Positions 1-64,000 of a DNA stretch of 64,000 nucleotides are shown here, in pieces (position 1 is the stretch's first letter; each line of letters begins with the position of its first letter). Below the pieces are notes generated by a model. It saw nothing but the letters and a program-made list of their open reading frames with translations. It was not told the origin of the DNA and did no database searches. Source of the stretch: Streptomyces rimosus (GTDB lineage: Bacteria > Actinomycetota > Actinomycetes > Streptomycetales > Streptomycetaceae). A program made the translations under genes and the position numbers. The stretch spans positions 8,869,001 through 8,933,000 of the forward strand of contig NZ_CP023688.1 of the NCBI RefSeq assembly GCF_008704655.1, given 5' to 3'.

Positions 1-2
1 CC

Positions 3-59
3 TACCTCCACCTCGGCACCGTCACCCTCGCAGCACTCATCATCTGGCTCCGCACATGA
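3..59 (+). mobile_element. 3' end of an IS5-like transposase gene (cut by the window edge)
   Basis: Only the last 18 codons and the TGA are inside the window. The readable tail is YLHLGTVTLAALIIWLRT, which resembles the hydrophobic C-terminus (LAAITIWLR-like) that closes many Streptomyces IS5/IS4-type transposases. The family is recalled from typical endings and has not been searched. Whether the element is intact to the left cannot be seen. Confidence 0.55.
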
Positions 60-1184
60 TCCGAGAAACAGCGCCTAGTGGTCTGATCACGCTGCTACCT
101 GCAGGCGCTGGGCATGCCTCGTCGATGTCGTCGTCCTCCTGGTAGGGGGCTGAAGGGCGCAGAGGGCGTGGGTGATCGAGACCGGAGGTGTGGTGCGGCG
201 ACGGCCGTGCCACCAAGGCAGCAGCTTTGTAGGAGTCCCGCTACGACGTCGAGCACGATCATCGCAGGCGCGCCGGCTCCGGCCTGACTCGCCGCATGGT
301 CCGCACGCGGAGCGAGGCCGGTCTACTTATGTAGCGGCCGGGCCGATATGACGCTCTGCCCCGCCCGGCGCGGTGACGTTTTCCGGCTGCCGATCCCTGC
401 CCGTCAGGCCCACTTCACCGGTGGGCGGTCCGCGGCCAGTTGGCCGTGATCGACTGGGAGACGAGTGGGAAAACGGCAAGCCAGGCCTCTGCGAGCTTCT
501 ACCGGTAGGTGCCGGGAACTGCGAGAAACTGCCGGTTGTGCACGGTGACGAAGCCTGGCCCGCACAGTAGGGCCGGGCTTCGTGGATGAGCGCGCGTCCG
601 CTGCTACCGCACTACCCGGCGAGGCGTCCGGGGGCGGGGTGGGTACGGGCAACGGCCGCTGGTAACCCGACGCACAGGGCGGGTAGTTGATCGAGCTACA
701 GGTGTAGGTGGCGCCCGCGACCCGCCGCCACCGGCGCTCGCGACTGCTGCCGCGCCGTCCTGCGCATCCTTGCCACCTTCGCATGCGCCCCTCCTGCAGT
801 GTCATGAGGCCGCCAACCACCGTACCCCCGCCGGTCATTGGGCTGGGCGCTGGCGCGCACGCCCGGCGCGAGTAGCAGTCCCCTTTACAAAAGTGCCCCC
901 GTTGCCCCGATCTTCGGCAGTGCGGAAACGATCACCCTTGTCGCGAATGGGCACGATGCCCCCATGAGCCGTACTTGCCCAGGGAGTTCACATGATGCGT
1001 CGAGTCCGGACCCGGTCCGCGACAGCGTCACCGACCCGGCCGGCCGCCGTCCGCGACCGGGGGCTCCGCGGGCGAGCGGCACTGGCACGGCGAGCCCTCC
1101 CGGTGTCCACCGGAGGTCGACCCGCCGCCCCCGTTCCCCGCACGTGCTCTCGCCGTGTGGTTGTTTCCCCACTGAGGAGAACTG
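60..1184. other. 1.1 kb without a convincing gene next to the IS remnant
   Basis: All frames here are short or have composition unlike the neighbouring genes, and none has a good ribosome site with a recognisable product. The stretch probably contains the outer end of the insertion element and decayed DNA. The only clear structures are the hairpin at 548-583 and, near its right end, the ribosome-binding site (GAGGAG) of the gene starting at 1185. Confidence 0.5.
548..583. terminator. Strong hairpin, terminator-like
   Basis: Arms 548-561 and 570-583 pair over 14 positions with one G-U wobble around an 8-nt loop. No gene that needs it can be recognised next to it, so it may be a remnant terminator of a lost gene or of the insertion element. 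Confidence 0.5.
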
Positions 1185-1496
1185 ATGAAGCGCATCTCGA
1201 TGGCCCTGGCCTCCGTCGGCACCGCCCTTGTCCTGACCGTCGGCCTGGCGGGCAGTTCCTATGCCTCCGCTGACGGTGTCTTCCTGTACACCACCGCGGG
1301 CGGTGATCAGGAGACCCTCGACAATCCCTCCCTCGACCGCTGCTACAACCGCGCGGGTGACGGGCACGCCGTGAACCAGACCAACCGGACCGCTCTGGTC
1401 TTCCGGCGTGCCGGCTGTGTCGGGAGTGCGGAGCGGATCAGGCCGAAGCAGCACGCCTTCGACATCACCTTTGAAAGTGTGGAATTCCCCAGCTGA
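1185..1496 (+). CDS. Small secreted protein, single copy of an unknown domain
   Basis: The 103-residue product starts with a Sec signal peptide: KR near the start, a hydrophobic core ending GLAGSSYASA at about residue 26. The mature part is one roughly 75-residue domain with the pattern GVFLYT, a central CY pair followed by GDGHAVNQT, a second Cys in the segment RAGCVG, and the ending FESVEFPS. The two cysteines may form a disulphide. GAGGAG sits seven bases before the ATG. The next gene at 1565 carries the same domain twice, so the two genes are paralogues. I do not recognise the family. Export is well supported; function is unknown. Confidence 0.85.
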   Translation: MKRISMALASVGTALVLTVGLAGSSYASADGVFLYTTAGGDQETLDNPSLDRCYNRAGDGHAVNQTNRTALVFRRAGCVGSAERIRPKQHAFDITFESVEFPS

Positions 1497-1502
1497 TCCT
1501 GC

Positions 1503-1528
1503 GGCGGTGGGCCTCCGGGCCCACCGCC
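1503..1528 (+). terminator. Hairpin between the two paralogous secreted-protein genes
   Basis: An 11-bp perfect stem (1503-1513 with 1518-1528) with a 4-nt loop begins six bases after the upstream stop codon. It would end or attenuate transcription before the second gene. Confidence 0.6.
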
Positions 1529-1564
1529 CCCGCCCGTACGTTTCCCCCTCTGAAAGGCCCCGCA

Positions 1565-2098
1565 GTGAATCGCTCCTCCCTTGCCGTGAGCATGGTGGCC
1601 GCCGTGGCCCTGGCCCTGCAGCCGGGCACTGCATGGGCCACGCGGGGCCTGTTCACCTATACGCCCCCGCCGGTCGAGGAGGCGCTGCAAGCGCCCCGTG
1701 TCGGCACCTGCTACGCGATGGAGGGCGACGGTCCGGTCGAGAATCAGACGCGTTATGAGGCCCAGCTCTTCCGGGGTGCCAACTGCTCCGGTCTGGAAGG
1801 CGTCCTCCAGCCGGGGCAGCGGCAGCGGAATGCCGTCTTCAGCAGCGTGCGCTTTGTCGGGCACGGCTCCGCCGGCGGCTACTTCTCCTATTCTCTGGCT
1901 CCGCTTCGGGAGGTGCTGGCGAATCCGCAGGCCGACCGATGCATCGATATCCGCGGCGAGGGTCATGCCGCCAACCGCACCGACAAGGTGGTGCTGCTGT
2001 TCACCAGGCCGGGTTGTCCCGGCACGGCGGACGCCAAGATCTACGCGAACGAGCAGGTCTCCCACAGTCGTTTCGAGAGTGTGGAATTCGTCAGTTGA
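1565..2098 (+). CDS. Secreted protein with two tandem copies of the same unknown domain
   Basis: The 177-residue product begins at a GTG with a signal peptide cleaved near AWA at about residues 23-25. It then has two tandem copies of the domain of the preceding gene: GLFTYT...CYAMEGDG...NQT...CSG...FSSVRF in the first, and GYFSYS...CIDIRGEG...NRT...CPG...FESVEF in the second. Cysteine positions are conserved in each copy. The gene lies 68 bp after its single-domain paralogue and ends at a strong terminator. The layout suggests internal duplication of one ancestral domain. Function is unknown; a secreted binding, structural or inhibitor role is only a guess. Confidence 0.85.
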   Translation: MNRSSLAVSMVAAVALALQPGTAWATRGLFTYTPPPVEEALQAPRVGTCYAMEGDGPVENQTRYEAQLFRGANCSGLEGVLQPGQRQRNAVFSSVRFVGHGSAGGYFSYSLAPLREVLANPQADRCIDIRGEGHAANRTDKVVLLFTRPGCPGTADAKIYANEQVSHSRFESVEFVS

Positions 2099-2186
2099 GT
2101 GGAGGGGGCCTCCATAGCCCGGATGCGGCCCGCCGACCCCACCGGTGTCACCGTCCCCGCCCGCCGCTCGCGGCACCGCACGCAAA

Positions 2187-2233
2187 CGCAGAAACACCCC
2201 GGACCGTATTGACGGACGGGGTGTTTCTCTGCG
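2187..2233. terminator. Strong bidirectional terminator hairpin
   Basis: GAAACACCCCG (2191-2201) pairs perfectly with CGGGGTGTTTC (2217-2227), and the flanking GCA/TGC bases extend the stem past a small bulge. It separates the secreted-protein pair from the helicase gene. Confidence 0.75.
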
Positions 2234-2314
2234 TATATTGGGCGTTTCCATGTCTGATGAATTTCTTCATGCATGGTTAGCCACTAGAAGACACGGTATC
2301 CGAGCGGAGCTGAA

Positions 2315-4672
2315 TTGTCAAACGAGGAATTGCGGCAGGAGCAGGAATTCACCGATCTGCTCTACGAGCGCCTCGCCGAACTGCGGGCCGGAACCGAGTC
2401 CGCCGTCAAGCGGGCGCTGCCGCTGGAGGGGAACAACTTTCAGGCGCGGCTGGAGCGCGATGTGACGGTGGCCGAGCAGTCCGGGCTGCTGGCCGCCCTC
2501 GACGCGGGGGAGAACGGCCTGTGCTTCGGGCGGCTGGCGTTCCAGGACGGCGCCGACCACCACATCGGCCGGATCGGCATCCGCCGGGACGACGCGGACC
2601 GTACGCCGCTGGTCGTCGACTGGCGGGCCGAGGTCGCCCGTCCGTTCTACCTCGCCACCGGGCACACCCCCATGGGGCTGCGCCGCCGGCGGCACATCAC
2701 CACCTCGGGGCGGCGGGTCACCGCCCTGCACGACGAGATCCTGGACCTCACCGACACCGAACGCACCGGGCATGAGGGCACCGACGCGGACGCCGTGCTC
2801 CTGGCCGCCCTGGACGCCGCCCGTACCGGCCGGATGCACGACATCGTGCAGACCATCCAGGCCGAGCAGGACCGCATCATCCGCGCCCCGCACCGCGGTG
2901 TGCTGGTCGTGGAGGGCGGTCCGGGCACCGGCAAGACCGCCGTCGCCCTGCACCGCGCCGCCTACCTGCTGTACGAGCACCGCGAGCTGCTGGCCCGCCG
3001 GGCCGTGCTGATCGTCGGCCCCAACCCGGCCTTCCTCGGCTACATCGACGAGGTGCTGCCCTCGCTCGGCGAGACGGGCGTCCTGCTCGCCACGCCCGCC
3101 GAGCTGTTCCCCGGCGTGGTCGCGACCGGCACCGACACCCCGCGGGCCGCCGAAATCAAGGGCGGCGCGGCGATGGCGGACGCGCTGGCGGCGTACGTAC
3201 GCGACCGGCAGGCCCTGCCCGAACCGGCCCTCGTAATCGACCACGAGGACGGCGAGCTGGTGCTGGACGCGGAGATCGCGGCGGCGGCCCGGGAGCACGC
3301 GCGCGCCACCCGGCTGCCGCACAACCTGGCCCGCCCGTACTTCGCGTTCCACGTCATCGACGCGCTCACCGCGCAGCTGGCCGACCGGATCGGCGCCGAC
3401 CCCTACGGCGGCCCGAACCTGCTCGGCCCGGACGACATCGCGCAGCTCGGCAAGGCGGTGGCGGCCGCTCCCGAGGTGCACGCCGCCATCCAGGAACTGT
3501 GGCCCTCGCTCACGCCGCAGCAACTGGTCGCCGATTTCCTCGCCGAGCCCGTGCACCTGCCGGACGCCGACGCGGACGCCATCCGCCGCACGCCCGGCCA
3601 CCACGGGCCCTGGCCGGCCGAGGACGCGTGGACGCCCGCCGACGTGCCGCTGCTGGACGAGGCCGCCGAACTCCTCGGCGAGGACGACTCCGCGGCGCGC
3701 GCCGCCGAGGAGGCCGAGCGTCAGGAGCGGATCAAGTACGCGCAGGGTGTGCTGGACCTCTCGTACGGCTCCCGCACCCAGGAGTTCGAGGACAAGGACG
3801 ACGAGGACTCCGAGGTGCTGGCCGCGCACGACCTGATCGACGCGGACCGGCTCGCCGACCGGCAGGAGGAGGCCGACCACCGCAGCGCCGCCGAGCGGGC
3901 GGCGGCCGACCGCACCTGGGCGTTCGGCCACATCATCGTGGACGAGGCCCAGGAACTGTCCGCGATGACCTGGCGGCTGCTGATGCGGCGCTGCCCGACC
4001 CGCTCGATGACACTGGTCGGCGACCCGGCGCAGACCGCGGAGCCGGGCGGCTGCGGCACGTGGGAGACGATCCTCGCGCCGTACGTGGACGACCGCTGGG
4101 AGCACGTGCGGCTGGGCGTCAACTACCGGACACCGCGCGAGATCATGGACATCGCCGCGGCGGTGCCCCGCTCCGTGCACCCCGGCTTCGAACCGCCCAG
4201 CTCGATCCGCTCGACCGGCGTACGCCCCTGGGCGCTCGGGGCCGCCGCCGGCGACCTGCCGCGGGCGGTCGCCGACGCGGCCGTACGGGAGACCGTCGGC
4301 GGCGCGAAGCCCCGTGCGCAGGAAGGGGAGCTCGGCGCCGACGGCGCGGCGGAGGGCCGGCTCGCGGTCATCGCCCCGCAGCCGCACCACGCCGCCCTGT
4401 ACGCCACGCTGTCCGCCGCCCTGCCGGAGGTGTCCGCCGGGCAGGACGTCGATCTGACCCGCCCGGTCGTGCTGCTCGACCCGCGGCAGGCCAAGGGCCT
4501 GGAGTTCGACACCGTGCTCGTGGTCGAACCAGCAGAGTTCGGCACGAGCGACCTGTATGTGGCGCTCACCCGGGCCACCCAGCGGCTGGGCGTGATACAC
4601 GCGGCGGCGCTCCCGGAGGCGCTGCGGTCGCTGGCGGAGGCAGCACCGCACCGGGAGGCGGTCGGCGCCTGA
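2315..4672 (+). CDS. HelD-like superfamily 1 helicase/ATPase
   Basis: The 785-residue protein has the layout of HelD/HelR proteins, which bind RNA polymerase and recycle stalled complexes or displace rifamycins. A coiled N-terminal stretch is followed by Walker A GGPGTGKT near residue 202, Walker B IIVDEAQE near 540, motif III LVGDPAQT, NYRTPREI, and the C-terminal SF1 motifs QAKGLEFD and YVALTRA. A long acidic insertion (about 445-530) splits the two RecA-like lobes, as expected for this family. The start is a TTG preceded by CGGAGC. The true class (housekeeping HelD or rifamycin-resistance HelR) cannot be settled by eye, because the N-terminus is unlike the HelR sequences I remember. An inverted repeat CCATG...CATGG lies just upstream (about 2250-2277) as a possible operator. 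Confidence 0.85.
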   Translation: MSNEELRQEQEFTDLLYERLAELRAGTESAVKRALPLEGNNFQARLERDVTVAEQSGLLAALDAGENGLCFGRLAFQDGADHHIGRIGIRRDDADRTPLVVDWRAEVARPFYLATGHTPMGLRRRRHITTSGRRVTALHDEILDLTDTERTGHEGTDADAVLLAALDAARTGRMHDIVQTIQAEQDRIIRAPHRGVLVVEGGPGTGKTAVALHRAAYLLYEHRELLARRAVLIVGPNPAFLGYIDEVLPSLGETGVLLATPAELFPGVVATGTDTPRAAEIKGGAAMADALAAYVRDRQALPEPALVIDHEDGELVLDAEIAAAAREHARATRLPHNLARPYFAFHVIDALTAQLADRIGADPYGGPNLLGPDDIAQLGKAVAAAPEVHAAIQELWPSLTPQQLVADFLAEPVHLPDADADAIRRTPGHHGPWPAEDAWTPADVPLLDEAAELLGEDDSAARAAEEAERQERIKYAQGVLDLSYGSRTQEFEDKDDEDSEVLAAHDLIDADRLADRQEEADHRSAAERAAADRTWAFGHIIVDEAQELSAMTWRLLMRRCPTRSMTLVGDPAQTAEPGGCGTWETILAPYVDDRWEHVRLGVNYRTPREIMDIAAAVPRSVHPGFEPPSSIRSTGVRPWALGAAAGDLPRAVADAAVRETVGGAKPRAQEGELGADGAAEGRLAVIAPQPHHAALYATLSAALPEVSAGQDVDLTRPVVLLDPRQAKGLEFDTVLVVEPAEFGTSDLYVALTRATQRLGVIHAAALPEALRSLAEAAPHREAVGA

Positions 4673-4710
4673 CCGTACGGTACGGCCTGCCTCCCCGGCC
4701 GGGGCCCGGA

Positions 4711-4751
4711 CGGTACGGGGCGCCGCACACCGCGTGCGGCGCCCCGTACCG
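4711..4751. terminator. 18-bp perfect stem terminator after the helicase gene
   Basis: Positions 4711-4728 and 4734-4751 are exact reverse complements around the 5-nt loop ACCGC. It lies 38 bp after the helicase stop codon and is the strongest hairpin in this part of the window. Confidence 0.8.
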
Positions 4752-4820
4752 GTGGTTCCGCCGGCCGAATTGCCGGTGCCCGTACCGGCGGCTCCACCGG
4801 CCGATTTGCCGAACCGGCAA
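4746..4820. repeat. Two 30-bp direct repeats with an adjoining small palindrome
   Basis: 4746-4775 and 4782-4811 match at 26 of 30 positions with a 36-bp period. The second copy runs into the palindrome TTGCCG-AAC-CGGCAA (4806-4820). The block lies about 90 bp before the hydrolase start codon, so it could be a regulator binding region. Confidence 0.5.
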
Positions 4821-4907
4821 AGACCCTTGGGCACGGCGCGAATTCCCCTCGATGATCGCAGTGGCGACGCGCCGCACGGCGCCGGACGACCGGACGAGGA
4901 GACCGCC

Positions 4908-5912
4908 ATGCCCCAGCCCACCGACACAGCCACCCCGCCCCACGACGGACACCGCGCGGCGCACCGGCTGGTGGACGTCCCCGGCGGACGCATCCACTTG
5001 GTCGAGCAGGGCACCGGACCGCTGGTGCTGCTGCTCCACGGCTTCCCCGAGACCTGGCGCTCCTGGCGGCACCAGCTGCCGGCCCTGGCCGCCGCGGGCT
5101 TTCGCGCGGTCGCCCTGGACGTCCGCGGATACGGGCGCTCCTCGAAGCCGGCCGAGGTCGCGGCGTACCGGATGACGGCACACGTCGCCGACAACGTCGC
5201 GGTCGTGCACGCCCTGGGCGAGGACACCGCGACCGTCGTCGGCCACGACTGGGGTGCCACCATCGCCGCCAACACCGCGCTGCTGCGGCCCGATGTCTTC
5301 ACCGCCGTGGGACTGCTGGGCGTGCCGTACGCACCCCGCAACGGCGTCCGGCCGACCGACGCCTTCGGCATGGTCGGCGGCGACGAGGAGTTCTACGTCG
5401 GCTACTTCCAGCGGCCCGGCCGGGCGGAGGCGGAGATCGAGCCGGACGTCCGCGGCTGGCTGGCCGGCTTCTACGCCAGCCTGTCCGCCGACACCATGGC
5501 CCCCGACGGCAGCCCCAGCTGCTTCTTCGTGCCGTCCGGCCGGAAGATGGCCGACCGGTTCGTCCGCGACGCCCGCCCGGCCTGGCTCTCGGAAGCCGAA
5601 CTCGACGCCCTGGCCGAGGAGTTCGAGCGTACGGGCCTTACCGGAGGGCTCAACCGCTACCGCAACGTCGACCGGGACTGGGAAGACCTCGCCCCCTGGG
5701 ACGGCGCCCCCCTCACGCAGCCCTCCCTCTTCATCGGCGGCGAACACGACTCGTCCACCACCTGGATGGCCGACGCCATCGAAGCCTTCCCCGCCGCCCT
5801 CCCCGGTCTCTCCGCCGCGCACCTGCTCAAGGGCTGCGGGCACTGGGTCCAGCAGGAGCGGCCCGACGAGGTGAACCGCATCCTGACCGGCTGGCTCCGC
5901 TCGCTGACCTGA
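4908..5912 (+). CDS. Alpha/beta hydrolase, epoxide-hydrolase-like
   Basis: The 334-residue cytoplasmic enzyme has the oxyanion motif HGFPETW near residue 44, the nucleophile elbow GHDWGA with Asp114, and the catalytic His in GCGHWVQQERP near 312. An Asp nucleophile with an HGFP motif is typical of epoxide hydrolases and haloalkane dehalogenases; HGFPETW favours epoxide hydrolase. The ATG at 4908 is preferred to upstream in-frame codons because GAGGAGA precedes it at the right distance and the upstream part is repeat DNA. The gene converges on the SDR gene 13 bp downstream. Substrate unknown. Confidence 0.85.
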   Translation: MPQPTDTATPPHDGHRAAHRLVDVPGGRIHLVEQGTGPLVLLLHGFPETWRSWRHQLPALAAAGFRAVALDVRGYGRSSKPAEVAAYRMTAHVADNVAVVHALGEDTATVVGHDWGATIAANTALLRPDVFTAVGLLGVPYAPRNGVRPTDAFGMVGGDEEFYVGYFQRPGRAEAEIEPDVRGWLAGFYASLSADTMAPDGSPSCFFVPSGRKMADRFVRDARPAWLSEAELDALAEEFERTGLTGGLNRYRNVDRDWEDLAPWDGAPLTQPSLFIGGEHDSSTTWMADAIEAFPAALPGLSAAHLLKGCGHWVQQERPDEVNRILTGWLRSLT

Positions 5913-5925
5913 CCGGCCCCAGGGC

Positions 5926-6702
5926 CTACTGGGCGCTCGCGGTCGGCCGGACGACGAGTTCGTTCACGTCGACCTCCGCGGGCTGCCCGACCGCGAAGGC
6001 GATGGCGGAGGCGACCGCGGCGGCCGGCATGGCCACCGCGCGGTAGTCCCGCATCGCCTGCCGGGCCAGCGGATCGCCGATGCCGTCGGCGAGTTCGGAC
6101 TCGGTGACGCCGGGGGAGACGACGGTGACGCGGATGTCCCCGCCGGACTCCTGCCGCAGCCCTTCGGAGAGCGCGCGTACCGCGAACTTCGTGGCGCAGT
6201 AGACGGCGGCGGTGGGCGACACCTCGTACGCGCCGACCGACGCGATGTTCACGAAGTGCCCGCCGCCCTGCGCCCGCATCACGGGCAGGGCGGCGGCGAT
6301 CCCGTGGAGCACACCGCGCACGTTCACATCGAGCATCCGGTCCCACTCCTCGGTGCGCAGCGCCTCCAGCGGCGACAGCGGCATCACACCGGCGTTGTTG
6401 ACGAGGACGTCGATCCGCCCGTAGGCGGCACGCGCGGCGTCCACGAAGGCCCGTACGTCCGCGGCGTCGGTGACGTCCAGCCGCCGGTACGCCGCCGTGT
6501 GCCCGTCGGCGGTGAGCCGTTCGGCCAGCGCCGCCAGCCGCTCGGTGCGCCGTGCGCCGAGGAAGACGCGATGGCCGTCGGCGGCCAGCCGGCGCGCGGC
6601 CGCCTCGCCGATGCCGCTGCTCGCACCGGTGATCAGGACGACCTTGCCGGGGGTGGTGGCGTCCGTGGGCCCGTCGCCGTGCGTGCTCAGGGTGGAGTTC
6701 AT
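5926..6702 (-). CDS. Short-chain dehydrogenase/reductase (classical SDR)
   Basis: The 258-residue protein has TGASSGIG at residues 25-32, NNAGV near 102, and the catalytic YxxxK pair Tyr168/Lys172. It is a classical cytoplasmic NAD(P)-dependent SDR of the YdfG/clavaldehyde-dehydrogenase-like type. The C-terminal motif DVNELVVRPT is common in that subgroup. It is a single gene with a possible inverted-repeat operator at 6759-6781. The true substrate cannot be predicted. Confidence 0.88.
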   Translation of the reverse strand: MNSTLSTHGDGPTDATTPGKVVLITGASSGIGEAAARRLAADGHRVFLGARRTERLAALAERLTADGHTAAYRRLDVTDAADVRAFVDAARAAYGRIDVLVNNAGVMPLSPLEALRTEEWDRMLDVNVRGVLHGIAAALPVMRAQGGGHFVNIASVGAYEVSPTAAVYCATKFAVRALSEGLRQESGGDIRVTVVSPGVTESELADGIGDPLARQAMRDYRAVAMPAAAVASAIAFAVGQPAEVDVNELVVRPTASAQ

Positions 6703-6758
6703 GCCGTGCCTTTCAAGGGGTGTTCACGTGCTTGCCCTATGAGGCTGCGGCAGGGCGT

Positions 6759-6781
6759 ACGGTCCAGCCAGGACGGACCGT
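6759..6781. promoter_or_regulatory. Inverted repeat upstream of the SDR gene
   Basis: ACGGTCC and GGACCGT form perfect 7-bp arms with a 9-bp spacer, 57 bp upstream of the SDR start. This is a candidate operator; no adjacent dedicated regulator was found. Confidence 0.4.
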
Positions 6782-6822
6782 GCCTGGGGGGCTCGTATCC
6801 GGGTGTCCCGCACCCCCTCTCC

Positions 6823-7671
6823 TCACTCGTAGCGCGCGACGAGTGCTGCGGCGTCCTCGGCATCGAGGCCGACCCCGAACTCCTCACTCAGCACGACGGG
6901 CAGTTCCTTCGCCGCCACCTGACGTCTGTCCGTCGAGAGATCCGGGAGATACGTGGTGAGTTGGGTGTGGTGCAGAACGAGCCGCCGGTCGGCTGCGGAC
7001 TTCTGGACCAGCAGCGTGCCGTGGAAGGGCGACAGCGGGTGCGTGGAGGTGAAGTGGCTGGTCACGGTGAAGTCGATGGGGAAGCGCGGCTCGGTTCCGA
7101 TGGCGTACAGGTCGAACCAGCCGTCCTGCCGCAGCCGCCGCAGCACCAGCGGGCCCTGCGTGCCCGGCGTCGGGCCCTCCTCGCGCGCCAGGGTGTACGT
7201 CCAGCCGCCCTGCCGCAAGATCTCGCCGTCCCGCAACCGCAGGGGAGCGCGGGGGCTTTCGGCGCCGAAGCCGACGTCGGTGAACCACTCCGCGCCGTCG
7301 AGTTCCACCCGCAGCGACGCGTGGGTGGCCGGGCGGGTGCGGGGCTCGTGCATGCGTACGCGCGAGGCGGTCGCCGTGAAGGTGAAGCCGATCGCTTCCA
7401 GCGCCGCGGCGTACAGAAGCGTGTGCTCGCAGCAGGTGCCGCCGCGCGGGCGCCGGACCATTTTCGCCTGGAGGGATTCCACGTCGAGCCGGACCGTCCG
7501 GCCCAGGACGACTTCCAGGTTCTCGAAGGGGAGCGCGGTGAGGTGCGCGGCGTGCAGCGCGGTCAGCACGTCCAGCGTCGGTGCGCGTTCGCCCGCGTAC
7601 CCGATGCGTGCCAGATAGGCATCGAGGTCCAGCCGCTCCCCGCCCCACACGGAGCTCTCCGGGCTGCCCAC
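6823..7671 (-). CDS. nat: Arylamine N-acetyltransferase
   Basis: The 282-residue protein has the NAT catalytic triad in order: Cys80 in RGGTCCE, His117 in THASL and Asp132 in TDVGFG. LPFENL near residue 48 is another family hallmark. NATs move acetyl groups from acetyl-CoA to aromatic amines and hydrazines; relatives close amide bonds in ansamycins. The GTG at 7671 is taken as start because GAGGAGG lies directly before it and the length then fits the family. The gene follows an XRE regulator by 37 bp and probably belongs to its operon. Confidence 0.9.
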   Translation of the reverse strand: MGSPESSVWGGERLDLDAYLARIGYAGERAPTLDVLTALHAAHLTALPFENLEVVLGRTVRLDVESLQAKMVRRPRGGTCCEHTLLYAAALEAIGFTFTATASRVRMHEPRTRPATHASLRVELDGAEWFTDVGFGAESPRAPLRLRDGEILRQGGWTYTLAREEGPTPGTQGPLVLRRLRQDGWFDLYAIGTEPRFPIDFTVTSHFTSTHPLSPFHGTLLVQKSAADRRLVLHHTQLTTYLPDLSTDRRQVAAKELPVVLSEEFGVGLDAEDAAALVARYE

Positions 7672-7708
7672 GGTCCTCCTCGACGTTCGGTCCCGTACGA
7701 ACCGTTCA

Positions 7709-8515
7709 TCAGACCTCTTCCGGCCCCGCGTACAGCACCGCGTGGGGGTGGTGGCAGACCGGGCACGAGGTCCCTTCCAGTACCTGGGAGAACTTGTACC
7801 GGCTGAGCTTCCCGCAGGACCGGCACCGGGCGGTCCAGGGCGTGTGGCGCCCGGGGAAGGGCTCACAGGGAAGGAGGCCGGCCTGCCGCATCAGCGCCGC
7901 CGCTCTGTCCAGGGAGGTCGTGCGGCGCTGACCGGCCCGCGCCGCAGGTCTCGGCGACCGCTCCTCGTGGTGACCGGCCCGGCGCCACGCCTGCTCCCAC
8001 GCCGGGAAGTCCTCCTCCGCGACTTCGCAGGCGATCAGGTAGGCGTAGAGCTGGTGGAGCGAGGAGAGCGTCTGCTTGCGTTCGCGGATGCGCCAGGCGG
8101 ACATCCGCGAGAGCGGCGCGTACGTCCGGGCCAGCCGCTCCGCCCGCGCCTCCATCGTCCGCAGCGACGGGGCGCCGTCGTCCTCCCAGGCCCGCCGCAG
8201 GACCGCCGCCAGGTCCCCGGGAGTACGGACCAGGCTCAGCAGCGGCGCTTCCGTACGGCGGGTCCGCCCCGGCCGCCCGGCCTTGCGCCACAGGTCCTCC
8301 GCCGTGTCGAGGTCCATACCGCAGACCGCGGCGATGTCCCGGATCACCGGCCACGGCGGCCTGATCCGGCCGGCTTCCGCCCGCTGGACCGTCGTGAGCG
8401 ACCGGCCGATCTTGTGCGCGAGTTCCGGCCGGGACAGGTCGCGCCGGGAACGGGCCCGGCGCAGCTCCAGCGCGAGCCGGCCCGCCCCGTGGTTCGGCGT
8501 CAGGACCGGCGCCAT
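7709..8515 (-). CDS. XRE-family regulator with C-terminal zinc ribbon
   Basis: The 268-residue protein starts with a helix-turn-helix of the Cro/C1 type (LRRARSRRDLSRPELAHKIG onward, reading through SLTTVQRAEAGR). A helical middle follows, then near the C-terminus two Cys pairs, CRSC and CPVCHH, about 15 residues apart, which form a zinc-ribbon-like knuckle. The start at 8515 is preferred because GGGGG precedes it; an ATG at 8539 is also in frame but lacks a ribosome site. It sits between a small membrane protein and the N-acetyltransferase, so it may control that operon. Confidence 0.75.
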   Translation of the reverse strand: MAPVLTPNHGAGRLALELRRARSRRDLSRPELAHKIGRSLTTVQRAEAGRIRPPWPVIRDIAAVCGMDLDTAEDLWRKAGRPGRTRRTEAPLLSLVRTPGDLAAVLRRAWEDDGAPSLRTMEARAERLARTYAPLSRMSAWRIRERKQTLSSLHQLYAYLIACEVAEEDFPAWEQAWRRAGHHEERSPRPAARAGQRRTTSLDRAAALMRQAGLLPCEPFPGRHTPWTARCRSCGKLSRYKFSQVLEGTSCPVCHHPHAVLYAGPEEV

Positions 8516-8548
8516 CGGGCGCCCCCGTCGGCGCGGCATCGCCGGGCA

Positions 8549-8794
8549 TCACGCCGGGCCGCAGGACAGCAGGGCCCGCCCGGCGCCGCGCACCGTACGC
8601 CCCTGCCCGGCCTGGATCACGGTCACCGCGAGCAGGCCGGCGCTGGTGAGCACGGCCGTCACCTCGGGCAGCGGCAGGCCGCGCAGGGTCATGAGCACCG
8701 CCAGCGCGATGATCACGATGACGATGGCGGTCTCTCCCGGGCCGAAGCGGGACCGGACCGTGCCGCACGCGGCGACGGACTGCTGGACAGACAT
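8549..8794 (-). CDS. Small membrane protein
   Basis: The 81-residue product begins MSVQQSVAAC and contains two closely spaced hydrophobic helices: AIVIVIIALAVLMTL, then VTAVLTSAGLLAVTVI. GGGAG precedes the ATG. The gene ends 33 bp before the XRE gene and likely starts the operon. No family is recognised. Confidence 0.6.
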   Translation of the reverse strand: MSVQQSVAACGTVRSRFGPGETAIVIVIIALAVLMTLRGLPLPEVTAVLTSAGLLAVTVIQAGQGRTVRGAGRALLSCGPA

Positions 8795-9256
8795 GAGCGA
8801 CTCCCTGATTCCCCACCGGCGCGTCGCGCGGCCGGGTGTGTACGGCATACGTCGACTGGCTCCCACCAGATGCCGCGGCGGCGGTCCGCTCCGCCGTGCG
8901 CGGTGGACCAAATCGTGCCAGTGCACAGAGTGCTCCCGCGCCTGCTCCGCGTTGTTCGTTCACTCCCGTCCCGTCGGTACGGAAGTGGGCCCCCTGGCAA
9001 ATTCCCCAGGCGTTGGCCATGGCCTCTGGCGGGTGTGACGAGCGGTCCGACGGCTGACCAGCCGCGACCCGCCGGCCACCAACCGGAACGTGCCGCTCCG
9101 CAGGGCGCCGGGCGCCCGTTCCTCCATTCTTGGCCCACTTCGGTTGACGGTGCTGCCGCCGGACCGCCCCCGGAGGGCGGCGTGTTCCCTTCCGGTGGCC
9201 GGAGCGAGCACCGGCAACCGGGCGGCGGCGGGGGCGTTCCGCTGCCTCGCCGCCCG
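8795..9256. other. Intergenic region between the membrane-protein operon and the P450 gene
   Basis: About 460 bp without a supported gene. The part next to 8795 must hold the promoter of the leftward operon. A short hairpin, CCGCCC-5-GGGCGG (9164-9180), could terminate the leftward P450 transcript. Confidence 0.45.
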
Positions 9257-10660
9257 TTACCCCGCGTCGTCCGAAAGAGCCGGATGTACGGGGCACTTCG
9301 CCTCCTGGACCGGCGCCCGCCGCTTCGGCGGTTGCTTGCGGGCCACCGCGACGACCTGCTTGCCGGGGATGAGGGTGGCGTGCCACATGCGCTGGGCCTC
9401 CGGCGCGGGGTCGGCGGGGGCCAGATGGACGTGCCGGAGCACCTCGCGAGTGATGATCTTCATCTCCAGCGTGGCGAGTTGGGCGCCGACGCAGTAACGG
9501 CGGCCGCCGCCGAACGGCAGGAACGACTTCTGCGCCGCCTTGGCGCCCTCACCGAGGAAGCGTTCCGGCCGGAACTCCCCGGCGTCCGGGTACACCGCAC
9601 GGTCCTGGAGGATCAGCGAGAACATCGGGATGGCCACCCAGCCGGCCGGCACCTCGAACCCACCGACCCGCAACGGCTTGTCCAGCAGCCGCCCCATGCC
9701 GAAGATCACCGGACGGGACCGCAGCGCCTCCTTGACGACCGCGTCGAGGTAGGTGTCGTCCTCGCCCTGCTCCACCTCCTCCTGGAGCCGCGCGAGCACC
9801 CGCGGATTGCGCATCAGCCGCTCGAAGGTCCATGACAGGCCGGTCGCCGTGGTCTCCAGGCCGGCCTCCAGCAGGGTGAGCAGTTCGTCGCGGATCTCCT
9901 GGTCGCTGAGCGGGCGGCCCTGGTCGTCCCGGGCGCGGAGCAGCCGCCCCAGGACGTCGTCGGCGTCCGCGTCCTCCTCGGCCCGGCGCCGGGCGATCTC
10001 GGCGAACAGGATGTGGTCCACCGTCTCGACGGCCTGCGCGGCGCGGGTCGTCGGCAGGAACGGCAGGCGCATCGCCAGCGGAGACCGTTGCGCCCAGGCC
10101 CGCAGCCGGGCGGGCGTCAGGAACAGGGCGGCGGAGCCGGTGGCCTTGGACAGGTCGATGAGACCGGCCCGTAACCGGGCCCCCTGCTCGGTGTCCCGGA
10201 CCCCGAAGACCAGCCGCAGGATGACCTCCAGGGTGATGGCCTGCATGTGCTCGCGCAGGGTGAACGGCCTGCCGAGCGGCCACGTCCCGATGTCCTTCGC
10301 GGCGATCTCGGCGATCAGCTCGGGATAGTTCGCGATGGACCTGCCGTGCAGGGTGGGGCTGAGCAGCTTGCGGTGGCGCCACCATTCCTCGCCGTCGTTG
10401 GTGAGCAGCGAGTGCTGTCCGACCCACGGCACGTACCCCGCGCGCAGCGCTCCGGCGCGGTTGCCGTCGCCGTCCATACGGTAGATCTCCGCGGCCAGCT
10501 CCGCGGTCGAGACCACGACCTGGGGCGGGAAGCCGAGCAATTTCATACGGAACACCGGACCGTAGCGCCGGCGCAACGTCTCGAAGTAGCGGACCGGATC
10601 GCGCATGTGGAGGGTCTGCAGGAAGGCAGGCTGACGCGATCCGGGGGGAAGGCGAAGCAT
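9257..10660 (-). CDS. Cytochrome P450 monooxygenase
   Basis: The 467-residue protein has the I-helix EAGLETTATG, the K-helix ExxR in KEALR, and the haem loop FGGGRRYCVG with the thiolate Cys near residue 390. No membrane anchor is evident. The ATG at 10660 is favoured because GGAGAG stands at the proper distance; ATG 10672 and an upstream codon lack this. It is transcribed away from the dikinase operon across a 350-bp region, so it may be a tailoring enzyme of that cluster (inference from position). No ferredoxin gene is adjacent. Confidence 0.9.
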   Translation of the reverse strand: MLRLPPGSRQPAFLQTLHMRDPVRYFETLRRRYGPVFRMKLLGFPPQVVVSTAELAAEIYRMDGDGNRAGALRAGYVPWVGQHSLLTNDGEEWWRHRKLLSPTLHGRSIANYPELIAEIAAKDIGTWPLGRPFTLREHMQAITLEVILRLVFGVRDTEQGARLRAGLIDLSKATGSAALFLTPARLRAWAQRSPLAMRLPFLPTTRAAQAVETVDHILFAEIARRRAEEDADADDVLGRLLRARDDQGRPLSDQEIRDELLTLLEAGLETTATGLSWTFERLMRNPRVLARLQEEVEQGEDDTYLDAVVKEALRSRPVIFGMGRLLDKPLRVGGFEVPAGWVAIPMFSLILQDRAVYPDAGEFRPERFLGEGAKAAQKSFLPFGGGRRYCVGAQLATLEMKIITREVLRHVHLAPADPAPEAQRMWHATLIPGKQVVAVARKQPPKRRAPVQEAKCPVHPALSDDAG

Positions 10661-11010
10661 ATTTCTCTCCATACTCCAGCGTCTGTCGAGTTGTGAACCT
10701 TCGGTCAGGCTGCGGTTCGCCAGGGATTCGCCGATGGTCGGGGAGAACAATCAGCCGGAAGCAGGAGGGACGGGCCCGGCAGGGACAGTAGATGCCCGCC
10801 GCCCGGCCGCCGCTGAGCAATTCAACGGTCGCTAGGGAAAACCTTAGTTGCGCGGGCAGTCCGGCGGAGGCCGTCCGGGGCGCTGCTACGCTCGGCGAAA
10901 TATTCACCGAATTGCCGCTCGGACGTGAATGACCGTTCGGGCAAAGCGGTGTCCGCACTGCCACGCGGAGCGTGGTTCAGGCCATGGCGTATCGGAAAGC
11001 TTGGGGTTTC
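10661..11010. promoter_or_regulatory. Divergent promoter region between P450 and the dikinase operon
   Basis: The 350-bp spacer must contain promoters for both directions. Its centre is less GC-rich than its flanks. It holds an imperfect dyad CTAGGG-AAAA-CCTTAG near 10832-10847 and separated TTGCC/GGCAA half-sites near 10911-10945. No convincing -35/-10 pair or butyrolactone-receptor box could be assigned by eye. Confidence 0.4.
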
Positions 11011-13749
11011 ATGCGAGCCATCATCGCCGAAAGTCCGCCAGGTGAGGTCGCGCGCGCAGCGGGCGGCAAAGGGGCAAATCTTTTTGCCCTTTCGGGCAAC
11101 GGGATCGACGTACCGCGATGGGCGGTGGTGGGTCTCGACGTCTTCCAGGAGTGCATCGCCGCGCTCGATGAGTCGGGGCGGATCGGGAAGCTGCTCGACG
11201 AGGTCACCCCGGACTCGGCGGAACGCGTCTCCGGGCAGCTGGCCGGCCTCGTCGAGGCCGCGGAGCTGTCCGGGCGGGCGGCGTCGGTCATCGCGGACGC
11301 CTACACGCGGGCGGGAGGCGGCCGGGTCGCGGTCCGCTCCTCCGGCGCCGAGGAGGACGGCGCGCGGCTCTCCTTCGCCGGGCAGTTCGCCACCTCCCTG
11401 AACGTCACCGGGCTCGCCGAGGTCGAGGCGCACGTCAAGAAGTGCTGGGCGTCGGCCTTCTCCGAACGATTACTGCTCTACCGGCTGCACCACGGGCTGC
11501 CGCTGCACGGCGCCGGACTCGCCGTCGTCGTACAGGAGATGGTGGCCGCCGAGCGCAGCGGCGTGCTGTTCACCGCCGACCCGGTGAGCGGCGACCGGCG
11601 CCGCTACGTGGTCAGTTCGGTCTACGGGCTGGGCGAGGGCCTGGTCTCGGGGGCGGTCGACGCCGACACCGTGACGCTCGACGCCGCCACCGGCGAGGTG
11701 GCCGAAACCGTGCTGGGCGACAAGCGGGAGCGCTACCACGCGCCCGCGTCGGGCGCCGGGTGCCAGATCAGCGAAGTGCCGCCGGCCGAGCGGGAGAAGC
11801 TGTCGCTGACACCGAAGGAACTGGCGCGCCTGCACGAGGCCGGGAGGCGCGTCCAAGCGGTCTTCGGCACCCCGCAGGACATCGAGTGGGCGTTCGCGGG
11901 CGATGTCCTGTGGATTCTCCAGGCCCGCCCCATCACCGCGCTGCCGGAGTACGCCGCACCGCCTGACGGCGCGGCGGAACCCGCCGACGGCGAAATCCGG
12001 ATCTGGGACAACGCCAACATCGTCGAAAGCTTCTCCGGCATCGTCTCGCCGTTGACCTTCAGTTTCGCGGCCCATGTTTACGGCAAGGTCTACGAGAACT
12101 ATGCGCGGGCCCTTCGCGTGCCCCGGGCCGGGCTGCGCGAGATCGAGGAATGGGCCCCGCAGATGCTCGGCTATTTCCACGGCCGGGTGTACTACAACTT
12201 GTTCAACTGGTACCGGATGGTGCGCATCGCGCCCCTGTACAAGCTCAACAGAAAAGTCCTGGAAATCGCCATCGGCGTCGAGGAGGGACTCGACGACGAA
12301 ACGGCGGAGGCGATCCGTCCGTACACCGTCTCGGCGTCCCCGCGCGACCGGCTGGCCCGCGCCCGTACGGTGGCGGCCTTCGTCCACCGGTTCCTCACCA
12401 TGAACCGCTCGGTCGAGCGTTTCATGGCGTACTTCTACGCGGCGTACCGGGAATTCGACAACGTCGACTACGACGCGCTGGACGGCCAGGACGTCTACCG
12501 GCGTTTTCGCGCCCTGGAAAAGGACCTGCTGGAGAAGTGGGGTCCGATGCAGACCCTGGACGCGGCGATCCTGTGGTCCATCGGCGGGCTCGCCCTGCTC
12601 AACCGGCGCTGGCTGCCCGATGCCCCCGAATGGCTCACCTGGAGCGCCGCGAGCCCGGGCCCGCGCGTGGAGTCCATCGAACCCGCCCGCGCGCTGGCGC
12701 GCCTCGCGGTCACCGTCCGCGCGGATGCCGCGCTGGAGCGCCTCATCCGGGAGACCCCGGCCGAGGACACCTTCGCGGCCCTGCGCGGGAACGGCCACAC
12801 CGAATTCCTCGCGGCGGTGGATGCGTACATCGCCGCGTACGGCTACCGCAGCCTCGACGAACTCAAGCTCGAAGTCCCCGACCTGCGGGAAGACCCCTCG
12901 GCTCTGTTCGCCCTGGTACGCACCGCGCTGTCCGAGGTCGACGCCGATCCCGGCCGGAAGGCCGACGCCTACCTCGACGCCCACCTGCGCGGGCCGCGCC
13001 GGCTGGTCTACGACGTCGTCCGCCGCAAGGCACAGAGCTCCCTGTACAACCGGGAGCGGCTGCGGTTCTGCCGTACCCGCGCGTTCGGCTCGGCGAAGCG
13101 GATGCTGCGGGCCATGGGGCGCGACCTCGCCCGGACGCGGGCGATCGAGCACTGGAACGACGTCTTCTTCCTGCGCCTGGAGGAGCTGCGCGGCGTCTAC
13201 GAGGGCACGACCGGAAACACCGGCCTGCGCGGCCTGGTGGAGCTGCGCAAGCGCCAGCAGGCGCAGGACGGGCAGCTGTCCGCACCGTCCCGCTTCGTCA
13301 CGCGCGGTGCGCCCTACCGGCGGGGCAACCTGGAGCAGGCCGGCTTCACGACGGGCCCGGCGGCACGTACGGGCGTCCAGGAGCTGCGCGGCACCCCGTG
13401 CTGCCCCGGTGTGGTGGAGGCCCCCGCCGTGGTCACGGACACCCCCGTGGACGTGAACGGCGGCGTGCTGGTGACCTACCGCACCGACCCGGGCTGGGTC
13501 GCCGCCCTGCCGTCCGCCTCGGCGCTCGTCATCGAGCGGGGCAGCCCGCTGACGCATGTGGCGATCGTCGCCCGGGAGCTGGGCATTCCGACGGTCGTCC
13601 AGGTCAAGGGCCTGATGGCGGAGCTGGAGACCGGCATGCGCCTGCGGGTGGACGGAGCGACGGGGTCGGTACGGATTCTGGCCGACGCCCCGGACGCGGC
13701 GGGCGGCGCGGCCGGACCCGAGGCCGCGAAGGACCCGGCGGGTGCGTAG
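11011..13749 (+). CDS. PEP synthase / rifampin phosphotransferase-type dikinase
   Basis: The 912-residue protein has the PEP-utilising dikinase layout. An N-terminal ATP-grasp part carries GGKGANL near residue 22, VRSSGAEEDG, and the segments MVAAERSGVLFTADPVSG and WILQARPIT. A large substrate domain contains NIVESFSGIVSPLTF. The C-terminal swivel domain has the phosphohistidine loop LTHVAIVAREL with His849. Length and order match rifampin phosphotransferases and related single-chain dikinases, which split ATP into AMP, phosphate and a phosphorylated product. The substrate here is open. It opens the operon; the ATG at 11011 has GGGG upstream, and an earlier ATG at 10984 lacks a ribosome site. 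Confidence 0.85.
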   Translation: MRAIIAESPPGEVARAAGGKGANLFALSGNGIDVPRWAVVGLDVFQECIAALDESGRIGKLLDEVTPDSAERVSGQLAGLVEAAELSGRAASVIADAYTRAGGGRVAVRSSGAEEDGARLSFAGQFATSLNVTGLAEVEAHVKKCWASAFSERLLLYRLHHGLPLHGAGLAVVVQEMVAAERSGVLFTADPVSGDRRRYVVSSVYGLGEGLVSGAVDADTVTLDAATGEVAETVLGDKRERYHAPASGAGCQISEVPPAEREKLSLTPKELARLHEAGRRVQAVFGTPQDIEWAFAGDVLWILQARPITALPEYAAPPDGAAEPADGEIRIWDNANIVESFSGIVSPLTFSFAAHVYGKVYENYARALRVPRAGLREIEEWAPQMLGYFHGRVYYNLFNWYRMVRIAPLYKLNRKVLEIAIGVEEGLDDETAEAIRPYTVSASPRDRLARARTVAAFVHRFLTMNRSVERFMAYFYAAYREFDNVDYDALDGQDVYRRFRALEKDLLEKWGPMQTLDAAILWSIGGLALLNRRWLPDAPEWLTWSAASPGPRVESIEPARALARLAVTVRADAALERLIRETPAEDTFAALRGNGHTEFLAAVDAYIAAYGYRSLDELKLEVPDLREDPSALFALVRTALSEVDADPGRKADAYLDAHLRGPRRLVYDVVRRKAQSSLYNRERLRFCRTRAFGSAKRMLRAMGRDLARTRAIEHWNDVFFLRLEELRGVYEGTTGNTGLRGLVELRKRQQAQDGQLSAPSRFVTRGAPYRRGNLEQAGFTTGPAARTGVQELRGTPCCPGVVEAPAVVTDTPVDVNGGVLVTYRTDPGWVAALPSASALVIERGSPLTHVAIVARELGIPTVVQVKGLMAELETGMRLRVDGATGSVRILADAPDAAGGAAGPEAAKDPAGA

Positions 13750-13812
13750 CGCGCCGGCCGTCCGGCCCCCGCGGCACCGCCCCATCCCGCAAGCCACGAC
13801 CAGGAGGCCCGT

Positions 13813-15459
13813 GTGATCCTCAGCGAGGAATACCTGCAGAACCTGTTGGACAAGACGCTGCCGCAGATCCGCGCCACGGACGGCTGCGCCGTGGTGCTGG
13901 AAGGATCGATCGCCGAGGGCTTCGGCAACTCCTCGTCCGACATCGACTTCCTCCTGATCGCCGACGGTGACGCCGACCTGCCGACCATGCCGTCGCTGCT
14001 GTTCGTGGATGGGCGGCGGGTCGAGGTCCGCACCCGTTCCGTACGCCAGATCGCGGAGCAGTTCGCCGCGGTCACGGCCGCCGCCGCCAACGGTCCGGGC
14101 GCGGAGGACCTGCTGAACCGCTGCCAGCGGCTGCTGCGCAGCTTCCCGCTGCGCGAACCGGAGTTGGTGGCGAAGGTCAAGGACCTGATGTCCTTCGACG
14201 ACTTCCGGACCACCGTGGGCGAGTGGTGGGCGCGCGCCGCCCGCCAGTCGATCCGGTACGCGCTCGCCCTGCGGCAGCTCGGCCAGGAGCAGGAGGCCGC
14301 GGCCTGGACCGAGGCCGGGCTGCTCCAGGCCGTGAAGTCCTGGGCCGCGGGCCGGGGAGAAACCTATCTGGAGCCCAAGTGGCTGCCCGAGCAGCTGGGC
14401 CGGATCGGCGACCACCCGCCGGCCGCCCGGTACCTGACGCTCGCCTCACCGTCCGCCTCCGGCCTCGGCGCCGACGCGTACGTCACCGAAGGCGTCCGGC
14501 TCGCGGCGGATCTCGGTGTCACGGGCGCCACCCCCGAAGCCGGACGGATCACCGTGGCCGGGGCCGGGGTCACCACCTGGCAGACCGGTGAGCGCGTGCA
14601 CGTCGTACGCGGCCGGCAGGACGTGTTCGTCCTCGGGGACCGGGCGGCACGGGCCTGGCGCTCCCTCGTCTTCGGCCGGACCCTGGAACAGACGCTGGCC
14701 GCCGCGGACGCGGCCGGTGCGCCGCAGGCGGGCCCGCTGATCGCCGAATTCCTGCGGTACGGACTGGTGCGGGTGGCCTGGCAGGGAGACGGGCCGATCG
14801 TGCCCGGCCTGCCGCTGGCCGCCCCCGCGGGCGATGTCACACCGCCGCCGAGCACCGCACGGCCCATCATCGCCGTGGGCGGCGCGACGGCCGGCGGCGC
14901 GGAGGCGATCGACCTCCTGCCGGTGCCCGCCCGCCGGTTCAGCGCCGCCGCGATGACCCTGGTGTGGTCCAACGTCCTGGTGGAGAACGCCCGCGAGGAC
15001 CTCGTCGGCGCCCTCGACCGCGGCCAGTGGAGCGTCGCGCAGCTCAGCGCCCTGCGGATGCTGCGGTTCGCCCTGCGCGGGGTGCTCAGTTCGTACGCCG
15101 TCAACCCGCTGCCGCCGGACTCCGAGGTCGTTCGCCGGCTGTCGCTTCTGCCGGACGGGGACGACCTCGACGCCATCCGGGCGCGGGCCGGACAGCTCGA
15201 CACCCTCACGATCGCCTCCGGCCCTCAAGGGGACGCCGCGCTGACGGCGCTGGACGACTTCGTGGCCCTGGTCCGCCGGGCCACGGGCGCGGACCGCTTC
15301 CCGTCCTCCTTCGACTCCCCGGACGCATGGCGGCAGACCTTGGAGGCCGGTAACGACTGGCTGCGCCTGGGCGCACACCTCGACGCGGACCTGCCCATCG
15401 ACGAGGCGGGCGATCTGCTGTCCAGCGGAGGGGCGCAGCCCCACGCCGCCTCGGCCTGA
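13813..15459 (+). CDS. Nucleotidyltransferase-domain protein with possible PqqD-like segment
   Basis: The 548-residue protein starts at GTG with AGGAGG before it. Near the N-terminus is a polymerase-beta-type nucleotidyltransferase motif, GSIAEGFGNSSSDIDF (residues 31-46): Gly-Ser followed by Asp43-x-Asp45. A helical part follows. Residues about 262-320 read like a PqqD-type winged helix: a strand, LGDRAARAWRSL, RTLEQTL, LIAEFLRYGLV. The C-terminal third is not recognised. It is the second gene of the operon. The NTase motif is clear, the PqqD resemblance is by eye only, and the transferred nucleotide and acceptor are unknown. Confidence 0.7.
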   Translation: MILSEEYLQNLLDKTLPQIRATDGCAVVLEGSIAEGFGNSSSDIDFLLIADGDADLPTMPSLLFVDGRRVEVRTRSVRQIAEQFAAVTAAAANGPGAEDLLNRCQRLLRSFPLREPELVAKVKDLMSFDDFRTTVGEWWARAARQSIRYALALRQLGQEQEAAAWTEAGLLQAVKSWAAGRGETYLEPKWLPEQLGRIGDHPPAARYLTLASPSASGLGADAYVTEGVRLAADLGVTGATPEAGRITVAGAGVTTWQTGERVHVVRGRQDVFVLGDRAARAWRSLVFGRTLEQTLAAADAAGAPQAGPLIAEFLRYGLVRVAWQGDGPIVPGLPLAAPAGDVTPPPSTARPIIAVGGATAGGAEAIDLLPVPARRFSAAAMTLVWSNVLVENAREDLVGALDRGQWSVAQLSALRMLRFALRGVLSSYAVNPLPPDSEVVRRLSLLPDGDDLDAIRARAGQLDTLTIASGPQGDAALTALDDFVALVRRATGADRFPSSFDSPDAWRQTLEAGNDWLRLGAHLDADLPIDEAGDLLSSGGAQPHAASA

Positions 15460-15469
15460 CGGAGGAACA

Positions 15470-15547
15470 GTGACATCACCCATCAACCCGCCCCGCACGA
15501 CCGGGGCACGGCGCACGGCGGAACAGCGACAGGAGGCGGCTCGATGA
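15470..15547 (+). CDS. Possible 25-residue peptide or coupling ORF
   Basis: A GTG directly behind GGAGGAACA opens a 25-codon frame (MTSPINPPRTTGARR, continuing TAEQRQEAAR). Its TGA overlaps the next gene's ATG as ATGA. This same overlap is used at other junctions of the operon, which argues the ORF is translated. It is very basic and lacks cysteines. It could serve only for translational coupling, or be a small precursor peptide. No homologue is known to me. Confidence 0.4.
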   Translation: MTSPINPPRTTGARRTAEQRQEAAR

Positions 15548-16635
15548 CACGGCGACTGAAGATCCTGGTGACCGGCGCGTCCGGGCTGGTCGGCGCGGAG
15601 GTCACCGCCCGGCTCGCGGCGGCCGGGCACGAGGTCACCGCCGTGGTCCACCGGCAGCAGACGCTGGTGCGCAACGACGGCACCCCGCTGGACCCCGCCA
15701 CCGTCCGGTGCCTGCCCGCCGACGTGACCCGGCCCCGCCTCGGCCTGACCGAGGCCGGTTACGCGGAACTGGCCGGCGGCGGGATCGACCGCATCGTGCA
15801 CTGTGCCGCGATCACCGACTTCGGCCGTCCCGAGGAGGACTACCGCACGGTCAACGTCGACGGCACCGCGCACCTCATCGAGCTGGCCCGCGCCGGCGGC
15901 GCCGGCCTGGTGCACGTGGGCACCGCGTACGTCTGCGGCGAGCGCGACGGGCTGATCCGCGAGACGGAGCTGGACCAGGGCCAGCGGCTCGCCAACGGCT
16001 ACGAGGCCAGCAAGCTGCGGGCCGAGACGCTGGTGCACAAGGCACGGGCCGACGGGGTGCGCGCCGCGGTGGTGCGTCCCAGCATCGTCGTCGGCGACGA
16101 GCACACCGGCGTGGTGCGCGACTACAAGAACATCTACGTCATCCTCAAGCTGACCACCGAGGGCAAGGTCCGCTCCGTCCCCGGCCTGTACGAGGCGCGC
16201 CTGGACCTGGTGCCGGTCGACTACGTGGCGGACGTCATCACCCGGGTCACCGAGCGGTTCGACGAGGCGGAGGGCCGTACCTTCCACGCGGCGGGAGCGC
16301 CGCTGACCCTGCGGGACTTCTCCGACGTGATGGCCGAGTACCCCTCGTTCCACGTGCCGCGGTTCGTCCCCCCGACGAGCTTCGACGCCCAGCGCCTGCC
16401 CACCCGCGAACGCCGCTACTACGAGCGGATCGTCTCGCTGTACGAGAGCTACTTCCGGCGCCGGATGACGTTCGACGCCTCCCACACCGCGGCGCTGGGC
16501 GTGCGCGCGACGCCCGCGGACGGGCCGGACTTCCTGCGCAAGCTGATCAACCACTGCCTGGAATCGGGCTACCTGGGCGCCCCGCCGGCCGGCACCGGCC
16601 CGGCCGCCGACGACGCGAACGGAGCCGGCCGATGA
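15544..16635 (+). CDS. Extended SDR, NAD-epimerase / thioester-reductase-like
   Basis: The 363-residue protein has the Rossmann motif TGASGLVG at residues 10-17 and the catalytic YEASK. The segments GLVHVGTAYVCG, VVRPSIVVGD and LDLVPVDYVAD resemble male-sterility/thioester-reductase (NAD_binding_4) proteins, which reduce acyl thioesters to aldehydes or alcohols, more than sugar epimerases. GGAGG lies upstream. The stop overlaps the next ATG by four bases. In this cluster a carboxyl or acyl reduction is plausible, but a sugar epimerase role cannot be excluded. Confidence 0.75.
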   Translation: MTRRLKILVTGASGLVGAEVTARLAAAGHEVTAVVHRQQTLVRNDGTPLDPATVRCLPADVTRPRLGLTEAGYAELAGGGIDRIVHCAAITDFGRPEEDYRTVNVDGTAHLIELARAGGAGLVHVGTAYVCGERDGLIRETELDQGQRLANGYEASKLRAETLVHKARADGVRAAVVRPSIVVGDEHTGVVRDYKNIYVILKLTTEGKVRSVPGLYEARLDLVPVDYVADVITRVTERFDEAEGRTFHAAGAPLTLRDFSDVMAEYPSFHVPRFVPPTSFDAQRLPTRERRYYERIVSLYESYFRRRMTFDASHTAALGVRATPADGPDFLRKLINHCLESGYLGAPPAGTGPAADDANGAGR

Positions 16636-17627
16636 CCTGGGACACCGCGGACCCGCGCCCCTTCGGCGACGACCTTTCCCCCGCCCTCAGCTGCACTTCG
16701 CGCAAACGCGCCCTGTTCGCCGCGGACACCTACTTCCTGGAGAGCTACGAACAGCTCGGCACCCTCACCGCCGACCCGGACGGCTTCCTCCACCGGCACG
16801 CCGCGCTGCTGCTCAAACCCGACGCGGTGGTCAGCAGGCAGATACCGGTGACGGTCGACTGGCTGGCCCGCAACGGACTGCGGATCGTGGCCGCCGAGCG
16901 CACCCGGCTCACCCGCACCGCCGTACGGTCGCTGTGGTACTACCAGTGGAACCTGGCCACACCGCAACGGCGCCGCCTCGCCGACCTGTTCATGGACTCC
17001 TGCGACGCGGTGGTGCTCGTCGTACGCCCGGAGGCGGACCAGACCGGCGCCGCGCCCGCGTCGGTCGTCATGACCGAGCGCAAAGGCCCGACCGACCCCC
17101 AGGCCCGGATCCCCGGCCAGCTGCGGTACGAAATCGGCCGCTACAGCTATCTGCTCAACCTCGTGCACACCCCCGACGAACCCGCCGACGTGGCACGGGA
17201 GTTGGGCATCCACTTCGACACCGCCCGGCGGGAGCGGGTCTACGCCGACGCGCTGGCGGGCGACGACCGGTCGGCGCGGGCGCGCGAACTGGCCGACCAA
17301 CTGCACGCGGAGGTACCCCGGCGGGACCTCACCTTCGAGCCCGCGGCGGAACGCCTCAAGGCGGCCGTGGCGGAAGCGGAGGAGGCGGCACAGCCCGGCG
17401 CGGTCCGGGACGAACTGCGCGCGGCCCGGCAGGCCGCCCGGTCGCCCGAGGGATACCGGCGGCTGCTGGAGGCCGTCTGGCGGGCCGGGCTGCCGCTCGA
17501 CCCCTGGGACGTGGTGATTGTCGGCACCCACGTCCTGCCGATGAAGCGCAAGGGACTGGCGCCCGTACTCGACGGGGTCGGCGTGCACGACTGGCAGCGC
17601 CACATGGCGCGGCTCGCGGCCAGGTGA
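16632..17627 (+). CDS. NDK-like protein with C-terminal extension
   Basis: Residues about 55-196 of 331 match the nucleoside diphosphate kinase pattern: HAALLLKPDAV (59-66 core), NGLRIVAAE, and then LLNLVHTPDEPADVARELGIHF. The last aligns with NIVHGSDSxxSAxREIxxWF of NDKs, so the phosphorylated His is retained as His179, but Gly-Ser after it is Thr-Pro. NDKs are about 140 residues long; here an N-terminal arm and a helical C-terminal half are added, the latter ending VIVGTHVLPMKRKG. Start ATG overlaps the previous stop. Nucleotide kinase activity or a related phosphotransfer is inferred; no intact family example like this is known to me. Confidence 0.65.
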   Translation: MTWDTADPRPFGDDLSPALSCTSRKRALFAADTYFLESYEQLGTLTADPDGFLHRHAALLLKPDAVVSRQIPVTVDWLARNGLRIVAAERTRLTRTAVRSLWYYQWNLATPQRRRLADLFMDSCDAVVLVVRPEADQTGAAPASVVMTERKGPTDPQARIPGQLRYEIGRYSYLLNLVHTPDEPADVARELGIHFDTARRERVYADALAGDDRSARARELADQLHAEVPRRDLTFEPAAERLKAAVAEAEEAAQPGAVRDELRAARQAARSPEGYRRLLEAVWRAGLPLDPWDVVIVGTHVLPMKRKGLAPVLDGVGVHDWQRHMARLAAR

Positions 17628-17641
17628 CACGGAGGAGAAGC

Positions 17642-18628
17642 ATGGACACGGTGGAATTCAGCCGCACGGTGCCCCGGGAGCTCGTCCATCGGTCGAGCAT
17701 CACGGAGGTGCTGGTCACCGGCGCACTCGCCCGGGACGAGGACACCCTCGACGTCGGGGTGCAGATCCCCCGCTCGCACGCCTTCTACCGGGATTCGGCG
17801 GGCTGCGGGCACCTCTACGACCCGATGGTGCTGGTGGAAGCGGCCCGGCAGACGCTCATCATGCTGGGACACGACCTGTTCGGCATGCCCTTCGGCACGA
17901 AGTTCATCCTGCGCGAGATCGCCCTGCACGAGGCGGACCCGGCCGCGCTCGCGGTCAGCGTCGTCCCCACCGAAGTGGTGTTGCGCTGCCACATCCTGCG
18001 TCGCTTCCGCGACCGTACGGGCAGCGTACGGGGAGCGCGGCTGCGCTACAGCGCGATGATCGGCGACCATGTGGCGGCCACACTGGAATGCGGCATGTCC
18101 TGGGTGCCGCCGGAACAGTGGCAGACGATGCGCGAAGAGGGGCGGATCGCCCTGGGGCTGCCGCCACACCTGGGCATCCAGGCCCCCGAACCGCCGCCGC
18201 GGATCAAGGAGGCCCTGGTCGACCGCCGCGATACCGCCAACGTGGTGCTCTCCTCCTTACGCGTGTCGCCCGACGCCGCCGGTACGGGGACGGCGCGGCT
18301 CGTCGTCGACACCCGCCACCCCGTGCTGTTCGACCACTACGTCGACCACGTCCCCGGCATGCTCACCCTGGAGTCGTTCCGGCAGCTGGGCATCGCCACC
18401 GCCGCCGCCACCGGCACACTGCCCTCGGCAGCGGCCCTGCTCACCGGGATCAGCGTCCGCTTCACCGCCATCGGCGAGCTGGACCTGCCGGTCACCTGCG
18501 AGAGCGTCCTGTTACAGGGCGACGGGACGCACGCCGTCCTGCACACCACCATGCGGCAGGAGGGGCGCGTCATCGCCGCCGGCGAGGTGCGCCTGACCAG
18601 GCCCGGCACGGAGGCCGGGACGCGATGA
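17642..18628 (+). CDS. AfsA/ScbA-family hotdog protein
   Basis: The 328-residue protein has two A-factor-type hotdog repeats. The first holds SHAFYRDS and DPMVLVEAARQT, the second holds HPVLFDHYVDHVPGMLTLES. AfsA proteins condense a beta-ketoacyl-ACP with dihydroxyacetone phosphate in gamma-butyrolactone signal synthesis; relatives act in butenolide and other small-molecule paths. GGAGGAG precedes the ATG. No butyrolactone receptor (ArpA/ScbR TetR type) is in the window, which is unusual for a pure signalling gene. A role inside the cluster product is therefore possible. Confidence 0.88.
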   Translation: MDTVEFSRTVPRELVHRSSITEVLVTGALARDEDTLDVGVQIPRSHAFYRDSAGCGHLYDPMVLVEAARQTLIMLGHDLFGMPFGTKFILREIALHEADPAALAVSVVPTEVVLRCHILRRFRDRTGSVRGARLRYSAMIGDHVAATLECGMSWVPPEQWQTMREEGRIALGLPPHLGIQAPEPPPRIKEALVDRRDTANVVLSSLRVSPDAAGTGTARLVVDTRHPVLFDHYVDHVPGMLTLESFRQLGIATAAATGTLPSAAALLTGISVRFTAIGELDLPVTCESVLLQGDGTHAVLHTTMRQEGRVIAAGEVRLTRPGTEAGTR

Positions 18629-19263
18629 GCGACGGCCCCGCCACCCTCGACATCGACGGGCTGCTGACCCGTACGCCCACCGTGCGCCGTCGGCTCGACC
18701 TGACCAGGCCGGTCGCCCGGCCCCTGCTCGCCCAGTGCCTCCGGCTCGCCCTGCACGCGCCCAACGGCGGGAACCGGCAGAACTGGTGGTTCCTGGTGAT
18801 CGACGATCCGGAGACGAAGGCGGGGATCGCGCAGTACTACAAGGCCGCCTCGGACGCCTATCTCGACGCCGCGCCCCCTGCGGCGATGAGCGAGCGGGCC
18901 GTGGCCGGCGTGCGCCACCTCGCCGACCACCTGCACCAGGTGCCCGCCCTCGTCCTGGCCGGCACCCGCGGGCGACTGCCCCACGACGCGCCGCTCGCCC
19001 GGCAGTCGAGCTTCTTCGGCTCCGTCTATCCGGCGGTGTGGAGCTTCATGCTCGCCGCCCGCAGCCGTGGCCTGGGCACCGCGCTGACCACGGTGCACCT
19101 CGCCCACGAACGCGAGGTCGCGGCGCTGGTCGGCATCCCGGCCGACGAGATGACCCAGGTCGCCCTGGTGGCCGTCGGACACACGACGGGGGAGTCCGGC
19201 TTCCGCCCCACCCCGCGCCAGCCGCTCGACGAGGTCGTGTCCTGGAACAGGTGGCAGCAGTGA
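18625..19263 (+). CDS. Nitroreductase-family flavoprotein
   Basis: The 212-residue protein has RRRLDLTRPV, APNGGNRQNWWFLVI (FMN-binding Asn/Arg region), AVWSFMLAARSRGLGTALTT and the ending GFRPTPRQPLDEVVSWNRW. These are the order and length of nitroreductase-like FMN oxidoreductases. Its ATG overlaps the AfsA stop (ATGA) and its stop overlaps the next GTG, so it is translationally coupled. It may oxidise or reduce an intermediate of the cluster. Confidence 0.85.
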   Translation: MSDGPATLDIDGLLTRTPTVRRRLDLTRPVARPLLAQCLRLALHAPNGGNRQNWWFLVIDDPETKAGIAQYYKAASDAYLDAAPPAAMSERAVAGVRHLADHLHQVPALVLAGTRGRLPHDAPLARQSSFFGSVYPAVWSFMLAARSRGLGTALTTVHLAHEREVAALVGIPADEMTQVALVAVGHTTGESGFRPTPRQPLDEVVSWNRWQQ

Positions 19264-20177
19264 ACACCGCGGTGAACCGCACCCCGGCCGCCGTCCGGGC
19301 GTCGGCCCGGCTGGGCCGCTTCGTCCTGCGGATGTTCCGCCCGCAGATCTATGTCACCTACGGCGTGCTGTGGACCGTGACCCTGGAGGGCACCGCCGGA
19401 GAGATCACGAAGACCGCCGCACCGTGGACGCCCACGTGGGCGACCGCGGTCCGCGCGGCGAGCGTGGTCCTGGCCCTGCTCTTCGTCCGGATGGCCGACG
19501 AGCAGAAGGACCTGGATTACGACCGGCGGCACAACCCGGACCGGCCGTTGGTGACGGGCGCCATCACGGTCGCGGAGCTGCGCGGCGCCATGGTGCTGAT
19601 CACCGTCCTCGTCGTCGCGCTCAACGCGCTGGTCTCGGCGCTGTCCGTGCTGCTGATCCTGCTCGGCCTGGCGTACACGCTGTTCCTGGCCGTGCTGGAA
19701 CGCCGGTTCCCGCGTCTCGGCGAGAATCTGGTGGCCGGTCTCCTGGTCAGTTACCCGGTACAGCTGCTCCTGTCGGTCTACCTCTACGTCTCCCTGCTGA
19801 CCGGCGGCATCGACGCCGACTGGCGGGCCGTGCCGCTACTGGCCATGTTCGCCTGCGCCTTCCTGCAGTTCGAGTTCGCGCGGAAGACCGAGTGGCGGCA
19901 GGATCCACAGGCGCGGCTGTACTCGCAGGTGTTCGGCCCGCGCGGCAGCGCCGCGATCAGCCTGGCGCTCGCCGTGGGCGCCGTGGTGCTGGGGCTCGCG
20001 CTGCTGGGCCGGGCGGGCCTGCTGCCCGCGGCCGCCCTGGTCTTCCCCGCGCTCGGCGCGTGGCGCTTCCTGCTGCGCAAGCGGCCGTCGGGGCTGATGC
20101 TCCCGGCGATGGGCTTCGTGCTCTTCTTCAACCTGCTGTGTTTCTACGGGTCCACAGCGCTCGCGATCGGACGGTGA
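19260..20177 (+). CDS. UbiA-family membrane prenyltransferase
   Basis: The 305-residue protein has about eight hydrophobic helices. The first Asp-rich motif reads RMADEQKDLDYDRRHNPDRPLVTG in pieces around residues 78-100 and fits the UbiA pattern NxxxDxxxD...NPDRPL. A second acidic loop, KTEWRQDPQARLYSQVFGPRGS in shape, lies near 220. UbiA enzymes attach a prenyl chain to an aromatic or other acceptor in the membrane. GTG overlaps the nitroreductase stop. Acceptor and donor are unknown; no prenyl diphosphate synthase is in the window. Confidence 0.82.
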   Translation: MNTAVNRTPAAVRASARLGRFVLRMFRPQIYVTYGVLWTVTLEGTAGEITKTAAPWTPTWATAVRAASVVLALLFVRMADEQKDLDYDRRHNPDRPLVTGAITVAELRGAMVLITVLVVALNALVSALSVLLILLGLAYTLFLAVLERRFPRLGENLVAGLLVSYPVQLLLSVYLYVSLLTGGIDADWRAVPLLAMFACAFLQFEFARKTEWRQDPQARLYSQVFGPRGSAAISLALAVGAVVLGLALLGRAGLLPAAALVFPALGAWRFLLRKRPSGLMLPAMGFVLFFNLLCFYGSTALAIGR

Positions 20178-20182
20178 GACGG

Positions 20183-21448
20183 ATGCAGCCGGTGATCATC
20201 GACGGGGTACGGATCTTCGACGGCACGTCGGTGCCGGGCATCGGCTCGGTGGAGTGCGCCGACGGCGTCATCACCCGCGTCGACACGGACCCGGGGTCTC
20301 GGCCGCCGTCGTCGGCCGAGGTGATCGACGGGACGGGCCGGACGCTGCTGCCGGGGCTGATCGACGCGCATACGCACGTGTTCGGCGCCGAGAGCAACCT
20401 TCAACAGGCGCTGGCCTTCGGCGTGACGACCGAACTGGACATGTTCATGGGCCCGCCGGAGGACACCAGGGCCCTGTGCCGGCTGGCCGGCGAGCGCCAC
20501 GACCTCGCCGACCTGCGCAGCGCGGGCCTGCTGGCGAGCGCGCCGGGTGGGCATCCCGCCGTCACCATGCCGACGCTGCCGACCGTCGCCGGGCCCGGGC
20601 AGGCGGATGCCTTCGTCGCCGCCCGGCAGGCGGAGGGCGCGCACTTCATCAAGATCATGGTGGATGACGGCGTGAATCACGGGAGGTCGCTGCCCGCGCT
20701 GGAACCGGCGACCGTGACGGCGCTCGCCGACGCCGCGCGCCGCCGGGGCCTGCTCAGCGTGGCCCACGTCTCCGCCGTGTGGTCCGCGCGGCGCGCCCTC
20801 GACAGCGGTGTGGACGTACTGACGCACCTCCCGCTGGAAGCGGCCCTGGACGACGCCTTCGTCCGCCGGGCCGCGGAGGCGAGGCGCGTCGTCATCCCCA
20901 CCCTGGCGATGCTGGAGGTGTCCGCGCCCCGGTCCGCCACCGGCGTCACCCGGTCTTTGGCCGACGGTCCACGGATCGCCGCCTTCCTTTCGGACCACGC
21001 CCGCGCCGCGATCACGGAAGGCCGCGAGGGCCTGTGCGTGGAACACCCCTTGCCCGCACACCGTTTCCGCCACGCCCTGTCGAGCGTGGCCCGCCTGCAC
21101 CGGGCGGGCGTGCCGGTGCTGGCCGGAACCGACGCCAACCACCGGCCGGGACGCGCCTGCCCGGTCGTCCACGGCGCCGGTCTGCACGCCGAACTGGCCC
21201 TGCTCGTCGAGGCCGGCCTGACTCCGGCCGAGGCGCTCACCGCCGCCACCGCGGCACCGGCCGCGCGCTTCGGGCTGAGCGACCGCGGGGTGATCGCGCC
21301 GGGGCGGCGCGCGGACCTCGTACTCGTCGCGGGCGACCCCACCACGGACATCACCGCCACCCGCTCGATCGAGGCGGTCTGGCGGGGCGGCGTGCGCTTC
21401 GACCGCGAGGCGTACCGCGAGCGCGTCGCGTCGCGTACGGCGGCGTGA
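20183..21448 (+). CDS. Metal-dependent amidohydrolase
   Basis: The 421-residue protein has the amidohydrolase signature: GLIDAHTHVFG with the HxH metal ligands, FIKIMVDDG (possible carboxylated Lys), AHVSAV with a further His, LTHLPLE, and AGTDANHRPG with the metal Asp. The C-terminal segment GRRADLVLVAGDP closes the family fold. ATG at 20183 is used; a GTG at 20174 overlapping the UbiA stop is an equal alternative. A cytoplasmic hydrolase (imidazolonepropionase/prolidase-like subgroup) acting on a cyclic amide, urea or ester is likely. Confidence 0.85.
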   Translation: MQPVIIDGVRIFDGTSVPGIGSVECADGVITRVDTDPGSRPPSSAEVIDGTGRTLLPGLIDAHTHVFGAESNLQQALAFGVTTELDMFMGPPEDTRALCRLAGERHDLADLRSAGLLASAPGGHPAVTMPTLPTVAGPGQADAFVAARQAEGAHFIKIMVDDGVNHGRSLPALEPATVTALADAARRRGLLSVAHVSAVWSARRALDSGVDVLTHLPLEAALDDAFVRRAAEARRVVIPTLAMLEVSAPRSATGVTRSLADGPRIAAFLSDHARAAITEGREGLCVEHPLPAHRFRHALSSVARLHRAGVPVLAGTDANHRPGRACPVVHGAGLHAELALLVEAGLTPAEALTAATAAPAARFGLSDRGVIAPGRRADLVLVAGDPTTDITATRSIEAVWRGGVRFDREAYRERVASRTAA

Positions 21449-21471
21449 GCGGGACCCGTGCGCAAGACAGC

Positions 21472-21523
21472 ACGAACGGCATGAGCGGCATCCACACGAA
21501 TCGGAGAACGAACGGCATGAGCG
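21472..21523 (+). repeat. 16-bp direct repeat covering two alternative start codons
   Basis: ACGAACGGCATGAGCG occurs at 21472-21487 and 21508-21523, 36 bp apart. Each copy contains an in-frame ATGAGC. The second copy has GGAG at good distance and is taken as the real start of the methyltransferase; the first looks like a small tandem duplication. Confidence 0.6.
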
Positions 21524-22380
21524 ACGGACCCGCACTCCTGGCCGGGGCCAGCAGTACCGCGCTGGTCGTGGGCATGGCCCGCGCCGCCGAGAGCCGACGG
21601 CCGGACCGGCTCTTCGAGGACCGCCTGGCCGGGCGGTTCCTCGACGCGGCGGGCCATGAACAGCAGGCGGTGTGGAGCGGCGGGCCGGGCGAGCGGTTCG
21701 CCGACGCCATGGGCGACTACTTCGCGCTGCGCACCCGGTACTTCGACGACTACTTCCGCCAGGCGTACGCGGCGGGCTGCTGCCAGGTGGTCGTGCTCGC
21801 GGCCGGTCTGGACACCCGCGCCTTCCGGCTGGACTGGCCGGACGAAACCCGCCTGTTCGAACTGGACCAGCCCGATGTGCTCGCCTTCAAGGAACACGTC
21901 CTGCGGGGCGAATCGCCGCGCTGCCGGCGCGAGGTGATCGCGGCGGACCTGCGCGAGGACTGGACCGTACCGCTGGCCGGGCACGGCTTCCGCACGGACG
22001 AGCCGACGGCCTGGCTGGTCGAAGGCGTACTGGTCTACCTCACCGAGGACGCGGCGGACCGTCTGCTGGGCCGGATCAGCGCGCTGTCGGCGCCGGGCAG
22101 CCACCTCGCCATGGAGCACGTCACCCGGTCGATGATCAACTCGGACCAGGCGCGGCAAGCGGCGGCGGCCTCGCCGGAAGGCGTCGTGAACCTGCTGTCC
22201 TCGCTGTGGACGAACGAGATGACGCGCCCGCCCGGCGACTGGCTCGCCTCCCACGGCTGGAGCGCCACCGAAGAGCCGCTCACCGGCCTGGCCCGGGGTC
22301 ACGCCCGGCCCGTCCCGCCGGCCTTCGACCCGGCGTCGCCGGGGACCGGGCGGGTGAGCCTGCTGTCCGCCGTCCGATGA
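21517..22380 (+). CDS. SAM-dependent methyltransferase, PPM1/TIGR00027-like
   Basis: The 287-residue protein has the marks of the leucine-carboxyl-methyltransferase-like family: ARAAESRRPDRLFEDRLA, RTRYFDDYF, VVVLAAGLDTRAFRLDWP (SAM-binding), LFELDQPDVLAFKE, and WLVEGVLVYLTEDAADRLL. Such enzymes O-methylate small acids in secondary metabolism. It is the last gene of the operon, 68 bp behind the amidohydrolase, with a small duplication at its start. It probably performs a late methylation on the cluster product (inference). Confidence 0.88.
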   Translation: MSDGPALLAGASSTALVVGMARAAESRRPDRLFEDRLAGRFLDAAGHEQQAVWSGGPGERFADAMGDYFALRTRYFDDYFRQAYAAGCCQVVVLAAGLDTRAFRLDWPDETRLFELDQPDVLAFKEHVLRGESPRCRREVIAADLREDWTVPLAGHGFRTDEPTAWLVEGVLVYLTEDAADRLLGRISALSAPGSHLAMEHVTRSMINSDQARQAAAASPEGVVNLLSSLWTNEMTRPPGDWLASHGWSATEEPLTGLARGHARPVPPAFDPASPGTGRVSLLSAVR

Positions 22381-22395
22381 CGGCGGCCCGATGAC

Positions 22396-22418
22396 GGCCG
22401 CCGGAGGCCCCGGCGGCC
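22396..22418 (+). terminator. Short hairpin behind the biosynthetic operon
   Basis: GGCCGCCGG (22396-22404) pairs with CCGGCGGCC (22410-22418) around 5 nt. It begins 16 bp after the methyltransferase stop and may end or attenuate the operon before the secreted-protein gene. Confidence 0.45.
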
Positions 22419-22446
22419 GGTACGTCACCTATCAGGAGGAGTTCAC

Positions 22447-22878
22447 ATGGAGCACACGGAACACATCAGACTCGGAAGCCGAGCGGAAGGCGTGAACGGA
22501 GCGGCAGGCGGCACCGGGCGGGTTCGCCGCGCCGCGCTGGCGCTCGTGGGCGCGGCCGTGCTGGCGGCCGTGACGGTGACCCCGGCCCAGGCCGAGCCCG
22601 GCGAGACCAAGACGCTGTGCCGGTCCGAGGTCACCCCGTCCGGATGGCTTGAGGTGCGCTGGGGCAAGAGCGAGGCCTGCGGGGCGACCGACATCCCCAA
22701 CATCAAGACCATCACGCAGGTGGCCGGCCTGCCGGTCGGCTCCCGGGTCGAGGTATGCGCCACCATGGTGCCGCCGGAGGGCTGGCAGCCGGTGAGCACG
22801 TCCTACAGCGTCGACTGCCGGACGAGCCTGGGCCCGGGGACGTACAACAACAGGTGGGTGCTGGAGCGGGTTTCCTGA
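22447..22878 (+). CDS. Small secreted protein of unknown function
   Basis: The 143-residue product has a charged N-terminus, a hydrophobic helix and AQA cleavage near residue 51, so it is probably Sec-exported. The mature 90 residues contain four cysteines in the segments KTLCRS, SEACGA, VEVCAT and VDCRTS, which suggests two disulphides. AGGAGGAG precedes the ATG. It follows the methyltransferase on the same strand but a hairpin stands between them. No family is recognised. It ends near a strong bidirectional terminator. Confidence 0.75.
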   Translation: MEHTEHIRLGSRAEGVNGAAGGTGRVRRAALALVGAAVLAAVTVTPAQAEPGETKTLCRSEVTPSGWLEVRWGKSEACGATDIPNIKTITQVAGLPVGSRVEVCATMVPPEGWQPVSTSYSVDCRTSLGPGTYNNRWVLERVS

Positions 22879-22922
22879 CCCGGTAGCGATAGCGACCAAC
22901 AGTTGAACCGCAGTTGCGAGCG

Positions 22923-22959
22923 GGCCTGGCCGGGCAGACGTCCGCTGCCCGGCCAGGCC
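22923..22959. terminator. 15-bp perfect bidirectional terminator
   Basis: 22923-22937 and 22945-22959 are exact reverse complements with a 7-nt loop. It sits between the convergent secreted-protein and MBL-hydrolase genes and can serve both. Confidence 0.8.
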
Positions 22960-23019
22960 GGTGGCAAGGTGCCCCACCCGCCCGGCGGCTGCCGGTACCG
23001 TTGCTGGCGGTGTGACGTC

Positions 23020-23817
23020 TCAGGCCCGCCGGGACCACTCCGGGTCCAGACGGTCGGTCAGGCCGGCGGCGGCGAAGGCGGCTTCCAACTCCTCGCGGCC
23101 TTCCGTGAAGTGGGCCCAGCTGTCGTGGTGGACGGGAACGACACGGCGGGCACCGAGGATACGGGTGGCCTCGGCGGCCTGGGCGCTGTCCAGGACGAGC
23201 AGCCCACCGTCGTAGAGCATGGGGAAACGAGGGGCGCCGGCGAAGAGGACGGCGGTGTCCACCGGGGCGAAGCGTCCGGCGATCTCCCTGACCGCGTCGA
23301 GCGAGGCGTTGTCGCCGCTGACGTAGACGGTGGGCAGGCCCTCTCCGGTGAGGACGAAACCAACGACCTGACCGGTGACCGGCTCGACCTCCTCGCGCGG
23401 GCCGGGGCCGTGGATGGCGGGTACGCCGGTCACGGTGACCGTGCCGCCGTCGGGGCGTTTCAACTCGACGGTCTCCCAGTCCGCCAGCCCCTTGGCCTTC
23501 TCCCCGAGGCGCTGTCCGCCGCCGGGGGTGGTGAGGGTGAGCGGGACGTCGGCGAGCAGGGCCCGGCCGGCGGTGTCGAGATTGTCGGCGTGCTCGTCGT
23601 GCGAGAGCAGGACGACGTCGACGGGGCCGAGGTCGGCGGGGGCGGCGGCGGAGGGCGCGGTCTTGGTCAGGACCGGTCGGCCGGGGGCCGCGTAGTCGCC
23701 GGGGCCGTCGAAGGTCGGATCGGTCAGGAAGCGCAGGCCGCCGTACTCCAAGAAGGCGGTCGGGCCGCCGAGGACGCGGACGGGGAACGTCTCGGCTGCT
23801 GAAGGAGCGGCGGACAC
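23020..23817 (-). CDS. MBL-fold metallo-hydrolase (UlaG/YtkL-like)
   Basis: The 265-residue protein has the metallo-beta-lactamase fold order: LGGPTAFLEYGGLRFLTDP, then the metal motif LSHDEHADNLD (HxEHxD form), GVPAIHGPG, YVSGDNASLD and VVPVHHDSW. This fits the UlaG-like branch that hydrolyses small esters or lactones. It is transcribed divergently from a CGNR regulator, with two inverted repeats in the shared promoter, so it is probably that regulator's target. Substrate unknown. Confidence 0.85.
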   Translation of the reverse strand: MSAAPSAAETFPVRVLGGPTAFLEYGGLRFLTDPTFDGPGDYAAPGRPVLTKTAPSAAAPADLGPVDVVLLSHDEHADNLDTAGRALLADVPLTLTTPGGGQRLGEKAKGLADWETVELKRPDGGTVTVTGVPAIHGPGPREEVEPVTGQVVGFVLTGEGLPTVYVSGDNASLDAVREIAGRFAPVDTAVLFAGAPRFPMLYDGGLLVLDSAQAAEATRILGARRVVPVHHDSWAHFTEGREELEAAFAAAGLTDRLDPEWSRRA

Positions 23818-23826
23818 GAAGCATCA

Positions 23827-23901
23827 CCTCACGGATGGTTTCGGATGAACCGTGAGGCAAAGGTAAGTGGGTATCACGGATAAGCGCAAGCCTTTCCGTG
23901 A
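23827..23901. promoter_or_regulatory. Two inverted repeats with TCACGG/CCGTGA half-sites
   Basis: Half-sites TCACGG lie at 23829 and 23874, CCGTGA at 23850 and 23896. They make two dyads of 27 and 28 bp; the first extends to perfect 8-bp arms CCTCACGG/CCGTGAGG. Both lie between the divergent MBL and CGNR genes, the usual place for operators of the regulator. Confidence 0.65.
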
Positions 23902-23936
23902 GACTCATGTTTGAAGGGGTGGCCTACCATGAGGTC

Positions 23937-24530
23937 ATGGAAGAGACCGTGACCGCGGAGCACGCCCCGCCGCCCGCGCCCGGCGCGGAGCGCTACCCGT
24001 CTCTCGCGCTCGCCAACAGCACCATCGCCCTGCCCGGCGGCCACTGCATCGACCAGCTCGGGACCCCCGCGTCGGCGAACCACTGGCTCACGGAACGCGG
24101 TCTCGCCCCGGCCGACGCGGGCCTGCGGGAGATGTGCGCGGCGCAACTGCGCTCCCTGCGCGAACAGATCCGGGCGCTCTTCGCCTCCCGTGTCGAGGGC
24201 CTGCCCGCCCTGCCCGCCGCCCTGACCGCGGTCAACGACGCCATGACCCGCGTCCCCACGGCCCCCCTGCTGTGCTGGGACGACAAGGACGGCCCCTACC
24301 GCGCCACCCCGCACCCCACCACGCAGATCGTCGACCACGCCCTGGCGGCCCTCGCCGCCGACGCCGCCGACCTGCTGACCTCGCCCGACGCCGAGCGCCT
24401 CACCGCCTGCGGCTCCGCCCCCTGCACCCGCTACCTGCTGCGCCACGGCCGCCGCCACTGGTGCTCCACCCGCTGCGGCGACCGCGCCCGCGCGGCCCGC
24501 GCCTATGCCCGTCGGGCCGGGCGGACTTGA
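23937..24530 (+). CDS. CGNR zinc-finger (ABATE-domain) transcriptional regulator
   Basis: The product of about 197 residues has an N-terminal ligand/stress domain (YPSLALANSTIALPGGH, then NHWLTERGL) and a C-terminal zinc finger, where CGSAPCTRYLL and HWCSTRCGDRARAARAYAR match the CGNR pattern of paired cysteines plus a basic helix. The ATG at 23937 gives the usual length; ATG 23907 is also possible. It is divergent from an MBL hydrolase with paired dyads between them and likely regulates that promoter and its own. Confidence 0.82.
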   Translation: MEETVTAEHAPPPAPGAERYPSLALANSTIALPGGHCIDQLGTPASANHWLTERGLAPADAGLREMCAAQLRSLREQIRALFASRVEGLPALPAALTAVNDAMTRVPTAPLLCWDDKDGPYRATPHPTTQIVDHALAALAADAADLLTSPDAERLTACGSAPCTRYLLRHGRRHWCSTRCGDRARAARAYARRAGRT

Positions 24531-24542
24531 TGGGGGTTACGA

Positions 24543-24991
24543 GGTCACCGACCGTGCCGGGGCCTCGATAGGGCAATTCCGTACGGCGGTACAGACCCTC
24601 GCCGCCCTGGACCTGCCACCCGCCCAGTTGCTCCGCCACCTCGGCGACCTCGCCCAGCTGCCTGGCGACTTGCCTGTACGCGGTCTACGCCTCGCACGCG
24701 GTCCGGCTGCACCTGACCGACGCCTGCCGTGTCCCGCCCGTGCTGGTACGGGCCGCGGACGGCGGCAGCGAGCTGTTCGACCTGCCCACCGGGGCGCCGA
24801 TCGGCGACGGCGGCGTGCCGTTCGAGACGGTCATCCGCGAAGCGACCCCCGGCGACCACCTGGTGATGTGCACCGACGGCCTGGTGGAGGTGCGCGGCCA
24901 GGGCATCGGGGACGGGCTCGCGGCCTTGTGCGAGAGCGCCGCCCACCCGGCCGAGACACGGCGGCCGACGGTGCCTGACCTGAAGCGATGA
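24543..24991 (+). pseudogene. Broken SpoIIE-type (PP2C) phosphatase gene
   Basis: Two frames carry adjoining parts of one phosphatase domain. The first frame reads ASIGQFRTAVQTLAALDLPPAQLLRHL and stays alignable to about 24665. The next part, TCLYAVYASHAVRLHL, VPPVLVRAADG and HLVMCTDGLVEVRGQ, is in another frame to a stop at 24991. The SpoIIE catalytic start (GGDWYD-like) is missing, so the copy is N-terminally truncated and frameshifted. No other part was found upstream. It is a relic next to the CGNR gene. Confidence 0.75.
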
Positions 24992-25143
24992 GTCGGCGGT
25001 CGGCCGCGACGGCGAGCCTGCGAAGGCCGGGTGAACGTTTGACCGCGTAGCTTGGCGGGCGATCCGCCGGAGATAACCCACGGCAGGAGCGAACGGCAGA
25101 AACGCACGGCAGAAACGCACGTACCGGCGGAGCGGGAGGCCCC

Positions 25144-25860
25144 ATGGACGTATCGAAGCGTTACCGGGAAGCGTGGGAGAGCTACTGGCGCGATACGCCG
25201 GACGAGCCGGGCGCCGCGATCTTCGACTGTGCCGCCGAACTGGGCGCGGCCCGCCACTTGCCGCTGCTGGCCCCTCACGCCGACACCGCGCTGCCCATCG
25301 TCGACCTGGGCTGCGGCACCGGCACCCAGACCCGCTACCTGGCCCGGCACTTCCCCCAGGCCGTCGGCGTCGACCTCGCCGAGGCCGCCGTCGGCCACGC
25401 GCGGCGTGCCGACACCGGGCACACCGCCCGCTTCGAACAGCTCGACGCCACCGACCAGGACGCCGTCCGCCGCCTCCACGAGCGGCTGGGCGACGTGAAC
25501 GTCTATCTGCGCGCGGTGATCCACCAGAGCGAACCGGACGCCCGCCCGGCGGTCGCCGCCGCCGTCGCGACCCTGATCGGTGCCCGCGGCCGTGCCTTCG
25601 TCGTCGAGCTGCTGTCCCGGGCGAAGGACGTCCTGGCCCACGCCGCCCAGGGGCCCGACGGCCCGCCGCCGAAGCTGGCCAGTATCTTCCGGCACGGCCT
25701 GACCCCGGCCGAGGTGGACGACGCCGCCATCCCGCGGTTCTTCCACGACCTCGGCCTGTCCGTGCCGGCCCACGGCGAGATCGATCTGGTGATGACGGAG
25801 AACCGCGCGGACGGGGTCCGTATCGACCTGCCGGCCCAGTGGATGGTGCTCGGCCGCTGA
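25144..25860 (+). CDS. Class I SAM-dependent methyltransferase
   Basis: The 238-residue protein has the SAM motif I VDLGCGTGTQTRYLA near residue 52, GVDLAEAAVGHAR as motif II, and a small-molecule methyltransferase fold after it. GGGAGG stands before the ATG. It appears to be a single gene. The acceptor is unknown. Confidence 0.85.
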   Translation: MDVSKRYREAWESYWRDTPDEPGAAIFDCAAELGAARHLPLLAPHADTALPIVDLGCGTGTQTRYLARHFPQAVGVDLAEAAVGHARRADTGHTARFEQLDATDQDAVRRLHERLGDVNVYLRAVIHQSEPDARPAVAAAVATLIGARGRAFVVELLSRAKDVLAHAAQGPDGPPPKLASIFRHGLTPAEVDDAAIPRFFHDLGLSVPAHGEIDLVMTENRADGVRIDLPAQWMVLGR

Positions 25861-26064
25861 GCACCCGTGCCCCGGGCACGTCCTGGTGTGCGCCGGTCGG
25901 GCGCGAGTGCGGGGGAGTGGCGCACAGTCGCCCCTCCGAGGGCGCCTTTTCGGACGGTTGCGACCGGCCGGCACGGCGGAAGGGGCCGGGACGCATCAAC
26001 GCCCGGCCCGCCCGGGCAGCATCCCCGCCTACACCGTCGGAACACGTGCAGTACGGGGGTATTG

Positions 26065-26976
26065 GTGGGACGCGACAAGAACCTCATGGCGGCTCTGCTC
26101 AACGTCCGCAAGGCACTCGGTGAGGAGATCGCGGGCCTGGGCCGAAGCCTGGACGACTCGCGGCGCGAAGTCCTGGAACGTATCGACGCGGAGGCGGCGG
26201 AGCTGCGCGCCGACGGCCGGGAGACCCGCGACCGCGCCCACCGCGGCGCCACCGCCGCCGCGGAGACGGAGCGGACCGTGTCGCAGCTGCGGCAGGAGGT
26301 GCGCGAGGTACGGGAGTCGATCGCCGGGCTCCAGCAGACGCTGGACGCTCTGGCGCGGCATCCGCTGTTCGGTACGGCAACCACCGAGGCGCCGGAGCCA
26401 CTTGACGAGGGGGAAGCCCCCGGGTGGACGGAGCCGGAGCCGGTCGACGCCGGGCAGGAGCCGCCGTTCCCGCCGCTCGCGGAGGGCGGCGGGCAAGAAC
26501 CCGGCCCGCCGGAGGACGCCGTACCCGGCGCCACCCCAGCCCTCGCCCCCTTCGAGGACGAAGAGGGCGACGACCACATCAGCCGCGAAACCCAGGAAGA
26601 CATCGACCACGGCGTGCTGCTGCTGAAGGCGGCCAAGGCCGGGACGGTGGCCCTGGTCTGCCATCGCGAGTCATGGGAGTTCTTCGCCACCTGCGCCGCT
26701 GACAACAAGCACTTCCGCGGCGCCTGGGAGCTCGCGGACCAGGGTGACGGCCGGGTACGGGCCGTACTGTCCGGCCGCTCCCTCATCGGCGCGCTGATCT
26801 CCTTGCGCCACACCCGCGACGAGAGCCACCTGGACGGAACCTGGGCGCTGACCAGCGCCTTCTACTCCCGTATCGCCGAGGGCCTGCGCACGACGACCAG
26901 CGACGGGCGGCGGCCGCTGACCGTGGTCTTCGACGACGGTGTGAGCGACGGGGACCCCGGTACGTCCGGGGCGTAG
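26065..26976 (+). CDS. Hypothetical protein with N-terminal coiled coil
   Basis: A GTG start with GGGGG before it gives 303 residues. Residues about 5-110 are a charged helical region (SLDDSRREVLERIDAEAAELR, then TVSQLRQEVREVRESI in shape) likely to form a coiled coil. Then comes a Pro/Glu-rich linker of about 70 residues, and a compact C-terminal domain with LLLKAAKAGTVALVCHRESWEFF and SLIGALISLRH. I do not recognise the family. It could be a cytoplasmic scaffold or effector; nothing in the neighbourhood decides this. Confidence 0.65.
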   Translation: MGRDKNLMAALLNVRKALGEEIAGLGRSLDDSRREVLERIDAEAAELRADGRETRDRAHRGATAAAETERTVSQLRQEVREVRESIAGLQQTLDALARHPLFGTATTEAPEPLDEGEAPGWTEPEPVDAGQEPPFPPLAEGGGQEPGPPEDAVPGATPALAPFEDEEGDDHISRETQEDIDHGVLLLKAAKAGTVALVCHRESWEFFATCAADNKHFRGAWELADQGDGRVRAVLSGRSLIGALISLRHTRDESHLDGTWALTSAFYSRIAEGLRTTTSDGRRPLTVVFDDGVSDGDPGTSGA

Positions 26977-27127
26977 CGTTCGCATTCCGTACGCCCTCCG
27001 GTTCCCGGCCACACGCGGAGCGCAAAGCGACCGGAATCGCGTGGCCGACCCGCACCCCACCCGTCATCTTGGTCGGGAGGCCGGTCCGTAACCGGCTCCG
27101 GGACCAGGGAACCCAAGGGGGACCACC

Positions 27128-27553
27128 GTGGCCGTCCGCAAACCGACCGCACTGCTGATCGCCGCCGCCACCTTCGCCGCCGCTTCGGTGCTCGGCCTTA
27201 CGGGCGCGGCGACCGCCGGCACTCCCACTGCCGCTTCCACCGGCTTCGCCGCCCAGACGCAGCGGGCAGGGCTGACCGCCGCCCAGGCCGACCGTTCCAA
27301 GGCCCCGGTCAAGCCGGCGTGCCCGTACGGCCACCTGTGCATCTGGGCCAACGGAAACGCCTACGATTACCACGCCTGCGGCTACTTCCCCCTCCCCAGC
27401 CTGGCCGGCAACGGCACCTGGGTCAACAACCAGACACCGGGCACCGTGGCCCGCTTCTACAACAGGGCCGGCAGGGAACTCTGGAACACCGGCCCGGCGT
27501 ACAGCTCCGGAACCGCCGACTGGACCCTGGTCGGGTATGTCCGGCCCTGCTGA
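27128..27553 (+). CDS. Secreted peptidase-inhibitor I36-like protein
   Basis: The 141-residue product has a signal peptide ending near ATAG at about residue 30, a short propeptide-like stretch, and a mature domain with CPYGHLCIW, HACGYFPLPSL, NNQT and a C-terminal VRPC. Four cysteines and the CPxGxxCIW motif resemble the I36 (SMI) family of Streptomyces secreted inhibitors, or the related beta/gamma-crystallin-like fold. GGGGG precedes the GTG. Inhibition of a protease is inferred. Confidence 0.7.
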   Translation: MAVRKPTALLIAAATFAAASVLGLTGAATAGTPTAASTGFAAQTQRAGLTAAQADRSKAPVKPACPYGHLCIWANGNAYDYHACGYFPLPSLAGNGTWVNNQTPGTVARFYNRAGRELWNTGPAYSSGTADWTLVGYVRPC

Positions 27554-27580
27554 GCCCGGGACCGGCGGGCGGACCTGTCG

Positions 27581-27967
27581 TCAACTCCCGGCGTACTGCG
27601 CCAGCCCGTGGCCGAAGGACCAGTCCGCCGACGTGTTCTCGGTGACGGTGACGAACACGTTCCGCGGTTCCGCGCCCGCGTAGGCGTGGGCGAGTTCGGC
27701 GATCCGCCGGTAGAGCGCCTGTTTCTGTGCGGGGGTGCGGCCGGAGCGCATCGTGATAGCGATGTAGACGATGCCGTCATCGCGGTCCGGACCGAGGTAA
27801 CTCCCGTAGCGCAGTGTGCTGTTGGCGCCATGATGGCCGTTCAGTACCTGGAACAGATCCTCCGGCGGAATGCCGATCGTCTCCTAAAGCGCGTCGTGGA
27901 CGGCGCGGCCGAGCGCGTCCAGCCGCTCGCCGTCGGCCCGCAGGGCGTCGATGCGGACAAAGGGCAT
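27581..27967 (-). pseudogene. 4-oxalocrotonate-tautomerase-like gene with in-frame amber codon
   Basis: Reading from ATG 27967 (AGGAGG before it) gives MPFVRIDALRADGERLDALG then AVHDAL, a TAG at 27886-27884, and in the same frame ETIGIPPEDLFQVLNGHH to GLAQYAGS and TGA at 27581. Both sides belong to one 128-residue tautomerase fold: the conserved Pro after Met is kept, and later segments IVYIAITMRSGRT and NVFVTVTENTSADWSFG fit family members. A single base change explains the stop. Either the gene is newly dead or the sequence has an error; readthrough or recoding is less likely. Confidence 0.8.
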
Positions 27968-28026
27968 GGTGGGTCTCCTCCCGACGTGCGGGCCCGTGCC
28001 GGTCCCGCGTCCTCGCCAGGCGAGCA

Positions 28027-28042
28027 TACATACTAGTAGGTA
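28027..28042. promoter_or_regulatory. 16-bp near-perfect palindrome, operator candidate
   Basis: TACATACTAGTAGGTA differs from a perfect palindrome at one base pair and has an AT-rich core in GC-rich DNA. It lies 60 bp upstream of the tautomerase start and 112 bp before the YihY gene, a typical position for a TetR/MarR/PadR-type operator. The matching regulator is not adjacent. Confidence 0.6.
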
Positions 28043-28153
28043 CAGAGGGTGTTCCGGCCCCGGGCGGCCTCCCTCACCCCCGGTGGGCGACACGCGCCGC
28101 CCGTCCAGCAGCGAGGCTGGCCGGGCCGGTTCCCCCTGCCGTGAGAGGGCAGC

Positions 28154-28966
28154 ATGATGGCGTTCACCGGTCTCGCCCGGCCGCTGGCGGGACGTATCGT
28201 GCGGCAACTGGTGAGCGTCAACATCCTGGATCTCGCGACCCGGCTGGCGGCGCAGGCGTTCCTGACCGCGTTGCCGATGCTGATCGCGGTGTCGTCCTTC
28301 TGCCCGTATGCCGTGCGGCAGGAGCTGCTGAGCTCGCTGCGTTCCCTGGTCGGTGCGGACAGTCCGGTGCTGGCGCAGGTGGCCGTGGCCAACGGGGGCC
28401 GGGACCAGGCGCTGCACAGCTGGGGAACGGTCGGTGTGCTGGTCGCCCTGCTGTCCGCCACCGCCTTCACGCGGGTTCTTCAGCGGGTGTGTGAACGCTC
28501 CTGGCACCTGCCGCGTTCGGGCGCCCGGATCGTGGCCTGGCGCTGGGCGCTGTGGCTCGTGGTGTGGATCGTGGCACTCCTGTACCAGGGGCTGCTGCAC
28601 CGGGCGTTCGGCGCGGGGCCGGGGCTGGGGGTGCCCCTCCAGATGGTGGGAGCCGTCGCGATGTGGTGGTGGACCCAGCATCTGCTGCTCGCCGGGCGGG
28701 TGCGCTGGCTGCCGTTGCTGCCGGGGGCGCTGCTGGCCGGGGTGGGCGTGGTGGCGTTCTCCTGGGCTTCCGGGCTCTGGCTGCCGCGCGCGCTGACGCG
28801 GAGCGTCGAGCGGTACGGGCAGCTCGGCTCCGTCTTCACGCTCCTGTCGTGGCTGATTCTCTTCTTCGCCACCGTCGTGGTCGGCATCGCCGTCGGGCAA
28901 GTGCTGGCCCATACGGGGTCCCTCCGGCGGCGGCTGGGACTGCCCGATGAGCCGTCAGGCGACTGA
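28154..28966 (+). CDS. YihY/BrkB-family inner membrane protein
   Basis: The 270-residue protein has about six hydrophobic helices in the YihY pattern: LTALPMLIAVSSF, HSWGTVGVLVALLSATAF, WALWLVVWIVALLY, MVGAVAMWWWTQHLL, LPGALLAGVGVVAF and SVFTLLSWLILFFATVVVG. It was once misnamed RNase BN. GAGAGGG precedes the ATG. Its last 12 bp overlap the end of the convergent DUF2252 gene. Confidence 0.8.
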   Translation: MMAFTGLARPLAGRIVRQLVSVNILDLATRLAAQAFLTALPMLIAVSSFCPYAVRQELLSSLRSLVGADSPVLAQVAVANGGRDQALHSWGTVGVLVALLSATAFTRVLQRVCERSWHLPRSGARIVAWRWALWLVVWIVALLYQGLLHRAFGAGPGLGVPLQMVGAVAMWWWTQHLLLAGRVRWLPLLPGALLAGVGVVAFSWASGLWLPRALTRSVERYGQLGSVFTLLSWLILFFATVVVGIAVGQVLAHTGSLRRRLGLPDEPSGD

Positions 28967-30361
28967 CGCCGCGGCCACCCGGCCGGTACGCGCCGCCTCG
29001 GCCAGCGCCCGGTGGTCGCGCTCGTTCTGGTCGGCGTAGCGCTCGGCGAACTCCGCGAGCGCGCGGTCGAAGGCGTCGGAGCGGCCCAGGTAGGCGGCGA
29101 TGGCGATCCGGTCACCGGACCGGGCGTGGGCCCGGGCCAGCGTGGTGCCGCACAGCCGGCCGAACTGGCGCATCAGACCGGGCGACATCGTGTCGGCCTG
29201 GGGGATGGCCTTCCAGTCGCGCAACTGGCGCAAGTAGAAGTCGCGTTGCCGCCCGTCCAGGCCCTCGACCCGCTCCCAGCCCAGGAACATGTCGCTGGCC
29301 GCCTGCATCAGCCGCTGCCCGCTGACGACCCGTTCCCCCTGGTTCGAGAAGGGGCCCGGCCCGGCGTACGGCGCGAGCACCGACTCCTGTGCCTCCTTGG
29401 CCTGGAGGAGGAGCGGGTCCGTGTCGTCCCGGCCGAGCAGCAGGACGATCCAGCAGCGCGTGCCCACACTGCCGACACCAACCACCTTGCGGGCCATGTC
29501 GGCCACCCGGTACTGCGCGAGGAGCGTCCGCCGGTCGGCCTGGAGCGTCCGCGCGTAACGATCGACCAGCTCCCGCAACTGCTGCTCCAGGTGCGCGCGT
29601 TCGACGTCCGGCAGAAGGTCGCCGAGCGGCACGACGAGCGGCGGGTCGGGCGCGATCCGCAGCTCGTCGCCGACGGTGAGGGCGAGCCGGTTCAGGGCCT
29701 GGAGGTGGTCGCGGGTACGGGCCTTGGCGAGGACCCGGGAGACCCGCCGCCGGTCCTCCTTGGCCCAGCCCTCGCTCAGCGCGCCGTACAGCTCGTCCGC
29801 GTCGATCCGCGCGTACCACACGTCGAGGTTGCGCATCCCGGCGTAGCCGTCCATCGCCTCGCGGTACGCGCGGACCGTCTCCCGCACCACCCGGGCCCGC
29901 TCCGGCCCGCCGAAGCCGTTGGCGCGCCCGGCGATGACGAGGCTGGCTGACAGCCGTTTGACGTCCCACTCCCAGGGGCCGGGCAGCGTCTCGTCGAAGT
30001 CGTTGATGTCGAAGATCAGGTGCCGTTCCGGTGAGGCGAGCAGCCGGAAGTTCAACAGGTGCGCGTCCCCGCACAGTTGGGCCCGCAGCCCGGTGGACGG
30101 CGTACCGGCCAGGTCGCCCGCCATGACGGCGGCGGCCCCGCGGAAGAAGCGGAACGGGGATTCGAGCATCCGCCCGTACCGGAGCGGCACCAGCTCCGGG
30201 AGCCTGCTCGCCGACTGCCGCTCGACGACGGCGACCGGATCGGGCCGGTCGGCCGCGGGCGCGAACTCCGCGTGCCGGGAACGCGGCACCAGCGCGCGGG
30301 CGGCCCGGCCGCGCGCGGCCCGCTCCTGCGGTGACGGATGCGTGCGCCCGGCGTCGGCCAT
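28955..30361 (-). CDS. DUF2252 protein (kinase-like fold)
   Basis: The 468-residue protein matches DUF2252: PLRYGRMLESPFRFFRGAA, then LCGDAHLLNF and IFDINDFDETLPGPWEWDVKRL. GDAHxxNF and DFDE resemble the catalytic loop and metal motif of aminoglycoside-phosphotransferase-like kinases, so a phosphotransferase role is possible. The C-terminus has GTTLARAHARSGD. AGGAGG lies before the ATG. Substrate unknown. It opens the stress-type island with the neighbouring YihY gene. Confidence 0.88.
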   Translation of the reverse strand: MADAGRTHPSPQERAARGRAARALVPRSRHAEFAPAADRPDPVAVVERQSASRLPELVPLRYGRMLESPFRFFRGAAAVMAGDLAGTPSTGLRAQLCGDAHLLNFRLLASPERHLIFDINDFDETLPGPWEWDVKRLSASLVIAGRANGFGGPERARVVRETVRAYREAMDGYAGMRNLDVWYARIDADELYGALSEGWAKEDRRRVSRVLAKARTRDHLQALNRLALTVGDELRIAPDPPLVVPLGDLLPDVERAHLEQQLRELVDRYARTLQADRRTLLAQYRVADMARKVVGVGSVGTRCWIVLLLGRDDTDPLLLQAKEAQESVLAPYAGPGPFSNQGERVVSGQRLMQAASDMFLGWERVEGLDGRQRDFYLRQLRDWKAIPQADTMSPGLMRQFGRLCGTTLARAHARSGDRIAIAAYLGRSDAFDRALAEFAERYADQNERDHRALAEAARTGRVAAASVA

Positions 30362-30402
30362 GGTGTCCTCCTCCCGGCGGGCGGCTCGCCGCCCGGCATT
30401 AC

Positions 30403-30437
30403 GAGGCGCCGCCCGGCCACCGCCGGAACGGCGCCTC
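30403..30437 (-). terminator. Hairpin after the DUF7144 gene
   Basis: GAGGCGCCG (30403-30411) pairs with CGGCGCCTC (30429-30437) over nine bases with a 17-nt loop that can itself fold. It lies 31 bp beyond the leftward gene's stop and before DUF2252. Confidence 0.5.
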
Positions 30438-30467
30438 CTCTCTCGGGCCTCCCGCCCGGCCCCGGGT

Positions 30468-30929
30468 CTACAACGGCGCGTTGTAGACCTTGTGGGCCTC
30501 CCGGTGCCCGTACGTGGCCAGGGACCAGATCACCAGCACGTCCAGCGCGATGAGGACCACCGACCACACGGGGTAGTACGGGGTGAAGAAGAAGGTCTCC
30601 AGCATGCTGGCCACCGCCACGCCGATACCGACGGCGCGCGCCCAGGTGCGGCCGCTGAAAAGGTTGAACGCGGCCGCGACGATGACGATGCCGGAGATCA
30701 GCTGGATCCAACCCCACCCGCTGACGCTGAAGTCGTAGGCGTAGTTCTGCTGCGACCGGTAGAAGTTGTGGTCGATGATCGCGGCGAGGCCCGCGATCAC
30801 GTGGTAGGCCCCCACGACGGACAGGATGCACACGGCGAACACGACCCCGCCGATCGTGACCGGGCGAATGTGGGGCTCCGGTGCCGGTGCGCTCTGCCGG
30901 CTCTGCCCTGCCGAAGTCTGCTCAGCCAT
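30468..30929 (-). CDS. DUF7144-family four-helix membrane protein
   Basis: The 153-residue protein has four transmembrane segments: VVFAVCILSVVGAYHVIAGL, IQLISGIVIVAAAFNLF, AVGIGVAVASMLETFFF and VLIALDVLVIWSLA. The loop FSVSGWGWIQ and the end YGHREAHKVYNAPL are typical of this family, often found near stress genes. GGAGGAGG precedes the ATG. A TCACC-N7-GATGA dyad lies 56 bp upstream. Confidence 0.82.
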   Translation of the reverse strand: MAEQTSAGQSRQSAPAPEPHIRPVTIGGVVFAVCILSVVGAYHVIAGLAAIIDHNFYRSQQNYAYDFSVSGWGWIQLISGIVIVAAAFNLFSGRTWARAVGIGVAVASMLETFFFTPYYPVWSVVLIALDVLVIWSLATYGHREAHKVYNAPL

Positions 30930-30984
30930 GCCCGAACCTCCTCCTCGGTGGGCCGAGCATCCACCGCCCGGCCCCGCGCCCGGT

Positions 30985-31001
30985 TCACCCGCCGGGGATG
31001 A
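30985..31001. promoter_or_regulatory. Inverted repeat TCACC-N7-GATGA (island motif, copy 1)
   Basis: Copy 1 of the 17-bp motif that recurs in the 31-42 kb island, with one base different from the perfect dyad. It lies upstream of the leftward DUF7144 gene. Confidence 0.6.
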
Positions 31002-31025
31002 GTCCGGGCGGACACCGGCCCACCG

Positions 31026-31042
31026 TCACCCTTGTGAGGTGA
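31026..31042. promoter_or_regulatory. Inverted repeat TCACC-N7-GGTGA (island motif, copy 2)
   Basis: Perfect 5-bp arms with spacer CTTGTGA, 41 bp from copy 1 and 65 bp upstream of the rightward gene at 31107. The pair could serve the two divergent promoters. Confidence 0.65.
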
Positions 31043-31106
31043 GGCCGCCGCCCGTCGCCCGGCGAGAATGGCGGGGAGGCCAGGCCGCCGCAGCGGAGGT
31101 GACGCC

Positions 31107-31394
31107 ATGGGCGCGCAGGCGGGTGCGGGGCCCGGGCGGGCCGGAACGCCGTCCGGCGGCGGCGATTTCGAGATCCGGGTCCGGGGCAGGGTCGGTGCGG
31201 CCCTGGCATCGGCGTTCGGTGATCTGACGGTCCGGCTGCGCCCGGCCGAGACGGTGCTGTACGGGGCGGGCCTCGACCAGGCCGCGCTGTACGGCGTCCT
31301 CGACCGCATCCAGGCGCTGGGGCTGGAGCTGCTGGAGGTGCGCCGGCTGCCCGGGGCGTCCGGTGGGCGCACCGCGCCCGCCGAAGGGCCGTAA
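31107..31394 (+). CDS. Small conserved-looking protein of the stress island
   Basis: The 95-residue product reads as one small alpha/beta domain after a Gly-rich start: FEIRVRGRVGAALASAFGDL, VRLRPAETVLYGAGLDQAAL, then LDRIQALGLELLEVRRL. GGAGG stands before the ATG. It is followed 69 bp later by a LuxR-type regulator on the same strand, and a TCACC-N7-GGTGA dyad lies upstream. The family has no name known to me. Confidence 0.7.
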   Translation: MGAQAGAGPGRAGTPSGGGDFEIRVRGRVGAALASAFGDLTVRLRPAETVLYGAGLDQAALYGVLDRIQALGLELLEVRRLPGASGGRTAPAEGP

Positions 31395-31463
31395 GGTCCC
31401 TTCCGGACCGGGCCCCGCCACGCGACGCTGCACATGTACCGCCTGCCGCCGGGAGGTGAGGGC

Positions 31464-31964
31464 ATGCCCGCTGCGCTGCGCACCGCGCCGAAGAGCCGCC
31501 GTCCGGCCGGGCCGGAGAAGCCCGGACGGGCGTCCGATCTGCGTGTACGGCTCCAGGAACTGGGCGGCGACGCCCGGTCGGCGAACTCGGCCGTGACGGC
31601 CTGCCTGGTGTGGGTCGCCGACCTCCTCGTGGACATCGCGGACGGGCTGGACGACCCCCGGTCCGCTGCGGCCCTGGTGGACGAGGCGGCGGCGGTGCTG
31701 GCCTCGGCGCCCCGGCGGGCCCGGACCGTACGGAATCCGGCGCCACCGGCCGAGCCGCTGACCGCACGGGAACTGACCGTGCTCCGGCGCCTGCAGACCG
31801 GGGACCCGCTGCGGCGGATCGCCGACGACCTGTTCGTGTCGCACAACACCGTCAAGAGCCATACCCGCGCGGTCTACCGCAAACTCGGCGCCCACTCCCG
31901 GGCCGAGGCGCTGCGCCGGGCCAGGGAGCGGGGGCTCCTCCATCAGCGCCCCGGCCGGGAGTGA
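31464..31964 (+). CDS. LuxR-type (GerE) DNA-binding protein
   Basis: The 166-residue protein has a helical N-terminus and, at the C-terminus, a GerE helix-turn-helix: LTARELTVLRRLQTGDPL, then RRIADDLFVSHNTVKSHTRAVYRKLGAHSR in pieces. GGGAGGTGAGG lies before the ATG at 31464; an upstream ATG at 31434 is weaker. It has no response-regulator receiver. It may regulate the island; the site it binds is unknown. Confidence 0.8.
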   Translation: MPAALRTAPKSRRPAGPEKPGRASDLRVRLQELGGDARSANSAVTACLVWVADLLVDIADGLDDPRSAAALVDEAAAVLASAPRRARTVRNPAPPAEPLTARELTVLRRLQTGDPLRRIADDLFVSHNTVKSHTRAVYRKLGAHSRAEALRRARERGLLHQRPGRE

Positions 31965-32064
31965 CGCAGGTCACCGCCACCCCTGTCACATCGGGCCGGG
32001 CCGTCCCGTCATAGGGGTGCAGCCGTCGAACAGCGGCGAATGAACACCACAGAGGAGAACCACC

Positions 32065-32538
32065 ATGGACGCCCGTCTCAACCTCTTCGGCAGCCCGACC
32101 GCCGGCAAGTTCCTCAAGCACCTCGTCTCGGCGGGACAGGCCGTCACGGACTCGGGCCTGCCCGCCGCGACGCAGGAGCTGGTGAAGATCCGCGCGAGCC
32201 AGATCAACGGGTGCGGCTTCTGCACCGACATGCACACCAAGGAGGCCGTCGCCGCCGGTGAGACGGCGGTACGTCTGAGCCTGGTGGCGGTGTGGCGGGA
32301 GGCCACGGTCTTCACCGAGGCCGAGCGCGCCGCACTGGAGCTGGCGGAGCAGGGCACCCGGATCGCGGACGCGGCCGGCGGGGTCCCGGACGAGGTCTGG
32401 GCGAACGCCGCCAAGCACTACGACGAGGAGCAGCTCGCCGCGCTGGTGTCCCTGATCGCGCTCATCAACGCCTTCAACCGGATGAACGTGATCGTCCAGC
32501 AGCCCGCGGGCGACTACCGGCCCGGGCAGTTCAAGTAA
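32065..32538 (+). CDS. AhpD-like carboxymuconolactone decarboxylase-family protein
   Basis: The 157-residue protein has the AhpD/CMD core INGCGFCTDMHTKEA with the redox pair Cys50/Cys53 and His57 in the proton relay position. Family members act as alkyl-hydroperoxide reductases or related thiol oxidoreductases. AGGAG precedes the ATG. As a single gene in a stress-type neighbourhood, an antioxidant role is likely. Confidence 0.88.
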   Translation: MDARLNLFGSPTAGKFLKHLVSAGQAVTDSGLPAATQELVKIRASQINGCGFCTDMHTKEAVAAGETAVRLSLVAVWREATVFTEAERAALELAEQGTRIADAAGGVPDEVWANAAKHYDEEQLAALVSLIALINAFNRMNVIVQQPAGDYRPGQFK

Positions 32539-32589
32539 GCGGGGGAGCGCCGGGGCGGAGGCTTCGCTCCACCCCGGCGGCCCGGCCGT

Positions 32590-34863
32590 TCACAGCAGTT
32601 CCAGCTCGCGGGCCCGCCGCACCGCGGCCGACCGCCGGGTCACGGCGAGCTTGCGGTAGACGCTCTTCAGGTGCGTCTTGACCGTGTTGACCGACAGATA
32701 CAGGTCGGTGGCGATCTCCTCGGTCGTCATCATCTGCGCGAGGCGGCCGAGCACCTCGCGTTCCCGTACGCTGAGCCGCTCGACCGGGTCCGGGGCCGGG
32801 GCCGACGCGGTGCGGGGCGGCCCGGGGCGGGCCAGGACGCGGGTCCGCGCGCCGCCGGAGGAGTCGAGCGCGGCGGCGCACACCGGCTCCACCGCCCGCA
32901 GCAGCCCCGACGGCAGCCGGCAGCCGGCGACGGCGTCACCGATCCGTACGGCCGGCGGCCCGCTGCGCTCCGCCGCCTTGGCCAGTCCCGCGGCCAGGGA
33001 GCAGACCTCGGTGAGGAACGGATCGGGCGCGCCGCGCAGTGCGGTGCGGGCGTGACCGAGTTCGCGGCGGGCCCGGGTGGGTTCGCCGCGCGCCAGGCCG
33101 ATCCAGGCGCGTACGACGTGCAGCGAGGAGCGGGACGGGTCCGTGGCGGTCCATGTGGGCAGCGGCGGTTGGCAGGACCGGGTGGCGAGTTCACCGGCGG
33201 CGCGGAAGCGGCCGCGCAACACCTCCAACAGGGCGAGTTCGACGAGGCAGTCCCGGCGCAGCACGCCGTTCCCGGCGGAGCTCGCGGCCTTGAGGCCCGC
33301 GGTGAGGGAGACCGCCGCGGCCTGGAGGTCGCCGTCGCGCAGTTCGCCGTGGCCGCGGATCGCCAGGGTGAGGGCCGGGATCTCCGGGTGCGCCGACAGC
33401 ACCGTCCGCGACAGCCCCGCGCACAGGCTCTCCACCTCGGCCGCCGCGGCCCGGGCGGCGTCCGGGGCCCGGGAGCGCGACTGGGCCATGCGGATCACGG
33501 CGTGGGTCAGACGGCAGTGGGTGACACGGTCCCCCTGGCCCGTGGGGAGTTCCGCGACGAGCCGCGCGGCCCGGTCCAGGAATCCGGCGCAGGCCGCGTC
33601 GTCGCCGTGCGCGAGGGCCGAGGCCGCCGCGACGAGCACGGGCTCGGGTTCGGTGGCGTCCGCGTCGGGCGCCTCGGACAGCTGCCGTACCAGATCGTCC
33701 GGCAGACGCTCCCCGGTCAGGCCCAGCACCTGGCCGACCGCCAGCCGGCTCACGATCAGCCGCCCGGCCCGCCCCTGGTCACCGGCCGCGAGCCAGTGCC
33801 GTACGGCGTCGGCGAGCAGCCCGTGCGCCCCCAGCCAGCCGGCGGCCCGGCGGTGCAGCTCGGGCACGAGCCCCGGCGTCTCGTGGCGCAGGCACATCCG
33901 CAGCACATCGGCGAACATCCGGTGGCAGCGGTACCAGCCGTGCCCGTCGGGCCGCAGGAAGGAGTTCTCCCGGACCAGCGCCGCGAAGTGGCCGCCCGCC
34001 TCCTCGCCCGCCAGCTCCGCTGCCAGCTCGGCGTTGACGTGCTCCAGGACGCTCGTCGTCAGCAGCAGCCGCCGCATGCCCGGCGACTGCACGTCGAGGA
34101 CCTCCTCCACCAGATAGCTGACCACCGCCTCGTCGTCCCCGGCGAACTGCGCCACGAACCGTTCGGGACACGGCTGTTTCTCCATGGACATGGCCGCGAG
34201 CCGCAGCCCCGCCGCCCACCCGTCGGCGCGCTGCCGCAGGGCGCTCACCACCTGCTTGGACACCTCGACGCCGTGCTGGGCGAGCAGCGCGGCCGTCTCC
34301 CGGTCGTCGAAGGCCAGGTCGGCGGTGCGCAGTTCGGTGAGTTCGCCGGACAGCCGCAGGCGGTGCAGGTGCAGCGGCGGGTCCCGGCGCGCGAGCACCA
34401 CCAGGCGCAGTACGGGCGCGGCGTGCTTGAGCAGGGCGATGATGTCCTCGGCGGTCGGCGAGCCGGGTTCGGTGTGGAAGTCGTCCAGGACCAGGACCAC
34501 CGGGTCGCGCCGCCCGGCCAGCCGGGCCGCCAGCGCGGCCACCAGCCCGGGACCGCCGGAGACCGGCACGTCCGGCCCGTCCGCGCCCAACGCGCTGATC
34601 ACCCGCGGCCAGAAGACGCCGGGCTGCTCGTCGCGGCCGTCGCAGGTCACCCACGCCACCGGCCCGGGAGAGCGGCCGTGGTGCGCCCACTCCACGGCGA
34701 GCGCCGACTTCCCGGCGCCCACCGGGCCGACGACCACCGTCAGCGGCCCCAGGACGCCCCGGGAGATCCGGTCCGTCAGCCGGGGTCTGGGGACCAGCCA
34801 GCCCGGCAGGGCGGGCACCGCGGTGCCGGGCGTGGGCCCGTCGCGCTGCTCCGTGTCACCCAT
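32590..34863 (-). CDS. LAL-type LuxR-family regulator (MalT-like)
   Basis: The 757-residue protein has an N-terminal ATPase with Walker A GPVGAGKS (46-53) and VVLVLDDFHTE as Walker B. A long TPR-like helical middle follows, and the C-terminal GerE helix-turn-helix reads LSVREREVLGRLAQMMTTEEIA and VNTVKTHLKSVYRKL. Such regulators bind ATP and an inducer and multimerise on DNA. The ATG at 34863 has GCGAGG upstream. Two adjacent palindromes lie at 34955-34985, about 90 bp upstream. It is the strongest candidate regulator of the island motif, but this is inference. Confidence 0.88.
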   Translation of the reverse strand: MGDTEQRDGPTPGTAVPALPGWLVPRPRLTDRISRGVLGPLTVVVGPVGAGKSALAVEWAHHGRSPGPVAWVTCDGRDEQPGVFWPRVISALGADGPDVPVSGGPGLVAALAARLAGRRDPVVLVLDDFHTEPGSPTAEDIIALLKHAAPVLRLVVLARRDPPLHLHRLRLSGELTELRTADLAFDDRETAALLAQHGVEVSKQVVSALRQRADGWAAGLRLAAMSMEKQPCPERFVAQFAGDDEAVVSYLVEEVLDVQSPGMRRLLLTTSVLEHVNAELAAELAGEEAGGHFAALVRENSFLRPDGHGWYRCHRMFADVLRMCLRHETPGLVPELHRRAAGWLGAHGLLADAVRHWLAAGDQGRAGRLIVSRLAVGQVLGLTGERLPDDLVRQLSEAPDADATEPEPVLVAAASALAHGDDAACAGFLDRAARLVAELPTGQGDRVTHCRLTHAVIRMAQSRSRAPDAARAAAAEVESLCAGLSRTVLSAHPEIPALTLAIRGHGELRDGDLQAAAVSLTAGLKAASSAGNGVLRRDCLVELALLEVLRGRFRAAGELATRSCQPPLPTWTATDPSRSSLHVVRAWIGLARGEPTRARRELGHARTALRGAPDPFLTEVCSLAAGLAKAAERSGPPAVRIGDAVAGCRLPSGLLRAVEPVCAAALDSSGGARTRVLARPGPPRTASAPAPDPVERLSVREREVLGRLAQMMTTEEIATDLYLSVNTVKTHLKSVYRKLAVTRRSAAVRRARELELL

Positions 34864-34954
34864 GGGCGGCACCTCGCTCTCGGAGCGGGAGGGTGGTGCG
34901 GCTCAGGCAAGTGTCGGGCGGGCACGGTGGCACGGGCAGCGCGGCGGGCGGCGT

Positions 34955-34985
34955 TTCACCCGGGTGAAGTTCTCACCCGGGTGAG
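34955..34985. promoter_or_regulatory. Two adjacent 14-bp perfect palindromes
   Basis: TTCACCCGGGTGAA (34955-34968) and CTCACCCGGGTGAG (34972-34985) are each perfect and lie 17 bp apart centre to centre. They use the same TCACC/GGTGA half-sites as the island motif but with a 2-bp spacer. They are upstream of the LAL regulator. Confidence 0.7.
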
Positions 34986-35008
34986 ATGCCGCGGCGGGGC
35001 GGGACGCT

Positions 35009-35494
35009 TCAGCCCGCGTGCAGCGCCGCGACCAGTTCGTCCTCGCGGTCCTTGGTCAGCGACGTACGGATCACGCTGGGGTTGAAGGGGCGTACCGCTT
35101 CCCGTACCCGGTCCGGTGTCGAGCGGCGGACCAGCGCGAACACCGCGGCCCTGCCCGGTTCGAGGGTGCCCGCGATCTCCTTGACGAAGGCGTCGTTGAT
35201 GCCGACGTCGGAGAGCTTGCCGGCGACCGCGCCGGTGGCCGCGCCCACCGCGGCGCCGAACACCGGCATCAGGAACAGCATCCCGAACAGCGTGCCCCAC
35301 AGGGCGCCGCCGGCCGCGCCGGTCGCGGTGGGGTTGTACGACTGGCGGACATGGATCTTGCCGTCCATGGTCCGCCAGGCCAGCGCCGCGTCGTCCAGGT
35401 CCAGCAGTTCCTGGCGCGACAGGTCCTTGGCGAGCCGCAGCACCGCGTCCGCCTTCTCCCGGTCCGAGAATCCGAGTACGACGAGATCTGCCAT
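35009..35494 (-). CDS. DUF1269 general-stress-like membrane protein
   Basis: The 161-residue protein follows the DUF1269 pattern: MADLVVLGFSDREKADAVL, HVRQSYNPTATGAAGGALWG, then a Gly/Ala-rich hydrophobic hairpin LFGMLFLMPVFGAAVGAATGA, then DAFVKEIAGTLEPGRAAVFAL. Members are often induced by stress. AGGAGG precedes the ATG at 35494. It is divergent from the GH63-like gene across 173 bp that carry an island motif. Confidence 0.85.
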   Translation of the reverse strand: MADLVVLGFSDREKADAVLRLAKDLSRQELLDLDDAALAWRTMDGKIHVRQSYNPTATGAAGGALWGTLFGMLFLMPVFGAAVGAATGAVAGKLSDVGINDAFVKEIAGTLEPGRAAVFALVRRSTPDRVREAVRPFNPSVIRTSLTKDREDELVAALHAG

Positions 35495-35584
35495 CACAGC
35501 CTCCTGGTGGAGCGGCCGGCCGCACGGACTGGGGGCCGGCGCGCGGGGTCGCCTCCATCCAGCCGGGAGGCGCGGCCCGCCGCG

Positions 35585-35601
35585 TCACCCGCCCGAGGTG
35601 A
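35585..35601. promoter_or_regulatory. Inverted repeat TCACC-N7-GGTGA (island motif, copy 3)
   Basis: Perfect arms with spacer CGCCCGA, midway between the divergent DUF1269 and GH63-like genes, so it could control both. Confidence 0.65.
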
Positions 35602-35667
35602 GGCGGCTCCCGGGCGGCCGGGGCCAGTCTGGCGCCGGGTGAGCCCGCGGCAGGCAGGGAGGCAGCC

Positions 35668-38348
<2,681 letters not shown>

Positions 38349-38352
<4 letters not shown>

Positions 38353-39863
38353 CCCAGCTGCCCGCGCAGCCCGTCGTCCACGAGGTCAACACCCGGGTGT
38401 GGCTGCGCGAGATCCGGCGCCGCACCGGACGCCCGGCCGGGCTCGGCGATGTGCCCAAGGACGCGTGGGACGAGATCACCCCGCACGGCGTGGACGCCGT
38501 CTGGCTCATGGGGGTGTGGGAGCGCAGCCCGCAGGGCCGCGGCATCGCCCTGTGGGACCAGTCCCTGCGCATCGCGTTCGCCCAGGCCGTCCCCGGCATC
38601 CGGGAGGAGGAGATCGCCGGCTCGCCGTACTGCATCCGGCGCTACGAGGTGGACGCGACGCTCGGCGGCGCCGAGGGGCTGGCCGCCGCGCGCGCCGAAC
38701 TCGACGGGCGGGGCATCGGCCTGCTGCTCGACTACGTGCCCAACCACGTCGCCCCGGACAGCCCCTGGGTGTCCGCGCACCCCGAGTACTTCGTGCGCGG
38801 CACCGCCGACGACCTGCGGCACGATCCGGCCGCCTACCTCGACACCGGCACCGCCGTCCTCGCCCGCGGCCGCGACCCGTTCTTCCCGCCCTGGCCGGAC
38901 GTGGTGCAGCTGAACGCCTTCGAGCCCGCCCTGCGGCGGGCGACCGCCGACGAGCTGACCCGCATCGGGCAGACCTGCGACGGGGTGCGCTGCGACATGG
39001 CGATGCTGCTGATGAACGACATCTTCCTGCGCACCTGGGGGCAGCGCGCCGGAACCCCGCCGCCGGACGAGTTCTGGCCCACGGTCATCGGCGGCGTACG
39101 CGAGCGGCACCCCGGCATGACGTTCATCGCCGAGGCGTACTGGGACCTCGAATGGGCCCTCCAGCAGCAGGGCTTCGACTTCTGCTACGACAAGCGCCTC
39201 TACGACCGCATCCTGAACGAGGGCCCCGAGGCGGTGCGGCAGCACCTGACGGCGGACGAGGCGTACCAGCGCAAGCTCGTACGGTTCCTGGAGAACCACG
39301 ACGAGCCCAGGGCGGCACAGACACTGCACCCGGCCAAGGAACGCGCGGCGGCCATCATGATCGCCACGCTGCCCGGGGCGACGCTGTGGCACGAGGGCCA
39401 GTTCACGGGACGCCGCACCCGGCTGCCCGTCTTCCTGGACCGGCGCCCGGACGAGCCCATCGACACCGAATTGCGCGCGTTCCACGAGAAGTTGCTGGCC
39501 GCCGTGCACCGCAGCGGCATGCGGACCGGGCAGTGGCAGCTGCTGGAGTGCACGGGCTGGCCCGACAACGACTCCGCCAGGAACGTCCTCACCTGGTGCT
39601 GGGCGGGCCCCGCCGGGCGGTTCCTGACGGCCGTCAACCTCTCGGAGCATGCGGCCCAGGGCCGTATCCGGCTGCCGTGGCGCGAACCGGAGACCGGCTC
39701 CTGGCAGCTGGCCGAGCTGCTGACCGGTGCGCGGTACGACCGCGACGGGGACGAGCTGACCGGCCCCGGCCTCTTCGTCGACCTGGAGCCCTGGGCCACC
39801 CACGTCCTCGCCCTCGCCCCGGACCGGGACGCGATGCCGTCCGTCGTCACCCCCGCCGGGTGA
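38349..39863 (+). CDS. GH13 alpha-amylase-family glycosidase
   Basis: The 504-residue protein has GH13 motifs in order: DYVPNHVAPD (region I), GVRCDMAML with the nucleophile Asp (region II), FIAEAYWDLEW with the acid/base Glu (region III), and LENHDEPRA with the transition-state Asp (region IV). Regions fit the GH13 fold, but the C-terminal beta domain is short. There is no signal peptide. It is translationally coupled to the GH63-like gene, and the pair may turn over a stress-linked alpha-glucan or glucoside. Its last codons are part of an island motif. Confidence 0.87.
39847..39863. promoter_or_regulatory. Inverted repeat TCACC-N7-GGTGA (island motif, copy 4)
   Basis: Perfect arms that extend to 10 bp, GTCGTCACCC and GGGTGACGAC (39843-39867), exactly at the GH13 stop codon and 90 bp upstream of the MFS gene. 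It could also act as a terminator hairpin, so its role as operator is less certain than that of the other copies. Confidence 0.5.
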
Positions 39864-39895
39864 CGACAGCTGATCAACCGGCCGGGAGGATGCAC

Positions 39896-39931
39896 GCGCC
39901 CGGCGTACGGCGCGCACCGTACGCCGGGCGC
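39896..39931 (+). terminator. 15-bp perfect stem between GH13 and MFS genes
   Basis: 39896-39910 pairs with 39917-39931 around a 6-nt loop. It separates the glycosidase pair from the transporter gene. Confidence 0.65.
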
Positions 39932-39952
39932 CCAGCGATCGGAGGCGAGACG

Positions 39953-41365
39953 ATGGCCGTACCGCCCGGACCGGGGACCAGCGGCAGCGCGCAGGAACCA
40001 CCGCGGCATGTGCTGGTGCCGCTGGCGCTCGCCCAGTTCATCTGCAGCTTCGCCGGCTCCAACATGAACGTGATGATCAACGACATCAGCGAGGACCTCG
40101 ACACCACCGTGCAGGGGGTGCAGCTCGCGATCACCATCTTCCTGCTGGTCATGGCCGCGCTGATGATCCCCGGCGGCAAGCTGACCGACCGCTTCGGCCG
40201 CAAGCGGTGCCTGGTGGCGGGCCTGGCCGTCTACGGCGTCGGCGCCCTGCTCAGCGCGGCGGCGCCCGGCCTCGGCGTCCTGATCCTCGGCAACTCCCTC
40301 CTGGAAGGCATCGGCACGGCCCTGCTCATCCCGCCGGTCTACATCCTCACCACGCTGTACTTCACGGACACCGCCGCCCGCGCCCGCGCGTTCGGCGCGA
40401 TCATGGCGATGGGCGGCATCGGCGCGGCCGCCGGGCCGCTGATCGGCGGGCTGATCACCTCGGGGCTGAGCTGGCGGGCCGCCTTCGTCTTCCAGGCGCT
40501 GGTCATCGTGGTGATCGTCGTCCTGAGCCGCCGGATTTCCGATCCGCTGCCCCCGGAGCCCGGCCGTTCCTTCGACACCGGCGGGGCGGTCCTGTCCGCC
40601 GTCGGCCTGACCCTCGTCGTCGCCGGTATCCTCGCCGCCGACGACAACGGCTGGCTGACGGCCGGGCTGCTGGTGCTCGGGGCCGCCGTGCTGGCCTGGT
40701 TCTTCCGCTGGATACGGGCCAAGGAGCGGGCCGGCGCCGAACCGCTGCTGTCGATGAGCCTGTTCCGCGACCGCACGTCCAACCTCGGCCTGGTGACGCA
40801 GTGCCTCCAGTGGATGGTCCTGATGGGCGTCTCCTTCGTGGTGTCCGCCTACTTCCAGGTCGTCCGCGGCTACAACGCGATCCAGACCGGAGTGATCTTC
40901 ACGGCGGCCACCGTCGGCCTCCTCGCGTCCTCGCTCGCCGCCGAGCGCTTCGCGAAGCGGCGCACCCCGCGGACCCTGGTGACGACCGGCTTCGTCGTGA
41001 CCGTCGGCGGCATCGTCACGCTCCTCGCCCTGGCGGGCGGGGCGCAGAGCGCCTGGGCCAGCACCCCCGGACTGCTCCTGATCGGCCTGGGCCTCGGTGT
41101 GATGCTCACCCCGTCCGTGAACGTGGTGCAGTCCAGCTTCCCCGAGGAGCAGCAGGGGGAGATCTCCGGCCTGTCGCGCAGCGTGTCCAACCTCGGCTCG
41201 TCGCTCGGTACGGCGATCGCCGGCACCATCCTCGTCGCCGACCTGGCCGTCGGCTCCTACGCCGCCGCGCTGATCGTGCTGGCGGTCATCGGATGCGGCG
41301 GCCTCGTAGCCGCCACGCTGCTGCCCCGGCAGCGGGCCGTGGCCGGTCAGGGCAGCGGCCGCTGA
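39953..41365 (+). CDS. MFS drug:H+ antiporter (14-helix DHA2 type)
   Basis: The 470-residue membrane protein has the DHA2 pattern of 14 helices. Motif A is GGKLTDRFGRKR after helix 2, and there is a GxxxGPxxGG-like motif in helix 5 (GIGAAAGPLIGGLI). GGAGG precedes the ATG. Its last 19 bp overlap the convergent RDD gene. Drug or stress-metabolite efflux is likely. Copy 4 of the island dyad lies upstream. Confidence 0.88.
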   Translation: MAVPPGPGTSGSAQEPPRHVLVPLALAQFICSFAGSNMNVMINDISEDLDTTVQGVQLAITIFLLVMAALMIPGGKLTDRFGRKRCLVAGLAVYGVGALLSAAAPGLGVLILGNSLLEGIGTALLIPPVYILTTLYFTDTAARARAFGAIMAMGGIGAAAGPLIGGLITSGLSWRAAFVFQALVIVVIVVLSRRISDPLPPEPGRSFDTGGAVLSAVGLTLVVAGILAADDNGWLTAGLLVLGAAVLAWFFRWIRAKERAGAEPLLSMSLFRDRTSNLGLVTQCLQWMVLMGVSFVVSAYFQVVRGYNAIQTGVIFTAATVGLLASSLAAERFAKRRTPRTLVTTGFVVTVGGIVTLLALAGGAQSAWASTPGLLLIGLGLGVMLTPSVNVVQSSFPEEQQGEISGLSRSVSNLGSSLGTAIAGTILVADLAVGSYAAALIVLAVIGCGGLVAATLLPRQRAVAGQGSGR

Positions 41366-41841
41366 CCGTCGCGGGCCCGTCCGCCGTACCAGTCGTACAC
41401 CACCGCACTGCGCACGACGAGATCGGCGACGGACGCGTCACGCCTGCTCAGCGGCGTCCAGAACAGCCCCAGCGGAAAGACGACGCACAGCACGGCCCGC
41501 AGCAGGGCGCGGCCGGCGCCGAGCGGCCGCCCCGGCCGGCGGACCACACGCAGCCCCATCAGCCGGGCTCCCACGGTCTGGCCGGTCACCGTCCAACTCA
41601 CGGCCAGATAGCCGACGGTGAGGGCGAAGCCGAGAACGCCGGTGAGCCAGTCCGAGAGCTTCGGCGGGGCGAACGGCGGCCCGAGCACGAGGAAGCGGAC
41701 GGCACCGGCGAACAGGTCGGCCAGTACGGCGATGCCGAGCACCACGAGGATGTCCGCGACGGCCGCCACCGTACGGGAGACCAGCCCCGCGGCCCGGCCC
41801 TGGAACCGGGCCGGGCCGTCCGCGGGGGAGGGCCGCGTCAC
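41347..41841 (-). CDS. RDD-family membrane protein
   Basis: The 164-residue protein has the RDD signature GRAAGLVSRTVAAVADILVV, the WTVTGQTVGARLMGLRVVR segment, and three or four hydrophobic helices. GTG overlaps the stop of the upstream repeat protein (GTGA), so the two are coupled. The transported or bound substrate is unknown. Confidence 0.78.
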   Translation of the reverse strand: MTRPSPADGPARFQGRAAGLVSRTVAAVADILVVLGIAVLADLFAGAVRFLVLGPPFAPPKLSDWLTGVLGFALTVGYLAVSWTVTGQTVGARLMGLRVVRRPGRPLGAGRALLRAVLCVVFPLGLFWTPLSRRDASVADLVVRSAVVYDWYGGRARDGQRPLP

Positions 41842-42338
41842 GAAGGAGTCCGGCGCAGCAGCCGGTCGGTGACGGCGTCCACCAGCCGGTCCGCCCGCGC
41901 GCCGCGCAGCCGTACGGCGTCCAGCGCCTCGCCGGTCAGGTCGCCGCCCGTGTCCCGGACGATCGCGCCGACATCGATCTCTTCGAGCACCTGCCGCGCG
42001 TAACCGGCCAGATCGACCCGGTCCAGTACGGCGTCGACGTCCACGCGCCGCGCGACCCGCGCCACGTCGACGCGGTCGGCGACCCGGTCGACATCGATGC
42101 GCTCTGCCACCTTGTTCACGTCCACCCGGGCCACCAGGGCCTCCAGGTCGAGCTGGCCGACGACCGCCGCGACCAGCCGCCGCAGCACGGCGCGCCGGGC
42201 GTCGCCGACGCCGTCCGCGACCCGTACGGCCGCCGTGGCCGCCACCGTACCCGCGGCGGCCACGGCGCCCAGGGCCAGCCGCGGCCCGAGCAACAGGGCG
42301 GCGCCCAGCGGGCCTTCGGTGGCGCGGTGTCCAGCCAT
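41838..42338 (-). CDS. Protein with phased nine-residue repeats
   Basis: The 166-residue protein starts with a hydrophobic helix region (LALGAVAAAGTVAATAAV) and then has six exact nine-residue units at residues 63-116 of the form VDVxxVAxR: LDLEALVAR, VDVNKVAER, IDVDRVADR, VDVARVARR, VDVDAVLDR, VDLAGYARQ. After a four-residue insert comes IDVGAIVRD. This periodicity suggests a small solenoid or an amphipathic helical rod. It is coupled to the RDD gene; together they may form a membrane assembly (inference). Family unknown to me. Confidence 0.65.
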   Translation of the reverse strand: MAGHRATEGPLGAALLLGPRLALGAVAAAGTVAATAAVRVADGVGDARRAVLRRLVAAVVGQLDLEALVARVDVNKVAERIDVDRVADRVDVARVARRVDVDAVLDRVDLAGYARQVLEEIDVGAIVRDTGGDLTGEALDAVRLRGARADRLVDAVTDRLLRRTPS

Positions 42339-42372
42339 GGCCGCATCGCAGCGCCGCCCGGCGCGGCATGCG

Positions 42373-42389
42373 TCATCCGCCGCGGGTGA
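42373..42389. promoter_or_regulatory. Inverted repeat TCATC-N7-GGTGA (island motif, copy 5)
   Basis: One mismatch from the perfect dyad, spacer CGCCGCG, 35 bp upstream of the repeat-protein start. It is the right-hand limit of the motif in the island. Confidence 0.6.
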
Positions 42390-42425
42390 GAGCAGGTGTA
42401 CGAACCGCGCCGCGCGGCCCGCGGA

Positions 42426-43733
42426 TCAGCCGTCCACGGCCTTCAGCACGTCCCTCAGGTCCACGAACTTGAAGTTCGTGGAGGGGCGCGCCGGGTCCCC
42501 GGGCGCGTCGTGCCCGTCCTGCACGACCAGCAGCCCGTTCGGATACTTGGCGCCCAGCGGCGCCTTCAGCGCGGCGGCACCGTCGCACTCCTCCGAGCCG
42601 TCCAGGGCCGGCGAGGCGGGGGCGACGCGGAAGCCGCCCTCGTACTCGTTGTCGTCGGATATCTCGCGGTCGTAGGCGACGAAGGTGTTGTCACCCTGGC
42701 TGGACGCCAGCAGATAGCCGTCGCCCTTGGGCTCCTCGACGAGCGTCAGGCCCTCGACGTCGGCCGTCAGCCGCTTGCCGCCGTAGCCGGGGTCGGCGCC
42801 CGCGACACACTTCCCGGCCGCGTCGTCGTACGTGGCCGGTACGCCGTACTCGCGGACCTTGTCGATCAGCTTCGGCGTGCCGGTCAGATCGGCACGCAGC
42901 CGCCAGATGCCCACGTCCTCCTGCCCCGCGTACAGCGTGCCGTTGTGGGCATCGACCACCATGCCCTCGACCTGAGGGAGTTCGCCGGGCTCGGCGCAGG
43001 GGGACCACTTCTTGCCGTTGGGCAGGCGGAAGGCGGCGGGCAGGTCCAGGGTGCGGACCTTGCGGTAGCCGACCGTGCCGCCGGCGCCCGGCGTCAGCTC
43101 CAGCAGCGCGAGGGTCGTCCGCTCACGGCGGCTGACCAGGGCGTACGAGCGGCCGGTGGCCTGGTCGGTCCAGGTGGCCAGCCCGTAGGCGGTGCGCTGC
43201 TCGTCGATCTCCTGCTGGGAGGCGGAGAAGACCGGCGGGGCCGCGGGGTCGGTCACGTCGGTGAGCGGGCCGCCCGCGCGGTCGCGGTCGATCCGGTAGA
43301 AGCGCAGCCGGTCGTTGCCGCGGTCGCTGACCACCGCGAGGTCGGCGCGGCCCGACGACAGGCGCAGCCCGGATACCAGGTCGACGTTGTTGAACCGTCC
43401 GGCGGCGTGCCCGGGTCCGGGCGCGGCGGGCGCGGGCAGCGACTGCACCTCGCGGGCGTCGAGGTCGTAGACCCGCAGGCCGCCCTTCTTCGCGGTGGCG
43501 ATCACCAGACTGCGGCCCGGGTCGGCGGCGTCGCGCCAGATCGCCGGGTCGTCGGCGTCGGCCTCGCCCCCGGCCGCGTCGTCGTGCAGGGCCGGGGTCT
43601 CGGCCCGCGGGGTGACGGCGGGCGGCGCGGACGGGGCGGCCCCGGCCGGGAAGGGGACGGCCGCGACGGCGAGCGCGGCGAGTGCCGTGGCGAGGGCGAG
43701 CGTCGCCGACCGGACGCTGCGGGAGGTGGCCAC
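42426..43733 (-). CDS. Beta-propeller phytase
   Basis: The 435-residue protein has a signal peptide (cleavage near GAAPSA, about residue 32) and BPP phytase motifs: DADDPAIWRDAADP, ATAKKGGLRVYDLDGRE-like, RFNNVDLVSGLRL, VVSDRGNDRLRFYRID, VEGMVVDAHNGTLYAGQEDVGIWR, and LLASSQGDNTFVAYDR. Acidic residues in these motifs bind calcium and substrate phosphates in known BPPs. It is exported and releases phosphate from phytate. A pair of 11-nt repeats upstream resembles PHO-box geometry. Confidence 0.9.
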   Translation of the reverse strand: MATSRSVRSATLALATALAALAVAAVPFPAGAAPSAPPAVTPRAETPALHDDAAGGEADADDPAIWRDAADPGRSLVIATAKKGGLRVYDLDAREVQSLPAPAAPGPGHAAGRFNNVDLVSGLRLSSGRADLAVVSDRGNDRLRFYRIDRDRAGGPLTDVTDPAAPPVFSASQQEIDEQRTAYGLATWTDQATGRSYALVSRRERTTLALLELTPGAGGTVGYRKVRTLDLPAAFRLPNGKKWSPCAEPGELPQVEGMVVDAHNGTLYAGQEDVGIWRLRADLTGTPKLIDKVREYGVPATYDDAAGKCVAGADPGYGGKRLTADVEGLTLVEEPKGDGYLLASSQGDNTFVAYDREISDDNEYEGGFRVAPASPALDGSEECDGAAALKAPLGAKYPNGLLVVQDGHDAPGDPARPSTNFKFVDLRDVLKAVDG

Positions 43734-43816
43734 GAAGGGGCTCCTTCATGTCGGAAGGGTGGTTGAAGGGGAAAGCAGGGGGAGTCTGGGGGGTGCGTGT
43801 GACGGCTTACCGGTAG

Positions 43817-43849
43817 GTAACGTGTCCGGTGCCCGTACGGAACGTGAAC
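43817..43849 (-). promoter_or_regulatory. Two 11-nt repeats, weak PHO-box candidate
   Basis: On the minus strand GTTCACGTTCC (43849-43839) and GGACACGTTAC (43827-43817) share 8 of 11 bases and start 22 nt apart, two 11-nt steps, before the phytase gene. PhoP boxes in Streptomyces are built from 11-nt GTTCACC-type units. The middle unit is poor here. Confidence 0.3.
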
Positions 43850-43976
43850 GGCCCGTACTGAGACGCCCGTTGAGCCGAGCGGTAGGTGAAGGTAGCGCGA
43901 AACAACGGGAGTTGTCTGGCCTGCCCGGTGAAGTGACCTCTTGATCGGCTCCCGACGAGCCGGACTCCCTACCCGG

Positions 43977-44924
43977 TCACTCCGCCCATTCCGGTGCCCA
44001 CACCTCGTCGCCCCGCTCTCCCGGCTGTGCGGCGGGCGCCGTGTACCGGCCGCGCAGATGGTCGCGGAGCGCGGCCAGTGCGGGGTGCGGGTTGTCGCGG
44101 TGCCAGATGAGGGAGTGCGGGTAGACCGGTGTCGGGTGGTGCAGGGGCACGCGTCGCAGGTCGTGTTCGGCGGGCCAGGCGAACCGCGTCCACGCGCCGA
44201 CGAGTGTCGCGATGCGCGGGGAGTCGGCGATGGTGTCCAGGAGGGGTTCGGTGCCGAAGTCGGGGCCAGTCACCTCGATGGTGAACCCGAACGCGGCGGC
44301 GAGGTCGTCGTAGTAGGCCGCCCACTCGGTGCCGGTGACGATGCCCGGCATCCAGATCCGGTGCCCGGCGAGCCCGCCGGGGGTGACCGCGCGCGCGTCG
44401 GCCAGCGGATGGGCGGGCCCGGTGACGAGCTGCACGGGCTCGTCGTGGACCCGTACCGCCTCGATGCCGTCGGGCAGCTGCCGTGCGGGTGCGGTCACGG
44501 CGCGGAACGACGCGTCGATCGTGCCGGACCGTACGGCGGCGAGCGCCGCGTCCGCGTCGAAGAGGGTCACCACGTCGAGCGCGGTGTCGGGGTACGCGCG
44601 GTGGAAGTCGCGCACCAGGTCGGCCGGTGCGAGCCGGCGCCCGATCACGTCCACGCGCAGCGCCCGGCTCCCCGGCCGTACGGAGGCGGCCGCCCGCTCC
44701 TCGGCGCGCAGCAGCTCGCGGGCGTGCGGCAGGAACGCCTGCCCGTCGATGGTGAGCCGCGCCCCGCGCGCCGTGCGGTCGAAGAGCCGTACCCCGAGGT
44801 CCTTCTCCAGCGCGGCGATGCGCTTGGAGACGGCCTGCTGGGTGATCGACAGCAGCGCGGCGGCTTCCCGGAACTGCCCGGAGTCCGCGACGGCGACGAC
44901 GGTGCGTACGGCATGGAGATCCAC
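43977..44924 (-). CDS. LysR-family regulator
   Basis: The 315-residue protein has the N-terminal LysR helix-turn-helix (VADSGQFREAAALLSITQQAVSKRI, in pieces) and the periplasmic-binding-like effector domain. It is divergent from an MFS exporter across 146 bp, the classic arrangement for a LysR regulator and its target. A small hairpin (43946-43962) lies beyond its stop. Confidence 0.9.
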   Translation of the reverse strand: MDLHAVRTVVAVADSGQFREAAALLSITQQAVSKRIAALEKDLGVRLFDRTARGARLTIDGQAFLPHARELLRAEERAAASVRPGSRALRVDVIGRRLAPADLVRDFHRAYPDTALDVVTLFDADAALAAVRSGTIDASFRAVTAPARQLPDGIEAVRVHDEPVQLVTGPAHPLADARAVTPGGLAGHRIWMPGIVTGTEWAAYYDDLAAAFGFTIEVTGPDFGTEPLLDTIADSPRIATLVGAWTRFAWPAEHDLRRVPLHHPTPVYPHSLIWHRDNPHPALAALRDHLRGRYTAPAAQPGERGDEVWAPEWAE

Positions 44925-45070
44925 GGGAGCACTCTAGAGGAGCGCGCACAACCACCGGTTGTCGCCGGGGTCACCCACGGTTGTTTGCTTCCGCCCCGCC
45001 CGCCCGCTGTGATGTCTCCGCCCGACGATCCGTCGGGCAGGTGGACACGAGGAAAGGTGCGGGGCGGGGT

Positions 45071-46345
45071 ATGGGGGCCAAACGGTCGCTGGGGCGGTCC
45101 TTCGGGTGGCTGTGGGCGGCGTACGCGGTCAGTACGTTCGGGACCTCGCTCGCCTTCGACGCGTTCGCGCTGATCGCGGTCCTGGTGCTGCACGCCGGGC
45201 CCGCCCAGGTGTCGGCGCTCGCCGCGGTCGGGCCCGCGGTGGGGGCCGTGCTGGCGGTGCCGCTCGGCCCGTGGGTGGAGTTCCGGCGCAAGCGGCCGGT
45301 GATGATCGCGATGGATCTGGTCCGGTGCGGGCTGCTGCTGAGCATCCCCGCCGCGTACCTGCTCGGGCGGCTCGGCTTCGTCCAGCTGCTGGTCGTGTCC
45401 ATGGTGATCGCCGCGGCCGACATCACCTTCAACGCGGCCGCCGGCGCCTGCCTGAAGGCCCTCGTCGGGCCGCCGGACCTGATCGTCGCGAACGGGCGGT
45501 TCGAGGCCACGCAGTGGACCTCCACCGTGCTCGGCCTGCCGCTCGGCGGCGCCGCGGCCGGGCTGTTCGGGCCGGTGACGACCGTACTGGCCGACGCGGT
45601 CAGCTATCTGCTGTCGGCCGCCGGCATCCGGGCGATCGGCGGCGGGGAACCGCGTCCGGTACGGGACGGGGCACCGCCGACGGCACGCGCCGCCGGGCTC
45701 CTGGAGGGCTGGCGGCACATCCTCGCCCACCCCGTCCTGCGCCCGCTGTTCCTCAACTCCGTCCTGGTCAACGGCCTGATCATGGCGACAGCGCCACTGG
45801 CCGCGGTCCTCATGCTCGGCCCCCTCGGCTTCCCGCCCTGGCAGTACGCCCTCGCCTTCGCGGTGCCCTGCCTCGGCGGTCTGCTCGGCTCGCGCCTGGC
45901 CGGTCCGCTCGTCGCGCGCTTCGGACAGCACCGGGTCCTGCGCACGGCCGGGACGCTGCGGGCCTGCTGGCTGATCGGCCTGGCCTTCGTCCACCCCGGT
46001 GTGTCCGGGCTGCTGCTCGTCATGGCCGTCGAGTTCGCGATGATCGTCTGCATCGGTGTCTTCAACCCGCTGCTCGCCGCCCACCGGCTGGACCTCACCG
46101 CGCCGGACCGCGTCGCCCGTACGCTCTCCGCCTGGTCGGCGACCGGCAAACTCACCACCGCGGCCCTGACCGCCCTGTGGGGCCTGCTGGCCGCCCTCAC
46201 CGGCCCCCGTACCGCCATGGCCCTCGCCGGCGCCCTCATCCTGACGACTCCGTTCCTGCTGCCGCGGCGGCCGGCCGGAGTGGCCTCCGCCTCACCGGAG
46301 CCCGCCCGGGCCCCCGCAGCAGAAGCCGGCCCTCCGCATAAGTGA
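45071..46345 (+). CDS. MFS transporter, 12-helix type
   Basis: The 424-residue membrane protein has helices typical of the macrolide-efflux-like MFS group: WAAYAVSTFGTSLAFDAFAL, LAAVGPAVGAVLAVPLGPW, AVPCLGGLLGSRLAGPLVAR, ending PFLLPRRPAGV. Start ATG 45071 follows GGGGCGGGG. It is probably controlled by the divergent LysR. Its last 110 bp overlap the convergent racemase gene. Confidence 0.85.
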   Translation: MGAKRSLGRSFGWLWAAYAVSTFGTSLAFDAFALIAVLVLHAGPAQVSALAAVGPAVGAVLAVPLGPWVEFRRKRPVMIAMDLVRCGLLLSIPAAYLLGRLGFVQLLVVSMVIAAADITFNAAAGACLKALVGPPDLIVANGRFEATQWTSTVLGLPLGGAAAGLFGPVTTVLADAVSYLLSAAGIRAIGGGEPRPVRDGAPPTARAAGLLEGWRHILAHPVLRPLFLNSVLVNGLIMATAPLAAVLMLGPLGFPPWQYALAFAVPCLGGLLGSRLAGPLVARFGQHRVLRTAGTLRACWLIGLAFVHPGVSGLLLVMAVEFAMIVCIGVFNPLLAAHRLDLTAPDRVARTLSAWSATGKLTTAALTALWGLLAALTGPRTAMALAGALILTTPFLLPRRPAGVASASPEPARAPAAEAGPPHK

Positions 46346-47168
46346 GCGCCGGGCCCGGAAGGGCGGCCTCGCGTCCGCTGAGGAGGACGGTCAGGGTGCC
46401 GTCGGCGGGGGAGTGGGGCGCGGGCGGGTGGCCGGTGCGGCGGAGGGCCTGAGCGGCGACCGCGGGGGCCGAGCCGTGCAGAACGAGGGGCGGCAGACCG
46501 GGGTGTGCCAGCGCGGCGCGGATGCGCTCGGCGACGAGTTCGTAGTGGGTACAGCCGAGGACGACGCTCCTGACCCCGGCCGGGGTGCGCCGCGCGGCGG
46601 CGATCGCGCGGCCGATCGCGTCCTCGTCCCCCTGCTCCACCGCGTCGGAGAGCCCGGGACACGGTACCTCGGTGACCGCCGTACCCCCGGCGAACCGCCG
46701 GATCAGCGAGCGCTGGTAGGCGCTGCCGGTGGTGGCGGGCGTGGCCCAGACGGCGAGGGGGCCGCCGTCCACGGCCGCCGGTTTGATCGCCGGGACCGTG
46801 CCGATGACCGGCAGTTCCGGCTCGAAGCGGGCCCGCAGGGCGGGCAGCGCGTGGACGGTCGCGGTGTTGCAGGCGACGACCAGCGCGTGCGGACGCCGCG
46901 CCGCCGCGGCTTCGCCGACGGCGAGCGCGCGGGCGGTGATGTCCCGCGCGGAGCGCGGCCCCCAGGGCATGCCGTCAGGATCCGAGGAGAGGACGAGGTC
47001 GGCGTCGGGACGCAGCCGGCGTACGACGGAGGCGGCCGCCAGCAGCCCGATCCCGGCATCCATGATCGCGATCTTCGGCCGGTCACCGGGGCGGGACGGC
47101 GGAGCGGCGGTGCGCCCTTTTGTGCGTCGCTGGTGTGGTCCGCCGCCGCCCCCGTGCTGGTGTTCCAT
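46236..47168 (-). CDS. Aspartate/glutamate racemase family protein
   Basis: The 310-residue protein has the racemase pair of catalytic cysteines in VVACNTATVHALP and VLGCTHYELVAE, with DAGIGLLAAASVVRRL at the N-terminus. This resembles glutamate racemase MurI, though with a His/Gly-rich leader of about 30 residues and a Pro/Arg-rich tail. GGAGG stands before ATG 47168. It may supply a D-amino acid to cell wall or metabolite synthesis. The tail-to-tail overlap with the MFS gene covers its last 36 codons. Confidence 0.82.
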   Translation of the reverse strand: MEHQHGGGGGPHQRRTKGRTAAPPSRPGDRPKIAIMDAGIGLLAAASVVRRLRPDADLVLSSDPDGMPWGPRSARDITARALAVGEAAAARRPHALVVACNTATVHALPALRARFEPELPVIGTVPAIKPAAVDGGPLAVWATPATTGSAYQRSLIRRFAGGTAVTEVPCPGLSDAVEQGDEDAIGRAIAAARRTPAGVRSVVLGCTHYELVAERIRAALAHPGLPPLVLHGSAPAVAAQALRRTGHPPAPHSPADGTLTVLLSGREAALPGPALTYAEGRLLLRGPGRAPVRRRPLRPAAAAAGTESSG

Positions 47169-47283
47169 ACCGGTCGCCTCCGCGTTCGTTCGGTGTCGGT
47201 GTGACGGGTGGTGAGTCTGTACGGAGGCGGGCCCGGACAACATGGCCAATTCCGCGGGGTTGGTCTGGAGCGAGGCGCCGCGG

Positions 47284-48159
47284 TCAGTCGAGCAGCCCGA
47301 TCGCCAGTCCCCGCAGCCGCGCCGGGGCGGCGATCACCTCGTAGCCGGTGATCAGGCCGTCCTCGACGGTGAAGGTCAGCGCGATGCGCAGGCGGCCCCG
47401 GGGCGCCACGAGGAGGCCGACGGCGCCGTCGACGAGGGCCGGTTCGGCCTCGCGGGCGCGGTGGGCGAACAGCAGGGTGCCCTCGGCCACGGCCCGGGCG
47501 CCGCGGAGCTCGGGCGCCACGCTCGGGGGCAGGACGGCGGGGTCGGCACGGCGTACGACATCGGGGGCCAGCAGGGCGAGGACCGCCGGGAGGTCACCGG
47601 CGCGCGCGGCCGCCAGGAACGCCGTGACGACGCGGCGGTGCCGGGCCAGGTCGGCCGGCGGGACGGCGGGCGTGCCCCGTACCTTCTGGCGCGCCCGACT
47701 GGCGAGCTTCTTCGTGGCGACCGGGGTGCGCTCCACGAGGGGGGCGATCTCGTGGAACGGCACGGCGTACATGTCGTGCAGGACGAGCGCGACGCGTTCG
47801 GCGGGGCCCAGCCGGTCCAGCACCACCAGCAGCGCCCGGCTGACGGAGTCGGTCAGCAGCGCGGCCGCCTCGGGCCCCTCCGCCCGGACCGGGAGCTCGT
47901 CGAAAGCCGGTGGCTCCGCCAGGTCCTCCCGCCGCGACGTGCGCGTACGCAGCACGTCGAGGCAGATGCGCGTCACCACCGTCCGCAGCCAGCCGTCCAG
48001 GTTGTCCACCGCGTCCGCGTCCACCCGGCTCAGCCGCAGCCACGCCTCCTGTACGGCGTCGTCGGCCGCCTCCGGGGAGCCGAGCATCCGGTGGGCGACG
48101 GCCCGCAGCCGGCCCCGCTGTTCCTCGAAACGTTCCGCCAGCCCGTCGCGCGCGTTCAC
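47284..48159 (-). CDS. ECF sigma factor with SnoaL-like C-terminal domain
   Basis: The 291-residue protein has sigma region 2 (RLRAVAHRMLGSPEAADDAVQEAWLRLS) and region 4 (RLGPAERVALVLHDMYAVPFHEIAPLVERTPVATKKLASRAR) in pieces, then a SnoaL-like domain (FLAAARAGDLPAVLALLAPDVV onward). This is the ECF41/ECF56 (SigJ) type, in which the fused domain tunes activity in place of an anti-sigma factor. The DGGGR motif of ECF41 is absent, which favours ECF56. It is divergent from an azoreductase gene. Confidence 0.88.
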   Translation of the reverse strand: MNARDGLAERFEEQRGRLRAVAHRMLGSPEAADDAVQEAWLRLSRVDADAVDNLDGWLRTVVTRICLDVLRTRTSRREDLAEPPAFDELPVRAEGPEAAALLTDSVSRALLVVLDRLGPAERVALVLHDMYAVPFHEIAPLVERTPVATKKLASRARQKVRGTPAVPPADLARHRRVVTAFLAAARAGDLPAVLALLAPDVVRRADPAVLPPSVAPELRGARAVAEGTLLFAHRAREAEPALVDGAVGLLVAPRGRLRIALTFTVEDGLITGYEVIAAPARLRGLAIGLLD

Positions 48160-48196
48160 CGGTCACCTTTCCTCGTTCTGCTGCGTCACGGGTAAG

Positions 48197-48223
48197 GACG
48201 GACGCACCGCGCGAGAAGTGACA
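48197..48223 (-). promoter_or_regulatory. Possible ECF-type autoregulated promoter
   Basis: Minus strand: TGTCACT at 48223-48217, then 16 bp, then CGTC at 48200-48197, 38 bp before the sigma factor start. ECF41 promoters are known as TGTCACA-N16-CGTC, so this would let the sigma factor activate its own gene. Confidence 0.55.
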
Positions 48224-48232
48224 GGAGAACCG

Positions 48233-48931
48233 ATGCCGACCTTGCTCCACCTGGATTCCAGTGCCGACCGCTCCGGCGGGTCGGTCAGCAGGCAGCTGAC
48301 CGCCTTGTACGCCGAGACCTGGCGCGCCGCGCACGGCACGGCGGCCGGATACCGCCACCGGGATCTGGCCGCCGACCCCGTACCCCCGCTGGACACCGCC
48401 TACTGCTCGCTCGGCCGGCGCGTGGAAGAACGCGGCCTCGTCCCGCCGGACGGCGTGGACGCGCTGATCGCGGGCCCGGCCGAGCGGCGGGCGTGGGCGC
48501 TGACCCGCCCGCTGGTGGACGAACTGCTGGCGGCCGACACGGTGCTCATCGGGGCGCCGATGTACAACTTCTCGGTGCCCGCCGCGTTGAAGGCGTGGCT
48601 GGACCGGGTGGCCTTCCCCGGGGCGTTCACCGATCCAGGGACCGGGGAGAGCCGGCTGAAGGGGGTGCGGGTGGTGGTGATCAGCTCCCGGGGCGGGGCG
48701 TACGGGCCGGGAACCCCGCGGGAGGGGTGGGACTTCCAGACGCCGTACCTGCGGGCGTACTTCCGTAGGCTCGGGGTGGCGGAGGACGCCGTCCGGGTCA
48801 TCGGAGCCGAGCTGACGTTGGCTCATCTCGTCCCGCATTTGGCCCGATTCCGGCCGTCGGCGGCCGCCTCGCTCGACGCGGCGCGGGCCGAGGTGACCGC
48901 ACTGGCCGGGGCCTGCGGGGCGGTCACCTGA
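48233..48931 (+). CDS. FMN-dependent NADH-azoreductase-like oxidoreductase
   Basis: The 232-residue protein has the flavodoxin-like azoreductase pattern: LLHLDSSADRSGGSVSRQLT, ADTVLIGAPMYNFSVPAALKAWLDRV, and VVISSRGGAYGPG. AGGAG precedes the ATG. It is divergent from the ECF sigma gene and a likely target or partner of it, since this sigma class usually sits next to an oxidoreductase. Confidence 0.85.
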   Translation: MPTLLHLDSSADRSGGSVSRQLTALYAETWRAAHGTAAGYRHRDLAADPVPPLDTAYCSLGRRVEERGLVPPDGVDALIAGPAERRAWALTRPLVDELLAADTVLIGAPMYNFSVPAALKAWLDRVAFPGAFTDPGTGESRLKGVRVVVISSRGGAYGPGTPREGWDFQTPYLRAYFRRLGVAEDAVRVIGAELTLAHLVPHLARFRPSAAASLDAARAEVTALAGACGAVT

Positions 48932-48976
48932 CCGTGCGGACGAGCGCCCCCGCGCCCCGGCCGCCGGACGAACGCC

Positions 48977-50158
48977 CTACCGCTCCCGGTCCTCCGGCCG
49001 CCCGAACCAGTCCAGGCACAGCACCAGCGCGTCGTCCATCGACTCCGCGTCGCGGTACTCGGCGAGGTCGCGCAGCACGGCGCGGGGCACGCTCGCCGCG
49101 GGCAGCAGGCTGGTGGCGTGGATCGCGCGGGCGAGGGCGTGCTCGCCGTACTCCTCGCCCGGTGGCGAGACCGCCCCGTACACGCCGTCGCTGACGAACA
49201 GCAGCCGGTCGCCGGGCAGCACCTCGAATTCCTGCGCCACGTACTGCGTCTCCTCGAACATGCCGAGCGGCAGCTGCGGCTCCAGCGGCACCCGGTCGAT
49301 GGTGCGCCCCCGGCGCCGCCACAGCTGCGGGGAGCCCGCGTCCACGACCTCCACCCGGCCGGTCGCGAGGTGGAAGCGCAGCAGCAGCGTCGAGACGTAG
49401 GCGGAGCCGCGGTACTGCCCGTAGAGGGCCTGGTCGGCCAGGGCCGCCTGGTCGGCGATGCCGATACCGGCGCGGCGGGCGTTGCGCAGCGCGTTGACCG
49501 TGAGGTGGGTGAGCAGGGACGCCTCGATGCCGGTGCCCATGCCGTTGGTGACGGCGAGGGTCAGCTCGTCCGCGTCCGCCGCCCAGTCGTAGTTGTCGCC
49601 GTGGATCGCGTAGGCCGGTTCGAGCTGCGCCCCGATGGCGTACTCCTCGGCCACGCAGGCCCGCGCGGGCAGCAGCTGCCACTGCATCTCGGCGGCCAGG
49701 GTGAGCCGGTTGGTGCGGCGGGCCCGCTGGTAGACGTCGGTGTCCCGCTCGGCGACCAGGATCTCGTGGCCGAGCAGGTCGGCGGCGTGCGCGAGCTCCT
49801 CGGCGGTGCCCGGTACGTTGCGCCCGGCGGGCAGCCGTACGGTCAGGATGCCGAGCCGTTCGCCGCGGACCGTCACCGGCAGGTGGTGATCGACCGCGTC
49901 GCCCTGCCGGACCTGCCGCTCGTGCGGCTCCTGGCTGCCGAAGGCACGCCCCTGCGGGCTGTTGGAGATGGACAGTACGCCGGGCGGGTCCTCGCCGAGC
50001 GAGGCGAAGGGCCTGAGCACCGTGCCCCCGTAATCCGCGAGGAACAGGTGGACGGATGTGGCTCCGTAGGCCGCGGCGAGTGCTTCGCGCAGCGTGTCCA
50101 CCAATGCGTGCGGTGCCGATGCGCGAACGGCTCTTTCCACATCACAGCTCAGGGTCAC
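48977..50158 (-). CDS. SpoIIE-type PP2C phosphatase with GAF-like sensor
   Basis: The 393-residue protein has an N-terminal GAF-like domain (about 15-140) and a SpoIIE phosphatase domain from about 155. The catalytic GGDWYD motif is here altered to HGDNYDW, with VTNGMGTGIEAS and VSDGVYGAV as later metal motifs. Such enzymes dephosphorylate anti-sigma antagonists. Start GTG 50158. It is divergent from MarR. Confidence 0.8.
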   Translation of the reverse strand: MTLSCDVERAVRASAPHALVDTLREALAAAYGATSVHLFLADYGGTVLRPFASLGEDPPGVLSISNSPQGRAFGSQEPHERQVRQGDAVDHHLPVTVRGERLGILTVRLPAGRNVPGTAEELAHAADLLGHEILVAERDTDVYQRARRTNRLTLAAEMQWQLLPARACVAEEYAIGAQLEPAYAIHGDNYDWAADADELTLAVTNGMGTGIEASLLTHLTVNALRNARRAGIGIADQAALADQALYGQYRGSAYVSTLLLRFHLATGRVEVVDAGSPQLWRRRGRTIDRVPLEPQLPLGMFEETQYVAQEFEVLPGDRLLFVSDGVYGAVSPPGEEYGEHALARAIHATSLLPAASVPRAVLRDLAEYRDAESMDDALVLCLDWFGRPEDRER

Positions 50159-50239
50159 GGGCTCTCAAACATTCTTATTTCGGTGGATTCAGACATGGCC
50201 GGGCTGACGCGGGCGGCCGGAGGGTGACAGAGTGGTCGT

Positions 50240-50761
50240 GTGTCCCGTTTTCCCGGCCAGTCGCAGCACGAACAGGTGACCGAGGCCACCCTTGCCGCCT
50301 CCGAGTTGCTGGAGGTGCTGTGGGGTCGTGGCCAGGAGACGGCACGCTCGGCGCAGGTGTCGCCGTCCCAGCTGCGGGCTCTCCTGGTGATCGAGGATCA
50401 TGAGGGTACTAACCTGCGGGCCCTCGCCGACGCACTCGGCTCGCGTCCGCCCGCGGTGAGTCGTCTGTGCGACCGTCTGGAGGCCATGGGCCTGGCGGAG
50501 CGCTGTCCGAGCGCGACGAGCCGGCGCGAGGTCGAGCTGCGGCTGAGTCTGCGCGGGCGCGCCTTCCTGGAGGAGTACCGGGCGGCCCGCAAGAGCGAGG
50601 TCGCCGCCATCGTGGCGCGTATGGACCCGGCGCAGGTCGCCGATCTGGCGTCCGGCCTGGCGGCGTTCCACAGGGCGGCCGCCGTGCACCGTGCGGCCGA
50701 GGGCAGCCGTACGGTCCCCGCCGGCCGCACGCTCGGTGCGGACAGCGCGGACACTGCGTGA
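50240..50761 (+). CDS. MarR-family regulator
   Basis: The 173-residue protein has the MarR winged helix: SPSQLRALLVIEDHEG, NLRALADALGSRPPAVSRLCDRLEAMGL in pieces, and SATSRREVELRLSLRG for the wing. Start GTG 50240. The STAS gene follows 190 bp later, behind a strong inverted repeat that may be its operator. Confidence 0.88.
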   Translation: MSRFPGQSQHEQVTEATLAASELLEVLWGRGQETARSAQVSPSQLRALLVIEDHEGTNLRALADALGSRPPAVSRLCDRLEAMGLAERCPSATSRREVELRLSLRGRAFLEEYRAARKSEVAAIVARMDPAQVADLASGLAAFHRAAAVHRAAEGSRTVPAGRTLGADSADTA

Positions 50762-50832
50762 AGTCATTCAGGCCCCGCTTCTCGATCCGAAGTCACTCCG
50801 GGCAGAGCCGTGTTGCACAGTGACGGGGACAA

Positions 50833-50872
50833 GATTGTTGCCTTTCTGGAATATTGTCAAACGGCAACAATC
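50833..50872. promoter_or_regulatory. 10-bp perfect inverted repeat in an AT-rich patch
   Basis: GATTGTTGCC (50833-50842) and GGCAACAATC (50863-50872) with a 20-bp spacer. A further ATTGTTG half-site lies at 50879-50885. The AT-rich patch in GC-rich DNA, between MarR and STAS genes, marks a regulatory site for the STAS promoter. Confidence 0.65.
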
Positions 50873-50951
50873 GCTTCTATTGTTGATCACTCCATCCGGC
50901 CGGACCGGGAGTCCGGCCGGGCCGCCGACCCGTCACCGACCGAGGACCACC

Positions 50952-51359
50952 GTGCATCCACAGCCCAGCTCAGACCGGCCGACACAGGTACGGATACGGG
51001 AAGGACAGCGCGCCGGGGACGCCTTGGTGATCATCGTCACCGGACCGCTCGACATCGACACCGTCGCGCCGCTGGAAGCGGCCCTGTGCGAGGCGGGCGC
51101 CGGGCCCCGGGACGGCGATGGAGCGGCGCGGCCGGTGGTCGTCGACCTGGCCGAGGTGGAATTCGCGGACTCCACGACGGTCAACATCCTCCTGCAGCAG
51201 CACGCCGCCCTGGGCACCCGGCTCCGCCTGGCCGCCCCCTCGCCCGGCCTGCGCCGCCTCTTCGAGCTGACCGGCCTGGACGGGGTGCTCCCGCTGTACG
51301 GCACGGTCGCGGAAGCGGCGGCGGCCGACGGCGCGGCCGTGGAGCCGGCGGGGGAGTAG
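50952..51359 (+). CDS. STAS-domain anti-sigma factor antagonist
   Basis: The 135-residue protein has a STAS fold: VIIVTGPLDIDTVAPLEAAL, PVVVDLAEVEFADSTTVNIL with phosphorylatable Ser74, and LRLAAPSPGLRRLFELTGLDGVLPLY. GAGGA precedes the GTG. RsbV/SpoIIAA-like antagonists release sigma factors when unphosphorylated; the RsbW-like kinase at 52103 and SpoIIE phosphatases nearby are likely partners. Confidence 0.87.
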   Translation: MHPQPSSDRPTQVRIREGQRAGDALVIIVTGPLDIDTVAPLEAALCEAGAGPRDGDGAARPVVVDLAEVEFADSTTVNILLQQHAALGTRLRLAAPSPGLRRLFELTGLDGVLPLYGTVAEAAAADGAAVEPAGE

Positions 51360-51364
51360 CTGCC

Positions 51365-51790
51365 TCAGCCGGCCGCGGCCGTCTCCGCGAGTTTCCTAAA
51401 TTCCCCGAGGTCGTAGTTGGCGAGGGTGGAGTCCAGGTTCGTCAGGGCCCCCAGATGCTCCACGAAACCTTCCGGTGAGTACTCTATTTGCAGCGTGACA
51501 CGGCTTGATGTGTCACTGAGCCGGTGGAAGGTGACGACTCCCGCGTGATGGACACCCTCCGTCGTTTTCCAGGCGATGCGCTCAAGAGGTTTGACCTCGG
51601 TGAGTTCCGCCACGAAATTCTTGTCCGCCCCCGGCAGCGACAGCTGCCAGGCGAAATGCGTGTCGTCCAGGCGCTCGACCAGCCGTACGTGGCTGAGAAA
51701 CCTCGGCCACCGCGTGACGTCCGACCACAGCGCCCAGCTCACCGCGACGGGTGCCTCGATGTCCACACTCTCCAGCAGCGAGGACGACAT
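51365..51790 (-). CDS. SRPBCC-family (polyketide cyclase-like) protein
   Basis: The 141-residue protein has the START/SRPBCC pattern: SVDIEAPVAVSWALWSDV, WPRFLSHVRLVERLDDTHFAW, and RVTLQIEYSPEG before a C-terminal helix. AAGGAGG lies eight bases before ATG 51790. It converges on the STAS gene with 5 bp between them. It is a small lipid or aromatic binding protein; ligand unknown. Confidence 0.85.
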   Translation of the reverse strand: MSSSLLESVDIEAPVAVSWALWSDVTRWPRFLSHVRLVERLDDTHFAWQLSLPGADKNFVAELTEVKPLERIAWKTTEGVHHAGVVTFHRLSDTSSRVTLQIEYSPEGFVEHLGALTNLDSTLANYDLGEFRKLAETAAAG

Positions 51791-52102
51791 GGGGTGAACC
51801 TCCTTGATCTCGGGAGCGAATACACCCGGACACGCACGGTGACAGCCGCCGGCGGCCGTATTCACCCGCGGCCGGGATTGCCGTCCGGCCGTATCCACGA
51901 GCGGTCCGGAGTTGCCCTGGTACCCCGCGCCGGAGCGGGTACCCGGGGAGTGCGGCAGCGGTTACCGGCAATCCGCCCGCCGGGTTATCACCCCATCGGG
52001 AACTCGCCGTTCCGTATGTGACGGCGGGATTGCCCGGTTGCCTGGCGGGAAAGCTGCCTACTTGTACGCCTTACGGTCGAACGGGAAACGAGGTGAGCCC
52101 CG
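51791..52102. other. Divergent intergenic region, no gene seen
   Basis: About 310 bp between the SRPBCC and RsbW-like genes. It must contain both promoters; no clear SigB-type element or dyad was found by eye. Confidence 0.4.
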
Positions 52103-52540
52103 ATGAGCAGCGCCACGGCACCCGACAGGGTTTCCGCAGCGCCGTCGCTGGTGGTGACGCTGGAGAACTGCCCCGAAGCGGCGGCCGTCGCCCGGGACGT
52201 CGCCGGCGACCTGCTGAAAGGGCTGGGCCCGCCGCTGGACCGGGACGCCTCGGACGCGGTGGTCCTGATCGTCTCCGAACTCGTCACCAACGCCGTCCGG
52301 CACACCGGGACCCCCACCTGCACCCTGAGCCTGACGGCCGCCGCCGACACGGTGACGGTGAGCGTGGCCGATTCCAGCCCCGTCCCGCCCCGCGAGCGGA
52401 ACCCGGACGTGCGCGGCGAGGGCGGCGGCTTCGGCTGGCCGATGGTCCGCCGCCTCGCCGCGGCCACCTCCGTGGAGACCACCGCCCGGGGCAAGACGGT
52501 CAGCGCCGTCGTCGCCCGGACGGGCCGGGCCACGGCCTGA
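52103..52540 (+). CDS. RsbW-like ATP-binding anti-sigma kinase
   Basis: The 145-residue protein has the HATPase fold of anti-sigma kinases: N-box SELVTNAVRHTG, VADSSPVPPRE as G1 region, and GGFGWPMVRRLAA as G2. GAGGTGAG precedes the ATG. Such kinases phosphorylate STAS antagonists or hold sigma factors. It converges on the PP2C gene. Confidence 0.87.
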   Translation: MSSATAPDRVSAAPSLVVTLENCPEAAAVARDVAGDLLKGLGPPLDRDASDAVVLIVSELVTNAVRHTGTPTCTLSLTAAADTVTVSVADSSPVPPRERNPDVRGEGGGFGWPMVRRLAAATSVETTARGKTVSAVVARTGRATA

Positions 52541-52567
52541 GCGCCCTGAGCGCGGCGACGGCGCGCC

Positions 52568-53911
52568 TCAGCGCGGACGCGGCGACAGCCGGACGGCCAG
52601 CGCCAGCGTGTCGTCGGGGTGCAGCACGACGGTGTGCATGTCCTCGGCGATGGCGCCGGGGATCTCCCCGATGGGCCGGTGCCGGTGCCGCCGCGCGCTC
52701 TCGGCCAGGCGCTGCTCGCCCTCCCTGGGGTCCCGCCGGCTCTCGGTGAGCCCGTCGGTGTAGAGCACGAGCAGGTCGCCCTCGTCCAGCTTCGCGTGCA
52801 GCACCCGCTCACTGCCGGGGAAGGGATAGCCCACCCCGCGCCCGCGCACCTCCAGATACTCCTTCTCGCCCGAGTCCCGCACGGCCAGGGCCGGCGGATG
52901 GCTGCCGTTGGCGAGCTGCAGATCCCCGCTGACCGGGTCGATCCGCGCCAGCAGCACCGTGGCCATCAGCTCGGGGTCCAGCGGCTCAAGGATCTCGTCC
53001 GTGCGGGCCACGATGGACTTCAGCGGGTGGCCCTCCAGTGCGAGCGTACGGACCGCGTGCGTAACGTTCAGCGCGCTGCGCGTACTGCGCACCCCGTGTC
53101 CCAGCGCGTCGACGACGGTGATGTGGACCGTCCCGTCCGGCAGGATGAACCAGTCGTAGAAGTCGCCGCCGGTGGGCGCGTCGGTGCCGGCCGGCGCGTA
53201 GTGCACGGCCAGTTCCAGCCCGTCCACCGCGATCGGCGGCGGGCGCAGCGCGTCCTCCAGCTCGCGCAGGATGTGGCCGTGCGCCGTACGCAGCTGCTCG
53301 TCGCGCTCCTCCAGCTGTACGTACAGCGCCAGCACACCGCTGTTGGTCTCGGCCAGCTCGTGCGTCAGACGGCGCTGGTCGGCGGCGAGGGAGTCCACCC
53401 GGGCCAGCGCGACCCGCAGCTCCTCCTCCAGCAGCCGGTTCTCCGTCACCGGGTCCGACACCGCGCCGTCCCCGTCGCCGCCGGACGCGCCCGCCGGCGT
53501 ACCGCCGGGGCCGCGCAGCCGCCCGCTGCCGCCGGTCGTCGCGTCGTCCGAATGCCGTCCCGCGGGAATCCGGATCTCCGGGGTCCCGGCCGGCAGCGGT
53601 ACGTGCCAGGTGGCCGCGTCGGACGACACCTGCGCGGGCAGCGGAAGTTCGGCCCCGGCCGGCGGCGCGAGCACCGGGGCCGGGGTACGCAGCGTGACGG
53701 CCAGGGAACCGCCCGCGGAGGAACGGTCCTTCGTACGGGTACGGGCCGACTCCAGCGTGACTCCGTAGCCGGCCCGGAGCACCGAGTCGGCCAGCGTGCT
53801 CACGGACAGCACGAGGCGCGCCCGGGTCTCGACGGGCAGGGCGTTGGCCGTGCCCAGCCGGCGCACGGCGTGGCGCAGCGCCGGCAGCGCGTGGAAGGTG
53901 TGACGTCTCAC
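52568..53911 (-). CDS. SpoIIE-type PP2C phosphatase with N-terminal HATPase-like domain
   Basis: The 447-residue protein starts at a GTG overlapping the upstream stop (GTGA). Residues about 1-95 resemble a degenerate RsbT-like domain. A linker with coiled-coil helices (EELRVALARVDSLAADQRRL) follows, and the SpoIIE phosphatase domain has GGDFYDWF, VDALGHGVRS, ANGSHPPAL and LYTDGLTE. It ends the stressosome operon and would dephosphorylate RsbS/RsbR- or RsbV-type partners. Confidence 0.87.
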   Translation of the reverse strand: MRRHTFHALPALRHAVRRLGTANALPVETRARLVLSVSTLADSVLRAGYGVTLESARTRTKDRSSAGGSLAVTLRTPAPVLAPPAGAELPLPAQVSSDAATWHVPLPAGTPEIRIPAGRHSDDATTGGSGRLRGPGGTPAGASGGDGDGAVSDPVTENRLLEEELRVALARVDSLAADQRRLTHELAETNSGVLALYVQLEERDEQLRTAHGHILRELEDALRPPPIAVDGLELAVHYAPAGTDAPTGGDFYDWFILPDGTVHITVVDALGHGVRSTRSALNVTHAVRTLALEGHPLKSIVARTDEILEPLDPELMATVLLARIDPVSGDLQLANGSHPPALAVRDSGEKEYLEVRGRGVGYPFPGSERVLHAKLDEGDLLVLYTDGLTESRRDPREGEQRLAESARRHRHRPIGEIPGAIAEDMHTVVLHPDDTLALAVRLSPRPR

Positions 53912-54936
53912 GAAAGTCTCTGGTGGAGGTTGGCGGCGAGGACGGTCGCGTCGTCCCGGCTGCGGCGGTGGCCGTGCACGAGGGCCGTGGCCAGCAGCGG
54001 CGCGGGCAGACGCACGAGGAACGGGTCCGGACTGTAGGCCCAGCGGTGGTCGATGCCGTCGGTGTGCAGCAGGGCGGTGAAGTGCGGCTCCCACGGGATG
54101 TCGCGGACCAGCGGCCGCGGTATCTCCAGCCCCGCCACCCCCGGCTGGCCGGTCAGGCGGTGCTGGATGTCCCGCTGCGTCAGCGTCATGCACCGTACGT
54201 TGCCGATGCCGCAGTACTGGGCGCGACCGGCGTGCAGCCGCAGCAGCCCGACGGCCGCGCCCCGGCTGCGGCGCAGCGCACGGTGGACGGTGGTCAGCAG
54301 CCCGGGCAGCGGCTGGTCGGACGCCCTGGCGAAGGTGCGCAGCGCGATCTGCGCCGCCTCGGACGCCTCCGGGCCGTGCCCGAGCCCGTCGACCACGATC
54401 GCGGTCAGCCCCTGCTCGGTCTCGGTCGCGGCGCAGGCGTCACCGCTGACCTCCTCCCGCTCGGCGGGCACGCAGACCGCGCCCACCGCCCGGCGCGCGG
54501 TCCCGGCGTCCTCGGGCGATGTGAGCCGGGCACAGGAGACCGTGCCGCCCGGCTCGCGGGTACGGACGGTGAAGCTGGTGGCTATGCGGTTCACGCCGCC
54601 CATCCCGGCGCCGAGCGTCTCGGTCGTCGTGTACCCGTCGGCCAGGCAGCGCTGCAGCTCCGGCATGCCCGGCCCGCGGTCCGCGGCGATGATCTCCACT
54701 CCTCTCCCCAGCGGCAGCTCCTGGACGTACAGCGCCCCGTCCACCGCGTGCTTGGCGAGATTGCTGCCCAGCTCGGACGCGATCACCGCGGCCTGGTCGG
54801 GCAGCGCCCCCTGGAGCCCGCAGCGCTGCGCGACCGACCGCGCGGCCTGCGCGGCCAGGTGCACGGCGCTGTAGTGGTCGACGGGGATGTACGCCGACGG
54901 GTACGCGGCGGGGGGCAGGGTCAACGGTCGGCCCAC
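53908..54936 (-). CDS. RsbT-like ATPase fused to SpoIIE (RsbX-like) phosphatase
   Basis: The 342-residue protein has an N-terminal HATPase (ASELGSNLAKHA, ADRGPGMPE, GAGMGGVNRIA) and a C-terminal RsbX/SpoIIE domain (VVDGLGHGPEASEAA, YCGIGNVRCM, LLHTDGIDHRW). The fusion joins a kinase switch to a feedback phosphatase. It overlaps rsbT by 16 bp upstream and the PP2C gene downstream, so the operon is tightly coupled. GTG start. Confidence 0.85.
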   Translation of the reverse strand: MGRPLTLPPAAYPSAYIPVDHYSAVHLAAQAARSVAQRCGLQGALPDQAAVIASELGSNLAKHAVDGALYVQELPLGRGVEIIAADRGPGMPELQRCLADGYTTTETLGAGMGGVNRIATSFTVRTREPGGTVSCARLTSPEDAGTARRAVGAVCVPAEREEVSGDACAATETEQGLTAIVVDGLGHGPEASEAAQIALRTFARASDQPLPGLLTTVHRALRRSRGAAVGLLRLHAGRAQYCGIGNVRCMTLTQRDIQHRLTGQPGVAGLEIPRPLVRDIPWEPHFTALLHTDGIDHRWAYSPDPFLVRLPAPLLATALVHGHRRSRDDATVLAANLHQRLS

Positions 54937-55394
54937 CGGGTCGCGGTCACCGTCGTACCGCCGCCCTCCCGGGTACGGATCTCGAACTCGTCCATCAGGC
55001 GCTGCGCGCCCCCCAGGCCGTGCCCGAGCCCCGCGCCGGTGGTGTAGCCGTCGGTGAGCGCCGCGTCGATGTCGGCGATGCCGGGTCCGGCGTCGTCGAC
55101 CGTCAGCCGCAGGCCCACCGCGCCGGGCCGGGTCGGGTACTCGATCCGTATCGTGCCGCCTCCTCCGTGGACATAGGCGTTACGGGCCAGTTCGCTGGCG
55201 GCCGTCACCACCCGGGTCTGGTCGACGATGCTGAAGCCCACCCGGAGGGTGGCGTCGCGCACCGCGTGCCGGATCGCGAGCAGGTCCTGTTCGGTTCGTA
55301 CGGTGAGCACCGTCGCGGACCGCTCGGGGTCCCCGCCGTCGAGGGTCGTGGTACCGGCGCGGCCGGTACCGCCGTATTCACCGGGTCCCTTCAT
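54921..55394 (-). CDS. rsbT: RsbT-type switch kinase
   Basis: The 157-residue protein has the HATPase motifs ASELARNAYVHGGGG, VDDAGPGIADID and GLGHGLGGAQRLMDEF. The arrangement directly after rsbR and rsbS matches RsbT of Bacillus stressosomes, which phosphorylates RsbR/RsbS and then activates a phosphatase. GGAGAGG precedes the ATG; the start overlaps rsbS by 17 bp. Confidence 0.88.
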   Translation of the reverse strand: MKGPGEYGGTGRAGTTTLDGGDPERSATVLTVRTEQDLLAIRHAVRDATLRVGFSIVDQTRVVTAASELARNAYVHGGGGTIRIEYPTRPGAVGLRLTVDDAGPGIADIDAALTDGYTTGAGLGHGLGGAQRLMDEFEIRTREGGGTTVTATRWADR

Positions 55395-55788
55395 GCGGTA
55401 CCTCTCCTGAGGGACGGGGACTCTGGTGCCAGCCCAGGGCCGCCATGCCGTGCTCCGCGTTCAGGGCGGTCTCCACACCGGTCAGGCTCAGTCCCAGTTC
55501 GGCCAGGGTCATGGCCACCGGGGGCCGCATGCCCGCGACGATCACCCGGGCGCCCAGCAGGCGCGCCATGGTGGTCAGCTCCATCAGCGTCCGCGCCACG
55601 AAGGAATCGATGATCTCCAGGCGCGAGATGTCGATGAGCACACCGCGGGCCCGGTCGGCCGTGATGCGGGTGGTCAGCTCCTCGGTGAAGGCCACCACCG
55701 TGGCGTCGTCCAGCTCGTTGAGCAGCCCGGTCACCAGGACGTCGCCCAGCCTGAGGATGGGCACGCCCGGGGTGGGCCGGGCGTTCAC
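55378..55788 (-). CDS. rsbS: RsbS-type STAS antagonist
   Basis: The 136-residue STAS protein has PILRLGDVLVTGL, RGVLIDISRLEIIDSFVARTL with Ser62 at the position of the RsbS phosphoserine, and GARVIVAGMRPPVAMTLAELGL. It starts at a GTG overlapping the rsbR stop (GTGA). RsbS forms the stressosome core with RsbR and holds RsbT. Confidence 0.88.
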   Translation of the reverse strand: MNARPTPGVPILRLGDVLVTGLLNELDDATVVAFTEELTTRITADRARGVLIDISRLEIIDSFVARTLMELTTMARLLGARVIVAGMRPPVAMTLAELGLSLTGVETALNAEHGMAALGWHQSPRPSGEVPHEGTR

Positions 55789-56669
55789 GGGTTCTCCCGC
55801 ACGCGGCCGGAGGGCCGGTGCGCGGCCTCGTCGGTGAGCTTGACGGCGGCGGCCAGCGCGTCGGCGAGGGTGGCGCGGGTCAGGATGGTGGACAGGTCGA
55901 TGCCGAGCTGGGCGATGGTCTGCGCGATGGACGGCCGGATGCCGCTGATCACACAGTCCGCGCCCATCAGCCGGACCGCGTTGACGGTCTGCATCAGGTG
56001 CTGGGCGACCGCGGTGTCCACGGTCGGCACACCCGTGATGTCGATGATGGCGACCAGGGCCTCGTGCTCCTGGATGGCCTCCAGCAGGTTCTCCATCACC
56101 ACCTGGGTGCGGGTGGTGTCCAGGGTGCCGATCAGGGGCACGGCCAGGACCTGCCGCCACAGCCGGACGACGGGGGTGGAGACCTCCAGGAGCTGGCGGC
56201 TCTGCCGGCGGATGATCTCCTCGCGGCCCTCCACGTACGTCTCGAAGGAGAGCGCGCCGGCCGCGTCCAGCAGCCGGTTGATCAGCACGGCGGTGGTGAA
56301 CAGCTCGTCGGTGTCCCGGGTCTGCCGCTGTACCGCCTCCAGGAGCGCTTCCTTGAGCGAGAGGACGGCCATCGACGTGACGGTCGGCATGGCGCCGCCC
56401 CGCGCCCGGCGCATCGAGATATCGGTCACGGCCTGGCGCAGCGACCGGTCGGTGGCCACCAGGCGCTGGGCCGGAACGTCACTCTCCAGGCCCTGTAGGA
56501 GGGCGCCGAGCAAGATGTCGGCCTCTTCGCGCAGTTCGCGCTCGCTGACTATGTCGCGCATCTCCTCCTGGGCGAGCTGGAGCTGTACCCAGCGGTCGGA
56601 GACGGTGTCGGATTGTGCGCGCAGCGCGCCGATGACACGCTCGCGTGCCGCGGCCTCGGTGGAACTCAA
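55785..56669 (-). CDS. rsbR: RsbR-type stressosome sensor
   Basis: The 294-residue protein has an N-terminal helical RsbRD-like sensor domain (about 20-165) and a C-terminal STAS domain. Both phosphothreonine sites of RsbR are kept: Thr219 in GVPTVDTAVAQHLMQ and Thr251 in GIRPSIAQTIAQLG. The start is a TTG behind AAAGGA at 56669; no ATG or GTG is better. It opens the operon and faces the sigma-factor gene. Confidence 0.88.
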   Translation of the reverse strand: MSSTEAAARERVIGALRAQSDTVSDRWVQLQLAQEEMRDIVSERELREEADILLGALLQGLESDVPAQRLVATDRSLRQAVTDISMRRARGGAMPTVTSMAVLSLKEALLEAVQRQTRDTDELFTTAVLINRLLDAAGALSFETYVEGREEIIRRQSRQLLEVSTPVVRLWRQVLAVPLIGTLDTTRTQVVMENLLEAIQEHEALVAIIDITGVPTVDTAVAQHLMQTVNAVRLMGADCVISGIRPSIAQTIAQLGIDLSTILTRATLADALAAAVKLTDEAAHRPSGRVRENP

Positions 56670-56759
56670 CCCACGGTCCTTTCTTGGTGGTTGGCTGGAG
56701 CACAAGCGCGCGGGATGTGCTGCTCGTGCGGTGCGTACTCAACCGCACGCGATCTTCTG

Positions 56760-56773
56760 TTGCCGTCCGGCAA
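56760..56773. promoter_or_regulatory. Small palindrome in the rsbR/sigma intergenic region
   Basis: TTGCCG-TC-CGGCAA, perfect 6-bp arms, in a locally AT-richer stretch of the 277-bp divergent region. The same half-sites occur at 4806-4820. Regulator unknown. Confidence 0.4.
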
Positions 56774-56946
56774 ATGTTACCGAGCGCGGCCAAGGGCATG
56801 AAGGCCGGATCGCCGCGGCCGCACGCCGGCCCCGCCCCGGCCGGTTTTTCTCCGGCCGTATGGGCAACTGTTTCCCACTGGCAAGGGTTGAACACCTAAG
56901 AGTCGGGCAGGTGCACCTGACCGTACGTACCGTGAAGGGTGAAGAC

Positions 56947-57819
56947 GTGACCATGCTTGCCGTACAAGGGTGTGCAGCGGGACCTCGGACGCCGGCGCAG
57001 GCGCCCGAACTGCCGCGGGTCCGCGACGCGACCAAGGTGGCGCCCCGGGACGCCCGGGAGCTCTCGAAACTGTTCCTCGCCCGGCTCGCCACGCTGGAAG
57101 AGGGAACGGCCGAGTACCAGTACGCACGCAACACCCTCATCGAGATGAATCTCTCACTGGTCCGCTTCGCCGCCTCCCGCTTCCGCGGCCGGGGCCAGGA
57201 CCAGGGGCACTCCGAGGACATCATCCAGGTCGGCACGATCGGACTGATCAAGGCCATCGACCGGTTCGACCTGGAACGCGAGGTGGAGTTCTCCACCTTC
57301 GCCGTCCCGTACATCGTCGGCGAGATCAAGCGCTTCTTCCGCGACTCCACCTGGGCCGTGCACGTGCCCCGCCGGGTCCAGGAGCTGCGGGTCGAGCTGT
57401 CCCGGGCGGGCGAGCAGCTCGCCGGGTCGCTGGGCCGCGAACCCACCGTGCCCGAGCTGGCCGCCCGGCTGAAGATCGGCAAGGACGAGGTCGTCGATGC
57501 GATCGCCGCCAGCAACGGCTACACGGCGGGCTCGCTGGACACCCCCGCCGACGGCCCCGGCGCGGGTGGCGAGAGCCGCGCCATCGCCGACGTCATGGGC
57601 GACGACGACCCCGGCATGGAGCTGGTCGAGAACCTCAACGCCCTCGCCCCGCTCCTGCACGAGCTGGACGACCGCCGGCGCCGCATCATCGAAATGCGCT
57701 TCGTCCAGGAGATGACGCAGGCACAGATCGGCGCGGAGCTGGGCATCTCCCAGATGCACGTCTCGCGGCTGCTCTCCCGGACCCTGGAACATCTGCGCAA
57801 GGGGCTGCTGGAGCAGTAG
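56947..57819 (+). CDS. SigB/SigF-family RNA polymerase sigma factor
   Basis: The 290-residue protein has sigma-70 region 2 (SEDIIQVGTIGLIKAIDRFD, STFAVPYIVGEIKRFFRD), region 3 (LGREPTVPELAARLKI) and region 4 (MRFVQEMTQAQIGAELGISQMHVSRLLSR, in pieces). This is the stress/differentiation sigma group of Streptomyces (SigB/F/G/H). GTG 56947 is favoured because AAGGG stands eight bases before; an ATG lies six bases later. It is divergent from the stressosome operon, and control by partner switching is very likely. Confidence 0.9.
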   Translation: MTMLAVQGCAAGPRTPAQAPELPRVRDATKVAPRDARELSKLFLARLATLEEGTAEYQYARNTLIEMNLSLVRFAASRFRGRGQDQGHSEDIIQVGTIGLIKAIDRFDLEREVEFSTFAVPYIVGEIKRFFRDSTWAVHVPRRVQELRVELSRAGEQLAGSLGREPTVPELAARLKIGKDEVVDAIAASNGYTAGSLDTPADGPGAGGESRAIADVMGDDDPGMELVENLNALAPLLHELDDRRRRIIEMRFVQEMTQAQIGAELGISQMHVSRLLSRTLEHLRKGLLEQ

Positions 57820-58443
57820 CCGTACGGTGCGCGACTCCCGGCGCCCGCCGTGTGCCGGGACGGTGCGCCCCAAGGGAACGTCCCGTATCAATCGGGATGA
57901 AAAACCTCATCTGACCGGTGTACCCACTCCACACCCGATCGAACGGCCCGCACCGTCCGCGTACGGCATTGTGGTCTTTCTCTCGTCCGCGCCCGGACCC
58001 CGCGTGGACGAGAGGTCCCCGCACCGGCCGCCCGGCCGCCTGCCGCCCGCGCGAGCGGTAGACGATGTACGGCCGCGCCGGATAACCGACCGGCGCGTGC
58101 GCCATGGCGGCCACGTCCGGATCGAAGGTGAACAGCGAGCGGAACCACACGGACACGCCCTGGTGGTAGTCGTACGGGTGGTCGCTGGTGGTGGCGTCCG
58201 CCGACGCGCAGCGGTACGGCGCGTCGCGTAGACGGATACCGCGCGGGCGATGACCGCGACCACGGTCTGCCGGGGCCCCGACGCCGGCGGGGTATGAGTG
58301 TTGGAACACGCGCTGCTCGGCCATCGCAGGCTCGCGATCATCGACGGAACGGCTCGTCGAGTTCGACATGTGGGTGCGGGAGTACGGCGTACGGGTCGGG
58401 GACTGAGGGCCCAGGCCGAGCCCGGCCCCGGGGATCACGGCCG
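57820..58443. other. 620 bp without a supported gene, possibly degenerate
   Basis: No frame has a good start and a clear product. On the minus strand the stretch reading YHQGVSVWFRSLFTFDPDV and VGYPARPYIVYRSRG (about 58165-58040) looks protein-like but is interrupted. On the plus strand ERLVEFDMWVREYGVRVGD (58347-58406) looks like a real C-terminus without a body. The region may hold gene relics. Confidence 0.4.
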
Positions 58444-59724
58444 TTACGGCACCGGCCCCTGCGGCTTCGCGGTGCGGTCGCTTGTACGGGTGACGTTTAT
58501 CCGGCCCCGGAGCCGGTCCACCAGCCGGTACTTCTCGCGCTGCTCACGCGATTCCCGGTCCAGCTCCTCGATCAGCCGCTGGCTGCGCTTCTCCACGTCC
58601 AGCTCGTCCAGGATGCGGTCGATCTCGGCCAGCAGCGCACCGTGCAACTGCCACTGGCGCGGATGCTCCTGCACCCCGCCCAGGAGCAGGTGCGCGACCA
58701 CGTCGCGGCTCGCGCGGCTGCGGGCCAGTTCCTCGGCGAGCCGCGCCTCGGCCTCCTCGGCGTTGGCGCCGACCTGCGTGGTGATCAGCACGGCGAAGCT
58801 CTCGACCGCGCGGGCCATGTGCTGGAACACCTCGTGCAGGGCGGTGGCGATGTGCGGCGCGAACAGGTGCTCCTGCGTCCGCGCCTTGGCCAGGTCGGTC
58901 AGCGTGCGGCACAGCGTACGGAGCACCACCGCGGAGATCTCCAGGGTGTCCAGGCCGGTGCGCAGCACGACACGGTACAGCGTGCCCTCCTTGACCCGGG
59001 GGTTGAGCCGCAAGCTGTCCTCCGCCTGCCGGAGCGCGGCGTCCACCTGCACGATGTCGTGGTCCAGGCGGCGCGCCTCGTGCAGCCGGGCCGCGGCCTC
59101 CGATACGGGGATGTGCCCGCCCACCTCGTCCCCGAGGCACACGAGCAGCCGCCGCATCCGGCCCGCCAGGTCCTCGATGGCCGCACTGGCGGGCTGCACC
59201 CACACCGGCGGGACGAACAGGACGTTGAAGAGCAGCCCGACGCCGGCGCCGATCAGCGTCTCCAGCACCCGGTCCCAGGCCGTCTCGGCCACCCGGGTCA
59301 CGCCCAGCACCAGCATGGCGCTGATCGCCACCTCCGGCACGAACTCACCGGCCCGTACGAAACGGCCGATCACCAGCGCGGCGAGAATGATCAGGCCCAG
59401 ACTCCACCAGGTCAGCCCCACCAGCGCGCTGAACCCGATGGCGATCAGCACGCCCACCACCACCGCGTTGACCCGGCGCATCCCGGTGGTGAGCGTCGCG
59501 TACAGCGTGACCTGGACGACCAGCAGCGCGGTGAGGGGCGCGGTCAGCGGTGCCGGCTCACTGCTCAGCACCAGGGCGACGACATAGGCGAGCACGGCGG
59601 CCACGGTCGACCGGACGGTCTGGACGACCACCGGCTCACGGCGCCGCCGTACGAGGTCCAGCAGAGGATCGGTAACTTCAGCCACGTGTGGCTTGTTCCC
59701 ACTCTTGCGCACCACAGGCCCCAT
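58444..59724 (-). CDS. FUSC-family (aromatic acid exporter-like) membrane protein
   Basis: The 426-residue protein has six N-terminal hydrophobic helices (VRSTVAAVLAYVVALVL, TALLVVQVTLYATL, VNAVVVGVLIAIGFSALVG, SLGLIILAALVIGRF, VAISAMLVLGV, LETLIGAGVGLLFNVLF) and then a long cytoplasmic helical domain, as in the FUSC/AaeB group. The start is uncertain: ATG 59724 is used, GTG 59739 and later GTGs are possible. It probably exports organic acids. Confidence 0.82.
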   Translation of the reverse strand: MGPVVRKSGNKPHVAEVTDPLLDLVRRRREPVVVQTVRSTVAAVLAYVVALVLSSEPAPLTAPLTALLVVQVTLYATLTTGMRRVNAVVVGVLIAIGFSALVGLTWWSLGLIILAALVIGRFVRAGEFVPEVAISAMLVLGVTRVAETAWDRVLETLIGAGVGLLFNVLFVPPVWVQPASAAIEDLAGRMRRLLVCLGDEVGGHIPVSEAAARLHEARRLDHDIVQVDAALRQAEDSLRLNPRVKEGTLYRVVLRTGLDTLEISAVVLRTLCRTLTDLAKARTQEHLFAPHIATALHEVFQHMARAVESFAVLITTQVGANAEEAEARLAEELARSRASRDVVAHLLLGGVQEHPRQWQLHGALLAEIDRILDELDVEKRSQRLIEELDRESREQREKYRLVDRLRGRINVTRTSDRTAKPQGPVP

Positions 59725-59760
59725 CGGGCACCCGATCACCGATCTGCCCGTGACGGCACG

Positions 59761-60411
59761 TCAGGTGGCAGTCGGTGCCGGGTACCGCGCCGGGGCGGGC
59801 ATGAGCATGTCGAACGAGGTCGCGGCGAAGCGGATACGGGCATCGGCGCGGCGGAGTGCGGGCAGCCGCGCCGGCCACTCGGCCACCCGCAAGGAAGCGG
59901 CCGCCGGCCGGGCGCTGAACCGCGCGGTGGCGACCGTCCGCGCTCCGTCGAGGGAGCCGAAACCGGTCATCGGCAGGGGGATACGGGGAAGCGACGGCAG
60001 CTTCGTCGTCACGTCCAGTACGGCGACCGGCCCTTCGCCGCCGGTGACGCGGACGCGCGAGCCGTCCCAGCGGAACTCGGCCAGTCGCTTGGGCACGCCC
60101 CAGATGCGACGGCCGCCCCACAGCGACCGCTCGTCGTCCACCCAGATCCACTGGACGTACAGACCGGCCCGCCGGCCGCGGCGCACGGGCGTGCCGACGA
60201 TCAGCTCGTCGTAGCGGAGGGTTCCCGCGCGGTACCGGATGAGGAAGACGGCCAGGGTGCGCGGCAGCAGGCGCGAGAGGTCCGGAGGCGGGGCCGGCAC
60301 CGACTCGGCGGGGAACAGGCCGCCCCACAGGTGGCCCTTCAGATGCCAGGGCGGTGGTGGGTACGGGCCCGGAACCGGACCGGTGCCGGGGACCTCTTCC
60401 GGCGCGTTCAC
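59761..60411 (-). CDS. Acetoacetate decarboxylase-family protein
   Basis: The 216-residue protein has WHLKGHLWGGLFP, RYRAGTLRYDELIVGTPVRR, YVQWIWVDDERSLWGGRRIWGVPKRLAEF and VATARFSARPA. The Lys in WGVPKR stands where the Schiff-base lysine lies in ADC enzymes. AAGGAG precedes GTG 60411. The active site seems present, but the natural substrate may differ from acetoacetate. Confidence 0.75.
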   Translation of the reverse strand: MNAPEEVPGTGPVPGPYPPPPWHLKGHLWGGLFPAESVPAPPPDLSRLLPRTLAVFLIRYRAGTLRYDELIVGTPVRRGRRAGLYVQWIWVDDERSLWGGRRIWGVPKRLAEFRWDGSRVRVTGGEGPVAVLDVTTKLPSLPRIPLPMTGFGSLDGARTVATARFSARPAAASLRVAEWPARLPALRRADARIRFAATSFDMLMPAPARYPAPTAT

Positions 60412-60506
60412 CAGGGCTCCTTCCCGCGCCGGACCGTAACCGTGCGCCCACGCGCGAGTATCCCCGCGCACCGCCGCCCATGCGGCCCCTGCGGAGCCGG
60501 CCGGTC

Positions 60507-60668
60507 TCAGCTCTTGTCCTGTCCCGTCTCCTCCTCGCGCTCGCCCTCCGCCTGGGACGGGGTGGAACGGGGCGTGTCCTCACGGCCCCGGGAGGTGCCC
60601 CGCCGGTCCGCGGCCTCCTGGTCGTCGTCCCGTTCACCTTCCGCCTGTGACGGTGTCTGATCGCTCAT
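60507..60668 (-). CDS. 53-residue highly charged small protein
   Basis: ATG 60668 follows GGAGG by eight bases and opens a 53-residue frame ending at 60507. The product has a repeated segment TPSQAEGER at residues 5-13 and 37-45, is rich in Glu, Asp and Arg, and has no hydrophobic residues beyond scattered Ala. It is very likely disordered. It lies 95 bp before the ADC-like gene on the same strand. Confidence 0.6.
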   Translation of the reverse strand: MSDQTPSQAEGERDDDQEAADRRGTSRGREDTPRSTPSQAEGEREEETGQDKS

Positions 60669-60819
60669 ATGCCGTGCCTCCAAGGGCTTCGAAGATCATC
60701 TGCGGTCCGCTGACTACCCGCAACGAACACCGGCAAACACCGACATTCCGTACGCGCTCCGGATGGTCCACCGCCGTACGGGAGGCAGGCCGTGCCACCC
60801 AACGGCACGGACACACGGA

Positions 60820-62586
<1,767 letters not shown>

Positions 62587-62728
62587 GACAAGTCTCCTGG
62601 GTCATCGGCTCGTTCGATCGTGGGCTCGTTGAGCGAGATGTGCCTGGGGGAGGGGTGGGGGGTGTGAAGGGATCGCGATCTACCGGTCCGCCGGTTCGCT
62701 CGGGTTCAAGGAACGAAGGCTTGTACGG

Positions 62729-62744
62729 AAGAGAGCGCTCTCTT
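62729..62744. promoter_or_regulatory. LacI-type operator palindrome
   Basis: AAGAGAGCGCTCTCTT is a perfect 16-bp palindrome with the central CG step and GAGCGCTC core known from CebR-like LacI regulators of sugar genes. It lies 143 bp upstream of the beta-helix protein start. No LacI gene is in the window. Confidence 0.75.
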
Positions 62745-63137
62745 GCGTGGGGATAGTGGCGCCAGTCGGAACGGGGCGTCAAGGGAGAGTGCACGATTGG
62801 GGTGAGGGTATGCCGGGTTGGCGCTGGTACGTCGGCATTCGGGGCTTGGCTGTGGCGGGTTGCGTGTTGAGGGTTTCGCGGTGGGGCCCCGGCAAGCGTT
62901 CAGAAGGTGATGACAGGCGGCCGACGAGTTGTCGTGGCTCGGTACGCCCGTGCCCGTGCCCGTATGCCCGTACGCGCTCGCGGGGCTTCTCGACCTGCCG
63001 CAGTACGGTCCGGGCCATGCCGGACGCCTCCGCCGGCGCAGCGCCGTCTCGACGGTGGGCCATCCGTTGAGGCCCGGGGCACCGGCGCCCGCACCGCGGT
63101 GCCGCGTGCGGGGCTCCCGCCTGCTGAGACAGCCCGC
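62745..63137. other. Intergenic stretch, no supported gene
   Basis: About 390 bp between the LacI palindrome and the aminotransferase terminator. Frames lack ribosome sites and known products. It contains a short GCCCGT repeat tract. Confidence 0.45.
62946..62971. repeat. Short GCCCGT tandem tract
   Basis: Three adjoining copies of GCCCGT (62946-62963), then AT and a fourth copy (62966-62971). It is probably simple slippage repeat. Confidence 0.5.
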
Positions 63138-63171
63138 GGGCCCCGGGCGGAAGTCGTTCCGCCCGGGGCCC
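63138..63171 (-). terminator. 15-bp perfect terminator of the aminotransferase gene
   Basis: 63138-63152 and 63157-63171 pair perfectly around a GTCG loop. It stands 16 bp beyond the leftward gene's stop codon. Confidence 0.8.
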
Positions 63172-63187
63172 GTACCGCGTCCGGGTG

Positions 63188-64000
63188 TCAGCCCTTCGAC
63201 GCCACCGCTGCCAGCCGCTCGACGCCGGCCGCGAACTCGTCCGGCTCGAAGGACTGGAACGGCAGGCGCAGGAAGACCTTGCCCTCCGGCGGCGCCGCGT
63301 CGGCCGGGTAGAAGCCCGAGCCCCGGGTCAGCTTCAGGCCGTCGGCCGTGGCGGCCTTGAGGAACGTGCTCTCGTCCGTGGCGACGGGCAGGTGCACGCT
63401 CACGTAGTAGCCGCCGTGCGGTACGGCGAGCAGCGCGTCCTCGCCCAACTGCTCGCGTACGGCCTTGACCGCGCCGTCGTGCCGCGGGCCGAGCAGCTCG
63501 CGGACCCGCGCCACGTTCTCCTGGGCCAGGCCCGCGCGGAGCGCCTGCGCGGCGACCGCCTGGAGCAGCGGGGCGGGCGAGAGGTAGGTGCCCTCCGCGA
63601 GCGCGGCCAGGGCGCCGAGCGTGGCGGCCTCGCCGATGACGTACCCGACGCGCAGCCCCGGGCTGAGGATCTTGCTCAGCGAGCCCATGGTGAGCACCCG
63701 CCCGGCGGGCGCCAGCTCGAAGAAACCGGCGGGCGCCGTACCGTCGTACCGCAGCTCCCGGTAGGGGATGTCCTCCAGGATGAGGAAGTCGTGGGTCTCG
63801 GCGAGCTGGACGAGGCGGCGGCGCTTGGCCTCGCTCATGGTGACGCCGCTCGGGTTCTGGAAGTCCGGGATGACGTAGACGAACGCCGGTACCCGGGTCG
63901 CCAGCCGCGCTTCGAGCGCGTCCAGGTCGAGGCCGTCGTGCTGGAGCGTGACGCCGGAGACCCGCCCGCCGTGCCGCTCGAAGATCTGCACCGCGCGGTC
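63188..64000 (-). CDS. PLP-dependent aminotransferase (MocR/2-aminoadipate type), 5' end missing
   Basis: The readable 270 C-terminal residues show the aminotransferase class I/II fold: VYVIPDFQNPSGVTMSEAKR (Asp and the cofactor-binding Asn/Pro region), LILEDIPYRELRY, MGSLSKILSPGLRVGYV with the PLP Lys, and HGGYYVSVHLP. The frame stays open through the right edge, so the N-terminus is outside the window. The DFQNPSG pattern fits 2-aminoadipate transaminases or MocR-type proteins; without the N-terminus a DNA-binding fusion cannot be excluded. Confidence 0.85.
   Translation of the reverse strand, partial: DRAVQIFERHGGRVSGVTLQHDGLDLDALEARLATRVPAFVYVIPDFQNPSGVTMSEAKRRRLVQLAETHDFLILEDIPYRELRYDGTAPAGFFELAPAGRVLTMGSLSKILSPGLRVGYVIGEAATLGALAALAEGTYLSPAPLLQAVAAQALRAGLAQENVARVRELLGPRHDGAVKAVREQLGEDALLAVPHGGYYVSVHLPVATDESTFLKAATADGLKLTRGSGFYPADAAPPEGKVFLRLPFQSFEPDEFAAGVERLAAVASKG

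Follow-up and report, generated by a model that had tools for sequence, protein, structure and literature searches.

The operon described here, from Streptomyces rimosus (GCF_008704655.1, NZ_CP023688.1, 8,869,001-8,933,000; the window, a 64-kb stretch whose numbering is used throughout), probably encodes a modified form of the salinipostin (spt) pathway, and as judged from homology its product would be a phosphorylated butyrolactone or an enol phosphotriester. The salinipostin cluster makes unusual phosphate-bearing butyrolactones, with plain butyrolactones among its products too. A sequence-only reading had called the cluster undescribed, which was not borne out: its core, namely a dikinase-like phosphotransferase (DIK), a nucleotidyltransferase-like protein (NT), an SDR, an NDK-like protein, AfsA and UbiA, matches the known spt-type locus and appears to be a relative of the salinipostin cluster. 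The operon is without a fatty acyl-AMP ligase (FAAL) or an acyl carrier protein (ACP), the two that together load a fatty acid, and to the core it adds a nitroreductase-like enzyme (NTR), an amidohydrolase, a methyltransferase and a P450.

Operon layout and distribution

All of the genes named in the sequence-only reading lie within 9257-22380, each an uninterrupted frame rich in G+C at third positions, and Pfam or NCBIfam profile matches bear out the family assignments, with the Pfam match of NT weak (Table 1). The reported 4-bp overlaps are real at four junctions (15544-15547, 16632-16635, 18625-18628 and 19260-19263), and the remaining junctions are gaps of 5-68 bp. A single biosynthetic operon is supported.

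Table 1. Features of the operon and its flank, in window positions.
Feature	Position	Strand	Basis or remark
Cytochrome P450, divergent, accessory, clade-specific	9257..10663	-	PF00067, 218 bits
Dikinase-like phosphotransferase (DIK)	11011..13749 (start may be 10984)	+	PPDK_N and PEP-utilizers
DIK-NT gap, site of FAAL in relatives	13750..13812	+	Little FAAL remnant in window
Nucleotidyltransferase-like protein (NT), GS..DxD palm and C-terminal half without fold assignment	13813..15459	+	Motif, predicted fold
25-codon ORF, probable ACP gene scar	15471..15547	+	Lies between NT and SDR
NAD(P) thioester/fatty-acyl reductase-like SDR	15544..16635	+	PF07993 (NAD_binding_4), 137.6 bits
NDK-like phosphotransferase with C-terminal extension	16632..17627	+	PF00334, 50.1 bits
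AfsA-type butyrolactone/butenolide phosphate synthase, two hotdog domains	17642..18628	+	PF03756, twice
Nitroreductase/BluB-like flavoenzyme (NTR)	18625..19263	+	PF00881
UbiA-fold membrane transferase, second motif altered	19260..20177	+	PF01040, 42.7 bits (cut-off 34.2)
Amidohydrolase	20183..21448	+	PF01979 (Amidohydro_1)
SAM-dependent O-methyltransferase, LCM/TIGR00027 family	21517..22380	+	Pfam/NCBIfam

For comparison, 85 loci were assembled, consisting of the window, 78 loci from the best 80 of 84 confirmed, and six of Salinispora type. DIK, NT, SDR, NDK and UbiA all lie close together in 59 of them, which we call full-core loci; the gene set is conserved across loci and is therefore more than a chance assembly. 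Full-core loci range over Streptomyces, Mycobacterium, Nocardia, Dietzia, Kutzneria and Salinispora-type genomes, and about 5% of Streptomyces genomes are candidate makers (19 of 392 drawn). A close homologue of the P450 accompanies 12 of the 59 and these form one clade on the tree.

Relation to the salinipostin locus

The six core genes also stand together at 4.71-4.73 Mb of genome G295 (loci L115/L121), which we take to be the spt site of Salinispora tropica CNB-440. DIK to AfsA spans about 11.1 kb there, and the published spt cluster is given as nine genes, RS20900-RS20940, over 11.1 kb; the locus thus fits spt by site and size, with the identity of the genome inferred. Scores of the window proteins against this locus are 1039 bits for DIK, 549 for NT (50% identity to the NT of L121), 389 for SDR, 237 for NDK, 152 for UbiA and 78 for AfsA. 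Both loci hold the six genes in one operon with the order DIK-NT-SDR-NDK, but AfsA precedes UbiA in the window and follows it in the spt-type locus. FAAL, ACP and an F420-dependent LLM oxidoreductase belong to the spt-type locus only; the last is absent from the window, which has a nitroreductase instead, and NTR, the amidohydrolase, the methyltransferase and the P450 of the window have no counterpart in the spt-type locus.

Joint loss of FAAL and ACP

FAAL and ACP are concordant in all 59 full-core loci, both being present in 29 and neither in 30, and on the tree this requires five losses if they were gained once. The window lacks FAAL between DIK and NT, and relocation of the gene within the genome was rejected, the best match among the 150 of 191 candidates scored reaching 29% identity and 56.6 bits. 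ACP is absent between NT and SDR, where there is a 25-codon scar in its place. This ORF had been counted as a gene; it exists at the position reported, but it is best explained as what was left by deletion of ACP, and is probably a remnant of that gene, the region of which probably now supplies the ribosome-binding site and start of SDR. A functional peptide was rejected, as the scar seems the simpler account.

Loci L007 and L009 keep the 3' end of FAAL in the DIK-NT gap. Of the two FAAL genes compared with the gap in the window, one gives a score above the shuffles (38.2 versus 36.6), whereas the FAAL of L010 gives 26.8, under the shuffle maximum of 41.4, and the gap in L008 scores 29.6 against the same gene versus 31.0 for shuffles. 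For the ACP scar, the window scores 28.8 against the ACP of L011, a value reached by 58 of 500 shuffles; the L007 scar is reached by 92 of 500 against L011 and by 1 of 500 against L043. A single shared FAAL loss in the window, L007, L008 and L009 was rejected (AU p 4.05e-5, log-likelihood 354.5 lower) in a test on 16 of the 59 loci with the group set by gene content after the first tree had been seen.

The phosphoryl and nucleotidyl enzymes

The three enzymes of this kind had been proposed as the hallmark of the operon, and their catalytic motifs are indeed invariant in the 59 loci compared. The proposal of a product that would be phosphorylated, and possibly activated in a nucleotide-type manner, is also supported.

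DIK consists of an ATP-grasp domain, a large middle domain and a C-terminal phosphohistidine domain, with the catalytic His849 in 58 of the 58 loci that have letters at that position. NCBIfam PRK06241.2-2 calls it a PEP synthase (1108.7 bits, cut-off 883), but pyruvate,water dikinase was rejected as its identity, since in DIK only PPDK_N and PEP-utilizers matched at E 0.1 and the PEP/pyruvate-binding TIM barrel (PF02896) was not found. The nearest solved chains are 5fbs and 5hv1, presumably rifampin phosphotransferase (RPH). RPH has a three-domain layout (PMC4844700), and like DIK it joins ATP-grasp to a C-terminal His domain with no PEP barrel. DIK, however, stays under the NCBIfam cut-off for RPH (319 of 999 bits), and its substrate surely differs from that of RPH.

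For NT, Pfam supports a nucleotidyltransferase only weakly (NTP_transf_2 at 17.5 bits, under the cut-off of 21), and the assignment stands by motif and predicted fold: E30, G31, S32, D43 and D45 are found in 59/59, and the structure prediction (pLDDT 89.5) has aminoglycoside nucleotidyltransferases (ANT) as its best PDB folds. The modeled palm and motif resemble those of ANT, although TM-scores to the best targets are only 0.50-0.59 at 11-13% identity, and NT has about 300 additional residues without an assigned fold.

The NDK-like protein keeps the active-site residues K62, R165 and N176 and the catalytic H179 in every full-core locus; the equivalent of NDK Arg88 seems by eye to be missing. 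It is not the best NDK of the genome, a stronger match being present elsewhere. In the plasmid collection only distant NDK-like genes were found (9 records, all below 60% identity), but an 81% identical protein has the word plasmid in the name of its source (Streptomyces sp. NBC_00341). In Photorhabdus, an NDK-like gene that is only distantly related adjoins a guanylate-kinase-like gene, and the pair may be a second site where a monophosphate-to-triphosphate series runs on a non-nucleoside.

Fusion proteins occur as FAAL-NT in 9 loci and NDK-AfsA in 4, and they point to ties of the phosphoryl enzymes with the lipid arm and with the lactone arm, respectively.

The remaining enzymes

AfsA-type condensation is supported, the window AfsA resembling the A-factor/ScbA/BarX synthases in passing the cut-off of NCBIfam NF041195 ScbA_BarX_GamBu (217.8 bits against 200). 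To our knowledge those systems have no dikinase, NDK-like or nucleotidyltransferase partner. Two more AfsA loci lie elsewhere in the S. rimosus genome. Among the 59 loci, NTR is present in 36, LLM in 10, both in none and neither in 13, and NTR may take the place of the F420 LLM oxidoreductase that spt has.

UbiA had been read as a prenyl tailoring enzyme, which it need not be. The fold is there (model pLDDT 93, with matches to 4od4 and other UbiA homologues), but the gene is a core member and the second Asp motif is lost. The first motif, NDxxDxxxD, is nearly kept, with D80, D84 and D88 in 59/59, and the second, which is DxxxD in prenyl-diphosphate UbiA enzymes (PMC4106721), is replaced in 59/59 by E205-x-A-R-K209 (ExARK).

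SDR has Y153 and K157 in all 59 loci, and by its dN/dS in three FAAL-less pairs (0.22 versus L007, then 0.42 and 0.37) it is still constrained after loss of FAAL and ACP.

The amidohydrolase has H63, H65, K157, H195, H215 and D317 invariant among 7 aligned, which we take to be the ligand set expected for a binuclear metal site; its nearest PDB chains are the amide hydrolase LlADH, an amidohydrolase family protein and Xaa-Pro dipeptidase. It occurs together with the methyltransferase in 15 of 15 loci. The methyltransferase is present in 9 FAAL-keeping loci and missing from 24 FAAL-less ones, and is therefore no simple replacement for the alkyl arm.

Proposed pathway and its alternatives

AfsA enzymes form a butenolide phosphate by condensing dihydroxyacetone phosphate and a beta-keto acyl thioester, and the window AfsA would do the same. 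NTR would reduce this to a butyrolactone phosphate, a step that in spt would fall to the F420 oxidoreductase. It would then be for DIK, the NDK-like protein and NT to activate the phosphate and turn it into an ester, while UbiA works at the membrane; the outcome would be a phosphodi- or triester, for example a bicyclic enol phosphate of the cyclophostin/cyclipostin/salinipostin class. Full spt clusters would obtain a long-chain alcohol from FAAL, ACP and SDR; FAAL and ACP are gone in the window lineage, and the ester group would therefore come from another source, the simplest guess being that the LCM-type methyltransferase makes a methyl ester like that of cyclophostin. The amidohydrolase may be a lactonase or a phosphotriesterase that hydrolyzes the product, with a role in turnover or self-protection.

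Cyclophostin and the cyclipostins are Streptomyces enol phosphotriesters, like the window in host genus and expected core chemistry. Cyclophostin is described with a methoxy group on phosphorus (PMC6681047), which would fit the window methyltransferase, and the product is perhaps a cyclophostin-like methyl ester. No gene cluster paper for cyclophostin or the cyclipostins was found in the literature searched, mostly outside subscription papers, and we infer the link to the operon. Counting against the spt reading are the retention of SDR without ACP and FAAL, unexpected if SDR served the alkyl alcohol alone, the score of only 78 bits of AfsA against the AfsA of G295, the 13 of 59 loci with neither NTR nor LLM, and the distribution of the methyltransferase with respect to FAAL.

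How the phosphoryl enzymes might divide the work is a matter on which we can offer a tentative scheme, a pseudo-nucleotide relay that we hold to be possible but rather doubtful. AfsA and a reductase would give butyrolactone phosphate as the starting monophosphate, DIK would add a second phosphate from ATP and the NDK-like protein a third, and NT would use the lactone triphosphate like an NTP, transferring lactone phosphate to the alcohol with loss of pyrophosphate. The fusions would fit such a relay, NDK being joined to AfsA on the lactone arm and NT to FAAL on the alcohol arm.

It is unlikely that the pathway stops earlier after loss of FAAL and ACP, at a phosphorylated or plain butyrolactone signal with no triester. 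The 30 of 59 loci missing both genes, the score of AfsA above its family cut-off and the plain butyrolactones of the spt cluster all favor such a stop, but the motifs of NT, NDK, DIK and UbiA are intact with dN/dS of 0.17-0.47 in FAAL-less pairs, and the phosphate-handling steps are therefore still under selection. That the operon is a new pathway sharing mere parts with spt, as first proposed, would account for the window-only genes and is nonetheless improbable given six core genes common to both, in nearly the same order, with invariant motifs and the NT identity cited above. Least credible of all is a meroterpenoid in which UbiA prenylates the AfsA-derived lactone, an idea favored by the fold and the retained first-motif Asp residues, but opposed by ExARK in place of DxxxD, by the presence of UbiA in the spt-fitting locus and by the alkyl chains that salinipostin products are described as carrying (PMC6681047).

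Taken as a variant of the spt pathway, the operon belongs to a locus family that splits the problem of phosphotriester assembly, in the salinipostins and the natural organophosphates cyclophostin and cyclipostin, into roles testable enzyme by enzyme. FAAL and ACP have repeatedly been lost together, which marks the lipid-loading arm as separable. The fusion proteins suggest that NDK belongs to the lactone side and NT to the lipid side, and clusters without FAAL, like that of the window, would be expected to make products with a different source for the ester group.

Relation to the salinipostin cluster

The window covers 8.869-8.933 Mb of a single 9.36-Mb contig, and 4-bp overlaps occur at four junctions of the operon. 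When 354 genomes from the taxonomic family of a Paractinoplanes relative were screened for AfsA, 68 had a match, the strongest being in what we take to be the Salinispora tropica CNB-440 chromosome. The operon there, of about 11.1 kb, has nine genes, for a dikinase-like protein (DIK), a fatty acyl-AMP ligase (FAAL), a nucleotidyltransferase-like protein (NT), an acyl carrier protein (ACP), an SDR, an NDK-like protein, UbiA, an F420 LLM oxidoreductase and AfsA. In an S. tropica table, the salinipostin cluster, spt, is RS20900-RS20940 and spans 11.1 kb (PMC7888443), which would be nine tags if the numbering runs in fives. Six of the nine genes are common to the window, whereas FAAL, ACP and LLM were tested and are absent from it, so we do not file the operon as an spt cluster in the strict sense. 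Most likely it works like one, where the sequence-only reading had seen a possibly undescribed cluster. The spt genes reportedly carry the names Spt1-Spt9 in Kudo et al. 2020 and Creamer et al. 2021, and spt-like clusters are said to be widespread in actinomycetes, Streptomyces included. For cyclophostin or cyclipostin, no gene-cluster paper was found among the open-licence papers listed, and one may still exist.

Coordinates of the operon and of other stretches discussed (NTR, nitroreductase; AH, amidohydrolase; MT, methyltransferase)
Feature	Location	Strand	Content
Operon	window 9257-22380		divergent P450; co-oriented DIK, NT, 25-codon ORF, SDR, NDK-like, AfsA, NTR, UbiA, AH, MT
Frames on P450 side	window 6823-8539	minus	arylamine N-acetyltransferase, XRE-type HTH
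Small protein	window 22447-22878		signal-like N-terminal start
Further AfsA locus, own genome outside window	G000:C1:2164087-2164935		
Further AfsA locus, own genome outside window	G000:C1:5457354-5458121		
AfsA of presumed S. tropica operon	G295, 4.7247 Mb		
Photorhabdus caribbeanensis run	L084:7260-13450		distant NDK-like gene among two transketolase halves, guanylate-kinase-like, glutamine amidotransferase-like, SDR
Actinomadura atramentaria run	L083:8375-15729		distant NDK-like gene beside genes for a hydrolase, a formyltransferase-like protein, an aminotransferase and a HAD hydrolase

The N-acetyltransferase frame overlaps the HTH frame unless its start is later, and neither is among the matches listed for the NDK-like relative loci. 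The small protein is without a Pfam match and, among the relative loci compared, is matched only in S. rimosus subsp. rimosus NRRL WC-3904 (L007).

Conservation and core enzymes

The NDK-like family search confirmed 84 loci, of which the best 80 were taken; the closest named relative among these is L007, with an NDK 94% identical, which suggests an S. rimosus-like Streptomyces as host. Seventy-eight loci in named genomes, the window and six Salinispora-type loci (six of the seven strongest AfsA matches) gave 85 for comparison. DIK, NT, SDR, NDK and UbiA are all present in 59 of them; of the 26 excluded, L028 and L037 sit on short or truncated contigs, and the other 24 have a different arrangement or nothing closer than a distant NDK-like gene. 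Among 392 Streptomyces genomes drawn, that of the window included, 19 have NT in one copy each; in the 4.6-kb stretches examined around it, 4 have FAAL and ACP on either side of NT, and 15, the window among them, have neither there. An 81% identical NDK-like protein (P0023) comes from Streptomyces sp. NBC_00341, from a source named as a plasmid, hinting that the cluster can be plasmid-borne.

DIK has ATP-grasp and His domains without the PEP barrel, and its nearest solved chains, 5fbs and 5hv1, labelled PEP synthase in the database, are presumably rifampin phosphotransferase. That enzyme transfers a phosphate group of ATP to a small-molecule substrate (PMC4844700). NT keeps GS..DxD in 59/59 loci. 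The solved folds closest to its model (pLDDT 89.5) are those of aminoglycoside nucleotidyltransferases, a weak match with a best E of 2.7e-4 and TM-scores to the targets of 0.50-0.59. K62, R165, N176 and H179 of the NDK-like protein are likewise in 59/59; at 6.23 Mb the same genome encodes another protein that matches NDK far better (166.9 bits) and is presumably the housekeeping enzyme. In UbiA the first motif still has D80, D84 and D88, and the second is ExARK in 59/59; the second motif of prenyltransferases is DxxxD (PMC4106721).

Two distant NDK-like genes stand in other surroundings. The P. caribbeanensis run might be another such cluster, with a mono- to triphosphate series on a non-nucleoside. 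The A. atramentaria run, which also has a DIK-like protein (968 bits), is possibly another cluster with the NDK-like/DIK-like pair.

Loss of FAAL and ACP

Presence was called by score thresholds within the sequence stretches examined. FAAL and ACP are both in 29 of the 59 loci and both missing in 30, never one alone. NTR is in 36 (the L068 call being weak, 120 bits and on the opposite strand), LLM in 10, neither in 13 and both in none. AH and MT are together in 15 and both missing in 44. The loci cannot be counted as independent cases; mapped onto the core tree, FAAL and ACP need 5 changes, NTR 6, LLM 1, and AH and MT 3. In L014, FAAL and P450 are broken into pieces. A single group of the FAAL-less window, L007, Streptomyces sioyaensis (L008) and S. 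kronopolitis (L009) was rejected (p = 4.05e-5), so FAAL and ACP were lost at least twice in the clade, or the gene and loss trees differ by transfer.

Relatives with ACP have the gene called at 68-113 residues between NT and SDR, with an ACP serine motif (YDSLRL and similar); the window has 84 bp at this place, the site of the 25-codon ORF. The gaps were aligned locally to three ACP genes, with shuffles of two-base blocks as controls. L008, which keeps about the first 100 bases of the gene before breaking off, scores 109.2, 91.2 and 126.8 (shuffle maxima 52.6, 38.8, 39.8), and L009 scores 79.0, 49.0 and 56.6 (38.0, 41.6, 39.6). The window scores 37.6 and 40.2 against two genes, reached by 0/500 shuffles each (maxima 36.8, 39.0), and 28.8 against the third, reached by 58/500. 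Judged on the window alone, that is a weak case for the ORF as an ACP scar; together with L007-L009 it is a good one. What appears to remain of the ACP gene is its beginning, with the ribosome site and initial codons, and its last codons, now apparently used as the ribosome site of SDR. Between DIK and NT, the FAAL end survives in L007 and L009 (82.4-116.4; maxima 55.6-71.2 in 200 shuffles), and the window has hardly any FAAL left.

The dN/dS of SDR, by a counting method that is rough at high G+C, with three pairs per group, is 0.22, 0.42 and 0.37 in FAAL-less pairs and 0.43, 0.28 and 0.22 in FAAL-bearing pairs. SDR is thus still constrained after the loss and has no need of that FAAL and ACP.

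Fusions and a possible pathway

FAAL and NT share a single open frame in 9 of the 29 FAAL-bearing loci (L040, L047, L050, L051, L061, L063, L064, L067, L068), from Kutzneria, Antrihabitans, Nocardia, Mycobacterium-type and Dietzia hosts and two unplaced actinomycete MAG loci. NDK-like and AfsA do so in L054, L055, L062 and L066, small AfsA clusters of Planosporangium and Actinocorallia in which a DIK gene comes next after the fusion; no NT match was found within the stretches examined around them. The Pfam NDK domain is seen only in L054 (25.0 bits, below the cut-off of 27) and L055 (32.9), and the NDK parts of L062 and L066 match the window NDK by phmmer at 162 and 179 bits. All four have the catalytic His, with Lys and Asn altered in L062 and L066. 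Fused proteins often serve one route, and the fusions point to NT acting in a lipid arm and NDK in a lactone arm.

Beside the gene content, losses, fusions and motifs observed, the steps of a pathway can be proposed. AfsA and NTR would give a butyrolactone phosphate, for which DIK, NDK, NT and UbiA would provide phosphate activation and esterification; MT would form a methyl ester, and AH may hydrolyse the product. MT occurs in 9 loci with FAAL and is missing from 24 without it, which counts against a plain swap of alkyl for methyl, and a methyl ester in the product seems rather unlikely. We consider it quite probable that the operon directs an spt-type route, to a phosphorylated butyrolactone or enol phosphotriester.
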